Source of the DNA: Chiridota heheva
Lineage: Eukaryota; Echinodermata; Holothuroidea; Apodida; Chiridotidae
Length of the DNA stretch: 64,000 nucleotides
Assembly: GCA_020152595.1 (NCBI GenBank)
Contig: JAIGNY010000696.1
Coordinates: 1,103,501 to 1,167,500 of the forward strand
Direction of reading: 5' to 3'
A program made the translations under genes and the position numbers. A model generated the notes under the pieces. That model did no database searches. It had not been told where the DNA came from and saw nothing but the letters and a program-made list of their open reading frames with translations. Position 1 is the first letter of the stretch; every line of letters starts with the position of its first letter. This document shows positions 1 to 64,000 of the stretch, one piece after another.

Positions 1-361
1 GACTGTCCCACCTGGCTTCAGGAAAAACAAATAACAAAACTTAAAACCATTAACCCCAACATAACCTACCCTGAGGCCAGGAAACAATTCCTCGCTTCCC
101 TTAACTCCAAGCCTTCCTACTCAAACGTAGTCTCCTCTAACTCTAATTCCGCCCCAAACACAACTAACACAACAAAAACTAACTCCCATGCCCAAACCGA
201 CCTCACCTGGCTCTTCTTACCTAGTCCTAAGCCCATCACCATTTCCAACAACCCAATCACACCCAATACCCACACCACCTCCACCACCACTTCTCTCCTC
301 AACCCCTTCCTACTCTAAAGCCCCTACCGCCCCTACACCAACTCCACTAATACCTTCATAC

Positions 362-482
362 ATCAAGCTAAAACCAGCCAAGCAAACAACCAACAAACCA
401 ACAAATCAACCAACAAACAACTAACCAAAAAACAACCAATCAACAAACAACCAATCAACAAACAACCAATCAACAAACAACC
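362..482 (+). repeat. 15-bp CAACAAACAACCAAT array in element A
   Basis: About seven imperfect copies lie in the spacer before ORF2. Copy B has the sequence only once at the equivalent place (about 6630), so the array arose after the copies diverged. Confidence 0.85.
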
Positions 483-649
483 CACCTCCCAAACCCACAC
501 TGAAGAGAGTATGGATTGTTCGATTACCGAACACACCGATCATATTTCGCCCAATTTTCAAAACAATCGCTCCCAAAGAAACAAATCCAAAGAAAAAACT
601 AGCGAACTCAGACCCAGCAGATCTTCCTCCAGATAACCCCGCCTCCTTT

Positions 650-1171
650 ATGGCATACACCACAAACAATTACAATAACACCCACAACATCATACAATGG
701 AACATTAGGAGCCTTAAGGCCAATTCTGAAAAAATCGACCTTCTGGCCTCCACCTTCAACCCGGTCGTCTTCTGCCGACAAGAAACTTTCTTGAAAACCA
801 CCGACCATTACTCCCTTAACAACTTTGCTTGCTATCACAAACATCAAGTGGATGCTGACAGGGCCTGTGGTGGCGTCTCCATTCTCGTTAGACACGATAT
901 CCCACACAGCCCTGTTCGTGTGCACACCGACCTTCAGGCCATCTGTATTTCTATCTCCCTCCACAAAACTTTCACTCTCTGCAATATCTATCTCCCTCCC
1001 AACACCAACATTCAACCAACCAGCCTTAACAACCTCATCTCTCAGCTTCCCACCCCCTTCATCCTTCTTGATGACTTCAACGCTCACAACCCTCTGTGGG
1101 GCTCTAATACCACCACCCCTAGAGGCAAGTTCATCAAAACGCTCTCCGTCAGCACAGCCTGTCCTTACTGA
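650..1171 (+). pseudogene. Apurinic-like endonuclease domain of element A (ORF2 N-terminus)
   Basis: It begins MAYTTNNYNNTHNIIQWNIR, then KANSEKIDLL, then FCRQETFL where the catalytic glutamate of the endonuclease/exonuclease/phosphatase fold sits, then GGVSILVRHDIPHS and DFNAHNPLWGS, the conserved D-N motif that cuts the target. The frame fails after about 170 codons. Position 650 is only the first ATG in frame; the true ORF2 start may be earlier. Confidence 0.88.
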
Positions 1172-1944
1172 ACACTAACTCCCGACCTACCTTCATCCTG
1201 CCACAGGCTCTCTCACCTGTATTGACCTGTCTATCTGTTCCCTAACCTCCTCCCCTGATTTTAGTTGGAGAGTCACTGCTGACCTCTGTGGTAGTGATCA
1301 TTACCCTCTTCTTATACACTCCAATCTTCAAATCCCCACTGAGCACACCCCCAATTGGAACCTCGACAAGGCTGACTGGTCCCTTTTTGAAACCCTCTGT
1401 GACTCACACCTCTCCCCATCTTCTCGAGGATGAGGATCCCATGTCTAACTTCAGTAATATCCTTATCAACATCGCCACCTGCTCAATTCCCAAAACCTCC
1501 AAACCCCTAAATCATCCCCAACCCCTGGTTCTCAGATGACTGCAAAACCGCCATCAAGAACAGGAAAAGAGCCCTCAGGAACTTTAAAACTAACCCGACC
1601 ACCCATAACCTTAACCTCTTTCGCAGATCAGCCGTGCAAGGCCAGACGCACTATCAAGGACAGTAAAACCAACACTTGGAACAACTTTATCTCTTCTCTC
1701 ACCACCAACACCCCACTAAGAAGATTTGGAGAATGGTTAACAGCTTCCACGGCAGAGTAGGCAAATCTTCCATCTCCCATCTCTTGGAATGGAGACCTTC
1801 TCACCATAAAAAAGACATCGTTGACCACCTCGCCGCCTCTTTCAGCAACATCTCGCCCTCGACCAACTACTCCAATGCTTTCAAAATAAAAAAGCTTGCG
1901 ATGAAGCCCGAGAATCACTTTTCCTCTGACAACTCCAAAGCTAC

Positions 1945-3110
1945 AACACCCCTCTCACCCTTTCTGAATTAAACCAAGCCATCAGCGACGCTGGCTGCAC
2001 CTCCAAGGGCCCAGATAACATCCCCTATCAGTTTCTGAAACACCTCCCCATCAAGGCCACCACTACCCTACTCACCATCTTCAACCACATTTGGTCCTCA
2101 CACTCCTTTCCCCTATCTGGAGGACAGCTATTGTCATCCCCGTCCTTAAACCGGGAAGGATAGCACCGACCCCACCAGCTACCGACCCATCGCCCTTACT
2201 TGCTGTCTCTGTAAAATTATGGAAAAGATCATTAATCAGAGACTAAACTGGTTCCTCGAGACCAACAGAATCCTCTCTCACCAAAGCGGCTTCCAAAAAC
2301 GCCGCAATACCTAGACCAGTTAATTACGCTCGACACCGCTTATCCGGGAATCCTTTGCAAAAAGGAACACCTCATTGCCATATTTTTTGACCTCGAGAAA
2401 GCTTTCGACACTACTTGGAAATACGGCATTACCGGAAACTTCACACCATTGGCCTCAGAGGCCACCTCCCATCTTTATTCAAAACTTCCTCTCACCCAGG
2501 CAGTTCCAAGTTCGTATGGCCACAGCCTCTCCAAGCCGTGCCCCCCAAGAAGAGGGCGTCCCCAAGGCAGCATCCTCTCCCACTCTCTTCAACCTGAGCA
2601 TTAATGACATCGGAATGACCTTGGCCCCAGCATCAAACGTACCTCTCGTGGATGACTTCACCATCTTCTACTCCTCCCCTAGCTTTCTCATTGTTGAAAA
2701 TAGGCTCCAAACCAGCCTCAATCAGCTGCAAGTCTGGAGCAACAATAACGGTTTTAGATTCTCCAAAGACAAGACAGTCTGCATGCACTTTTGTCATTTC
2801 AACAACCTCCACCCCAACCCGAACTTTGTGCTCAATGGGAATCGCATCCCTAAAGTTGAAAACACAAAGTTCCTTGGTCTAACTCTAGACCCCAAGCTCA
2901 CCTACAAGCCACACATCACCAACCTGAAACTAAAATGCAATAGCTCCTCAACATCCTCCGACTGCTCTCCAACACTACTTGGGGAGCGAACCGCTATGCT
3001 CTCCTCAAAATTTTCAGGCTCACCATTCGTGCCAAGCTTGACTATGGCAATATTGTTTACTGTGTCGCTCACAACTCATACCTCAACCACATTAACACAT
3101 CCAAAATGAA
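1945..3110 (+). pseudogene. Reverse transcriptase region of element A
   Basis: Fragments in shifting frames show RT landmarks: GPDNIPYQFL near 2007, SYRPIALTCCLCKIMEKII near 2180, FFDLEKAFDT near 2385, SILSPTLFNLSIND near 2570 and a VDD catalytic triplet in LVDDFTIF near 2645. At least four frame changes separate them. Confidence 0.85.
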
Positions 3111-3469
3111 GCCCTCAGGCTTTGTCTAGGAGCCTACAGGACCTCCCCAATCACTAGCCTTCATGTTGAAGCCAACTAACCCCTTTCTACTTAGATGTAA
3201 AAGCTTAGCCTCTCCTATGCTTTTAGAGTCCTCACCAACACCCAGAACCCTGTTTACAACCTCATTAGGTACCCCAATTTCTCCTCCCTCTTTGATAGGA
3301 CTAAAACCCTATCGCCCCCTTCAGCTTACGCATTAAATCAGACCTCTTTGAACTTGGCATCAACCCCGCCACTCGGCACCTATTCCTGGCCCACTTTTCC
3401 GCCTTGGGCCACCCCCTTCCTTCTGTCCACCTAGACCTCTCCACTTATAACAAAACTCAAACTCACCCT

Positions 3470-4210
3470 AATCTCTTCATCAATCTCACAACCAAATCAA
3501 AGACCAACTCTCAAATTACACCTCCATCTATACTGATGGCTCCAAGGAAGGCAACAAGACAGCTGCTGCTGCCATCATCCAAGACATCACCCTCAGTAGC
3601 AGACTTCCTGACCACTCATCCATCTTTTCAGCCGAGGCTAAGGCCATTCTCCTCGCCCTCAACTTTATTGAGTACTCTCCTTTTAGTCACTTTGCCATTT
3701 TCTCTGACTCAAAGGCTGTTCTTACTTCATTACTCAATCTTAAATGGGATAACCTCACCTGCCACCTCCTCCTCCGGAAACTCTTTTCTCCCACCCTCTG
3801 CAGGAAAAGTGTTCTTTTCTTCTGGATACCCAGCCATGTTGGCATCCCTGGCAATGACAGGGCTGATACAGCCGCTAAGCTTGCCCTTAACCTCCTCCCT
3901 TCCCCTTTTCCCAAAACCCTCTCTGACATCAAACCGCTTATCGCTTCTCTTGTTCGGGACCGCTGGCAAACCTTATGGAACTTCCAAATTGATAACAAAC
4001 TCCATGTTATCCAGCCCACAATCCCGATCAAATCCACCATCAACAACCTTTCTCGTATCGACAACGCTCATATTACCCGTCTTAGAATTGGTCACACCCA
4101 CCTCACTCACTCCCACCTCCTTATTGGTTCCCCCCAACCCCTCTGTAACAATTGCCACTGCATCCTCACAATCCATCACGTTCTCCTTGCTTGCCCCTGT
4201 ACAACCTTCC
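3470..4210 (+). pseudogene. RNase H domain and C-terminal Cys/His motif of element A
   Basis: YTDGSKEGN near 3530 carries the first catalytic aspartate, SAEAKAILLAL the glutamate, FSDSKAVL the second aspartate and WIPSHVGIPGNDRAD the histidine and last aspartate, a complete set of RNase HI motifs though frame-broken. Downstream CNNCHCILTIHHVLLACP (about 4147-4200) is the C-x2-C...H...C motif usual at the end of such ORF2 proteins. Confidence 0.85.
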
Positions 4211-4534
4211 CAGAGCTTCTCTCGCTCCCCACAACTCAATTGCTGAGTTCTTCCAAAAAAATCCTCCAGATAAAATTGTCTCCTTCCTTCAGCATGCATC
4301 CTCTACAACCATATTTAATTCTCCTCTTCCACCCTCTCTACTTTGTTTTTAGTTTTACCCATGCACCTCCTCTCTCGATCACAGCTTTCTGGCTTTTGTT
4401 CTTGAATTTCTCTCATTCTTCCCCTGGTCTCTTTCCTTACTACCTCTAAAATGATCTGACCTCTCAGGCACAATTTGACCTTCGTTGTCGTGGTGCCGTT
4501 AAGACCTCATCAAACAAACATCAATAGTGTGGTG

Positions 4535-5078
4535 TCATAAATTACACGTCCAAGACAATTTGTATATTTCTTTGAAAATAAATTACCTCTTTCTAAATTA
4601 TTGCAACATTTATTTGTTTTAACTATTGAGATGGGATATAACATGCACTTCGTATGAACATGATTTGTCCATCTGTTCCAGTACATGATTTGTCCATCTG
4701 TTCCAGTACATGATTTGTCCATCTGTTCCAGTACATGATTTGTCCATCTGTTCCAGTACATGGTTTGTCCATCTGTTCCAGTACATGATTTGTCCATCTG
4801 TTCCAGTACATGATTTGTCCATCTGTTCCAGTACCTAACACTCTAAATAAGACAGATTATCATTTATTTTGTAGCATTACATATCTTGAATCTGCAAATA
4901 TGACATTACACTGTATACAACATTAGTCAGTTTTTAATAAATTGGTAAAATCTTTTAAATGGAATAAGCTCCTACATGGAATAAGATTTCAACATGGTTT
5001 TTCATCACTTTGTTTTTTTAATTGTCCTTGTATATTACATATAAAAATTAAATATTTTCACGGAAATATTCCTATAAT
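4535..5078. mobile_element. MITE-2-related element carrying a 25-bp minisatellite
   Basis: The sequence around ATGGGATATAACATGCACTT and the right end near GGAAATATTCC match the related copy at 36403-36692. Between them this copy carries the 4662-4836 array. The right end lies about 26 bp before HMMR exon a. The left end is approximate. Confidence 0.6.
4662..4836 (+). repeat. 25-bp minisatellite, 7 copies
   Basis: Seven near-identical units of ATGATTTGTCCATCTGTTCC plus AGTAC, with one A-to-G variant at about 4762. The overlapping long open frames on the minus strand are by-products of the repeat. Confidence 0.95.
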
Positions 5079-5104
5079 ACTGTTTTTGTCTTTGCTCATC
5101 ACAG

Positions 5105-5178
5105 AGGTTGCAGCATCACTTGGAGTCCAAGTTGAATCTTTTCAGCAAGAATTGCAGGATGCAAAGAGATCCCATGAG
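5105..5178 (+). CDS. HMMR: HMMR exon a (first in window)
   Basis: The acceptor is a pyrimidine-rich run ending CATCACAG and the donor is GAG|GTACAG. The 74 bases begin with two that complete a codon from an exon upstream of the window, then read VAASLGVQVESFQQELQDAK and on to SHE in phase 0, a coiled-coil pattern. The acceptor lies only about 26 bp after the right end of a MITE-like repeat. Its assignment rests on phase and position, because this part of HMMR is poorly conserved. Confidence 0.75.
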
Positions 5179-8100
5179 GTACAGTATCAAGTATTGTTGC
5201 TGCCATGTAAACATTTACCCCTTGAGTGCTAGAATTGGATAATCCGCAGCTTCCCCTGCCCATACATAACTCAAATTTTTGTGTTGAGAGCAACGTGCCT
5301 TCCATCTGTTCTCTCAAACTTTCCATTCTGCTTATACTCTACCACGCACTTTTCCACCTAAACTTTTGCAACTTTTTCATTTTCTGGGGTTTTCTCTTTG
5401 TGGATGGGTGACTGCTTTCAATAAGATCGCTCCTTTTTTATTTTCCCTTCCGTTGTGACCAGGCCTTTACGCCCTTTTTGGAACTTGTACAGTGGTTCTC
5501 GTATAGTAGTTCTGTGACAGTTTTTTTTTAGTTGCCTCGGGTCTCCCGGCCCTTGGTATTTTTTTCCAACATGACCAAATGCTTCTGCCTTGACCTTGAC
5601 TCTCTCTTCCCTCCCTGTGACGTACCTGCTACCTCCATTGACCATTCCTCAGCCCCAGTCCCCAAAATTTTAATCATTTAGACCACCAACAAACCAGATA
5701 GTTTCAAAAGAGTTTCCCCTTCTTCATACACAAGGTGCTCCATGGCCTTGTTAGTACCCTCCCAAGGTTTCTAGCCTCAGATCCAGCGATCTCCTGGTGC
5801 AGTGCACCAGGGACATTCAAGCCACCACCCTCCTCACCACCAAAACCCTAGCTAATATGAGTCGACATAACAGTCACTCCCCACCATTCCCTGATCTCCA
5901 TCAAAGGCACCATCAGAACCAGAGACTTTGCCTACTTGACCAATGAAGACTCATTGAGGATCTTGCCAGCCAACACGTCACTGAGGCCCATCATCTTGTC
6001 CCTAAGGGAGATGGTGCCGAAACACCCACCAATACCATCTTCCTGACGTTTGCTACACCAATTCTCCCCTCCCACATCACTGCTGGCTATATGAGAATCC
6101 CAGTTGCCCTCTACATTCCCAACTCCTCTCTGTTGTCATAAGAGCCAGAAGTATGCCAATGGGAAAAACTCCTGCTGCAGCCAAGCTCGTTGTGGCAACT
6201 GTGGAGCCCTGGACCATGACAGCGCCTCTTGCACCAATACCCCACACTGCACCAATTGTGACGGTACTCACCCAGCCAACCATCCGTCCTTCTCAAAAGA
6301 CTGCCCCACCTGGCTTAATGAAAACAGACAACTAAACTGAAAACCCTAAATCCCAGCACCACTTACCCCGAGACCAGGAAGCAATTTCTCGCTCTCCTCC
6401 ACACCAAACCTTCCTACTCCAGCACAGTCTGCTCAACACCAATACCGCCCCCCTAACACAACTAAAACTGACTCACATGCCCAAACCTACCTCACCTGGC
6501 TCTTCTTATTGAGTTCTAAGCCCATCCCTTTTGCCAACAACCCAACCACACCTATTACACAAACCACCTCCACCACCACCTCTCTCCCCAACCTTTCTTT
6601 CTTTTCTAAGACCCCACAACCTGGCCAAAAAATCAACAAACAGCCCACCATCCAAACCCACATGTATGACACTGAAGAGAACATGGATTGTTCGATTACC
6701 AAACCCTCCGAACATACTTCTCATCCAATTTTCAAAAACAACCGCTCCCAAAGAAACAGGGACAGATCCAAAGAAAAAACAAACCAACCCAGACACAACA
6801 GATCTTCCTCCAGATAGCCCCCACCTCCTTATGGCATACAACAGAAACAATTACAATAACACCCACAACATTATACAATGGAACATGAGGAGCCTTAAGG
6901 CCAACTCGGAAGAAATTGACCTTCTGGCTACCACCTTCAACCCGGTCGTCTTTTGCCTACAAGATACCTTCTTGAAAACCACTGACCATTATTCCCTCAA
7001 TAACTTCTCTTGCTGCCATAAACATCAAGAGGATGCCAACAGAGCCTGTGGGGGCGTTTCCGTTCTCATTAGACACGATATCCCACACAGCCCTATTCAT
7101 GTGAAAACCAACCTTCAGGCCATCTGTATCTCTATCACCCTCCACAAAACCTTCACTCTTTACAATATTTATTTCCTCCCTCCCCCCCAATGCCAACGTT
7201 CAGCCAACCAGCCTTAACAACCTCATCTCTCAGCTCCCCTCCCATTTCATCCTTCTTGGTGACTTCAACGCCCACAACCCCCTGTTGGGCTCCAATACCA
7301 CCACCCCCAGAGGCAAGCTTGTCAAAAACACTCTTCGACAGCACAGCCTCTCTTTGCTCAACACTAACTCCCCGACCTACCTGTATTGACTTGTCTATCT
7401 GTTACCCCAGCCTCTTTGATTTTAGCTAGAAGGTCACTGCTGACCTCTGTGGTAATGACCATTACCCTCTCCTTATTCACTCCAACCTTTAAACCCCCAC
7501 AGACCACACCCCAACTGGAACCTTAAGAAAGCCAACTGGCCCCTTTCCGAAACCCTCTGCAACTCTCACCTCTCCCCCATATCCTCGACGTTGAGGATCC
7601 CATGTCAAACTTCAGTAACATCCTTATGAACATTGCCACCTGCTCCATTCCCAAAACCTCCAAAGCCCCTTACCCCTCCCCCCCCTCCCCAACCAACCTC
7701 TGGTTCAATGATAGTGCAAGACCGCCATCAAGAACAGGAAAAAAAACCTCAGGAACTTCAAAACAAACCCGACCACCCACAACCTCAACCTCAATCTCTT
7801 CTCTCACCACCAACAACCCCACTAAGAAGATTTGGAGTATGGTTAACAGCTTCCATGGCAGGATGGGCAAGTCTCCCATCTCCCATCTCTCCTAAGATGG
7901 TAATTTTCCCACTGGGAAAAAGGATATCGCTAACCACCTCACCGCCTCTTTTAGCAACATCTCGTCCTCGGCCAACTATCCCGATGCTTTCAAGGTCAAA
8001 AAAACTGGTGACGAAACCCGGAGTATTACCTTTCCCTCTGACAACACAGAGAGCTACAATATGCCTCTCACCTTATTTGAATTAAAGCAAGCCATCCACG

Positions 8101-11100
8101 ATGCTGGCTGCACCTCGAAGGTCCCAGATAACATCCCCTACCAGTTCCTAAAACACCTAAGGCCACCTCTACCCTACTCACCATCCTCAACTACATTTGG
8201 GTCCTCACACTCCTTTCCCCTATCTGGAGGACAGCTATCATCACCACCAAACCCAAACCAGGGAAGGAGAGCACCGACCCCTCCAGCTACCGCCCCATCG
8301 CCCTTAACTGCTGTCTGTGTAAAATTATGGAAAGGATCATTAACCAGAGACTAAACTGGTTCCTTGAGATCAACAGAATCTTCTCCCCTCACCAAAGCAG
8401 CTTCTGGAAACTTCGCAATACCCTGGATCAGTTAATCACGTATTGGCCACACAATCTCCAACTCGACCCCCAAGAAGAGGGCATCCCCCAAGGCAGCATC
8501 TTTTCCCCTACTCTCATCAACCTGAGCATTAACAATATCGCGACAACCTTGGCCCCAACATCAAACGTGCCCTCTATGTGGACGACTTCACAATCTTCTA
8601 CTCATCCCCTAGCTTTTCTCTTGTCGAATATTGGCTGCAACTTAGGCTCAACCAGCTGCAAGTCTGGTGCTAAAATAATGGTTTAAATTCACCAAAGACA
8701 AGACAGTCTGCATGCACTTCTGTCATTTCAAAAACCTCCACCCAAACCCAAACCTCGTGCTTAATGGCAATCGCATCCCTTAAGTTGACCACACTAAGTT
8801 CCTGGGTTTAACCCTAGACCCCAAGCTCTCCTACAAGCAACATATCACCAACCTGAAACTGAAATGCAACAGCTCCCTCAACATTCTCCTCTCCAACACC
8901 ACTTGGGTTGCGGACCCTATACTCTCCTCAAAATCTTCAAGCTCACCTCTCTACTCTGTTTTTAGTTTTACCCATGCACCTCCTCTCTCGATCACAGCTT
9001 TCTGGCTTTTGTTCTTGAATTTCTCTCATTCTTCCCCTGGTCTCTTTCCTTACTACCTCTAAAATGATCTGACCTCTCAGGCACAATTTGACCTTCGTTG
9101 TCGTGGTGCCGTTAAGACCTCATCAAACAAACAAACAAACATTCATGCCAAGCTTAACTACGGCAATATTGTCTACTGTGCCGCTCACAACTCTTATAAT
9201 TAAAAAAGCAAAAATTAATTTGTGAAACAACTATGGACATCTGGACATGAAATATCAAGATTGAAGTGACGGAAATTTATATTTACATGCGCTTTCCTTT
9301 TTTTAAATGATTTTTTACTTAAAACCCTCTGTGAAAGGAGGCCAATTGAAACTTGTGGCAAATAGTGATACCTTAAAAGTCTGTGTTGAATCAAACAATT
9401 TATTGTGTATAAACTGAAGCTGGCAAACCTAGTATGTAAGTTACTAAGTAGTGACCACCAATTATACAACTTTCATCTCTTAATGATAAGTTTATTTTGC
9501 TCCGAATTTCGCTTTTTACTGATTGTAAGTTTGGTTGCCTTTTAAAGGCTGAACAGCACCTAAAGACAAACGTTATCTTTGAAATGTCTTTGAGCAAATG
9601 AAAATACCAGTGGATCTCATTATTGGTTAAGAATTGAGTATTTTGCAACCTATTCAATTTTACAAAGCCTAATCATTGCAAAACAAAATATGTGTGTGAT
9701 GTCATTAGTTTAGGAAATGTATGATGTCATTAGTTAAGAAAATATGTGATGTCATTAGTTGAGAAAATGTGTGATGTCATTAGTTGAGAAAATGTGTGAT
9801 TTGACTAGTTAGGGAAATGTGTGATGTCATTAGTTGAGAAAATGTGTGATGTCATTAGTTGAGAAAATGTGTGATGTCATTAGTTGAGAAAATGTGTGAT
9901 GTCATTAGTTGAGAAATTGTGTAATGTCATTACTTGAAAAAATGTGTGATGTCATTAGTTGAGGAAATGTGTGATGTCATTAGTTGAGAAATTGTGTAAT
10001 GTCATTACTTGAAAAAATGTGTGATGTCATTAGTTGAGGAAATGTGTGATGTCATTAGTTGAGGAAATGTGTGATGTCATTAGTTGAGAAAATGTGTGAT
10101 GTCATTAGTTGAGAAATTGTGTAATGTCATTACTTGAAAAAATGTGTGATGTCATTAGTTGAGGAAATGTGTGATGTCATTAGTTGAGAAAATGTGTGAT
10201 GTCATTAGTTGAGGAAATGTGTGATTTGACTAGTTAGGGAAATGTGTGATGTCATTAGTTGAGGAATTGTGTGATGTCATTAGTTGAGAAAATGTGTGAT
10301 GTCATTAGTTGAGAAATTGTGTGATGTCATTAGTTGAGGAAATGTGTGATGTCATTAGTTGAGTTTTGTTTGTGTTTTGCCCTCTGTCATACAACATACC
10401 TTCTATGACCACTGAGCTAGTCTCTTGATAAAAGGAGCATTGCTTCATTAAATGGTCTTTATAAGCATAATTTATTTCAAATCCTGGAAGTAATAGCGCC
10501 ATGCAGCATTCTGCCACATACGCTACCAACTGGAGAATGGCCCCAGCAGACTCTTAGGGTGCTTTTGTTCTTGAATATCTCTCATTCTCTTCCTGTTTCC
10601 TTTCCTTTCTACCTCTAGAATGATCTGACCTCTCAGGCATAATTTGACCATCGTTGTTGTGGTGCCATTAAGCCCTCATCAAACAAACAAACAATTTTAG
10701 GGTCTCTCAGTAATCTGCTCGAGTCATGTTGCAGTTGTTATAATATTTTACTTCACTGGACATTGAAGATTGCTGATATTATAGGGGCTCTGTAAAAGTT
10801 TAGAAAATGTTTGCAGAGTGTAAGAATCTCTTTATTTTTTCTAGTTGATGCAAGAAGAAAAGAATATAAGGTTAGAGAACCTCATGAAGCAGTTGACAGA
10901 ATCTCAGAAACAACTGAAGACGATGAGCAGTGAAAGGTATGAACTTGAGCTTGACCTATTTTATCAAAGGGTTTGTGAAGTCTTATTTACTCACAAGTAA
11001 TTCTCTGTACCTGACGATAAGCTGCTCCAGATTAATTTGGTGATCCCTTGTAAAACACCTCCTATACACTCTAAAATAGGTGTGGGAAACATTATACTAT

Positions 11101-14100
11101 GCACACCCAAATTATTAGATCTTTATTACATGATCATTTTGTTACTATGATAACAAAGGAAAAAGACACTAAAAATTCACATAGGAATCTCCAGGAAAAG
11201 TCATGAATATTTAGCTATATTAATTTTGATTTTTGATAGATTCGGCATATCAGCAGGAATAATGTAAGCTACATTTTTTTGGTGTGGTGTTCAGTTCTGA
11301 GAATTTACATGCTCCAATGATACAGCAATTACTGCCAAATGCATGAATTCACAAATGTTTAAAGGATTAGTTCATCGGTCAAGCACGTTTATCTCATATG
11401 AAAGAGGTTTTCACGAGAAACAAAATGGTGAAGAAAACATTTAAAAATCTTATTCTGTTAAGGAGATATTTTAGATTAAAGTTATGTATCGTTGTGGAAA
11501 AACCAATTGAAATTAGACTAGTTGTGACATGACTAGTTGTGACATGACTAGTTGTGACATGACTAGTTGTGACATGACTAGTTGTGACATGACTAGTTGT
11601 GACATGACATACTCAGATTCCTTAAAATCATTGTGTAGTTTATTTTATATTTTCCTGCGATTTTACCATTGGATATATCAGGAAAGTAATAAAGCGGAAT
11701 CTAGTAATGGTAATTGTAATGTATCACAAAAATAATTCAAATGGTAAAAGGTTGAGCCAATTTTCTAATGCATTACCAATTGTTTAGCAAGTGAGGATTA
11801 GGGGATGCCAACCTTCCATAATAGACTTACTACACCAGTCATTTCTACGCAGACAGAACTCTAGACTTGAATATCTTAAATTAACAGAATAAGAAAGTAT
11901 TTTCTTCACCATTTTGTTTCTATTAAAGTATTCTTTTATGTAAGATAAACTTGCTTGACCACTGAACTTATCCTTCAAAGGAAACTTATTTGAGTATAGT
12001 TTTCTTTCCAATCATAACTTATTGGTTGTCATTAATATTCTCGAGAGATCAGATTTTTTAATAGTCATATTCATAAACCAAATTTTAAAGGAAAGCTTTA
12101 TGTCCATTGCGTATTGTTCAGAAAAATTTAAAGGAACAAACTACAAAGTTTTTTTTACAAAACTATTTGGGAATTAATTCCTCTTCATATGTTTCACATT
12201 TTTTTGAGTATTTTTGCTTTATCAGATGGTCATTTTTGGATCAATTTGAATGGAAAATGATATTTCATAGATTTTTTGCCATTTTAATAGTAATTTTTGG
12301 GAGTAAATGCTTCTATTTGCCAATAGCCAATTATTGGTATATTCTTTTGATAGTCCATGTACTCAAATGAAGTAAACTGTAATCCAGTGAAAATTACTAG
12401 AATACTTTTTATTATTAATAATGATAATAATATTGAATTCACAGCATTTATATGCGCTAATCACCAAAGTACCATATGGCTTACAACAATATATCGTCCA
12501 CACACACACCAAAACCGAACTCATGTCCCCTAGGTCTATGCTGGGGTGACGCAATTCTCCTGGTTTAATTCAATTCTGGTGTAACCACAAGAAAGCCACC
12601 AAGCACATGAATTTTTTACCCTCCTCCAAATGTTGAACGCCAGACGGGGAAGCAGCTGGTGCCATTTTTAAAGTTAGTATGATTTAACCCAGGATCAAAT
12701 CTGAATTACTACATATATTTCGCGATAGTAATTTTTTATTTCGATACCAATCGCAGATCTGAATTGCTGCAATCATTGGACGCTTCAGATGAACTCTTGG
12801 GTCAACAATCCACCAATGAGGAAAAACTACGAACCAAAGCTGCTCAACTCTCAGAGCAAGTTCTTCAGTTGCAAGAGGAGTTGAACTTGGAAAAAGAATC
12901 TGCTCTAATCTTGAAAGAAAAACTCCAAGAGTAAGATGACAAACTTTGTTCTTTCTGTTTTGTGAAATTTGACTACTGTGTATGGTGTAATGTTGTCACC
13001 TCTCGTTTACCTTGGTAAATGCAACATGGTTGTGTATCATATTGTGTGTAAAGTTTAAACGGTCAATGACATCATAACGAAATGATGCCTTGGAACTATT
13101 TTTTTATACGGTCATACTCATCAAAATAGTCATTTCTCTTTTCTTTCAGAGTAACTGGTTGGTAATCAATAGTTTCAGGTACCTGGGTCCTAAATTGTTA
13201 TACTTTTTACATGCCTTGTTCATTAAGGTTCAAAAGAACAGAGAGAGAATCGGGCATTTGTGCTATATTTTTTACATGCCTTGTTCATTGAGGTTCAAAA
13301 GAACAGAGAAAGAATCGGGCATCTGTGCTATACTTTTTAATCGTTTTTAGTATCTTTCATTTCCATTACTTTGGGCGTGTACAGGGTAAATAATGGCAAT
13401 GCTAAGGTCATGCTGACAAACCAAATGTAATGAATGTATGGATGAGATCAGATAGACAAACACCCCAAGAAAAGTGTTGGATATATTCTTTTATACGATC
13501 GTACTCATCAAAAGAGTCATTTCTCGTTTCTTTTGGAGTAACTGGTTGGTAATCAAAAGAGTCATTTCATTGAGGTTCGAAAGAATCGAGAGAGAATCGA
13601 GAGAGAATCGGGCATCTGTGCTATACTTTTTAATCGTTTTTAGTATCTTCTATTTCCATTACTTTGGGCGTGTACAGGGTAAAAGATGGCAATGCTAAGG
13701 TCATGCTGACAAACCAAATGTAATCAAGAAAAGTGTTGGATATGCCTTGTTCATTTCTCGTTTCTTTTGGAGTAGCTGGTTGATATTCAATATTTTCAGG
13801 TACCAGGGTCCTAAGTTTGTATGCTTGTTACAGGCCTTGTTCACTGAGGATCAAAAAATTTATCCTAGAAAAGAGAGAACAAACAATTCATGCAAATGTT
13901 CTATACTAGACTGATTTTTGGTGAGCATGCGAAGCATAATGCAAACCTATGTAATTATTCAACAAGTCATTTGCATATAAGTTATTATATGAACTGACAC
14001 TTTTATACATAGTATGCTCAATCAGGGACTGATAACTAAAATGAGACTTCTTATGGATCCTGTGGGATGTCATGTGGGACATGGAGTGGGATGTCATGTG

Positions 14101-17100
14101 GGACATGGGGTGGGATGCCATGCGGAACATGGTGGAATGCCATGTAGGATGTATGGTGGAATGCCATGCAGGACATAGGGTGGAATGCCATGGGATGGAT
14201 GTCATGTGGGACATGGGATGTCATATGGGACATGGGGTAGGATGTCATGTGGTACATGGGGTGGAATGCCATGAGTAACACAGAGTGTGACATAGGTAAG
14301 GATGCCATGTGTGACATAGGGTAGGAGGCTATGTGGGACATAGGGTAGGAGGCTATGTGGGACATAGGGAAGGAGGCCATGTGGACATGGGATGTGATGC
14401 AATGTGGGACATAAAGTAGGATGTCATTGGGACATTGAGAGGGATACCATGTGGAACATGGTGGGACATAAGGTGGAATGCCATGTGGGACATCAGGTGG
14501 GAAGCCACTGATGCGGGACATATGGATGGGATGCCATTGGGGACATTGGGAGAGATGCCATGTGGGACACAAGAAGTGATGCCATGTGGGACATGTGGAG
14601 GGATCTCATGTGGTACATATGGTTGGATTAATGTGGGACATACATGTAGGATGGGATCCATGTGGGACATAGGGTGGGATGCCATGTGGGTCATAAGGTG
14701 GGATGTCATGTGGGACATATGGTGGAATGCTATGTGGGACATATGGTGGAATGCCATGTGAGACATACTGTATGGTAGAATGCCATGTTGGGGATATGGT
14801 GGAGTGCCATGTTGGACAAGGCATGGGATGGGATGTCATGTGGGACATGGGGTGGGATGTCATTTGGGACATGGGATGTCATTTGGGACATGGGATGGGA
14901 TCCATGTTGGACATAGGGTGGGATGCCATGTGGGTCATAGGATTGGATGCCATGTGGGACATATGGTGGAATGCCATGTGGGACAAGGGATAGGATGGGA
15001 TGTCATGTGGGACATGGGGTGGGATGCCACATGGGGGAGAGATATGGTGGAATGCCATGTGGGACAAGGGATGGACATCATGTAGACATAGGGGTGGGAT
15101 GCCACGTGGGTGATATAGTGGAATGCCATGTGGGACAAGGAATGGGATGTCATGTGGGACATGGAGTTGAATGCCATGTGGGACATGGGATGCCATGAAG
15201 CATTAAATGACCTTTTCATTCATTTGATGTGTATACCATAAACTGGTATTGCTATGGTCATAGTTAGGAGTGAATGTATGGAATGCATGGATGAAATCAG
15301 ATATACAAAATACCAAAAAACATCCAAGGCACATGAAGACAAGAATTTGCAGTGTTTCTTCATTTTTATGTTTTATTTTTCCAACAGGAAATAGCAGTGG
15401 AATGTTTTGCTAATAGATCTTTAGCATGGAACTTATTAATAAGTACAGAATGTTTGGTCAAAATGACAGTCATATTTACTAGTAATGAATGCAGAAACTG
15501 GCATTTTCAATTTGATGTTGTTAACTTAAGATGAGGTTGTTAACCCAAGATGAGGTTGTTAACCCAAGATGAGGTTGTTAACCCAAGATGAGGTTGTTAA
15601 CCCAAGATGGGAGGTTGTTAACCCAGGATGAGGTTGTTAACCCAAGATGAGGTTGTTAATCCGGAAAGATCATTAACTCAAGAAACAAATAATACAATGC
15701 ATTGTGATTTAACGGCAGTTCCTGATAGGTTAAAGTTAATTTACACTCTTATATTTGTTTATTTCTAAAGAAATGAAAGAGTGACAACAACCAGTCTACA
15801 CGAACTCACCATCAAATATGAAGAGCTGGAGGAAGCCCATGCATCGGTGAAGTCTGATTATCATGTGACCATCCAGGGACTGGACGCTCAGGTACACACT
15901 TACCAGGAAAGCACCAAAGAGCTCAACACAGAGGTAGATGACCTCAGGCACAGGAGTAAGGAACTCATGGAAACAGTCTATGCAAAAGAGGTATACAGCA
16001 GAGATGAATGATTTTGACATTTGTCATTTATTTAGCATAGGAGAAAGACAAACAGTGGATTATTTTCAAGAAATCTTTTAGTTTAAGTCCTCTTAAAATG
16101 CACAATTTTTTTGTCATTTGTATATAAGTGGAGACATTTTTGTCATTTGTATATTGGACTTTTCTTGTACTGTGACATATGCAATGAAGAAAGTGATGAA
16201 GATCACTCTTAATTAATAAATACAATTAAAAAATGATAAAAATTACTATAAAAAATAATAATAAAATAGATAAAGATTGATAAATAGAATTGAACTGTAA
16301 CTGAAAATCAAAATTATCATCAATTACAAAACAGTTTTAAGATATCAAAGGAACAATAATTTAATAGTTGTTGCATTTAATTTCTGTTAGTTTTCACCCT
16401 TATCATAATTTTTGGCTGTCATATTCTAAATATTCATTAGAATATAATTTGACAAATTTGTATTTATGATTGTACAAAAATGAAAAAAACAGTTTTAGAT
16501 ATTCAATGATTTAGTTAGTTTTACATTTAAAACCCTTATTATAATTTTTTGCTGTTATCATCACTATGATCATTCTAATTTGCACACTTTTATCACATTA
16601 AGTAAAATATTCATCTGAATTATCAGCATCATGTTTTTTTTCAAATTTCTTTTCATAAGTCATCAAGTTGGTTATGAACAGAATATTAGTTAATTTATTA
16701 AGAATTTTTTCCCTTGGGCCCTCCAACCCAACACCACCGATTTTCTCAAAATCAGGGGTAATCCACACCTTCAAACTCGAGAGCCTCTTCACAGTTCAAT
16801 TGCTAGCAATCAGCTATTGTTACACCATACACAACACAGGGGTAATCTACACCTTCCAACCTGAGAGCCACTTCACAGTTCAATTGCTAGCAACCAGCTA
16901 TGTTACACAGTACACAATAGGTCATTCATCTGAGGCTGAAGCCACAAACTTCCTTTGCAGTGAAATGAAACAGATTAGTCCTTGGCTGACCCTAAATATA
17001 AATATGCTTTATATACCTGGAGGAAATTGAATCATAAATGATTGATGGACCATTGAATGATTGATGGACCATGAATGATGGATGGACCATTGAATGATGG

Positions 17101-20100
17101 ATGGACCATTGAATGATGGATGGACCATTGAATGATTGATGGACCATTGAATGGTTGATGGACCATTGAATGGTTGATGGACCATTGAATGATGGATGGA
17201 CCATTGAATGATTGATGTACCATTGAATGATTGATGGACCATTGAATGGTTGATGGACCATTAAATGTTTGATGGACCATTAATTGATGGATGGAGCATT
17301 GAATGATTGATGGACCATTGAATGGTTGATGGACCATTGAATGGTTGATGGACCATTGAATGATTGATGGACCATGAATGATTGATGGACCATTGAATGA
17401 TTGATGGACCATTGAATGGTTGATGGACCATTGAATGATTGATGGACCATTGAATGATTGATGGACCATTGAATGTTTGGTGGACCATTGAATGATTGAT
17501 GGACCATTGAATGATTGATGGACCATTGAATGATTGATGGACCATGAATGATTGATGGACCATTGAATGATGGATGGACCATTGAATGATGGATGGACCA
17601 TTGAATGATTGATGGACCATTGAATGGTTGATGGACCATGAATGATTGATGGACCATGAATGATTGATGGACCATGAATGATTGACGGATTATTGAATGA
17701 TTGATGGACCATTGAATGATTGATGGACCATTGAATGATTGATGGACCATTGAATGATTGATGGACCATTGATTGATTGATGGACCATTGAATGTTTGAT
17801 GGACCATTGAATGATTGATGGACCATTGAATGATTGATGGAATTAATGGTTGATTCCTTCCAAAAGAAAAATTTGTTCATCTTTAAAAAACAGTTTTTTT
17901 TTTTTTTGCTTTTATTCAAACATGATGAACTTCCATAAGCTATTAAAAACTGGTCTTCCAACCCTTTTTTATGAAACCACAATTTGAAATGAACACCCTC
18001 AAATCACTAGTTTTAGTTGCAAATCATCAGCATGACTAAGCCTCATTCAGCACAATCTGTTGTTTATCATCCTCACTTTGCTTGAGTGCACTTTTACACA
18101 AAATAAGCTGATAAGTGGCCAATTCACATAAACACTGTGGCTTTGTGTATGGCCTGGCACTAGGAGCAGTTGTGGTTTTGTGTTAATGAGAAAAGAATAT
18201 TGTATATCAGGTTGGAAATATAATCTCCTGATCAAAATGTAGAAAACAGTCGGGACTTGTGGGGTAAAAGCTACAGCATTATAAGTTTGTAATGAACTGA
18301 TTGAGAGCTCATGCTGTGGACGCCCTTAAAAAGATATTCATTAGCTGTATTCCTACCAACTTATTAAAATTTGAACTCAATATTTGAAGGGAAGTTTTGT
18401 CTGGAATACCATGTTTTAGTGTGTGAAAGGTACACAACATGCTTAATTTGGCTGATGATTTGTTTTCACTCACCCAAGTTTCGTAGCTGGGTATGCTACT
18501 GCAAATTACCAATATTCTACAGTTGATTTGGTCAATTATGATACACAGTATCTCTGGTCAATCATGATACACAGTATCTCTGGTCAATCATGATACACAG
18601 TATCTCTGGTCAATCATGATACACAGTATCTCTGGTCAATCATGATACACAGTATCTCTGGTCAATCATGATACACAGTATCTCTGGTCAATCATGATAT
18701 CTCTGGTCAATCATGATACACAGTATCTCTGGTCAATCATGATACACAGTATCTCTGGTCAATCATGATACACAGTATCTCTGGTCAATCATGATACACA
18801 GTATCTCTGGTCAATCATGATACACAGTATCTCTGGTCAATCATGATACACAGTATCTCTGGTCAATCATGATACACAGTATCTCTGGTCAATCATGATA
18901 CACAGTATCTCTGGTCAATCATGATACACAGTATCTCTGTCTTTGAAGTGGCGATCGTCCCAAGAAAGTTGCCTGACATGGTACCAGTAAATGTGATAAA
19001 TTGTAGTGATGTCACTGACGTCACCTTTGTGGTGGTTATTAATTGGCTTGTCAGTATTTGTGTAAATACTTTGACCAACCAAAAGTTGATTTGTATTCTA
19101 TATTTATATCCACATTAACACGGTAGCTGAACTTAAACATGGGTTAATTTTCTCAATTTGTCGCCAGGATTTAATCTCTTCCTTGAAGAAGTCTAAGGAG
19201 AATGAGATGAGAGCAAGAAAGGATGCAGAGACAGACTTGAAAGAATTGAAAGGAGAGGTAAGAACACGTCATAGTTTATCGATTTGTTTGAAAGCACATG
19301 AACAGGTGGAGGAAAGAACTAATGTTGATAGCAAAAACATTAAGTTAAAATAGATACTAAACATTTCAAAAGTATTTGATTTTTTAATATGCAAATTAAT
19401 ATGCAAATTTAATATGCAAATTTTAATAACAATTGGAATTGCCAGACTTTTTTCTATTATCTTATTTAAATCTATTGTGTTTCACACCTCTGCCACCAGA
19501 TTTTGCTAAGGGAAGTAGCTGCTTTAGGCAACAGGTTTATTAGCATGAATCTTAATGCCCAAATCACGTAGTGACCCTCCAGATTAGCACATGAAAACAT
19601 GCATATTGAAAATCGTGTGTCACGCGATAAAGAAAAAGTCGATGGCATAACAACACGTGTCCACAAAATTTTGCGACCAGATCTAGTAGCAAAATTTTTT
19701 TCGATATCAAAACTATATTTATTTAATCTAAAAAATTGATAAAACAGTACTTGTCTACTAGTGTTCCCAACTTGTCTACTAGTGTTCCGCAAAGAATAAA
19801 ATATCGAAAGTCTTCCATCAAATCATGAAATTTTCTCTGTAAAAAACAGAAAATGGGCAATAAATGATGCGTGTCGTTCAAATACGCGCACGATGTACAA
19901 CGTGATGCCTGCTTCCTTCTTTGGGCATTTGCTCCTGACTTTACCCGATAACGCTTGCGCATTTAAGCGTATATGCTAGCACGACACAGCATTCGGATTT
20001 CACTCAAGCATGCACAAAGTGCACACTGTTACCTAACTACCATTCCATTTCTTAAGCCGTGAACAATTGAATAGCAAAGTTAGTGTGGAAAAGGATTTCA

Positions 20101-23100
20101 TTTCCTGCAAACTGTAATTAATAAGGTAATTGTTTTCTCAGATTCCAGTTGCTATGTTATAAACATTGGTTTTGAAACAAAGGTGTATAAATCTTTGCAT
20201 AGAAGTAAATGGTGTCGGTGCAGTTTCTACACATAGAAATGCATAATGAGCCATTTTCACTGAAGGTTTATTGGATCTTATCCGTACCCAATCAAATTCA
20301 AGTGGAAAAGTTGTCACTATTTTCATCTTCAAGAAAACAATATAAAGAATCACATCAAGATTTCCAGCTGTCTTGTCTTCCTCTTCATACATCACTAATT
20401 GTGTACGTACTGAAAATTGTTACCCTTTCTAAAAATACTATTTTCACTGCTGTTAACCCATTTGGGTTCAATTTTTGTTCAGTCAATAACAAAAAGATTA
20501 CATTTAGAAACACAAGCAAGTATTTTGAGTTAAACGTTTTTTTGAAAGATTGAAAATGATATAATCTGTGAACCCAAGTTATATTTGAGGATAGCTAACA
20601 CATAGTAAACTTTACTTAAAGGATTAGTTAAGTGGTCAAGCATGTCCATCTTATATGAAAGAGGACTTCAAAAGAAACAAAATAGTGAAGAAAGCATTCA
20701 AAAATCATATTCCGTTAAGGAGATATTTAAGTTTAAAGTTTGGTATCATTGTATAGAAATGACTGAAATCAGACAAGTTGTGATGTCATAATTTCAGATT
20801 CCTCAAAGTCTTGATATATTCTATCATATTTTGTCCTATGATTTTGTGACTTAAAAACCATGGGATATGTCAAAAAAGCAGTAAAAAAATTTAAATAGTG
20901 CAAAATGAAATAAACTTTCTTTAAAATACATGGACATGCTTGACCACTGAACTAATCCTTTAAATCAAGCAAAGAAAAAACTTCTTGTAAGCAACTGTCA
21001 ACTGAAGCTGCCATGAAAAGCATCTGAGTTACAGGGGCAGTCAAGAAACCCCATCGTTACAGGTCCTGTACTGTGGCTGTCCATGATAGCTGGCATTAAA
21101 AACTGCTTTAGTCAGATGTTAACGCTATTTTATACAATTATCATTGTATCATAATATCTTTACTTGCTTACAGTTCTTTTTGCTTGAAGAGCAGCATGGA
21201 GACTTACAGTATAATCTGCAAAGTGGTAAAGAAAGAGAGAAAGAGTTAAGAGAAAAGTTAGAAGTCCTCGGTTTAATGACTACGTCACTTGAAGAAAATG
21301 TTGATCGACTGAGGGAAGAAAAGAACGAGGCGAATCAAACAGCGAATGAAAGACTTGAAGTTATCAAGCAGTTTGAAGGCGAAGTTTCAAGGCTGAGTGA
21401 TGAATTACAAAGGTTTGTTAAAGCACTGCTGACATCTAAACACTTTGTACTGTTTTTGTAATGTTAAAGTCTGAGCAGGGTGTTCTTTAGATATTAAAAA
21501 TGGTGTATTCTTGCCTATGAGGTTAGTGAATGAAGATGCAGTATTTTATTGTACATTTTCCCATCCACACATGCATTTTTAATTAATAGCAAACATAAAA
21601 TTTCTTTGTCTGAAGTGAAATTTGTACATTGGAGGCTCACCTCAAAACAACTTGAAGCATACATTATTGACAAGGATAGCTGTTGGAATATTTGAGTCTG
21701 GCATGACAGAAAAAGAAGTTTAATTTTGCTTGTCTTGGGCAGAGTTTGATAAACCTTGCATTACTCCTCGATCTCTGCCATGCAATTGTGTAGCATCCGT
21801 TGACTTAAAGAGCTTCAGTATACTTGTCAGTGTTTGTGATCCAGGACAGCTGGTGAAGTTGAATGGTGAGATACTGATAAGAATCCATTTTCTGTTTAGA
21901 GAGTTTTTGGTAAAGGCTTTATATTTTTTTAAAGAACTTGTTTCAGAAATCTTAAACAGCAGGAAATAACATAAGAGTCATTGTCACTCTCTTTGGGACA
22001 TTGGTTAATTCTGTTTAAGATTTTTGGTGAGCATGCGAACCTATGTAACGGCGATTTTGTCCGTCCGTCCGGTTGGCCGTCCACAGTTTTTCCTGAGAAT
22101 TTGTCAGAAATATTAGTTTTTCGAGAAGTTTCCTTAGAGTTGCTCAGAAAAAGTTAGTTTCTTCAGATATCTATATGGAAGGTTAGAATTTCCTCACAAA
22201 ATGTTCAAGTTTTTCAGAGATACTTAAGACAAGTTGAAGACTAGTTTCCTTAAAAAGTCTACAAAACATTTGATATTTCCTTAGAATATACCTATAAAAT
22301 AATATAATTTTACAATATTCTTCAGAGATCCTCAAGCGTCTCTCTCGTGGCACTGGAGGTTTAAAATTCTTTAAAATATTTGGGCACCAACGGTTGTATC
22401 AGGCATGATTATTAAACTCCCCCTTAATTATTGTGGTCATTTGCATAAAATTGCTACAGTATATGAACTGACCAGACTCTTTTATTTAGTATTCTCAGTC
22501 AGGGAGTGTGATAGGATGTGACTGCATATGGACATAGGGAGGGATGCCATGTGGGACATAGATGGGGTCCACGCGGGACATCCATTTGATATAATATATA
22601 CCATGTAGTATACACCAAGGGCTATATCAGGCATAATTATTTGACCACCCTTTTTTTTTCAAGTCATTTGCGTTGTAAGTTATTATATGAACTGACACTT
22701 TCATACACAGTATGCTCAATCAATGACTGATAGATAAGATGAGACTTCTTATGGAGCTTATGGGATGTCATGTGGGACATGGGGTGGGATGCCATGTGGG
22801 ACATGGGGTGGGATGCCATGTGGGACATGGGGTGTGATGCCATGAGTAACACAGTGTGACATAGGTTGGGATGCCATGTGTGGCATAGGGTAGGAGGCTA
22901 TGTGGTACATGGGATGTGATACCATGTGGGGCATAAAGTAGGATGTTATTGGGACAATGGGAGGGATACCATGTGGAACATATTGTGGGATCCAATGTGG
23001 GGCATGAGGTAGGAAGCCGCTGATGTGGGACATATGGTGGGATGCCATGGGGGACATTATTAGAGATGCCACGTGGGACTCAGGGAGGGATGCCATGTGG

Positions 23101-25022
23101 GACATTGGGAGGGATGTCATATGGTACATATGGTTGGTTTAATGTGGGACATACATGTAGGATGGGATCCATGTGGGACATAGGGTGGGATGCCATGTGG
23201 GTCATAGGGTGGGATGCCGTTTGGGACATATCGTGGAATGCCATGTGGGACATATGGTGGAATGCCATGTGAGACATACTGTATGGTGGAATGCCATGTG
23301 GGAGATATGGTGGAGTGCCATGTGGGACAAGCATGGGATGGGATGTCATGTGAGACATGAGGTAGGATGTCATTTGGCACATGGGATAGGTGATCCATTT
23401 GGGATATATGATGGGATACTATGTGGGTCATGGGATGTCATGTGGGACATAGGGTGGGATGCCATGTAGGACATGGAATGCCATGTGGGATATGGAATGC
23501 CATGTGGGACATGGAATGCCATGTGGGAGATGGAATGCCATGTGGGACTTAAGTGTGAGATGCAATTTTTATAATAGGCCAGGTCATATGATATGGGTGT
23601 CAATTTGCATGGTCATGCGAACCATGACTGTATTTACCATTCTTTTTCACTTTTAGCATCTCCTTTTAATTTTTCTTTATGTAATTTCAACTATGAAAGA
23701 TGTACATTAACATGGATCATGGACATACAGCTTTCCCAGTATCCGTGTCCCGAAGGATAATGGAAGTTGAGCTCTCCTGCAGACTCGGCTAGTACCTGGT
23801 CCTCCATTATTCCTCTGTAAAGCTATGTCATGCATTAACCTTTAATTGTGGATGATTTGGATAAAATATTTATTTCTGGTGTTTCCAGTTGATAAATATG
23901 ACTAAATCGACCCTGAACTTTTTCCTGAAAGGATTAGCGAGACATGTCTATCTTAAATGGTAGAGCACAAACAGAATTGGGGAAAGAACTTCTTATCTAT
24001 GTTATTCTGGTCCAGAAAACATCAAGTTTTAAAGAGGTCACAATTGAATTTCTTAGAAAGAAAGAACTGGTGTAGAAAGAACTGGTGTAAAAAGAACTGG
24101 TGTAGAAAGAATTGGTGTAGAAAGAACTGGTGTAGTAACAACTTGTGTAGAAAGAACTGGTGTAGAAAGAACTGGTGTAGAAAGAACTGGTGTAGAAAGA
24201 ACTGGTGTAGAAAGAACTGGTGTAGAAAGAACTGGTGTAGAAAGAACTGGTGTAGAAAGAACTGGTGTAGAAAGAACTGGTGTAGAAAGAACTGGTGTAG
24301 AAAGAACTGGTGTAGAAAGAACTTGTGTAGAAAGAACTGGTGTAAGTAAGAACTGTGTAGAAAGAACTGGTGTAGAAAGAACTGGTGTAGAAAGAACTGG
24401 TGTAGAAAGAACTGGTGTAGAAAGAACTGGTGTAGAAAGAACTGGTGTAGTAAGAACTGGTGTAGAAAGAACTGGTGTAGAAAGAACTGGTGTAGAAAGA
24501 ACTTGTGTAGAAAGAACTTGTGTAGAAAGAACTGGTGTAGAAAGAATTGGTGTAGAAAGAACTGGTGTAGAAAGAACTGGTGTAGAAAGAACTGGTGTAG
24601 AAAGAATTGGTGTAGAAAGAACTGGTGTAGAAAGAACTTGTGTAGAAAGAACTGGTGTAGAAAGAACTGGTGTAGAAAGAACTGGTGTAGAAAGAACTGG
24701 TGTAGAAAGAACTGGTGTAGAACGAACTGGTGTAGAAAGAACTGGTGTTGAAAGAACTGGTGTTGAAAGAACTGGTGTAGAATGCTCTCTAAAAAGGAGT
24801 GTTGTCACCACTCACTATTATCAATTATTCATGTATTTTATTGGAAATTATTTAAACTTTTTTGCTAATTGGAAGTACTGCCCATTATACTCTTTTAGAT
24901 CTACTTTCTCCCCTTTCATCTCTATCTCATACCTCTTTAAGAAAAATTGTTCCGATGACATCATTACCTTCTTCCGTAACAGCAACTTTTCCCACTTGAT
25001 TTAATACTCACTCATCTCCACC

Positions 25023-25077
<55 letters not shown>

Positions 25078-28000
25078 CATTATTAATATTATTATTATGA
25101 TTATTATTATTATGATTATTATTATCATTATTCACTTTTTACCCTTACTAATCCTCTCTCCTTCTCTCTATCCTTTCTACTCTTTTATCAGATTTACATT
25201 TTGCTTCTTCCCCTCTTTACTATCACACCATGAATTTCTAATATCCTCTTGGCCCATTTGACTCGGACTGTTGCAGTGCGTTTAAACCTCAACAAACAAA
25301 CGAAACAGAAATAATTTTCAAATTTCACGGTAAATTACAGTGAGATTCATCCCAGACTCACATGATTATAACAAAGTCACATAATTACAACAAATTATTT
25401 CTATACAATACACAGAGACTTTTGAGGATGTGATGTCACTCTTAGTCTGAATTCCATCATTTCTACTACAAATCTGATAGAACTCTACTTCTTTTTTCTT
25501 CAGTGCAATGAAACACTCAGAGGAGACAGCTGTCGAATTGAATTTAATGCGAGCACAAGTCAGAAATTTGGAAGATGTCAATCAGAATCTTGTGGTGGAG
25601 ATTGAAGAATTATCAAAGTAAGTTATGTGAAGAAAGCAAAATAAACTTTCTCAATTCATGAGTGAAATTGTGTGGAAGAAATAGAAAAGGAAGATATTTC
25701 AAAGAAATTCTATAAGGTTTAAGTGTGTGAGTTAATGGTGAAGATGCCTGGGAAGAACATTAATTCCTAGATATATGCAAATTTATCCAAACCTGTTTTG
25801 ATGACAAGAAAATTATCAGAATATTGCATCTGTGTTGGGACACATACATACATACCTAGGGCTTTGTTGTGAGTTTCTGACCTGTCAACTGATATGTGAT
25901 TTATATCACTATGTTTCAAATACACAAATCAGATCAAGAAAACAAATTGATTTTAACATAGAAATTAAGTGTGTTGGTACACTTTATAGTAGCTTATTGT
26001 TTTACACTTGTTGTAGGGAAGGTAAGGCTGATTTAAAGATTGGTGATGTATTATCCATTTGGAACATTTTATTTTGATATAAATAGTATAATTTAGGATT
26101 CTCATTTCCAACTTCTGGAACATTTTATTTCTAATTAAAGCACTTGATTACTAAATGATGTACCAGAATACTAATTGATTTATCAATGTAATGTTATTTT
26201 GTTTGTAGGGTCAATGCTGGTCTACAGTACTAATTGATTTATCAATGTAATGTTATTTTGTTTGTAGGGTCAATGCTGGTCTACAGTACTAATTGATTTA
26301 TCAATGTAATGTTATTTTGTTTGTAGGGTCAATGCTGGTCTACAGTACTAATTGATTTATCAATGTAATGTTATTTTGTTTGTAGGGCCAATGCTGGTCT
26401 ACAGTACTAATTGATTTATCAATGTAATGTTATTTTGTTTGTAGGGTCAATGCTGGTCTACAGTACTAATTGATTTATCAATGTAATGTTATTTTGTTTG
26501 TAGGGTCAATGCTGGTCTACAGTACTAATTGATTTATCAATGTAATGTTATTTTGTTTGTAGGGTCAATGCTGGTCTACAGTACTAATTGATTTATCAAT
26601 GTAATGTTATTTTGTTTGTAGGGTCAATGCTGGTCTACAGTACTAATTGATTTATCAATGTAATGTTATTTTGTTTGTAGGGTCAATGCTGGTCTACAGT
26701 ACTAATTGATTTATCAATGTAATGTTATTTTGTTTGTAGGGTCAATGCTGGTCTACAGTACTAATTGATTTATCAATGTAATGTTATTTTGTTTGTAGGG
26801 TCAATGCTGGTCTACAGTACTAATTGATTTATCAATGTAATGTTATTTTGTTTGTAGGGTCAATGCTGGTCTACAGTACTAATTGATTTATCAATGTAAT
26901 GTTATTTTGTTTGTAGGGTCAATGCTGGTCTACAGTACTAATTGATTTATCAATGTAATGTTATTTTGTTTGTAGGGTCAATGCTGGTCTACAGAAAACC
27001 GAGAAAGAGCATGAAGCAATCAAACAACAATTATTAGATGAAAGAAACAATCTGGAGACAAAGATTGCAGAGCTGGAAGAAAACAATACCAGAATGACCC
27101 AGGAGTATGGAAGACGTCTAGTCGAGACACAAAAGAAGGTCTCGTTGAAAGCAGTCGAGATGCAGAAATACAAGGAAGAGAAAGAGGAAGAAATGAAAGG
27201 TCTTTCAAGGAAGTTACAAGAAGGGGAGAAAGCGATGGAGGAGCGTGCAACTGAATTTGAGGAACTGAAGAAAAGGAAAGAAATGGAGGTAGATGAAGTG
27301 AGAGGGATGCTTGGAGTCGTTCAGAGGCAAGTCACAGAGAAGGAGATGGAATTGAAGAATGTAAGACAGAGTATGACGCACAGAGTGGAAGGTTTGGAGA
27401 AGGACTTGCAAGTAGCAAGAGATGACTTGGAAGAAAAGAAGAGAGAGTATGAGAACTTGGAGGAAGAATTGCAGCTCATGAAAGAGGAAAACAATTATGA
27501 AATTGCAGCTCTGACCAGTGCCGTGCAGACGCTGTCCTGCCAAGTGACCGATCTAGCTGACTCCTTGAGTGAAAAAGAAGAAACGATCCGAGTTATGACC
27601 GATGATATTCAGATGTTGGAGGATGCCAAAAATGAAGAAATTGAAAGGATGTCTCAAAGTCACAGTGATCTGCTGATCAGTACGGAACAACTGAAGAGCA
27701 TTTTAAGTGATAAAGAGGAACAGTTCCGAAGATTAGTGACTGATTTCAATCTGATGGAGGACAGTAAGGAGAAGGAGATTGAGAGCTTGAAGCAGAATCA
27801 TGACAATCTGTTGAAGAGCTTGAATGAAACGAGAGACATCTTAAACAGGAAAGAGCAAGAGTCAGCTCTGCAAGCAGCAAATTTTCAACTTAAAGAAGAT
27901 GAGCGGGAGAAAGAGGTAGAAAATATGTCACAGAATATCGAGGAGTTGTCCTCCAAAGTTGAAGAACTTAAAAGAGTGGTTAGCGAGAGTGAGGAAAGGT

Positions 28001-31000
28001 TAACGATGCAGGCTGCAGATTTCCAGCTACAAGAAGATGCTAAGGAGAGGGAGATTGAAACTCTTTCAAACTGTGAGCAAAGTTTGTCTAAACAGGTGAA
28101 AGAACTTTCTGAAATGATTACGAAGAAGGAGGAGGAATTTACCTTGCAATCAGCCGATTTCCAACTTTCTGAAAATGCAAAAGATGAAGAATTAGAAAGA
28201 GCAACGCAATCTCAACAATTCTTGTTGGAGCAGGTGGAGGAGTTGACTGAGATATTGAAAGAGAGTGAAGAGAGGATTCAATTGTTAGCGGAAAACTGTC
28301 AACAGTTGCAGGTTGAGAAAGACAGAGATGCTACAAGACTGAAGACGAACCAGAAGGAAGCCATAGCCCTGAAGGACATGCTGCAGAAATTAGAAGAAGA
28401 GAATGAACAAAGGAGGACCAAGGAAGTAGCATCAATGGAGGCAAAGACACGAGAGATTGAAGCTCTGACGAAGGAACTTGAAGGAGCAGAGAGGGAACTA
28501 AGAAGGCAGGATGATGAGATGCAGAAATTGCAAGATGCTAAGAAGATGGAGATTGAACGGATGAGGATTAACCTGGAGGAGGAAGCTGCGAAGCTGAGGA
28601 CTCAAGTTGAAGAACTGTCAGAGCATCTCAGGTATGTACTGCATGATTCTGGTTTTATTCTGAAGTTGCTGTTTCTCTAGATTCTAACTTAAAGGTTCAG
28701 AGGTCAGATATGTTCATGCTATATGAAGGAGGACATAAGAAGAATATAATGGTGTAAAAAGTGTTCAAAAATCTTGATTCATTAAGATGCTTAAGTTTGG
28801 TATCTTTTGTGTAGAAATGACTGAAATCAGACTAGTTGTGATGTCACAGCCTCAGATTCCTCAGTCTTTATGTATTCTATTATTTTTGTCCTGCGCTTTT
28901 GTGGCATAAAAACGATTGGATATGTCAGGAAAGTAGTAAAACAGAATCTAGTAAGGGTAATTATAAATCACCACCTGAAGAAAATTTGAGGAAAATAATT
29001 CAAATAGTGAAAAAAGTAAGTAAATTATCTTTAAAATACATTAACAATTGTTAAGAATGTTAGGATGATGGCGCCAACCTTCCATAGTATACTTATTACA
29101 TGTAACAGAATAAGACTTTTGAATGCCTTCTTCACCTTTCCTCTTTCATATAGGATCAACTTGCTTGGTTACTAAGTCAGTCCTTAAAACAGACCATTGT
29201 AAGGTTACTCTGAGTTACCTACATTACCACATGCAGAATTTTTGAAGAAAAAAATATTTTCTCAATTAAGAAAACAAGTAATCTGAATGTGAAAACATAA
29301 TATTTGTAAAGAAAATGAGGGTATGATGTCACCCTTCTACAGTACACTCTATATGCCACTCTTATTCATACATATTTTTGAGAAATTAAAGACTATATAT
29401 CTCCTGAACCACAAGAAGATTTAACAGTAGATTCTTCAATCTTCTGTTCGTTTTTTTGCCCTCTATGAAACAAGATGACGTGTCCGACTACTAAACAAAT
29501 CCTTTAAGCATCAACTATTGTGAGGATGTGATGTCACATATGTGATGTCACAACTAGTCTTGACACCAGCCATTTCTACACAACTTTGTAATAAAAACAT
29601 AATCTTGACATATTATGTCCTTCACTGTTTTGTCGCTATTTTATGTATGCTTCACACCAACTTATCCTTTAATTCAGAGCTAAGCACTGACAATCTGGTC
29701 ATCTTCCACAGTAATTTTGATTTGTCTAGTAATGTTATTTTGTTGTTCATATTTATAAATACAATTTATTTGTAGTATTGACCAGTGCATTAAATCCGGG
29801 ATTATTTGGTTTATTTCAATTTTACAACCATGATTTTCTTAATAAAGTGTAAAAGATATATGTAAATTTTTCTCGTTTTTGATTTATTTTTAGTTGTTTT
29901 GTATGCATTTTAAAACAATCTTAACACAGAAATGTTATAAATAGATTAATGTTTTGACATCATGTTTCTACACACATTTAATGCACTGGTAGTTTCATTG
30001 TTTTTGTTTTGTTTTCTTTCTATAAAGTTCTCATGTATGTTCTGGTATGGAAGAACTTGAACAGGAGAAAGATAGGTGAGTATTCTAATATTAGCACTCA
30101 TGCTTTTCACAAATGTGTGACTAACAATTAAAAAAAAAGGTTTACATAAGGATATAGGAAATTCTGCCCTTTCATACATCACAAGAGGAACAAAAAATTG
30201 CTTATTTTGGCCTGAAAATTTAGAAGGCTCTAAAATGATGAATTTTCAACCGAATTGGATGAAATGTTTTGATTTTAATTTTGATTTTAATTTTAAAACT
30301 ATTTTAATAATTTTTCATGGATTTTAAAGCAATTTAGCAGAAGTTGCTGCTACACTTCCACACACCTTTAAGTAATTTACTAAAAAGTGTAATAATATAT
30401 ACAGATGAATACAATAACAATCATGTTCAAACAAAGAAACAAGCATTAGTTGTTTTGTATTTGAATTATGTGGAATTTCTTCATGATGCATTGAAATGTA
30501 CAGCTTGATGTTGATGGTTCAAAACGTGAAGTAATCAAATGATCAATCACTCATACAATCATAAATTCAAAGAATTATTTTGCATTGACTGCAGAGGGAC
30601 TTCATCACGTGACTCTAACTCAACTGGACTCCATTTTGCAGGGCAGTAGCGTTGTTGCATTTCACGCATCTTCACACAGCTCAGTCACATCACACGTACA
30701 ACAAACATACTACATGCTAACCTACCAGTACCAGTTCAGCGAATTTTACTGATTGCATTTTTTTTGCTCGTTTCCGATTTTTATTAATATTTTCCTTAAG
30801 TAAGTTATATTTTCACCGGGCATACGAAAAGTAGTTACTCAGACAAAGCTTAACGTTACATACCTGATATAAAGTGCTCACTGCAAATCCTAGTGTGTAA
30901 GGTAGTATCGTAGGTTGAAAGCTGTTGCATTGTACAGCAGAAACCCACTTCGAACGTCGATCAGGACCAGATGGAAATCGAGAAAATGTCTTTTTATTCC

Positions 31001-34000
31001 CTCGCACACATCTATTAGTGCAACAGCACAGTAAGATTCAAGCATAATTATCTTACAAAAATAATTTTATATAACAACATGCAAACGTATGTAAGTCTAA
31101 TTGAGTGTACAGCAGATGGCAGTGGATTTGACCGACAAAATAGCAATGTAAACAAAGTCGCATGACCTCCTGACGTCAGCTGAAACACTTATTAGGCTGT
31201 AGCGCGCCCAAAATAATATGGATGCAAGAAATGAGTCAAACAAGCAATATCTAAAAGGGTCAAAAAACAAATTTAGTTTCCTGTATGAATAAAAAGTGCA
31301 CTGTGTGTGGTTGGCCCAAGGTTAGTTGTTCATTAATGGATGAAATTATATTTTCCAAGAAAACTTTGTGTAGATTTTGCATGGGGAGAGTGTGAGTTGC
31401 TTCTCTTCCAGATACAGCTTTGACGACAGTCAATTAGTGAAATTTCAGCTTTAGCTGGAGTGATACTGAGGTTTGATCTTCAAAAACTGATGGTTTTCAA
31501 AATGCTTTTGCATGATCTGAATTATATTGGTATCACCTGTTCATAGAGCTATCCTTGAATAAGTGGTAAAACTTTGTTCTGAACAACTTTGGAAGCAATT
31601 TATAAACACAAAATTCTCTCTGAATGAATAGAGTAAAAATTCTCTGGAAATGTATTACAGTGACACACAATAATACTCATATGAAAATGACACAATGATA
31701 ACCAACATAATGGAAATACAGTATCAAAAGTAGCTTACAATTTTTGGACATTTGTCAGACTTACACGTGACACACATACATGTGACAAAGGAGACCTAAG
31801 TTTGTCAGGATATTCAACTTGCAAAAATGGATAAAAAAGCCAAATCCTTGTAAGACCTGGCAAGACTCCTGGAATCACGAAACCAGTAACAAACTTCACA
31901 CCATTAAACCTAAAGTCGGGACCAACACCCCTGCACAGTCGCAATCGTACGGAAGACATCGTTGTCACCCGCATCCGCCTCAGTCACTCCTCTCTCACCC
32001 ACTCCCATCTCCTTTCCAGCTCTCCTGCCCCTCTCTGCAACACCAAACTCTCCATCAAGCATATCCTTTTAACCTGTCCCCTATACCTAAACTCCAGGTC
32101 TCTTCTCTCCTCACCCACCTCAATCTCAGATCTATCAAAAAACAATCCTTCCTCCAACATTACCAACTTCCTCTGCAACAACAACCTATTCCACCATATC
32201 TAATCTTCCTTTTCCGTCCACACCTAACTTACACACCCCTTTCTTTTCACCTTAATTTTTTTCTCCCAAATTCACCCTATTTTCCCCCCTTTTCTCCCTC
32301 TCAATCCTCCATCTCCTCTCTGCCCTAACTCTTACACCTTAATTTATTAACACTCTCTTGGCACACTTGACACTTGGCACACTCTCGCGGTGTCGTTAAA
32401 CATCAACAAACCAAATCCTTGTTCAATGGTATTTTGTGTGTGTGTGTGTGTGTATGATGTCTATACATATGCTTATTTTTAGATAATTTTTTTTTTGGGG
32501 GGGCGAAGAGGAAAAGGCTTTGAAGGAGATTTATGGTTCAATCAGCTAAAAAAATACAAAGGAAGATGAAAGAAGGAGAATAAATATTTGAAAGAAAGTG
32601 ATTTATATTTTGTTTAGAATACTATTCTTACTTTTTCTTCAGCTGGAAAGCTAAATTTGAGGAGCTGCTAGCCAAAGTAGAGCCATTTCAGGTGAGCATT
32701 TTTGTGTGTACATGATCATTTTGAAAAACAAGATCTTTGACAAATAGATTTTTGACAAATAGATCTTTGGCAAATAGATTTTTGACAAATAGATCTTTGG
32801 CAAATGGATTTTTGACAAATAGATCTTGACAAAAAATCAATAACTTTAATATCTTGCAAATTAATGTCAACCTTATCACTTATAGTTCCCTTAAACGATT
32901 ATGTTTCCAACTTTTGTTAAATGTGCGATTTGATATTTTAAGGATGCTTGTTAAAGGAATAAACTGTTTAGTTGTGATTTAAGTCTGGTGCCTCTTCCAA
33001 GCAAACCAAGAAACCTCTTACAACCAAGAAGGGGACAGAGGGACAAGTCACTCATATTTTAAGGAGGATAGTCTAAAAAGAGATCTATACATAGAACACC
33101 TTGGATATGGTAAACACTGTGATTGGGCAAACAAATATTTTCAGTATTCTAACATAAGTTTGGTAGTCTGACATTAATATTCACAAAATATATATTTTTT
33201 TTTCTTGTATATTAATTTGTTATCTCTAGAATAAACAAAAGAATTACAATATGTTAATGAGAAATAATTGCACCAAAAATTGACAGAATAAACTGATATA
33301 TAGTAAGAGTAAACAAATTTCGCAGAATGTTTTTTCCTCTAATCTTAAGCTTTTATATCACGGAAGTGGAAAATATTTCCTATCATTTCTGATATTCGTT
33401 TTGTTACCACATCTTTATATCATGAAATCATCCGACAAAAACCTGCAAACTCTGGAAATAGTGGCTTGAAATTAAAGAAATGCTGTGAAAATATGATATT
33501 AATATTGAAGCAAACTGGCATTCGATTATGCACATGATCATGGCAACTTCCCAGTGTAGCCACTTGAAAATTATCTCTGTGACTCTCCCTCCCAATGGTG
33601 ATGAATTGCCACCTTTGCTTCTGTCTCTACCCCTCCCAATGGTGATAGATTGCCACCTTTGCCTCTGTCTGTACCCCTCCCAATGGTGATGAATTGCCAC
33701 CTTCGCCTGTCTCTCTCCCTCCCAATGGCGATAAATTGCCACCTTTGCCTCTGTCTCTACCCCTCCCAATGGTGATGAATTGCCACCTTTGCTTCTGTCT
33801 CTCCCCTCCCAATGGTGATAAATTGCCACCTTTGCCTCTGTCTCTACCCCTCCCAATGGTGATGAATTGCCACCTTTGCTTCTGTCTCTCCTCCCAATGG
33901 TGATAAATTGCCACCTTTGCCTCTGTCTCTCCCCTCCCAATGGTGATGAATTGCCACCTTTGCTTCTGAGACTCATGAGTCTTGCCTTCTTATACTTCAG

Positions 34001-37000
34001 TGTGTAGACTTCCTTCAATGATAGTTAACCAAGTATCAGTTATGGTGGTTGCATTTAGAGGCACTCAGCTATGAGCAGATTATCAGGACAAATTTTACTT
34101 TATTGGTTAAAAGTTCCTTATGTTTTCTTCTCATAAAGTTTAATTGCAAAGAGTTTCAAAATTAACTTTTTTCTTTTACTGATCAAAGGAGCAACTTGAT
34201 CAATTTGAAGCTCAGAAGAGGTTCCTTTTGGACCAGAACAATGCCACCAAGAATGACCTGACACAGTTGAGTCGAGACTACGCCAAACTACTGGGACATC
34301 AGAACAACAAGCAGAAAATACACCACGTCCTCAAACTGAAGGAAGATAACATCAAGCTCAAAGAGGTGAGTCACACAGGCAGTTGTCTTCTCAGAGCATT
34401 AAAGGAATATTTTCATGAATATGTTATTTTCATATGCATGATAGAGGATTATTAAAGGGAACATATAGTCTGGGTTTTCTTTATGTAATATGATAGAGAT
34501 AATAATTATAAGTCATCTAAAGAAATTTTGCATCATACAAAATATTTTAGCATATATTTTCTAATTTATTAAAACATAAATTCTGTCAATATAAGCTTAC
34601 ATGGGAGCGGCCATTTTGTACACAAGCTCCTAAAAATGATGTCATACACCCAGTGCAGATTAGAATATCAATCAATCAATGATTGAAATTTATATAGCGC
34701 AAACCAAACATTTGCACTAAGGTGCTTTGAAATACAGACAGTCACCTCTGGTAAGTTTGTTTGAATAGGTCGGTCTTTGGGTGTTTTCCAAAAGTGGTAA
34801 TAGATGTAGCATTCTTGATAATGGGTGGTAATTCCTTCCAAAGTTTTGGGCCATAGCAAGAAAAAGATCTTGTCTGCGAATATAAGATGATGAGTTCTGG
34901 GGACATGAAGTAAAGTAGAAGATGTTGAGGATCTGAGGTGTCTGGGACTGTCGGACTGGAAGTAAATCTGAGATGTAGGTGGGAGCGAAGTTGTGCAGAG
35001 CTTTGAAGATCATGATGAGCACTTTAAAATCAATGCATTGTTTAACAGGGAGCCAGTGGAGGTTTACCAATTAAAATGAAATAGGGTCAAATTTTTGATG
35101 TTTTGTGATGATTTGGGCAGCTGACCGCTGAATATTTTGAAGCCATGCAATAAGGAACTTGTTTAATATCAAAAGTGAATTACAATAGTCTAATCTGGAG
35201 GTTACAAGAGTGTGAATATTAGTTGCATCCAAAGTAAGCATCTTTCTCACACTACTTATATTTATTAGGTGGTAATTGTCAGATTTGATAATATGGGTCA
35301 CATGAGCAGACATTGACATGCCAGTGTGAAACATCACACCAAGATTACGAACAGGGCTAAATATGATGGGCACATCAGTGCTAGCAATAGTCATTTAGGC
35401 CAATTTAATTTTGTAAGTTGCGCTCTGAACCCTATCACCATCACTTCAGTTTTATCGGCATTGAGTTTAAGAAAGTTTTGTGACATCCAGTCCTGAATTC
35501 TATGTACACAGTTCTCTAATTTGGTTACTGCTAGGTTGACACCTTCCATAGTTGTTGGACAAACAGATACATAAATCTGTGTGTCATCAGAGTACATACA
35601 GATCAAGATTATACTGACGGATCAGCTATCCAAGTGGTAGAATGTATGGCAAATAGCAGTGGTCCGAGCTTTGATCCTTGTGGTACTCCAAAATGCAATG
35701 GTTGTGGAAATGAAAATTTGCCATCAATGAGAACCCGCGGAGATCTTCCCGAGAGATAGGATCTAAACCAGGAGAGTGGGATACCATATATACCCAAGAT
35801 ATCTACTAATTGCTGTAATAGTACTTTGTGATCGATAGTTTCTAAAGCACCACTCTGGTCTAAGAGTGTAAGAATGGTGACACCTTGCCTCTTCATGGTC
35901 CACAGTAGATCATTATGCACCTTGATTAAAAGCACTTTCTGCTATGAAATATGAATGTCTATTTTAAATTTTCTAAATTTTAAGAAATAATTTTTCTTTT
36001 GCATGGGTCTATGAATTTATATTTGTATGTGATATCAAAGATTCAAGCCCTTAAAAGTGTCCATGTTACAATTTCAAACTTGGATATCTTGAGAATGGAA
36101 TAAGACTTTATGATGGGGTTTTTGGTAGTGGTTTATTTTTTAATTCTCTATCATATATCAAGCTAGAATACTAGACTTGATGTCTCCTTTATGGAATCAA
36201 ATTAGTGAGAAATTCATGTTGGTTTTTGTTCTATCTTTGCTTTTTATTATCTTATATGAAGCTTTATTTTCATTTTTTTCTCTCCTTTCTACTCCTTCTT
36301 CCAAACATCTGTCCTAACTCTTGCACCTTGAATTTTTAACACCTTTTTAGCACATTTTGACTCTTGACTGTTGCAGTACCATTAAAGATCAACAAACCAA
36401 ACCGTTAAGGAGTTATTGCATTTCAAAGATTTTACCAGTGTGTTGAAGAGTGACCATGTAAAGTGTGATGTCATAGTTGCAGATCTAAGACCTCTTTGTA
36501 AATTATTTGGAATATCTTTTGTTTCATTATTCAATGGGGTATAACATGCACTTTGCAAGAACATGCTTTGTCCATCTGCTCATGTATCTTTCACTCATAA
36601 ATAAGATATCAACATGTTTCTTTTTCACACAATTTGTTCTACAATTTTCTCTTATTATATAAATACAAATTCACAGGAATATTCCTTTAAATAGTGAATA
36701 GACAGTCATAATGTATTAAACAAAAGGTTAAGAAACAAAAAGTACAACTGTAAAGGATCCACTCCAATATCTTGTTCTGTTTGTTTGTTTTTAACACCCT
36801 CTTTGCACATTTGACTCTGTTGCGGTGCCATCAGCAAACCAAACCAAACCAAATCTGATTGTGAGATATCAGGCTTTAAAGATGTTATAGGTTCTATTGA
36901 AAATTATTTGTGTAGAATGTTTATTTTCTAAAGTGCCATCATACACTCACTTAATTTGTAATTGCTTGAATTATTTTAAAAATTTGTGTAATTATTTTTC

Positions 37001-38537
37001 AATTATTGACAAATTTCTGAAATTTCTTTACCTGACACTTAATTAATTTGTTAAAACATCCAGTGGTTTTAAACTTCAAAATTTTGTAAAATATTTCAAA
37101 GAAATACATAAAATTGTGTGATTATAAGGCTGTGATGTTATAAATAGACTATAAAGTTAAATCCCATCCAGCCTTGGGGGCTTATAGAGCCAGTGTTTAT
37201 ACCCAGTTTTCATGGTGCTAAACGGATGAGAGTACTTGACTCCCCCTGGATGGGACACCCGTTCATCGCAGGTTAAATCTCCAGTCAAAATACGTACTCT
37301 ACAACAAAGTGCATTGGAGCAAGTGGGATAAAGTGTCTTGCTCAAGGACACAGCACAGCACCCTGGCTGAGACGTAATCCTGGTACCTTTTGAGTAAGAG
37401 ATCGATGCTCTTACCACTGGGCTACTGCACTCCTCAGTCTTATTACAATACAGATATACTCAGTCTTATTACAATACAGATATAAAGTTACACAAAATTG
37501 TATGCATGGTTAGAAGATGTGTGATCTTTCTTTCCCAGTCTCTATCCTCTCATTTATGATGAACATGCTTGATCACTATAAACAATCCTGCCATGTCAAT
37601 TTAATCTTCGATTTATCAATCGCATTCCTTCAATTTCTGCCTGTACATTTCCTTCATAACATTGGTGTTTGTCTGTTATGTCTTTCGCACCATTTTATTA
37701 TTTATGAACTATCTATTTCTAAAGAATGACATCGCACCTCAATGTATTGTACATGAAAATTGATTAAATTATGTTTTAGTAATTTATGGAAAATTTTCCA
37801 AGACTTTGTTGGTCACTAATCTACATTAGTTGTTGTGCTCCTTAAGATTTCAAAGTCAGACCCGACCTGATAAATAAGCAGGTCGGGTCAGACTTTTCCT
37901 CTTTATTTTCTTTATTCTGAAAACCACAAGTAATTAGAATCAAATTCCCTTATCAATGGCCCCATTGTATTCGTTCTCCTGGTTGAGTAATTATTCTAAG
38001 TAAGATAAGTGGTCTTATTATTTGCTACAGTAAGTTTGTGGTCATAATTTACTGGAACAAATTTTTAAGGAAAAGGACACGTCATGGACTCTTAATTTAG
38101 CATTCTGCTGATATATGCAATAATTATAAATTACAAAATCTCAAAGCATCTCAGTCAATTTGCCACAAGTCATACAGAACCTGAAACACATATATCTCCT
38201 AAATGGAATAAGATTTCTGAATACTTTTGCTAGTTTTTCCCCGTGATTGTTATCTTTTGTACATATTGGCAACTAAAGAATCCTGTAACAAATTTTGAAA
38301 CATTTAAGTTACACGCTGTACCTGATCATATACCTTGAATACCTCTGAGTGATAATATTTATTCTTTAAACCAATTAGGAGGTGAAGAAACTCCAGGAGG
38401 AGGCTCTGAAGAAGGGCAGCATGATCAGGCAGCTGAAGGACAAGGTTGGCAGGTCAGAGGGCAAGAGAGGATTTGACCCCAGCAAAGCATTCCAACACCA
38501 CAAGGAAAACCACCGACCACTGGGTCCTGTCAACTGA
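5105..38537 (+). CDS. HMMR: Hyaluronan-mediated motility receptor (HMMR/RHAMM), 5'-incomplete, 12 exons
   Basis: Twelve exons join in phase: 5105-5178, 10845-10936, 12757-12930, 15771-15990, 19168-19257, 21174-21412, 25504-25617, 26976-28631, 30028-30075, 32643-32691, 34189-34365 and 38379-38537. They give about 1029 residues before the stop, almost all coiled coil. The C-terminal third identifies the family: a WKxxFEELL...PFQ segment, then YAKLLGHQN followed by KQKIHHVLKLK, then FDPSKAF, all hallmarks of HMMR. In vertebrates HMMR binds microtubules, dynein and TPX2 at spindle poles and centrosomes, and hyaluronan through a BX7B basic motif. That motif (K-x7-K in KQKIHHVLKLK) is kept, as is a KEN tripeptide near the end. 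The N-terminus is outside the window. Human HMMR is about 724 residues in full (from memory), so this protein is markedly longer, largely through the 552-codon exon at 26976. No frameshift is seen in 3.1 kb of coding sequence. Confidence 0.93.
6104..6340 (+). pseudogene. ORF1 zinc-knuckle region of element B
   Basis: It reads CCHKSQKYANGKNSC, then CGNCGALDHDSASC and CTNCDGTHPANHPSFSKDC, ending PTW. These are three consecutive CCHC-type knuckles as found in gag-like nucleic-acid-binding ORF1 proteins of I- and jockey-type retrotransposons. The frame upstream is broken. Confidence 0.85.
6831..7310 (+). pseudogene. Endonuclease domain of element B
   Basis: It begins MAYNRNNYNNTHNIIQWNMR, then FCLQDTFLKTTDHY (the catalytic E of copy A is D here), GGVSVLIRHDIPHS and, after a frameshift near 7185, GDFNAHNPLLGS. 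It is clearly the sister of the 650-1171 domain. Confidence 0.85.
8948..9140 (+). mobile_element. Solo 3'-UTR fragment inserted into the RT of element B
   Basis: The RT sequence of B is cut between GCTCACC (to 8947) and ATTCATGCC (from 9141), which are adjacent in copy A (about 3016-3030). The 193-bp insert is almost identical to the 3' end of copy A (4338-4521) and ends in (CAAA)n. This is a severely 5'-truncated retrotransposition of the family into its own sister. Confidence 0.9.
9694..10362 (+). repeat. 25-bp minisatellite, about 27 copies
   Basis: The unit is GTGATGTCATTAGTTGAGAA plus AATGT, with several variants; a GATTTGACTAGTTAGGG variant occurs twice at equal context (near 9798 and 10221), indicating block duplication. 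It is followed by sequence resembling the right end of MITE-1. Confidence 0.95.
10561..10693 (+). mobile_element. Solo 3' tail of the A/B family
   Basis: It matches the last 130 bp of element A, from GCTTTTGTTCTTGAAT through ATGATCTGACCTCTCAGGC to the CATCAAACAAACAAAC tail. It contains no coding sequence. It sits 150 bp before HMMR exon b. Confidence 0.85.
10845..10936 (+). CDS. HMMR: HMMR exon b
   Basis: The acceptor TTTTTTCTAG is followed by 92 bases and donor AAAG|GTATGA. It enters in phase 0 from exon a and leaves after two bases of a codon. The reading LMQEEKNIRLENLMKQLTES continues with QKQLKTMSSE, a heptad-rich coil with charged and glutamine residues. Confidence 0.85.
11359..11978. 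mobile_element. MITE-1 copy 1 (TTAA-flanked) with a 15-bp array
   Basis: The left end TTAAAGGATTAGTTCATCGG and right end ...CTTGACCACTGAACTTATCC are inverted repeats of each other; the TIR extends some 100 bp, including AACAAAATGGTGAAGAAA and its complement. Family members are at 20616, 28689, 45961 and 50199. It is non-coding. The TTAA at the edges suggests a piggyBac-type origin. Confidence 0.8.
11516..11608 (+). repeat. 15-bp GACTAGTTGTGACAT array, six copies, inside MITE-1
   Basis: The other MITE-1 copies have one GACTAGTTGTGATGTCA at this place. Here it is amplified sixfold, perfectly. Confidence 0.93.
12757..12930 (+). CDS. HMMR: HMMR exon c
   Basis: The acceptor CAATCGCAG precedes 174 bases and donor AAGA|GTAAGAT, the strongest donor in the gene. 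One base completes the arginine codon begun in exon b. The encoded coil includes SELLQSLDASDELLGQQS and runs to LILKEKLQ. Confidence 0.88.
13105..13860 (+). repeat. Block-duplicated intronic segments
   Basis: A block with CATACTCATCAAAATAGTC, AGTAACTGGTTGGTAATCAA, GTTCAAAAGAACAGAGA, AATCGGGCAT and TTTGGGCGTGTACAGGG occurs at about 13110-13425, again at 13485-13730 and partly at 13735-13860, with a shorter internal duplication at 13205-13335. No coding content. Confidence 0.8.
13908..15230 (+). mobile_element. Minisatellite-cored element, copy I
   Basis: It starts near TTTTTGGTGAGCATGCGAAG, followed by TTATATGAACTGACACTTTT and ATGAGACTTCTTATGGA, then a long 24-bp array. The same arrangement occurs at 22018-23650 and, inverted, at 54690-56530. 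It has no coding region and no RT or transposase. It sits in the intron before HMMR exon d. Confidence 0.75.
14062..15192 (+). repeat. 24-bp minisatellite core of copy I
   Basis: About 45 diverged units with consensus GGGATGCCATGTGGGACATA plus GGGT, many with insertions of one to five bases. Long open frames on both strands are repeat artefacts. Confidence 0.93.
15528..15664 (+). repeat. 19-bp AACCCAAGATGAGGTTGTT array
   Basis: About seven copies lie 107 bp before HMMR exon d. One copy has two extra bases (AAGATGGGAGG). Confidence 0.93.
15771..15990 (+). CDS. HMMR: HMMR exon d
   Basis: The acceptor TTTCTAAAG precedes 220 bases and donor AAAGAG|GTATAC. It starts with one base that completes a glutamate codon and ends in phase 0. 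It encodes a long coil beginning NERVTTTSLHELTIKYEELE. An internal CAG|GTACAC could act as an alternative donor at about 15890, but the full reading frame is open and coil-like throughout. Confidence 0.88.
15991..17035. other. HMMR intron, no feature recognised
   Basis: AT-rich intronic DNA with simple A/T runs near 16210-16270. A short duplication stands out: AATCCACACCTTCAAACTCG and AATCTACACCTTCCAACCTG, each followed by GAGAGCC and TTCACAGTTCAATTGCTAGC, at about 16759 and 16842. Confidence 0.5.
17036..17850 (+). repeat. 19-bp minisatellite, about 43 copies
   Basis: The unit is ATTGAATGATTGATGGACC, with 17- and 18-bp variants (ACCATGAATG) at several places. Because three units make 57 bases, the minus strand stays open for over 300 codons; this is not evidence of a gene. 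Confidence 0.96.
18528..18940 (+). repeat. 26-bp minisatellite, about 15 copies
   Basis: The unit is GTCAATCATGATACACAGTA plus TCTCTG, nearly identical throughout, with one internally deleted unit near 18690-18708. The homogeneity implies recent expansion. It lies about 230 bp before HMMR exon e. Confidence 0.96.
19168..19257 (+). CDS. HMMR: HMMR exon e
   Basis: The acceptor TTTGTCGCCAG precedes exactly 30 codons and donor GAG|GTAAGA, phase 0 on both sides, so skipping it would keep frame. It encodes DLISSLKKSKENEMRARKDA and on to LKGE, strongly charged coiled coil. Confidence 0.87.
19258..20615. other. HMMR intron, no recognised feature
   Basis: Holds a small ATATGCAAATTT repeat near 19387-19423 and a direct CTTGTCTACTAGTGTTCC duplication at 19750-19790. 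No exon or transposon family is recognised. Confidence 0.45.
20616..20963. mobile_element. MITE-1 copy 2
   Basis: TTAA-flanked ends read TTAAAGGATTAGTTAAGTGG and CCACTGAACTAATCCTTTAA. The right half is shortened relative to the copy at 50199. It has a single GACAAGTTGTGATGTCA core and no array. Confidence 0.85.
21174..21412 (+). CDS. HMMR: HMMR exon f
   Basis: The acceptor TTGCTTACAG precedes 239 bases and donor AAAG|GTTTGT, phase 0 in and phase 2 out. It encodes about 80 residues of coil beginning FFLLEEQHGDLQYNLQSGKE, including a run with LEENVDRLREEKNEANQT. Confidence 0.88.
22018..23650 (+). mobile_element. Minisatellite-cored element, copy II (full length)
   Basis: The left part (22018-22450) begins TTTTTGGTGAGCATGCGAAC and runs through a GAAATATTAG/TCCTTAGA-rich stretch to GGTTGTATCAGGCATGATTA. 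The core contains 24-bp arrays, and the right end is CAGGTCATATGATATGGG to CATGGTCATGCGAACCATG near 23640. Both flanks recur in inverted order at 54690-56530, defining a mobile unit of roughly 1.6-1.8 kb. Confidence 0.8.
22755..23550 (+). repeat. 24-bp minisatellite core of copy II
   Basis: About 33 diverged GGGATGCCATGTGGGACATA-type units, including a run of shorter ATGGAATGCCATGTGGGA units at 23470-23550. An isolated pair of units sits earlier at 22530-22580. Confidence 0.92.
24053..24781 (+). repeat. 15-bp minisatellite, about 48 copies
   Basis: The unit is GTAGAAAGAACTGGT, very homogeneous. The unit is a multiple of three, so frames stay open on both strands (RKNWC and STPVL pentamers); these are not genes. 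It is strongly purine-rich on the plus strand. Confidence 0.97.
24880..25312 (+). mobile_element. 3' fragment of a non-LTR retrotransposon with embedded TTA microsatellite
   Basis: A C/T-rich 3' UTR ends TGCAGTGCGTTTAAACCTCAACAAACAAACG, split here as TGCAGTGCGTTTAAACC then TCAACAAACAAACG, like other tails in the window. A run of TTA repeats with point changes fills 25027-25132. Confidence 0.7.
25027..25132 (+). repeat. (TTA)n microsatellite
   Basis: About 35 triplets, first pure and then with ATG/ATC interruptions, inside the retrotransposon tail. Confidence 0.95.
25504..25617 (+). CDS. HMMR: HMMR exon g
   Basis: The acceptor TTTTTTCTTCAG precedes 114 bases and donor TCAAA|GTAAGTT. It encodes AMKHSEETAVELNLMRAQVR and continues to EIEELSK. 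The last two bases (AA) need a following G, which the next exon supplies. The intron that follows contains the 59-bp splice-acceptor array. Confidence 0.9.
26168..26995 (+). repeat. HMMR: 59-bp array carrying 14 tandem 3' splice sites of HMMR exon h
   Basis: Each unit contains a branch-point-like TACTAAT, a T-rich stretch, TTTGTAG and then the first 19 exon bases GGTCAATGCTGGTCTACAG. Exon-start positions run from 26209 to 26976 at exact 59-bp steps (13 periods, 14 acceptors). One unit has a T-to-C change (GGCCAATG near 26387); the rest look identical. Only the last copy continues into open coding sequence. Using any earlier acceptor gives VNAGLQY and then TAA. Confidence 0.97.
26976..28631 (+). 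CDS. HMMR: HMMR exon h, 1656-bp coiled-coil exon with 46-residue repeats
   Basis: Entry is at the fourteenth of 14 tandem acceptors (GTTTGTAG|G); the donor is CTCAG|GTATGTA. The single G completes AAG and the frame then stays open for 551 codons, beginning VNAGLQKTEKEHEAIKQQ. Residues are dominated by E, K, Q, L and R with heptad spacing and no globular motif. From 27568 to 28257 five 46-residue repeats follow each other, with a degenerate sixth to about 28395 and a weaker one before. Forty-six equals five heptads plus one hendecad, so the coil phase can be kept. The exon is far longer than any other exon of the gene in this window. Confidence 0.93.
28689..29187. mobile_element. MITE-1 copy 3
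   Basis: It starts at TTAAAGGTTCAGAGGTCAG, 57 bp after HMMR exon h, and ends ...GGTTACTAAGTCAGTCCTTAA. The middle contains CAGACTAGTTGTGATGTCAC and GCCAACCTTCCATAGT as in copy 1. Non-coding. Confidence 0.82.
29782..29989. mobile_element. MITE-4, 208 bp with 14-bp perfect TIRs
   Basis: CCAGTGCATTAAAT at 29782-29795 is the exact reverse complement of ATTTAATGCACTGG at 29976-29989. A related sequence is near 38700-38860. It ends 38 bp before HMMR exon i, so the branch point of that exon may lie inside or at the edge of the element. Confidence 0.7.
30028..30075 (+). CDS. HMMR: HMMR exon i (16-codon microexon)
   Basis: The acceptor, with a long T-rich tract ending TATAAAG, precedes 48 bases and donor GATAG|GTGAGT. 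One base completes a serine codon and two are left for the next. It encodes SHVCSGMEELEQEKD. A 208-bp inverted-repeat element ends 38 bp before this exon. The length is a multiple of three, so it could be skipped without frame loss. Confidence 0.8.
30076..31800. other. HMMR intron, no recognised feature
   Basis: AT-rich with a slightly CpG-richer patch at 30600-31200. No exon, transposon domain or tandem array was recognised. Confidence 0.4.
31815..32408 (+). mobile_element. 3' fragment of a second non-LTR family
   Basis: In shifting frames it gives WQDSWNHETSNKLHTIKP, then RIRLSHSSLTHSHLLSSS with CNTKLSIKHILLTCP, the C-terminal Cys/His motif of ORF2. It ends in a C/T-rich 3' UTR with GGTGTCGTTAAACATCAACA at about 32389-32408. 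5'-truncated. Confidence 0.8.
32437..32453 (+). repeat. (GT)n microsatellite
   Basis: About nine GT dinucleotides immediately after the retrotransposon tail. Confidence 0.9.
32643..32691 (+). CDS. HMMR: HMMR exon j, conserved WK...PFQ segment
   Basis: The acceptor TTTTTCTTCAG precedes 49 bases and donor CAG|GTGAGC. It reads WKAKFEELLAKVEPFQ. The tryptophan, the EEL and the terminal PFQ correspond to the conserved segment just before the C-terminal domain of vertebrate HMMR. Confidence 0.93.
32728..32830 (+). repeat. 30-bp (2 x 15) minisatellite
   Basis: Alternating AGATCTTTGGCAAAT and AGATTTTTGACAAAT units, about seven halves, just after HMMR exon j. Confidence 0.9.
33582..33968 (+). repeat. 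44-bp minisatellite, about 9 copies
   Basis: The unit contains CTCCCAATGGTGATGAATTG and CCACCTTTGCCTCTGTCTCT, with spacing 40-44 bp. Alternating GATGAATTG and GATAAATTG versions suggest a two-unit higher-order repeat. Confidence 0.93.
34189..34365 (+). CDS. HMMR: HMMR exon k, YAKLLGHQN / basic hyaluronan- and spindle-binding segment
   Basis: The acceptor GATCAAAG precedes 59 codons and donor GAG|GTGAGT, phase 0 on both sides. The most diagnostic exon: EQLDQFEAQKRFLL, then RDYAKLLGHQNNKQKIHHVL, then KLKEDNIKLKE. In vertebrate HMMR this region is the basic leucine-zipper-like segment that localises the protein to centrosomes and contacts TPX2, and contains the first BX7B hyaluronan-binding motif. 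Here KQKIHHVLKLK satisfies K-x7-K without acidic residues. Confidence 0.96.
34662..35937 (-). mobile_element. CR1/L2-like LINE fragment (RT and 3' end)
   Basis: On the minus strand it gives DHKVLLQQLVDILGIYGIPL, FGVPQGSKLGPLLF, then YSDDTQIYV (catalytic DD), then LHWLPVKQCIDFKVL, typical of L2/CR1 C-termini, with a few frame breaks. The 3' end reads GCGCTATATAAATTTCAATC followed by ATTGATTGATTGAT, the usual L2 tail. It is antisense to HMMR in the last but one region of the gene. Confidence 0.88.
36275..36405 (+). mobile_element. Solo 3' tail of a non-LTR retrotransposon
   Basis: C/T-rich, then CTCTTGACTGTTGCAGTACC and ATTAAAGATCAACAAACC, like the 24880 and 31815 tails. It abuts a MITE-2-related sequence. 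Confidence 0.65.
36403..36692. mobile_element. MITE-2-related element without the array
   Basis: It contains GGGGTATAACATGCACTTTG and one copy of CTTTGTCCATCTGCTC, and ends CACAGGAATATTCCTTTAAA. It is the single-copy counterpart of the arrayed element at 4535-5078. Confidence 0.65.
36775..36856 (+). mobile_element. Solo retrotransposon tail, very short
   Basis: ACACCCTCTTTGCACATTTG then ACTCTGTTGCGGTGCCATCA then AACCAAACCAAACC, a tail-only fragment of about 80 bp. Confidence 0.55.
37152..37435 (-). mobile_element. tRNA-derived SINE-like element
   Basis: On the minus strand it begins GTGCAGTAGCCCAGTGGTAA, an A-box-like start, with a degraded B box near 37383 and a CCTTGAGCAAGACACTTTAT body, then a C-rich end. 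The tRNA-like head lies at the right edge. No coding content. Confidence 0.65.
37436..37485 (+). repeat. 27-bp direct duplication
   Basis: CAGTCTTATTACAATACAGA occurs twice in tandem, next to the SINE head; possibly part of a target duplication or a nascent array. Confidence 0.7.
38379..38537 (+). CDS. HMMR: HMMR last coding exon with FDPSKAF and KEN box
   Basis: The acceptor CCAATTAG precedes 52 codons and a TGA at 38535-38537. It reads EVKKLQEEALKKGSMIRQLK, then a basic stretch, then FDPSKAFQHHKENH, then a short tail ending GPVN. FDPSKAF followed by H-rich residues and KEN is the HMMR C-terminal signature. The KEN tripeptide is at 38502-38510; KEN boxes are APC/C degrons in mitotic proteins, which fits HMMR turnover, but function here is inferred. 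The second BX7B-like spacing (KLQEEALKK) contains acidic residues and may not bind hyaluronan. Confidence 0.96.
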   Translation, partial: EVKKLQEEALKKGSMIRQLKDKVGRSEGKRGFDPSKAFQHHKENHRPLGPVN

Positions 38538-38564
38538 GCAGTAGGCACTTTTGAATGAGATCAA

Positions 38565-38660
38565 TATCCTGTAAAGAAGATCAATATCCTGTGATGATCA
38601 TTATCCTGTAATGATCATTATCCTGTAATGATCATTATCCTGTTAAAGAGACTATCAATA
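38565..38660 (+). repeat. 17-bp ATCATTATCCTGTAATG array in the HMMR 3' UTR
   Basis: About four to five imperfect units immediately after the stop codon; related TCAATATCCTGTTAAAG words recur to about 39190. Confidence 0.8.
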
Positions 38661-38875
38661 TCCTGTGAAAGGAGATTTTTTTTCTATGGAGTATTTGCAT
38701 TATCATGACCCATGCATTAATTCCCTGTAATGCACGACCTTCATTATTCGGTTTAGTCCATTTCTACAACAGGTGAATTTCTTAACAAAGCGAAAAATTG
38801 TATGCAAAATGTTCTCCTTTTTTTTCTTCATGCATTTTAAATAATCTAATATGAAAATAAGAAAAACGTTTTGGC

Positions 38876-39002
38876 AGTGTTTATATGCGTATTTTATGCA
38901 CGGTTCAAAGGACTTTGCACTCGTGAATGACCTTCCTAAAGTCGAGTCATTCTACTCGGTCCAAAGTCCTTGCCCCGTGCATTTAATACGCATAAAAACA
39001 CT
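38876..39002 (+). repeat. Long hairpin downstream of the HMMR stop
   Basis: The left arm 38876-38931 and right arm 38946-39002 are about 56 bp each and complementary with few mismatches (AGTGTTTATATGCGTATT against AATACGCATAAAAACACT; TGCACGG against CCGTGCA). The 14-base loop is 38932-38945. It would fold strongly in RNA if the 3' UTR extends this far. It may be a small foldback transposon. Confidence 0.9.
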
Positions 39003-40133
39003 CCGTGTCAACATTAATCTTTCATTAATATTTTGAAAATCATAATTTTGTTAGAGAAGATCAATATCATGTTACCATCGATCAACATTTTGTTAATAAG
39101 ATTTTGATATCCCATTAAAGGTCAATATCCTGTTTAAGATCAATATCCTGTTAAATGTGATGAATATCCTGTTAAATGTGATGAATATTATGTTAAAGGT
39201 GATCATTGGTTTGCTACCAATACAGGATCTATATCCTTTTGAAGGTGCACAAGGCCAAAAAGTAAGATCATATTTTCTGGGATTCCTTGAATAATTAAAG
39301 TGTTTCTTTCACGTAAAGTTACTGAAAGTACATCTGTTAAGGATATTCAATCAACTTTGACCCTATTCTTTTCATGTTGTTTTTGATTAATATTTGATTT
39401 CCAACACCAGTGCAATTTTTCTCTTGTAAATGGAATTGTTTTTTTTTTTTTTACCCTGGGAGGTGACATTTCTTTCGCCCCTGAAAGCAGCTTTGATTCA
39501 AGTCACAGAAATGTGATTATGAGTATAGGATTACAAAATTATGTATAACTGGAGTTGATGGAATGTAAATTTCTTTGGACATAGGAATTTAGAAAAGTAA
39601 AGCAAATTGTATGTTTAATTAAAAGTCATATTACTTGCATATTTAAAATTAGGTACATAAAAGCTAAAACTATATGGGTTACTAAACTTTGGGAACATAT
39701 TTGACAAGTATCTACATTAGTGAGGTTTTATGATCAGAAATGTGTTAGACTTATTTAAAACCTAATCATATGTAGAACTTTAAACCTGAATATCTCTTAT
39801 TAAACCAAACAACATTTGTAAACATTTTAGTACCTATTTGGTTTGCCTCCTTGTCTTCTGTTGTTTATGATAAACATCTTTCAATTAGGTACCTGTAAAA
39901 TTCCTTTGTACAGTTTGTTTGATATCTGTCTTTTATGCTATTTTTTATTATCTATAAACTACCGTATATATTTCCAAAAAATGGAAAAATTGTTCATGTA
40001 TTGTATTTAAAAATTAATTAAATTGGCTAAAATTTTTAGAAACAATTTCATCGAAATTACATAGTGACTTGTGAGGACTGTAATGTTAGAAATAGACTGG
40101 ATTTGATCATTGTGAAACAAAACGGATAAAACA

Positions 40134-40139
40134 AATAAA
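40134..40139 (+). terminator. HMMR: Candidate HMMR polyadenylation signal AATAAA
   Basis: This is the first canonical AATAAA found by eye after the HMMR stop, about 1.6 kb downstream, followed by a T/G-rich stretch. Several ATTAAA variants lie earlier (for example 39294-39299) and could be used instead. The 3' UTR would include the strong hairpin at 38876-39002. Confidence 0.35.
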
Positions 40140-40344
40140 GCGGTCTCAAATTGTCATTCCATTTTGTATCCTTTCAAAAAATATTCAAATAGTTATATCA
40201 ATTTTGGTGCATTTTCTTTGTATGTTTTGCAAGGGCATAGTAAACCTTGCAATAACCTTGATTTTATAATAACCTTGGTTTTATAATAACCTCTGTTCCA
40301 ATAGTAATTATAAATACTATATCACAATATACAAATGTGGTTTA

Positions 40345-41165
40345 ATGCAAAGGTTTGTTTGTTTGATGAGGGGCTTAACGGCACCACGACAGCAAGGGTC
40401 AAATTGTGCCTGAGAGGTTGGATCATTCTAGAGGTAGGAAGGAAAGAAAACAGGGGGAGAATGAGAGAAATACAAGAACTAAAAGTCAGAAAGCTGGGAT
40501 CGAGAGAGGTGCATGGGTGAAAAAAACAAAGTGGAGAGAGGAGGAGAGGAGGGCTAAACATGGTTGTATAGGGAAGCATGATGAAGGCAGAAGATCATTT
40601 TATCCGGAGGGTTTTGCAACCGAGTTGTGGGGAGCTAGGGAGCTCTGGGAAGGTTGTACAGGGGGCAAGCAAGGAGAACGTGATGGACTGTGAGGTTGCA
40701 CTGGCAGTTATTGCAGAGGGGTCGGGGGGAGCCAATAAGGAGGTGGGAGTGAGTGAGGTGGGTGTGACCTATTCTTCGACGGGTAATATGAACGTTGTCG
40801 ACATGAGAGAGATGTGGATGGTGGGTTTGATCAGAATGTTGGGCTGGATGACGTGGAGTTTGTTATCAATTGGGAGTCCCATGAGTTTGCCAGCGGTCAT
40901 GAACAAGGGAAGCGATAAGCGGTTTGATGTCAGAAAGGGTTTTGGGAAATGGGGTAGGGGGAGGTTGAGGGCAAGCTTAGTGGCTGCATCAACCCTGTCA
41001 TTGCCAGGGATGCCAACATGGCTGGGTATCCAGAAGAAAAGAATACTTTTCCTGCAGAGGGTGGGCGAAAGGAATTTTTAGAGGAGATGGTGGGATGTGG
41101 AGTTATCCCATTTAAGATTAGGTAAAGAGTTAAGGACAGCCTTGGAGTCAGAGAAGATGGCAAAG
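40345..41165 (-). mobile_element. Copy D of the A/B retrotransposon family, 5'-truncated
   Basis: On the minus strand it starts within RNase H (equivalent to about 3700 in copy A, with GKVFFSSGYPAML as the frame shadow of FFWIPSHVG), then the Cys/His motif, 3' UTR and the TCAAACAAACAAACC tail at 40345. Inactive. Confidence 0.88.
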
Positions 41166-42807
41166 GTAAAAGAATATCTAGATCTAATATCCAGAGTATT
41201 TCTAACAGTATCTAAATGTGGATGTAGTATTCATATGTGTATAGTTAAAGATAGATGAACAAATATTGGATTTTGATATGCATCTTGTTTATTCTTAGTT
41301 CGTTCACTAGTTGTTTAATGTAAGCTATTTCTTTCAGTATCCTTTATTCGTTTAATATTTGTTTAATGTAAGCTATTCCTCTCGGTATCCTTTTGACAAA
41401 CAACTTATAACTTAAATTCCTAAGTTTGCATAGTCTTCTTATAGTAATAGTAACAAATCCATAATTTGATATTTTATTTTTTGTTGCAATTGAGAGTATG
41501 AATGTGAAGTTTATCAAGTACAAGTAGTAGCATTTATTAGTGTTGTAGGACCCAAGACTCAGATTTTGGTTGAGGATGGGGAAGGGGGAGGGTACAATGT
41601 TTCAGACTCGAGACTCGACTCAGGAAATGGACTGATGTGGAAATGGACTGATGTGGAAATGGACTGATGTGGAAATGGACTGAAATGGACTTGACTACAA
41701 CACTGCTAGAGAGGCATAGATTTTATATTTCAAGTGTACCGAGTCAATTTTGTCAGTCATTTTTTGTATATAACATAAAATAGTTACGCTGATTAAAGGT
41801 ACATCAATTTTTGGGGGGCATGGGATAAAGAAATGTATTAATAAGAGACTTCAAATAAGTACATTGGCACTCAAGCAAGTATTGAAATAAGTTACAATAC
41901 ATCAAACCCTATTGTTAGTGAACAATAAAATGCTTGTATTCATTCACAAAATATCACCTTAATGGTTGTTTCTCTCTTTGATGTTTTGGTAGGTCAGGTT
42001 TTATGTGTTACAGTACATTATTATATGACAACTTTTGTAAATTACCATATTTCTTGATCTAGATTTTTAATTAACAACAGACGATTCACTCTTCAGGTTA
42101 AGAGAATAGATCTGATTGATAAAGAATTTCTTGTTTGGTAATTTATTTTGTGATGTACATTTCTAAATAAATGGCTAAAAATGTTACTTGTGAGCAAGGC
42201 AGGGGTCTATGTAACATCCCTTTCCAGGAAAATGAAATTCTGATACCTCCTCAATTCCCAATGATCCGGGCTCTTCCAAAGTGAAACAGGAGATCTCCAT
42301 GGCAGTGCAGTAAAACTTTTTCCTTTTCCAATTTAGCGTCCTTACTGGTGGGTCTCCAACCAGTGCTTTATGACTGGTCAACTTAAAATGGACGTGGGCG
42401 CCATCTTGATATAAATACTCCAATAAAGGATGTATGAACATTTGCAAAACTAACCAACTAAGTCATGTGGGCTTTGAAAACACAAAACAAACAAGAACAA
42501 AAATACCCAATATTTCATGTCTGTGGGAAAGACTGCAAGATTTTTGCAATGCTGTTTGGGTATTACAATTTAAAAGAGAAATTAAAACTTGATCCACAAG
42601 TGGATTTTCATTGCATTGGGTCACTTGGACAGAGTATTACAAGCAATATTGTTGTTGCCAGTTCTTTGAGAAAGATCAGCAACTAATCATTGAATCTCAA
42701 CTGAGATCTCCAATCAATGCAAGATATGTCTCAATGAAAGTCCATTATAATTTTTTTCTTCAACTTTCTGGTCTGTTCCAATTTCGTATTGGTCACACTC
42801 TCTCCAG
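41166..42807. other. Intergenic DNA between the convergent genes
   Basis: AT-rich, with the 16-bp array at 41625-41690 and nothing else recognised. A less AT-rich patch at 42180-42480 has open frames but no known domain. Confidence 0.45.
41625..41690 (+). repeat. 16-bp AAATGGACTGATGTGG array
   Basis: Four units, nearly perfect. Confidence 0.85.
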
Positions 42808-44276
42808 CCCCTACCCCTAAGAAGAGGGCGTCCCCCAAGGTGCATCATCTCTTCAACCTGAGCATTGACAACAGCGCAGACTAGTGCTAAGCTAGACTAT
42901 GGCAATATTGTTCACAACTCTTAACGCAACCACATCCAAAATGAAGCCCTCAGGCTTTGCCTGGTGCCTACAGGACCGCCCCAATCACCAGCCTTTACAT
43001 TAAAGCCAATGAACCCCTCTCTGCTAAGGTAGAAAGCTTAGCTTTTTCTACGCTTTTAGAGCCCTCACCAAAACCCTGTATACAACCTCATTAGGTACCC
43101 CAATTTCTCCAACCTCTCTGATAGGATTAAAACCTTATCCCCTCCCTTCAGCTTACGCATCAAACCCGACCTCCACCCTCTCGGCATCAACCCTGCCACC
43201 TTCTCCTGGCCCACCCCTCCCTTCTATCCCCTGGCCCTCTCCATCACGAAACCCAAATCTCTTCATCAACCAAATCAAAGACCAACTCTCAAACTACACC
43301 TCCATCTACTGTATACTGTTGGCTCCAAGGAAGGCAACAACACAGCTGCTGCTGTTGTCATCCAAGACATCACCCTTAGTAGCAGGCTTCCCGAATACTC
43401 GTCCATCTTATCGGCCGAGGCCATTGTACTCGCCCTCAATTATATTGAGTACTCCCCACTCAGTCACTTTGTCATCTTCTCCGACTCACAAGTCTGTCTT
43501 TACTCAATCTTAAGAGGGATAACCCCACGTCCCATCTCCTCCTCTGTACACTCCTTTCGCCCCCCCTCTGCAGGAAATATCCTTTTCTTCTGGATACCCA
43601 GCAATGTTGGCATCCCCGGCAATAACAAAGCTAATTCAGCCGCTAAGCTTGCCCTCAACCTCCCCCCTTCCTGAAATAAAACTGCTTATTGCTTCCCTTG
43701 TTCGTGATTGTTGGCAAACCTCATGAGACTCCCAAATTGATAACAAACTCCACGACATCCAGCCCACCATTCCCAGCAAACACACCATCCACAATCTTTC
43801 CAGTATTGACAACGTTCACATTACCCGCCTTAGAATAGGTCACACTTACCTCACTCACTCCTACCTCCTTACTGGCTCCCCCACTCCCTCTGCAAAAATT
43901 GCCATTACCCCCTCAGTCCACCACACCCTACTTGCACTTGCCTGCCCCCTGTACAACCTCCCCAAAGCTTCCCTCACCCCTCCATAGCCAAGCTTGTCCA
44001 GAAAAACCCTCTGGATAAAATTATCTCCTTCATTCATCATGCCTCCCTCTACAACCATATTTAGTCCTCCTCTCCCATCTCCTCTACCTACATTTACCCC
44101 CTTTTTTGTATCCCTGCACTTCCTTTCTTGATCCCAGCTTTCTGGCTATTAGCCCCCGTTCTTCTCTCAGACTCCTCCTATTTTCTTTTCTTGCTACCTT
44201 TGGAATGATTGAACCTCTCAGGCACAATTTGATCCTCGTTGTGTTGTGCCCGTTAAGCCCTCTTCAAACAAACAAG
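42808..44276 (+). mobile_element. Copy C of the A/B family, internally deleted
   Basis: It begins in RT (AAGAAGAGGGCGTCCCCCAA), jumps to the later RT part near 42890, and carries RNase H fragments (43312-43680, with FSDS and the FFWIPSNVGIPGN equivalent), the Cys/His end and a 3' UTR with the TTCAAACAAACAAG tail. Multiple frame breaks. Confidence 0.87.
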
Positions 44277-45109
44277 AATTTTGAACAATTTTCAGACTTT
44301 GAATTAGCCATAATCTGCAAAGAATAGTATAATTTATTTATGGGTGGCAAAAAAAATACCCTTTGATTGGTTAAGAGGTGTCAGCTGATAGGTTAATCTG
44401 CATTTCAATGAGATATAGTTAACTGATATATATACATTTCCGACTGAAATGAATATATTACCATTTCATACGCAAGAAATCACAAAGAAAATAGTGAATT
44501 TTTGTCTACAGTAAGTGTATCATCATAAATTCAGAATATTAGTGAAACAAAATAACATTACACACAGTAGGTTAAATCTTTATACAGTAAATTAACACAT
44601 GACTAACAATAATTTCAGCGCTACATGCAATGCATACCTCCACCATATTGAGCAATTGCACCATCGCCAAATATAATACAAGTTCATATCCCAATGAATT
44701 CCCCATCCCCAATACAGTCTACCTCATCCTAGGCCCACTAAGTTTCATACCCCATCCCCTTTGTGATCTACCTTGCCCACCTGCATCCAAAAGACTTCAG
44801 GATTTTCTACATACAGCACCTTCTGACTGATTTCTTCCAAGGTCATACATATCATTGTTTTCACATTTATTCAGGTTAAGCATTCATTATCTTAAATTCC
44901 TTTCATGCAAGATTCACATTCCATCATTTTCTTTTCAGGCCAGAAACTGTTTTTCTTTCTTTGATACCAGCAACCGATTGAATTGATAATATTCAAGAAA
45001 ATGTATTGTTTGGATGTCCTTTCAGGGCACAAAATCATTGTGGAGCATATTTCATTGGGAATTTTTAACCAAGTTCCAAAAAAAATTACCCCAAAATACC
45101 CACTGCTTC
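44277..45109. other. Intergenic/MMAA 3' flank, no feature recognised
   Basis: AT-rich DNA with no exon, array or transposon end identified. Confidence 0.4.
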
Positions 45110-45115
45110 TTTATT
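45110..45115 (-). terminator. MMAA: Candidate MMAA polyadenylation signal AATAAA
   Basis: The plus strand reads TTTATT, that is AATAAA on the gene strand, 80 bp past the family-consistent stop at 45195. The position suits a short 3' UTR. Confidence 0.45.
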
Positions 45116-45194
45116 CCCCCCTGTTCCAATGTATCCCAAATTCAAAACAATTCTTCCTTAAGCACAAACCAAACCACCATACACCCAGATCATG

Positions 45195-45484
45195 CTAGGA
45201 TGATTTTGGTAGATATTTCTCTAACAAGGCATCCGCAGCCATGCCTGGAGTGACCCTACCCTAAGGGCCTTTCTTTCCCATTCTAAAATGTCAGCACTGA
45301 TTCTAGTATCTGTTCTGAACGCTTGCAAAATTCTGTCTTGTATGTGATTCCACATCCAGATCTTCTGTTGTCGTTGTCGCTTTCTTTGAAATTCACCGCT
45401 TTCAGCCATGGCGCTCTTGAATTCTTGCATTTTTGTCCATGCTTTGTCGATTCCAGTGTTGGTCTTTGAAGATATTTGAAGGAC
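45195..45484 (-). CDS. MMAA: MMAA exon 5 (C-terminus), one base short
   Basis: The acceptor ATCTTACAG opens [19 protein letters not shown], continuing through [20 protein letters not shown] to [12 protein letters not shown]. Here the frame slips: as written it ends [11 protein letters not shown] at a TAG (45221-45223), whereas the next frame gives [18 protein letters not shown] and stops at 45195-45197, resembling the family ending. One G appears lost from the G-run at about 45252-45256. Confidence 0.92.
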
Positions 45485-48400
45485 CTGTAAGATGATGGAA
45501 AATTTGAATCAAATTAAAGATTTATGGACAGGAAGCAACAACTTGCGTTAAAATGAAAGAAAGAAAACTACAAACCATGAAAAAGCACAACAATTCATCA
45601 AAATTGGCTATCTTGACTATTTTACAGCATTTTCAATTTCAGGGACTTTTCTTGTACATTTGTGACATCAGCAAGGGAAAACCTGTTCCATATGTTAAAT
45701 TATTGTTTTACAGCCCTTCACCAATGTTCCTTGAATGGCAGCAATTGATTATAACAAAGAGGGTTTTATTCTCTGTCATACCCTCGGTCAAATTTTAGCA
45801 GGAGAAAACAGAAATCAGATTTACATGCAATATTTTGTGTCATTCCATATGTCAACAACATTTCCAAATGTTAAAAATTCTTCAAACTTTGATTAACTCC
45901 GAAGCTGCATTGCATTGATATCATTTCCAGACTATTCTTACTTGTCCATGGCATATACCTTTAAATGATTAATACAGGCGTCAAAAATCCATCTTACATG
46001 AAAGAGGACTTTACAAGGAACAGAACGATGAAGAAAGCATTCATAACTCTTATTCCGTTAAGAAGATATTCATGTTTAAAGCTTGGGTTGTAGAAACGAC
46101 CAGTGTAGTAAGTCTCCTATGGAAGGTTGGTGCCCTCATCCTCCCATCTGTAAGAATTGTTAATGTATTTTAAAGAAAATTTATTTAAATTTTATTTCAA
46201 TTATTTCCCCTCAAACTTTCTCCAGGTGGTAAATTATAATTACCCTTACAAGATTCTATTTTACTACTATCCTGACATAATCAATGGTTTTAAGCAACAA
46301 AATCACAGCAAAAAATATGCAAGAATACATCAAGAATTTGAGGAATCTGAGGCTGTGATGTCACAACTAGTCTGATTTCAGTCGTTTATACACAAATGAT
46401 ACCAAACTTTTAACTTAAAGGAATATTTCCACGTAACTTTATTTCTATGTATTTGATAGAGAAAAGATTGAGAAACAGATTGGTAAAAAAAAGAAGTTGA
46501 TATCTCATTCTTAGAGAAGTTATTGAACTTTAAAGATTTTTCTTGCCCGCATAAAAATGACTTTTGAGTCATCATTATGATGTCATCACAGCGCTTCCTG
46601 TACCAATCTCTCTGTATTTCTTTGAAATCGTCAATTTTTCATAATTCAAATATAAGTTACAAGAACAAATTGGAAAAATTTTTGCAAATTTTATTATACA
46701 CTATTCTTAATACTTTGTGAAAAAAAAAATGTTCCCAATCATTAATAAAAACTAAATTTTTTTCAAACAAATACATAAAGAATAGTACAGAATTGCTGTG
46801 ATGACATTACAATGATGACTTGGACTCAGATCCATAATTTCTTTTATGCAGACAAGAAATTTTTTTAAATTCAGTAATTTCTTGTAGGAAAAGATATTAA
46901 CTTGTTTTTTTCTTTCACCAATCTGTTTCTTTTATTGTCCTCTGTAAAATGTATTAAAATGAAATTCATGGGAATATTCCATTAAATATCTCCCTTACAG
47001 AATAAGATTTTGAATGCTTTCTTTACCATTTTGTTTCTTGTGAAGTCCTCTTTTATACAAGATAAACTTGCTTGATTACTAAACCAATCCTTTAAACAAA
47101 ACGTTAATATTTATGATTTGAATTTAACTTTTTTATATTCAATAACGTTTTGGGTTTTTATATATTTTCAAGTGCTGGAATAAATTACAATTTTCAGGTT
47201 AGAAGGGTCAAAAACAAATGAAACATGCAGACATGTGAAGAGAAATTAAATATGACAAAAACATCTCCGCACAACATAAATTAAATTCAGTTTATTTACT
47301 TGATAGGCCACCAGTCTTTTCATATTTACAACGTGACAATGCTAACAGCAACAAAATAGAACATAATGTCCCTGTTTTGACACAGTGGCGAATGTAGGAT
47401 CGACTGGATAAGGGTTTTTTCATTTTGACTTAGTGACGAATGCCTTTAAACACATATTACTATCATTTATAGGTTTATTTCCTCGTTTTCTATAACTTAA
47501 TAAATTGTTTAAACTGTAAATGATTAATAAATGATTTAAACACAAGAAACAGATACTTTTTAGTCATACTAATTTGCAATTAAACTTTGTGTTAATTGCA
47601 TATCATCACTATGTCAAAACAAAAAAACTACATTTGCACATTTGCCACTATGTCAAAACAGGGACATATAATACATACATTTTCAACAAACTTAAGGTAA
47701 ACTAAATAACACTACTACTCATATCAATCAATTTCTCTTCCAAATACCAAAGTTTTCTCTAAAAATGGCAGATAATAAATAAAAGGGATTTGCCTTTTGT
47801 GCGTAACAATGGGCTAACATAAAAATAGATTGGAATATTCAATGGTATTTAATCTAAATCAGTTGGTCATATGGTTGGTTGGTTGGTTGCTTAATGGCAG
47901 AGCAGTGACTGAGGCTTTAAAGTTCCAAACGACAAGACTGGTGTGCTAGAACTTGAGGAGGAGAAAAGTAGAAAAGAAAAGTAGGGGTAAGAAGGTGAAG
48001 TGGATAAATGGGAGAGTAGAGGATGAGAGGAAAGAAAGTGAAAGGTGGGAATAGAAGGAGGTGGATCTTGTTGTAGAATTCCATTATGCGTATGGTGGGG
48101 ACACCTTTGAAGACATTAGGCAAAGAGGCTTCAGAGTAGTAGTGGGTTCGGATGGGGATAAGATAGGGACAGTCAATGAGGATGTGTTTGATAGAGACTT
48201 GGTCCTGGATTGTACTGTAGGTATCTGGCAACAAATCAATAAGCTTTGAATTGTAAAAAGTAGAAGGAAAAGACAGTCATGTTTGAAGTTGGCAGTTTGA
48301 TCATTTCTTATCAAACTAGAATAATTTAAAGGGCATTCAGTAGAGCTCATACTTCTGCCAAAACCTGTAATTGTATTTTTCTTTTACAGAGACAGACAAA

Positions 48401-51400
48401 CAATTGAACACTGCCCCCAAAAGTTTATCAATTCTTTCTCTGACATTTTCAAAGCCTAACGCCACATTTTACCAAAATACATCTATTTATTATATGGTGA
48501 GAAACAAACAGGCAAAACATAAACTTCACCCAACTTCAATGGGTGTTAGTAATTAAACAAAAGATTATTGTTCCTTTATTCTTATATTAATTATACTGGA
48601 GGATACTTGTCATTTATTGTATTAATTTGAGGTAGCAAAAGGTATATGACACTGCTAGAAACGTTCTCCAAAAGGTATATGCCACTGCTAGAAACGTTCT
48701 CCAAAAGGTATGTGCCACTGCTAGAAACGTTTTCCAAAAGGTATAGGCCACTGCTAGAAACGTTCTCCAAAAGGTATATGCCACTGCTTAGAAACTTTCT
48801 CCAAACGGTATATGCCACTGCTAGAAACAAGGTATATGCCACTGCTAGAAACGTTCATGTTTTATATTCAGTCCTACGTAAAACAGTCTTTTCATTTTGG
48901 AGATGGCATACCTAGTTTCAAGTTGCAGCTAACCAAATATTACAGATTTTATAACATACGTACATTCTTCATGTAAAAGAAGGAAGACGACTCAACTTGT
49001 TATGTAATCCTGTATTTACTGCCTAAATTCAAGTCACTGAAAATGATGAAACTGTCTTTCACAGTTTGTTTGTTTGGTGAGGTTTAACGGCACCACAACG
49101 ATGGTCAATAAGTGCCAGAGAGGTTAGATTATGTCAGAGATGAAAAGAGAATGGAGAAGCTGGGTACAGTGCAGTACGTAGGTGTAAGTCTGGAGAAGGT
49201 TAGCACAAGATAAGTTAGATATAGTTATAGTAGCAGGTATGGTGAAGGGGAGATGACTTTTTCAGTTAGATACCATTTTACAGTTGCATTCTGTTTGGAA
49301 TAAGGTGAATATACCAAAATATTATTAGAATTACTAGCAGTATCTCTCCTCCAAGGAAGATCTGCATGTTCATACATCACAAACTTGCATATAATACTTC
49401 CACACTGAAATCGCAAAAAAAGAAGTATTTTCCACATTTCATATTTTACCTGTGGCCTCCATATATGCGACTTCTGCCTCATCAATTTCAGAGCACTGGT
49501 GTACTCAGCTCTCACCCTCCTGGCAGGGATCAACAGCTCACCATCAGCTTTATTGACCAGAACCAGATCTGCTTTCTCCACGATGCCTCGTTTGATGCCT
49601 TGAAGTTCATCTCCTCCTGCTGGTGGTATGATTAATGCTAACATGTCTACCATATCGGCAACAAGATACTCTGATTGTCCCACACCTGCAAAAAATTAGT
49701 CCATACAATTAATCCAAATACTAGCTAGAAACATCATTGGTTTATATGTTAAAAAATCCATTGAAAATACTGAAAAGAGACAAAACATTTCACAATGTCC
49801 CCATCAACAACGTTAGTTTGTTAAAAATTGCCTATTAAACAGCATTTCAACCTTGAGGTCTTATTATTCAAGACAAATTAGTGACATGAGCAGCTGAATG
49901 AATCTTTATTTTGTTAATACATTGTGTTTTAAGCTTTTGCCACAATACTTTGAAGAAGCACAACAGTATCTGACTAAGATTTTTTTTAAAGTTGATTATA
50001 TCCAAGTTAATATTTGAAAGTGAAAGATCTTCTAGAAATCATGAATGCTTATGTATGAAGCACAGCAAATATGGAATAATTTTAAAATCTATGAACAAGT
50101 CACAATTTCTTTATTGGTTAAAAAAGGAAAAGCAGGTCAGTTTTGAAGTTTGAAAATGGCACTTACAGTTTTTGACATGTGGCTGATCAAATTTTGAATT
50201 AAAGCATTAGTTCAGTGGTCAAGCATGTTTATCTTATATGGAAGAGGACTTCAAAAGAAACAAAAGGGTGAAGAAAGCGTTCAAAAATCTTAATCTGTTA
50301 AGTAGATATCTAAGGTTAAATTTGGTTTCATTTGTGTAGAAACAACTAAAATCAGACTAGTTGTGATGTCATAGCTTCAGATTCCTCAAAGTCTTTATGT
50401 ATTCTATTATATTTTGTCCTGCGATTCTGTGGCTTAAAAATTAGGTGATTTGTCAAAAAAGTAGTAAAACTGAATCTAGGAAGGGTATTAATAATATACC
50501 ACCTGAAGAAAGTTTGAGGATAAATAATTTGAATAGTGAAAAATTAAATAAACTTTTATCAAAATACATAAAGACTTTTGGGAATCAAAGGCTGTGACAT
50601 CACAACTAGTCTTGATTTCAGAAGTTTCTACAGAAATGATACCAAACTTTAAACTTAAGTATCTCTTTAACGGAATAAGATTTTGGAATGCTTTCTTCAC
50701 TATTTTGTTTCTTTTGAAATTCTCTTTTATAAAAGATGAACATGGCTATGACATCACAACTAGTCTGATTATAGTCGTTTATACACAAATGATACCAACT
50801 TTAAACTTAAATATCTGCTTAACAGAATAAGATTTTTGAACCCTTTTGTTTCTTTTGAAGTCCTCTTTCATATAGGATAAACATGCTTGACCACTGAACT
50901 AATCCTTTAAGTTATTAGCAAGTATATGCCAAGCACATATTAAGCACTGTGTTTACAATAGATCATAATAAAGAACATTTTATTCTGTTATATTTTTAAT
51001 AATTGCTTAAGATATGCAAAGGTTATAAACTTTCCAATTAGTAATTTTATATTTATAAAGCAAAACAAATGTGTTTGTTTACTGTACCTACTGTTTCAAC
51101 AAGAACGACATCATACCCAGACCCTTCACACAATAAGATTGTCTCATTTGTTGTCCTTGTGACTCCCCCTAGGGTGCCTGATGAGGGTGATGCTCTGATG
51201 TATGCTCTCTCATCCGAGTAAGTTCAGGCATGCGGGTTTTATCCCCCAAAAGAGAACCTGCGAACAGCAAGCAAAATGAAAATATGATAATAATGACTAC
51301 ATCAATGAATAATGTTCAGTATTATGACACATCTTGTTATATATCACTCTAGATACAAGCACTTTACAACAGAAACTTTTGAGATTCAAAGTTTTGACCA

Positions 51401-54400
51401 ACATCTGATCAAACCCATGACCTTGCCATTTCATGTATGTTTGAAGTCAGAACCATTATACTCTACATATGGAACACTATTGACTGGAACAATAGCATTG
51501 ATGATAACATGAACTCCTAGTAGTTTTCTATAATATCTAATATTCAAAAGTGCATTAAGTCATCCTTCTTAGAAAAAATGTTAGTCGTAGTAATGATCTG
51601 TCATGTCCATGGATTTGAATAACATTAAAAAGCTGACCAAAATAAGAAGTGTCTATTTCTCATTGCTAAGAGTAATCCCTCTGAGGAAAACTGGAACACT
51701 TTACGCAATCAGCAAGATTTGTAAGGATGAGGTTTCAGAAAGCTAATAAACAATTTGTGTTATCAATTGCTAGAAATACTCATTCTAACAAATTTTGGAA
51801 GTACATCGCTGATCAAAAGACATGCTCCTTCTCCTGCCTCTTATTAAGTTGGTGAATCTTATTTGACATGATCCTGCAGTTCTTATTCTACATGATCCTG
51901 CAGTTCTTATTTGACATAACCCTGCAGTTGGCGAATCTTATTTGACATGATCCTGCAGTTGGCGAATCTTATTTGACATGATCCTGCAGTTGGCAAATCT
52001 TATTTGACATAACCCTGCAGTTGGCGAATCTTATTTGACATAACTCTGCAGTTGGCGAATCTTATTTGACATGATCCTGCAGTTGGCGAATCTTATTTGA
52101 CATGATCCTGCAGTTGGCGAATCTTATTTGACATGATCCTGCAGTTGGCGAATCTTATTTGACATGACCCTGCAGTTGGCGAATCTTATTTGACATGATC
52201 CTGCACTTCTTCTTCAACGTTTCTTATTTTGAGTAATGTTTCAGTTGGTGAATCTTAATGCACTTCTTCTTCAACATTCCTTGGGTTGTCCATGCGGGTT
52301 GTCCATACGAACAAATCAACATTGACAATCTATCTCATCTACACATTTCTAATTCTGTGAGTGGCTCACTTGATGTTTCACCCTTTCTAGTGGAAGAGAT
52401 TTTGATTGCCTTAAATAGCTAAATGTGAATAAGTCTGATGGTCCTGAAGGACTATTGCCAGTTTTTATCAAGTGTTCAAAGTATATCTAAGCTTCAATTT
52501 TCTGTAAATTTTTCAACTTCAGTATCAGAATGGTACCTGAAGACTGGAAGAGTGCAAATATTGTGCCTATTTTGAAAGGAGCACCTAAGCCCACGGATTC
52601 TCTCTCAAGTTATAGACCTGTATATCCCACATCAATTATTTGTAAAGTTATGGAGAAAATGGTTGGTAAAAGGCTGATGGATTATATTTCTGTTAATAAC
52701 ATTCATTATGACAATCAGTTGGGATTTTACCAACAAAGGAACTGTGAATTAATGCTTGCAAAAGTGCATTATGTCATCTCTTCTTTGCTTGATTTTCAAA
52801 ATTTAAACAAGTTGATGCTATTTTTCTAGACTTAAGCTATGCTTTTAACAGAGTTTCACACAATAAACTTGATCAAAATTATTCAATTATGGTATTGAAG
52901 GAAATGTACTACATTGGATTCAGGACTTTTTATGGTTGAGAAAGCAGAGGGTGGTTTATCAGGAACATTTTTGGATTAAAACCCTGGTCTACTCTGGTGT
53001 TCCTCAGGCCTGGGGTCACTTTTAGGACCTCTACCTTTCCTGCTTTTTGTGTCTGACATTTCAGAAAGATTTCATCACATTTAGTTCAATTTGCTGACGA
53101 CCATTTGCTTCTTAAACCCATTGCTTGTGAGGATGATCAAGAGTATCTACAGAAAACAAACTTTAGTAAAATATACAAATGGACAATTGATGACCTTCCT
53201 TTCATCATCATCATCATATCGCGCGAACTCGGGCACTGCCGACAAAGATTCTCCACTGCTTGCGATCATCCATGGCACCTGGCAGGACATCTGTTTCAAT
53301 TCCAGTGTCCTTCTCAAGAACATCAATGTAGGTTATTGCTGGCCTACCACGACTTCTTTTTCCATGTTTTGGGTCCCAGAGAAGTGTCTGATGTATGACT
53401 TCATCTCTGCTCCTCCAACAGTGGCCAGCAAATTTAAGGCGCCTTGCCTGGATGACTTCAGAAATAGGCTGTAGGTTTCCATAAAGTTGGCTGTTTGGGA
53501 GGTGCTGTTGCCATGACACACTAAGGGCAAATCTCAGCAATTTTGTGTACTTACCATCCAGTCTCCTTGAAAGTGCATTTGTCATAGTCCATCCCTCAGA
53601 TCCATACAACAGCACACTTTCAACAGCTGCCTTGAAGAAATTGATTTTGAGATTTCTGGAGAGATCACTACGCCATATGTTGCTCAGCTTGGAACAGGCA
53701 GTCCATGCTTTTCCAATTCGGACATCTATGTCTTTCTTGGTGGAGTCTACCCACGAACCAAGATACTGAAAGTTGGTGACTTCCTTTAAATGCTACCAAA
53801 TGTGTGGTCATGCACATTTCCAGGATGAAGTGAAAAGATACTATGTTGGATCTGAACCATTCCCACCAGTGCAGGATTACAAACTATTGGGAGTTTATCT
53901 AGTAACAGTCTCACATTTAATTACCATATTACAGAAACTATATTTGACACAGGGTTACTGGGTTTTATTACCAGATGTACAACATGATTGTAACATAACT
54001 CATTGTTGTTATTGTACAAATCTTTGTTACTTCCTGTTCTTCTTTATTGTGGATCTGTGTGGGCTCCAGCTAAGAGGAGTCACATTGCCAGATTGGAATT
54101 CATTCGAAGGAGGGACACAAGAATTATGTTCAAAAGGATGCACTTCAGCAGCAACATCCAAGTTATCCAGAGAGGCTGAAACTTTTCAACTTCATAAGTG
54201 TAGAGAATTCTATACATTTATGTTGACTTACTGTTGGTCATAAATTTATAACAATCTTTGCCCTTCAAGTTCCCAGAGCCTTTTTATGTGCAGTAAAAGA
54301 GTTCCTGGAAGACTTTAACACTGGCAAGCTAAACCAGATGCCTTCTATAATTCAACTTTTGTTTCTTTTGCTAGACTTTGAAATGACTTGCCAGAGGGAT

Positions 54401-57400
54401 ATTAAGTTAATTTATTTGCCTAAACATTTTTGCCGTTACAAAGTTACTGAACTCCATGGACAGTTTATAATCCCATGTGCTGTATATTTATTTTGTTTTG
54501 TTGGTTTGTGGTGCACTCTTGTGTATTAGATCTCTGGCCTATGAACCTTGTACTCCAGACTAGCTGTTGTACTAAATACTTACTAATGTAGGAGAGATAG
54601 ATAGTATTTACAATTTCACTTTCAATACTGTTCTTTAATAGTGACCATTTTTAAATGTGATCTCTCTGATCTGGTTTAAAATTGTAACTAAACGGTAAAT
54701 ACATTCATGGTTGACATGCCCATGCAAATTGACACCCATATCATATGACCCTGCCAAATATAAAAATGGCATCTCACACTAACATGGCATCCCATGTCAT
54801 AGCATCCCACCCCATGTCCCATGACATCCCATGTGGCCAACACATATCTCCCTACATGGCATTCCACCCCATGTCCCATGACATCCCATCCCATGATGTG
54901 GCATTCCATCATGTCCCACAGGGTGACATCCTATGAACACCATATCTCCCACATGGCATCCCACCCAAATGACATCCAACCTCATGTCCCACATGACATC
55001 CCATCCTTGTCCCACATGGCATTCCATCATATCCCACATGGCATTCCCAAACAGTGTCCCATGGCATTCCACCATGACCCACATGGCATTCCACTATATG
55101 TTCCCATGGCATGGCTCACATTCCATCCGCATGTGTGTTCCACATTAATCTAAAATGACATGACCCACCTCATGTCCCACATGACAGTCCCGAATCAGTG
55201 GCTTCCCACCTGATGTCCCACATGACATCCCACCTTATGTCCCACCATGTTCCACATGGTATCCCTCCTAATGTCCCAATGGCATCCTACTTTATGTTCC
55301 ACATGGCATCACATCCCATGTCCCCATGGCCTCCTACCCTATGTCCACATGGCATCCTACCCTATGTCACACATGGCATCCTACCTTATGTCACACATGG
55401 CATTCCAACCTATGTCACACTCTGTGTTACTCGTGGCATCCCACCACGTCCCAAATGGCATTCTACCCTGTTCCACATGGCATTCCACCCCATGTCCCAC
55501 ATGGCATCCCACCCCATGTCCCACATGACATCCCATAGACTCCATAAGTCTCATCCTAACTATCACAGTCCCTGATTGAGCATACTATGTATGAAAGTGT
55601 CAGTTCATATAATAACTTATATGCAAATGACTTGTTGAAATGGGGTGGGATGCCATGTCCCACATGACATCCCATGTCCCACATGACATTCCATCCCATT
55701 CCATGGCATTTCACCCTATGTCCTGCATGGCATTCCACCATATATCCTACATAGCATTCCACCATATATCCTACATGGCATTCCACAGTTCCACATGGCA
55801 TCCTACCCCATGCCCCACATGGCATCCCACCCTATGTCCAACATGATGTCCCATAGGCTCCATAAGAAGTCTCATCCTAGCTATCACAGTCCCTGATTGA
55901 GCATACGATGTATGAAAGTGTCAGTTCATATAATAACTTATATGCAAATGAGTTGTTGAATAAAAAGAAAAGGTGCAGTCAAATAATTAGGCCTGATATA
56001 GCCCTTGGTGTATACAACATGGTAAATATTATATCATATGTCCCTCATGGCCCCCATCCATGTCCCACATGGCATCCCTCCCTATGTTCATATGTAATCA
56101 CATCCTGTCACACATATACTACAGCAACTTTATGCAAATGAGCACAATAATAAAGGTGGAGTTTAATAATCATGCCTGATACAACTGTTGGTGCCCAAAT
56201 ATTTTGAATAATTTTAAGGATTTTAAATCTCAAGTGCTACAAGAGAGACTTGATGATCTCTAAAGAACATTGGAAAATTATATCATTTTACAGTTATCTT
56301 TTAAGAAAATATCAAATGTTTTGTAGACTTTTTAAAGAAACTAGTCTTCAATCCTGTCTTAAGTGTCTCTGAAAAACTTTAACATTTTGTAAAGAAATTT
56401 AACCTTCATAAGAATATCTGAAGAAACTTTTATCTTTTTCTGAAGAATCTGAAGAAACTTTAACATTTTCTGAGGAATTCTCAAAAAACTTTAACATTTC
56501 TGAGGAAATCTCAGAAAAAATAAGGAGATAAAAACTACCTGCTTTTCAATATCTTAAGACCGAACATCATTTGTGCTTTGATAAATTACAGCACAGTAGA
56601 ATAATTCTTAACCAAAAGAAACATGCAATAAATCACAATTATAAAACTTGAAAATAAAAGTCTGCACATTTTTTCTTAGTCAAAACAAATTAATTCCTCC
56701 AAAGAACATTACATTTAATACTAACCACCACTAACAGAGGAAGATGGATCTACTGCTAGTACAGCCACACGATGCCCAATGCCAGTTAACATCTTCCCAA
56801 AAGTCTCTATAAATGTTGATTTTCCAGCACCAGGAGGACCAGTTAGACCTGTATTAAGGTATCATAGATATATATTTCAGTATCATATTCATCTATATCT
56901 CGGAAGTCTGAAACTGAAATATTATCCTTGATTTTGTAATATACTTAAAAGGAATAACATGGATATTTTAAGTCTTAATTGTACTTCAAATGAAACTTTT
57001 TAACCTTATTATTTTGGTTATGGATAATGAGTTACATGATAAACTTGGCATTCTGAGGATATCAATGTATGTGAAAATGTTTTATGAAGTTGATAGTAAA
57101 CATTCAATCATTTGGTGTCAGTATTGTTCAATGAGCTCCTGACATTTCATCTAATAAAATATTATCTTCAGCAATGCAAAATTTGCATTTTTTTTATGTT
57201 ATTGATTATTTGAATGCTATTCTCTACTTTTTAAATTAATGATTAAGATTGATTGATCTTTAAAATTTGACCTTCAAACTCAAAGTTATCTTCTAAAACT
57301 TGGTTGCTTGGCTTATTTGCTTAACCACTTATTTCTAATTATTTATAACAGGCCTAGGCTATAACACAATTTCCTAAACAATTAATTACTGTGGCTCGAC

Positions 57401-58478
57401 TATTGAAATGTAATTTACATTTTAATATGAGTCATTCCGTATAAGATGGAACATATTTAAATTATGATTATTAATTTAGGAACACTTGATCACAAATATA
57501 TAGGGTTTTTAGCATGCAAACTTCAGTTTATATAGCATAGCAAGGTTTAACATCCCAAAAGCATCCAGTGCTGGACATTATATCAAGATGGCCATGGCTT
57601 TTGATAACCAGTTGTGAACTCACTGGTTGCAGACACACTGGGATACAAACCCTGGACGTGCAGATGAGAGGAACAAAGCACTAACCACTACACCACGGAG
57701 GTCTGTTTCAGTCAATAAAGAAAGGCAGCATAAAACTTTGTTTGTTTGTGTTTAACAGCACTTAAACAGTTAAAGTCATAGGTGTGAAAATAAAAGAATC
57801 AGAAGAACCAACATAAATAAAGGAATCTGATTTGCTGCTTATAATCCATTATAAAAATCCCACTCAATTGATATGTTTCTGAATTTCTGTTTCACATATT
57901 TTATTTTAAAGTCGTATACATATGAAAATTACATAGCCTATCACCATACGTTGGTGAAAAAAAGCAATAGGCCTATCACCAAATCGCGATAGGGACTAAT
58001 CATCATATCATTACAGCCCTAAACTGAAGTCATAGCCTACCTATTCTGTACGATTGAGGTGCATTTATTCTCTCTGCTCATTCTTCAAATGTAATAAAAC
58101 ACTATCAAGAAGCACTTTTGCAACATTTTTTTTATGTTCATTGGAAGATTCGACCAGAGTGATGGCTTTGGCTAATGCCCATCTTTCTCGTTTTGTGACC
58201 AAATGTTCAAACAATTTCAGGGCTTCTGCATCTTCTGCCAACGTGTTGCTTTCATTTGATACTTTGGAGCATAAGCTTCGATGGATAGGATAGTAACGAA
58301 ACCATCTTTTGCTTCGATTACGACTAATAGGATTATCTCCTTGATAACGTATCGACGTTACTGATTTGACCAAATCTAACGTTAGGCTCAATGTCATATT
58401 TCGTGTAAAGTGAAGATGATGATAGGCTGTGTGTTTGTTGCAGACGACATGTCTACAAAATTTATTCGCAACATTCAT
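45195..58478 (-). CDS. MMAA: Methylmalonic aciduria type A protein (MMAA, MeaB/ArgK-type GTPase), 5 exons, three apparent frame breaks
   Basis: Five exons on the minus strand: 58478-58041, 56848-56726, 51257-51088, 49685-49450 and 45484-45195. MMAA is a mitochondrial-matrix G3E-family GTPase that loads adenosylcobalamin onto methylmalonyl-CoA mutase and protects it. Visible motifs in order: an N-terminus rich in K/R/H suiting mitochondrial import; Walker A GPPGAGKS (about residues 150-157); [59 protein letters not shown] for guanine recognition; and the C-terminal WMWN helix region. Every intron has GT...AG and matching phase. Exons 1, 3 and 5 are each one base short, creating premature stops. 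With one base allowed at each site the product would be 419 residues, against about 418 for human MMAA from memory. This is either sequencing or assembly indels in a live gene or a young pseudogene. Confidence 0.93.
45961..47095. mobile_element. MITE-1 copy 4, interrupted by MITE-2
   Basis: Left half 45961-46414 and right half 46986-47095 are the two arms of MITE-1 (ATGAAAGAGGACTTTACAAG against TGAAGTCCTCTTTTATACAA). The interruption is exactly where other copies read CTTTAAACTTAAGTATCTC. It lies in the last MMAA intron. Confidence 0.82.
46415..46985. mobile_element. MITE-2 inserted in MITE-1, TTAA target duplication
   Basis: TTAA at 46415-46418 and 46982-46985 flank inverted ends AGGAATATTTCCACG and its counterpart GGAATATTCC; the arms also pair at AACAGATTGGTAAAAAAAAG. 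About 563 bp, non-coding. Confidence 0.85.
47366..47667. mobile_element. MITE-3, 302 bp with 29-bp TIRs
   Basis: ATGTCCCTGTTTTGACACAG continuing TGGCGAATG (47366-47394) pairs with 47639-47667 with two mismatches. A second, inner inverted pair exists (TTTTGACTTAGTGACGAATG near 47436 against ATCATCACTATGTCAAAAC near 47603). Confidence 0.85.
47872..48245 (-). mobile_element. 3' fragment of a non-LTR retrotransposon
   Basis: On the minus strand it gives [20 protein letters not shown], the Cys/His-type ORF2 end, then a C/T-rich 3' UTR and a GCAACCAACCAACC tail. It shares the pattern of the 31815 family. Confidence 0.75.
48648..48856 (+). repeat. 33-bp minisatellite, about 6 copies
   Basis: The unit is AAAAGGTATATGCCACTGCT plus AGAAACGTTCTCC, with a shortened sixth unit at 48823. 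Thirty-three is a multiple of three, hence open frames on both strands. Confidence 0.93.
49068..49215 (-). mobile_element. Solo 3' tail of the A/B family, minus strand
   Basis: GTTTGTTTGTTTGGTGAGG then TTTAACGGCACCACAACGAT is the complement of the A-family end. It fades out near 49200, 235 bp from MMAA exon 4. Confidence 0.7.
49450..49685 (-). CDS. MMAA: MMAA exon 4 (VGQSE to NKAD and R/K-rich helix)
   Basis: The acceptor TTTTTTGCAG precedes 236 bases and donor CCACAG|GTAAAA. Two bases complete the glycine of VGVGQSE, then [40 protein letters not shown] and on to [20 protein letters not shown] is the guanine-specificity motif and [11 protein letters not shown] is a family hallmark. It is intact and phase-consistent. 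Confidence 0.96.
50199..50910. mobile_element. MITE-1 copy 5, with a duplicated right arm
   Basis: Ends TTAAAGCATTAGTTCAGTGG and CCACTGAACTAATCCTTTAA, flanked by TTAA. The right arm (TGACATCACAACTAGTCT to CTTTCTTCACTATTTTGTTT) occurs twice, at 50585-50735 and 50748-50905, so this copy is longer than the others. Confidence 0.85.
51088..51257 (-). CDS. MMAA: MMAA exon 3 (SLLGDKTRM to ETVG), one base short
   Basis: The acceptor GTTCGCAG precedes 170 bases and donor GTAG|GTACAG. It starts [14 protein letters not shown] in frame, then the frame slips: continuing in phase meets TAG about 18 codons on, while the next frame gives [17 protein letters not shown] and [17 protein letters not shown] up to VETVG. 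The loss is at about 51213-51218, where ACTCGGATGAG lacks one base. Phase requires 171 bases. Confidence 0.9.
51867..52215 (+). repeat. 31-bp minisatellite inside the jockey-like element
   Basis: The unit is GTTGGCGAATCTTATTTGAC plus ATGATCCTGCA, about 10 copies, with AACCCTGCA variants. It is bounded by retrotransposon coding sequence on both sides. Confidence 0.93.
53203..53779 (-). mobile_element. RTE-like/CFDP2-type retrotransposon 3' fragment nested in the jockey-like element
   Basis: On the minus strand it gives [20 protein letters not shown], then [15 protein letters not shown], then [20 protein letters not shown], typical of the C-terminus of endonuclease-RT elements of this type, ending in an ATGATGATGATGAAAG-like tail. 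The 8-bp CTTCCTTT at 53195-53202 and again at 53780-53787 is the target duplication; removing the insert restores the host frame [10 protein letters not shown]. Confidence 0.9.
54690..56530 (-). mobile_element. Minisatellite-cored element, copy III (full length, inverted)
   Basis: It reads as copy II in reverse: the CATGCAAATTGACACCCATA end at about 54722, then arrays, two AGCATAC...AGTGTCAGTTCATATAATAA modules near 55580 and 55900, ATCATGCCTGATACAACTGT near 56170 and the TTTTGTAGACTTTTTAAAGA-type flank to 56530. It lies in MMAA intron 2, sense to MMAA, as copies I and II are sense to HMMR. Confidence 0.8.
54770..55540 (-). repeat. 24-bp minisatellite core of copy III (main block)
   Basis: The complement of GGGATGCCATGTGGGACATA units, about 31 copies, with further short blocks at 55640-55850 and 56035-56100 separated by the conserved non-repeat module. 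Confidence 0.92.
56726..56848 (-). CDS. MMAA: MMAA exon 2 (Walker A / P-loop)
   Basis: The acceptor TTAATACAG precedes 123 bases and donor GGTG|GTTAGT. Two bases complete a glycine codon, then [27 protein letters not shown] and [14 protein letters not shown]. The P-loop lysine and serine bind nucleotide phosphates and Mg2+. The exon is intact. Confidence 0.96.
57530..57706 (-). mobile_element. tRNA-derived SINE
   Basis: On the minus strand the head reads CCTCCGTGGTGTAGTGGTTA (A box TGGTGTAGTGG) and later CAGGGTTTGTATCCCAGT, matching the B-box consensus closely. The following body lacks tRNA structure. It looks like an Asp/Glu-type tRNA ancestor, degraded. Confidence 0.75.
58041..58478 (-). 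CDS. MMAA: MMAA exon 1 (start codon, targeting peptide, helical N-domain)
   Basis: The ATG at 58478 opens a 137-codon frame beginning [12 protein letters not shown], basic and free of acidic residues as expected for a mitochondrial presequence. It then carries [20 protein letters not shown], matching the MeaB-family helical arm before the G domain. The frame reaches TAA just after NEQRE. The last 21 bases before the donor ATAG|GTAGGC, in a different frame, give PQSYRIG, which is what should precede [10 protein letters not shown]. One base is missing near 58062. The exon is 438 bases where 439 would keep phase. Confidence 0.88.
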
Positions 58479-58770
58479 TTCTCTTAAATTTTCTTGTCCT
58501 CTTCAAGCTCCGATGGCAATAATGGAAATAACACAGTAGGCCTAAGATATGTTTCCTTCCACAAGCAAACACTTAGTCCTAGACTAATCCTATTTTAAAA
58601 AGAGAAAAGTACACCAAAGCGGTTGCGTCTACTGTCACTGTCAGTCAGTCATTCAGCCGGTGCCACCAGCCATGTCTGTCCGTCAGCCACCGTCAACCGG
58701 TCGTCGGTCAGCTGAAAAATAAATAGGTGGCATGCAATTAATTGATCGACTACAACGAACGCAAACAAAC
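58479..58770 (-). promoter_or_regulatory. MMAA: Probable MMAA 5' UTR and promoter side
   Basis: The 290 bp upstream of the MMAA start are locally richer in CpG than the surroundings, with GCCGG, ACCGG and GTCGGTC runs around 58650-58720. No TATA box stands out, which suits a housekeeping gene. This is inference from composition and position. Confidence 0.3.
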
Positions 58771-61700
58771 TCATTCACAAATGGGATGAGAGATTCAGAT
58801 ATAAAGACATATGACAGTCCTTTTATTTTCTTCGGGGTGGGAAGGGGGATTTTTCATTTTTCTATTTTTTTTCCGAGAAAGAATTAAAGTATTCAGCTTC
58901 AGACTCTGAGCTAATTGCATTTCTCAGGCAAGAAAGTCATTTTCTACAAAAAATTGAAGGGTGGAGGCTATACCTCTTATAAGGGGGCTAGAGAAAGAAA
59001 ACGTTTCTGGATGAAATTAGACGAAAAGATAAGAAAATTGTACTTTAATGATAAGTATCCTTTGACAACTTGGGGGCGATAATGTAAAATAAACCTTCTG
59101 ACTGGCCCTATATGCCCAACCCTATATGCCCAGCCTTCGTTTTTTGCCTATCAGCCTATTAACTGATTGAAATCATGATTTTGAAATATATTGCGTTTGT
59201 CTGTTAGTAAGAAAATATTACAATAACTTCCTTATAAATCCTGTGACTTCCATCGTATCATAGACAGCTTTTAAAAAGTGGGGCACAACTTCTGAGTGGG
59301 AATTTTCCAAGTCATGTACATATGCCCTTTAGTAGGCCTATGTAGACATAATTAGTAAAAGGGGCACTTCGTTTTGAAAGGGGGTAAAAGCTTTTGTAAT
59401 ATTTTTAAGTGTGTGCAAATTCCACCAGTTCTTGCACCTTTGACAGTGAAATTGAGGGTCACGAGTCATTTTCAAAGGGTACTTTTGTTATTTTTTTGGA
59501 AAAGTGTGAGGAGGAGCATGTGCCCCTTGACTCACACCTATTGATACGCCTATGGTAACTTCGAATACATGGACGTAGCTATATAACTAGAGGAGATTGG
59601 TTTGTGAAACTCCCAATTCATTCGGTATACAAGCAAATTAAACATACCTATCAACGCCGGTAAAAAAAGCTTAACATGAAGGAAATATTAAGAAAAATGA
59701 ATCGAAATTAAAATCAAATCGACAAATACTGACATATATTTTGAGCTGTTTCTCCAATGCAGACAACAGCTTCGCCCGGACCCATGGACCATAAGGGGAA
59801 GAAACTGATGTATTTTTTTTCTAATTGACATGTGCCCAGACCCGTGTCGGAAGAAAGTTCCAGTGAAGGTACTTTCTTTATTTAAGATTTTTAATGAAGA
59901 TATGAACCACAAAAAAGTCTTTAGTTTCATGTCATATGGCCGAAGATTCTTGAATATTTGAATCAAGGGCCATCGGATTTAAGGAGTATTTTGTCGACTG
60001 ATGACATATTTTGAAAGCATGAACGGTACGATAGGAAGAGGTTTATAAGTCATTATAGCTTTACGCAACCCCCCCCCCTCCCTCCCCCACCCCAAATTCA
60101 CCGGAAATCTTAAAACTTTTATTGGTCAGAAAATTATTGATGAACGTCTTTCCCTTTCTTATTAAATTTGAAACCACGAAATTTTGTGAATTTTAGATCA
60201 AGATAATTATTAGGACCAAAATTTGGGAAAATTATATATGAAGATTTATAAGAGTTGTGAGTTAGTGCAAGAGCCATTAATGTTCCCGGACAAAATAAAG
60301 GTGCCCCACTGTTGAAATTTAAGTAGCTTGCACATACTGAAATAGACACGTTTTGTGCTATATTCTTCATTCTGTCGACAAAAGGTTACTTATATGAAGA
60401 AAAGGACTTGTCTTGAAAATGTATAAGAACACTAGGTTTTATCTGTGTAAACGGGTACACTTTGTCAACTTTGCAAAGATGGAGGGTACGTCAGTCTATG
60501 ACAGTTAGTCTACACACTGTAAGTTTGCCCTGGGCCCCATTTTAAAGATGCTCCACTAATCAAATTTGGAATGGCTCGCACACTATAACAAGGACCTATT
60601 TAAAGAGTTTAACAACGTTATAAGCGGGTAAAATTAAAGTTGGTAGATGTGAATGCTTTGCTTTTTTCAGTATGAAAAATTCCAATGCAGGGTTGTTTGG
60701 CCCCTGCAGTGCTCCCCGGTCATCCGGTTCCGCCACATCTGGTTCTAGTAAAGTGTGAAATGCCTGCAGCATATGAAAGATTTGCTCTATAATGATGAGG
60801 TCTCTTATAATTTTTAAAAGGTCACCTCTAGCCCCTGTCCGCCCCTTACTCAAGGGCAAGGGTGCAGTGGTCCTTTATCTTGTGGTTACGACATGCCTAT
60901 ATGTGCCTGAGGTAGGCTAATCGCGAATTATGAACACCATGCATGACGGTCAGAGCCGAAATTCCTTTGTGACATGTTACCTTGTCCCACCTCCAGGCAG
61001 ACTTTAGAAAAATGTTTTGACATTTTCTGCCATGTTGGTAAAGGCACTGAACCGCATGCATGTACCGCTCTTCCTGACAGAACCTGCACCTCCGAGCACC
61101 AGTCCCAGTGGGGTAACGAAGGTCACCAGGCTTTTAGTATAAGCAAGTCAAATAATTGGGGACCCCTGCATGTAACACATAATAGACCAGAGTTTGGAAG
61201 GGGTGGGGGAAGCAGGTTATTTGCAAGAAGCTCCTTGTTATTTGACAGTTTGAATAATATGTTCAAAACAAGTGACTCGAACGTTTGATGACCTTTAGCA
61301 TATTTTCGACCATAACAACATATTTGAAGGTCACAGATAGAGCAAACTGTACCTATTTGAATTCCTTATGACCAGCCGAGTAATTTGATATACCTGTCGA
61401 CAGGATTTGGGTATTCTAAAATGTCAATAATGTCCCCACCACTGTACATACGCCCCTGTAAATACATTATGGATATCGCCCCATATCTATAAACTGAATA
61501 TGCTGGGTACATTACATTACAGACTTTATTCATGGAAATAATCTTACAATTCATTTGGTATGCTTTTTAAAAGATCGGTAAATGTTTTGGTTTTGACCAC
61601 ATGTATAGTGACCAATCGAAAGTTTCATGACCTTTAGCATATTTCCGACCGCGGCAAGAAATTTGAAGGTCAGATAATTAACAAACTATTCATTTATGAA

Positions 61701-62095
61701 TTCTTTATGACCAGCCGAGTAATTTGATATATTTGTCAATAAGATGAGGCTATTTGAAAATTTTGACCCCATACTGACCTTTGACCTTTAACCTAGACTT
61801 AAAAAAATCGGGCAACCCCTCTCTATAATATTTGTATCGGACCTAAACAATAAATGTACAACATTTGGTGCTTTAATCCAATGTGTAGGATAGATATGAG
61901 CCAAATTTGGACCTATCTGACTATCGTGGGTTTGAACAACTTCCTGATATAACTGGTCAGCTGAGATCGTCTTTACACTAATATTCCGGTAGGTATCGGC
62001 GGCTCGCCACACCCCCTTGCCCTCAAAGATCTAATAATGATTGTATTTTGTATTGAATTATCAGATATTATAGGGATGTATATCATTAAAACATG
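58771..62095. other. Region upstream of MMAA, no gene recognised
   Basis: No exon with a family match was found on either strand. It contains a C-run at 60067-60090, a 150-bp direct duplication at 61271-61420 and 61607-61758, and scattered TAGGCCT words. Confidence 0.45.
61271..61758 (+). repeat. Two diverged 150-bp direct repeats, 336 bp apart
   Basis: Both contain ATGACCTTTAGCATATTT, TTTGAAGGTCA and TTATGACCAGCCGAGTAATT then TGATATA. Copies are 61271-61420 and 61607-61758. Origin unknown. Confidence 0.8.
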
Positions 62096-62099
62096 TTCT

Positions 62100-62206
62100 G
62101 AAGTTGTCCCTCCAACTAAAGCGTCTTATACAGCCACCACTGGCCTGCCAGTACTAATAGGTAAGGTAGAAGTATATGGGGACGTTAAACCAAAACCAAA
62201 CTAGAC
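62100..62206 (+). mobile_element. Short retroelement tail
   Basis: It ends GGGGACGTTAAACCAAAACC then AAAC, similar to the GTCGTTAAAC...AAACC ends of the other non-LTR tails in the window. Confidence 0.45.
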
Positions 62207-62383
62207 CGTGTTCTTATACTTTATACTGCTCTTTTCAATTTGTTTAATCAAACCGAAAACTTTTTAAGCCGTCAAGATATCACGGCTCGAGTCCAACCCT
62301 TAACAAGGTGTGACTGAAAATGATTCCCCAAAGACAAAAAAAGAAGGGGAAATTCGGGATTATCGGAAGATCTGATGCCTATA

Positions 62384-62417
<34 letters not shown>

Positions 62418-64000
62418 AGTGAGAAGGATCCGGAAGGAGTGGGTGAAAAAATAGTCATCAACAAGTTTTGTGCTAAAATAAAACTCCTCTTGAACAATCG
62501 TCATTCTTAGAATTGGGCATTTAGTGTCTTGAATAAAAATGTGAAATCCCAAAAGACTAGCTTATCCACATGATCATATAGGTGGCATTTGTGTGTACAA
62601 GGGGCGCCCCACCCCTCGTCGCCAGCCGCTCTTTCTTTCCCCCAAACAGGATAAGAATTGCACTCATGTGAGTGAAGTTAGAGTTACGTTAGATTAGGTT
62701 CCAGAACTTAAGCCAATCAGATAAAGGAATTTGTGCCATCGCTGTCCTGTTTGCATGGGCCGCGGGACATCGTCTCCCGAATGTGACGTAAAACCAATCA
62801 AGCAATTACGAATGCATATTCATATCAAATGCTCAAATTTTACTTTTTAATTTAGGCCTTTATAAAATAAAACACAGATATATGTGAAATAAAAGAAGAA
62901 GTGCGCTCAACTTTAATTAATTTTAAATGTCTCAGTTTACGGGTCGACATGACCTATGTCTTGTGATTTAACTTATGTCTGTAGACTAGACTTAAAAAGA
63001 GTATGCGAATATTGCGACATAATTTCTTTTGTTGTTTGTTTTGATTTTGCAAGAATGAAAAGTCAATCAGATGATACATTTCTCGTGAAGCATAACGGAA
63101 TTGAGGAACAGCAGATTTTGTGTCAAAACGTAAACATAACCTTTGGCCTTAAACTCTTACAACTTAACAAGAAATAGCCCATGTCTGTAAATGTATGTGT
63201 ACGACTCTGGAGTAGGTGAAAAGTGCAACTAGTAAACTACTGCTATTACATTGATGTAAAGATTTCTGCTCGGTTACTTTGCTGGCAGCACGTGGTGGCA
63301 CATCCTTGCATGATGGTAAACTGCATATGGATGTGGGAGCTTTGATCATTTTCTTGTTGATAGTGTGGAGATCATAACATCAACACAACAGATTACGGTA
63401 CTGAAACAAATTTACAAGTTACAGCCTAAATTGTAGGCCTAACGTTAGGCCTACACGGTGATTTACTGCGCACACAACAAGTCAGACTAGCTTACTGCAT
63501 GTCTCCTGAGTTCTGGTCAGTACTGTAAGTTTAACTTGTATTAAAGTTGTAACTTAGTCTAAATTAATAGGCTTTTAATGATTGATTGATAGGCTATCAA
63601 TGATTGATTGCATATTTTTCTCTCATGATTTTTATTCAATTATTTATCATTCTAGGCCCTGACTTACTGCATTTTCATTTATCCTAGTGTTCATTAAAAT
63701 GCTACATTTCGTTTTCCTCTTGAGTCAAATTAGTAGGACCAAGTGTGGAATTTTTTACTTTTACTAGGGTGGGGAGAGGGGGAAGGTTGAGAATCTTATT
63801 GTGGTAAACTGTACCATAGGAAAAATTTGATGAGATTTCCCCTGTTTTGCACAAATTCATAATAAACAATACCGAAAAACTTACCACAGCACTATTCTAC
63901 CAGCCTCTAGAATTTTACCATTGAAGTTTAGGGATGATCTTGTAGTGCAATCTTGTTTATTGTGATGATCAATTGTTTATGCTTTTTTACATCTGCATGC
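62207..64000. other. Right end of window, no gene recognised
   Basis: It contains a 28-base A run (62389-62416), a TGACGTAA with a nearby CCAAT at about 62784-62800 that could belong to a promoter, and the 24-bp palindrome at 63432-63455. No conserved coding sequence was found. Confidence 0.4.
63432..63455. repeat. 24-bp perfect palindrome around AACGTT
   Basis: The sequence from TGTAGGCCTAAC to its own complement GTTAGGCCTACA is symmetrical without mismatch. It is built from two TAGGCCT words. Confidence 0.95.

Follow-up and report, generated by a model that had tools for sequence, protein, structure and literature searches.

The 64,000-nucleotide stretch of Chiridota heheva DNA that we analysed (the window) carries on its plus strand the predicted exons of a gene in which a tandem array lies across an intron-exon border. 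The features that concern this gene and its array are as follows.

10845-10936, 12757-12930, 15771-15990, 19168-19257 and 21174-21412, plus strand: predicted upstream exons, forming a phase-consistent chain
25504-25617, plus strand: phase-consistent HMMR exon upstream of the array, with acceptor 10.7 and donor 9.5 on a rough weight matrix
26169-26994, plus strand: tandem array, found by TRF and by script, whose 14 units of 59 bp lie across an intron/exon border in HMMR
26169-26175, plus strand: candidate branch point TACTAAT of unit 1, recurring every 59 bp, with the branch A 34 nt before the exon start
26202-26208, plus strand: first acceptor TTTGTAG, for which the exon start would be 26209, followed by 12 more upstream acceptors at 59-bp steps
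26969-26975, plus strand: last acceptor TTTGTAG, alone among the 14 in preserving the HMMR frame, giving the 1005-codon ORF
26976-28631, plus strand: main HMMR exon of 1656 nt (divisible by three), purine-rich, with a long open frame
30028-30075, plus strand: predicted exon next after the main exon, to which a join from 25617 is in frame
32643-32691, 34189-34365 and 38379-38537, plus strand: exons encoding HMMR_C (Pfam PF15908) and the stop codon

The exon chain was found on the plus strand with a rough script scoring splice sites and codon bias. Joined together, the eleven exons of this phase-consistent predicted model form a single open frame of 1005 codons that ends in a stop. Translation of the last three exons joined (the first of them taken from 32651) matches HMMR_C in Pfam at 1.8e-38 over profile positions 32-151 of 157, and the ORF 34183-34455 alone matches the same domain at 6.8e-21. 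Judged by this domain of its predicted protein, the gene carrying the array is HMMR, the name that had already been proposed for it in the preliminary description of this DNA. The main exon by itself gave no Pfam match above cutoff, and we assign it to HMMR because its strand and phase agree. HMMR_N was not matched in Pfam at E 0.01 within the first 343 residues of the model, which lacks an N-terminal start. It should be borne in mind that the matrices for splice sites and branch points carry values chosen by hand and untrained, and that codon bias was learned either from the main exon or from exons that the model already included. The scores of the exons therefore serve only for guidance, and what supports the gene model is its unbroken frame together with HMMR_C. 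Since the main exon is open, as is the 1005-codon model throughout, selection has probably acted on the full-length HMMR mRNA, at least until recently. In the translation of the main exon, at about 27560-28260, several diverged repeats of approximately 45 residues are visible by eye.

A protein search with an 877-residue part of the model scored the 7998 candidates with most words in common and returned none at E 0.001, and querying PDB sequences with the main exon gave no match. Rfam, scanned with the window at gathering thresholds, yielded 0 matches, as did viral contigs searched for the exact 40-base core of the unit. All of these collections are ill-suited to an animal gene, and the absence of matches therefore says little. 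Elsewhere in the window, 425-4449 and 6350-8686 are two related retrotransposon-like stretches, the first with endonuclease and RNase H domains in Pfam and the second resembling it by eye in the ORF list. On the minus strand, 49225-49695 is a MeaB-type GTPase exon (PF03308, 1.7e-22) that probably belongs to an MMAA gene; the minus-strand ORF 58065-58502, which we presume from inspection by eye may be the N-terminal part of MMAA, gave no Pfam match.

The array at 26169-26994 is confirmed as genuine in this assembly. TRF (threshold 50) reports a period of 59, 14.0 copies, 99% matches and a score of 1645, while our script places all 14 units in exact 59-bp register and finds 13 of them identical, unit 4 being the sole variant with one T-to-C change at unit position 43. 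Thus the fourteen border units of the preliminary description are upheld; the span given there, 26168 to 26995, had the location right and was one base too wide on each side, the repeat stopping exactly at both ends of 26169-26994 with zero bases of extension either way. Within each unit, TACTAAT is followed by a T-rich stretch free of AG, then by TTTGTAG and lastly by 19 exonic bases with CTACAG at their end. The script located the 14 TTTGTAG acceptors at the positions previously claimed, offering exon starts at 26209 + 59n up to 26976. Stop codons are present in all three frames of the array itself. With its head-to-tail units of 59 bp in 14.0 copies, the array is a minisatellite (VNTR) in the sense of a repeat with units of about 10-100 bp in several copies.

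The consequences of each splice choice can be read from the predicted model. The donor at the exon end 25617 is AAA/GTAAGT. Joined to acceptor 14 (26976), it gives K-V-N-A-G-L-Q across the junction and a frame open to the normal stop, and this is the only one of the 14 acceptors to keep the frame. Joined to any of acceptors 1-13, it leads in the predicted model to a stop at the 9th codon, counting the codon split by the junction (13 of 13), in agreement with the earlier statement that the upstream acceptors end the frame within about nine codons. In all 13 cases these stops lie 1964-2672 nt ahead of the last exon junction of the model. An mRNA is marked for NMD when its stop precedes the last exon junction by more than about 50-55 nt, a positional rule that applies to the predicted products of all 13 upstream acceptors, and NMD of these products is therefore to be expected. 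CTACAG at the unit end was considered as an alternative acceptor and rejected, as it leads to early stops in the three units tested (1, 7 and 14).

If the upstream acceptors are unproductive, what distinguishes them from the last? The preliminary description took the 14 acceptors to be equally strong. In sequence this holds, for the acceptors are near-identical; on the rough matrix the array acceptor scores 8.8, against 4.9-10.7 for nine other acceptors of the model (that at 32643 excluded). In downstream context, however, they are unequal. The first 60 nt after acceptors 1-13 contain 0 GAA and 47% purines, compared with 3 GAA and 63% purines after acceptor 14. Within 150 nt, acceptor 14 is followed by 9 GAA, acceptor 13 by 5, acceptor 12 by 2 and acceptors 1-11 by 0. 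Acceptors 12 and 13 are thus also near the purine-rich exon, and the advantage in context is not exclusive to acceptor 14. GAA-rich and purine-rich exonic sequence can act as a splicing enhancer, and the purine-rich main exon may act in this way on the last acceptor.

It had also been claimed that scanning would favour the first acceptor, a claim that we do not sustain. As the rule is set out in the relevant text of PMC1431707, scanning is a step from the chosen branch point to the first AG. Every unit of the array has its own candidate branch point, and between TACTAAT and its TAG there is no AG in any unit; scanning therefore does not favour unit 1. Directly before TACTAAT lies the CTACAG of the previous unit, in place of which unit 1 has an AG at 26165. 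The competition is accordingly among 14 branch points, each unit being self-contained. TACTAAT is a good candidate at 34 nt before the exon, although AATTGAT and GATTTAT score nearly as high in the last unit, which was the one scored. With two further candidates per unit scoring almost equally, TACTAAT is best regarded as a putative branch point.

We also considered RNA structure as the selector, and rejected it. Unpaired probabilities were nearly uniform over most units, and fold z-scores were weak, ranging from -1.49 to +0.38 for five pieces, with -0.86 for the whole array (20 shuffles). In two of three settings, unit 1 had the most open branch-point region (0.165 and 0.094), while in the third unit 5 exceeded it (0.063 against 0.043); most other units lay at 0.004-0.025. 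For the AG, unit 14 ranked highest in openness under two of the three settings (0.166 and 0.185), with unit 3 ahead of unit 14 in the third (0.149 against 0.133). The folding predictions thus provide no convincing signal that the upstream acceptors are hidden. Regarding timing, the first acceptor precedes the last by 767 nt, equivalent to 12-46 s at a transcription rate of 1-4 kb/min. With a lead of just 12-46 s, transcription order alone need not decide which acceptor is chosen.

To what extent does the position of the array call for a special cause? Arrays with a period of at least 10, at least 3 copies and a TRF score of at least 100 cover 12.3% of the window, and ten arrays make up 5420 bp of 10500-34500, or 22% of the gene region. 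Six array regions of at least 650 bp occur in the window (9693-10363, 14062-15190, 17037-17841, 22761-23548, 24059-24782 and 26169-26994), and 26169-26994 is the purest of these over its length, with 99% matches compared with at most 95% for the longest rows of the others in TRF. In the exon lists used, it is the only array to overlap an exon. When arrays were placed at random without overlap over 10500-34500, at least one of nine exons was touched in 98.7% of 20,000 draws, with a mean of 2.8 against the observed 1, and one or fewer exons were touched in 12% of draws; these figures are rough, the exon list being incomplete. A count of borders under independent placement over 10000-35000, equally rough for the same reason, gave a mean of 3.9 among the 18 borders, with one or more of them touched in 95.8%. 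Exon 32643-32691 was outside both counts, and no listed array overlaps it. The observed overlap is below the mean expectation, though not significantly so. In a gene so rich in minisatellites, contact with an exon is expected by chance, and hence the position of the array needs no special cause.

Two further sets of repeats in the window may be mentioned. The arrays at 14062-15190, 22761-23548 and 54964-55845 are related 24/48-bp arrays on GTGGGACAT...TGGGATGCCAT, the last being by eye the reverse complement, and together they are a dispersed minisatellite family. The array at 24059-24782, in the intron upstream of the 25504 exon, consists of 48 copies of a 15-bp unit and leaves several frames open on both strands.

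Our interpretation is that the array is most likely a recently expanded minisatellite. A 59-bp piece comprising branch point, polypyrimidine tract, acceptor AG and the first 19 coding bases of the main exon would have been duplicated in tandem and then, like any ordinary minisatellite of this minisatellite-rich gene, have recently expanded to 14 copies. The high purity of the array fits recent growth, as had been suggested from the near-identity of its units, or homogenisation, and gives no date; variation in copy number among individuals is plausible. We consider it probable, with some reserve, that such a border minisatellite is spliced mostly at its last acceptor while an upstream minority goes to NMD. 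The donor at 25617 would for the most part be joined to 26976 and the other 13 units be removed with the intron, and the gene would tolerate the array because these spare units leave in this way. The last site would win through being the only one directly followed by the real GAA-rich and purine-rich exon, which may recruit splicing activators, each upstream site having merely 19 exonic bases before intron-like sequence resumes. The minority of transcripts taking an upstream acceptor would be degraded by NMD.

The most serious competitor, which we nevertheless judge unlikely, is that the upstream acceptors take a large share of splicing, such that the array acts as a dose-lowering element or a regulated unproductive-splicing element for HMMR. 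The 13 upstream acceptors match the last in sequence, and the position of their stops suits NMD. Ordered or equal choice would moreover give a low yield: by calculation, productive mRNA would amount to 5.5% if each site caught 20%, or 7.1% if all 14 were equal, and if sites are tried in order, 50% productive mRNA requires 94.8% skipping at each of the 13 upstream sites. However, the human CBS duplication discussed below shows that a duplicated border can be neutral, and an array position expected by chance is no sign of a selected device. The preliminary description had raised NMD control of this gene; the expectation that upstream products are NMD targets stands, but position alone, given the 98.7% chance of contact, is no argument for a control device.

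Alternatively, the array could cause the whole 1656-nt exon to be skipped, making an in-frame short HMMR the main product. The exon length is a multiple of three, and in the predicted model the join from 25617 to 30028 stays in frame to the normal stop and gives a product of 453 codons, so that a short HMMR isoform is possible; the preliminary description overlooked this product in stating that only the 3'-most choice gives protein, which is correct as far as the 14 acceptors are concerned. The donor at 25617, at 9.5 on the rough matrix, would also suit such a join. Nevertheless, the long exon is still open over 552 codons and the short exon at 30028 is predicted only, and we give skipping as the main outcome a slim chance. 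About as little credence attaches to the view that the copy number is an assembly artefact and that the real locus has one or few units. Near-identical units are indeed difficult for short reads, but the window contains no N, the variant unit 4 sits inside the array and the assembly resolves several further long arrays elsewhere in the window; assembly artefacts, furthermore, collapse arrays more often than they expand them. Finally, re-splicing, by which the junction AAAG/GTCAAT would serve as a new donor and the rest of the array be removed in rounds that each add one G (three rounds restoring the frame with one extra glycine), seems to us barely credible: the rebuilt donor scores 5.1, within the 4.1-11.0 of nine predicted donors in the gene on the rough matrix, and of 0-4 extra G tested 0 or 3 leave the frame open and 1, 2 or 4 do not, but GTCAAT has neither the purine normally present at +3 nor the G at +5, and two of three frames are unproductive.

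A more speculative proposal is that copy number acts as a rheostat. Each added unit would be a near-identical decoy acceptor, the productive HMMR fraction would fall predictably, for example as (1-p)^(n-1), and length alleles would set HMMR dose or shift expression to the in-frame short isoform between individuals. We regard this as improbable. Length alleles, if they exist, would constitute a natural dose series. Competition between duplicated splice sites is usually studied in two-site constructs, and fourteen near-identical acceptors in series in front of an intact frame offer a natural test of acceptor choice, in which the weights of position, head start and exon context could be read together at one locus. 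In the HMMR array, moreover, a minisatellite extends over a splice border and the reading frame shows no visible damage.

The closest known system is CBS 844ins68, in human cystathionine beta-synthase. In the section of PMC2630376 that deals with it, this is a 68-bp duplication of the intron 7/exon 8 junction that places two splice sites in series, of which the more distal is strongly favoured, the upstream piece of exon being removed and the mRNA being normal; a passage of PMC2427040 also cites the 844ins68 work. Although the same section of PMC2630376 speaks of a donor, an intron 7/exon 8 junction is concerned, and the cited Romano 2002 has 3' splice site in its title. As in CBS, a duplicated intron/exon junction puts acceptors in series in HMMR, and acceptor and exonic bases lie together in the tandem unit in 14 of 14 units. 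Gene, unit and organism differ, and there are two copies in CBS and fourteen in HMMR; furthermore, the site used was measured in CBS, whereas in HMMR the intact frame is what points to it.

PMC2630376 also lists a 31-bp VNTR in CBS, c.1444_1467+7(16_21), which is polymorphic in people, has alleles of 16 to 21 units and, by its coordinates, runs across an exon-intron border. Like the HMMR array it is a multi-unit repeat crossing such a border, but the sequence repeated there, judged by those coordinates, is an exon's 3' end with the donor side, whereas the HMMR array repeats branch point and acceptor. In human segmental duplications, the pertinent text of PMC2812944 describes variable internal tandem repeats at exon-intron boundaries with 27 intron modifications, the minisatellites averaging a 30-bp unit and 4 repeats, with units that may be kept or spliced out. 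The HMMR array resembles this class in being a minisatellite at an exon-intron boundary, covering the exon start 26976 of the phase-consistent predicted model. That class, as characterised there, produces novel introns via cryptic sites, while in HMMR a complete authentic acceptor has been multiplied. A further comparison is with closely spaced AGs, as treated in the corresponding part of PMC1431707, which follow a single branch point at spacings below about 12 nt; there too several AGs compete for one donor, but they share a branch point, whereas the HMMR AGs are 59 bp apart, each with its own candidate branch point. PMC7263670 proved unrelated, and among the matches listed from the open-licence literature we found no case in which a complete acceptor is described as present in tandem more than twice. 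The class of duplicated borders is thus already known, and what is new in HMMR is the scale, fourteen copies making it an extreme variant of that class.
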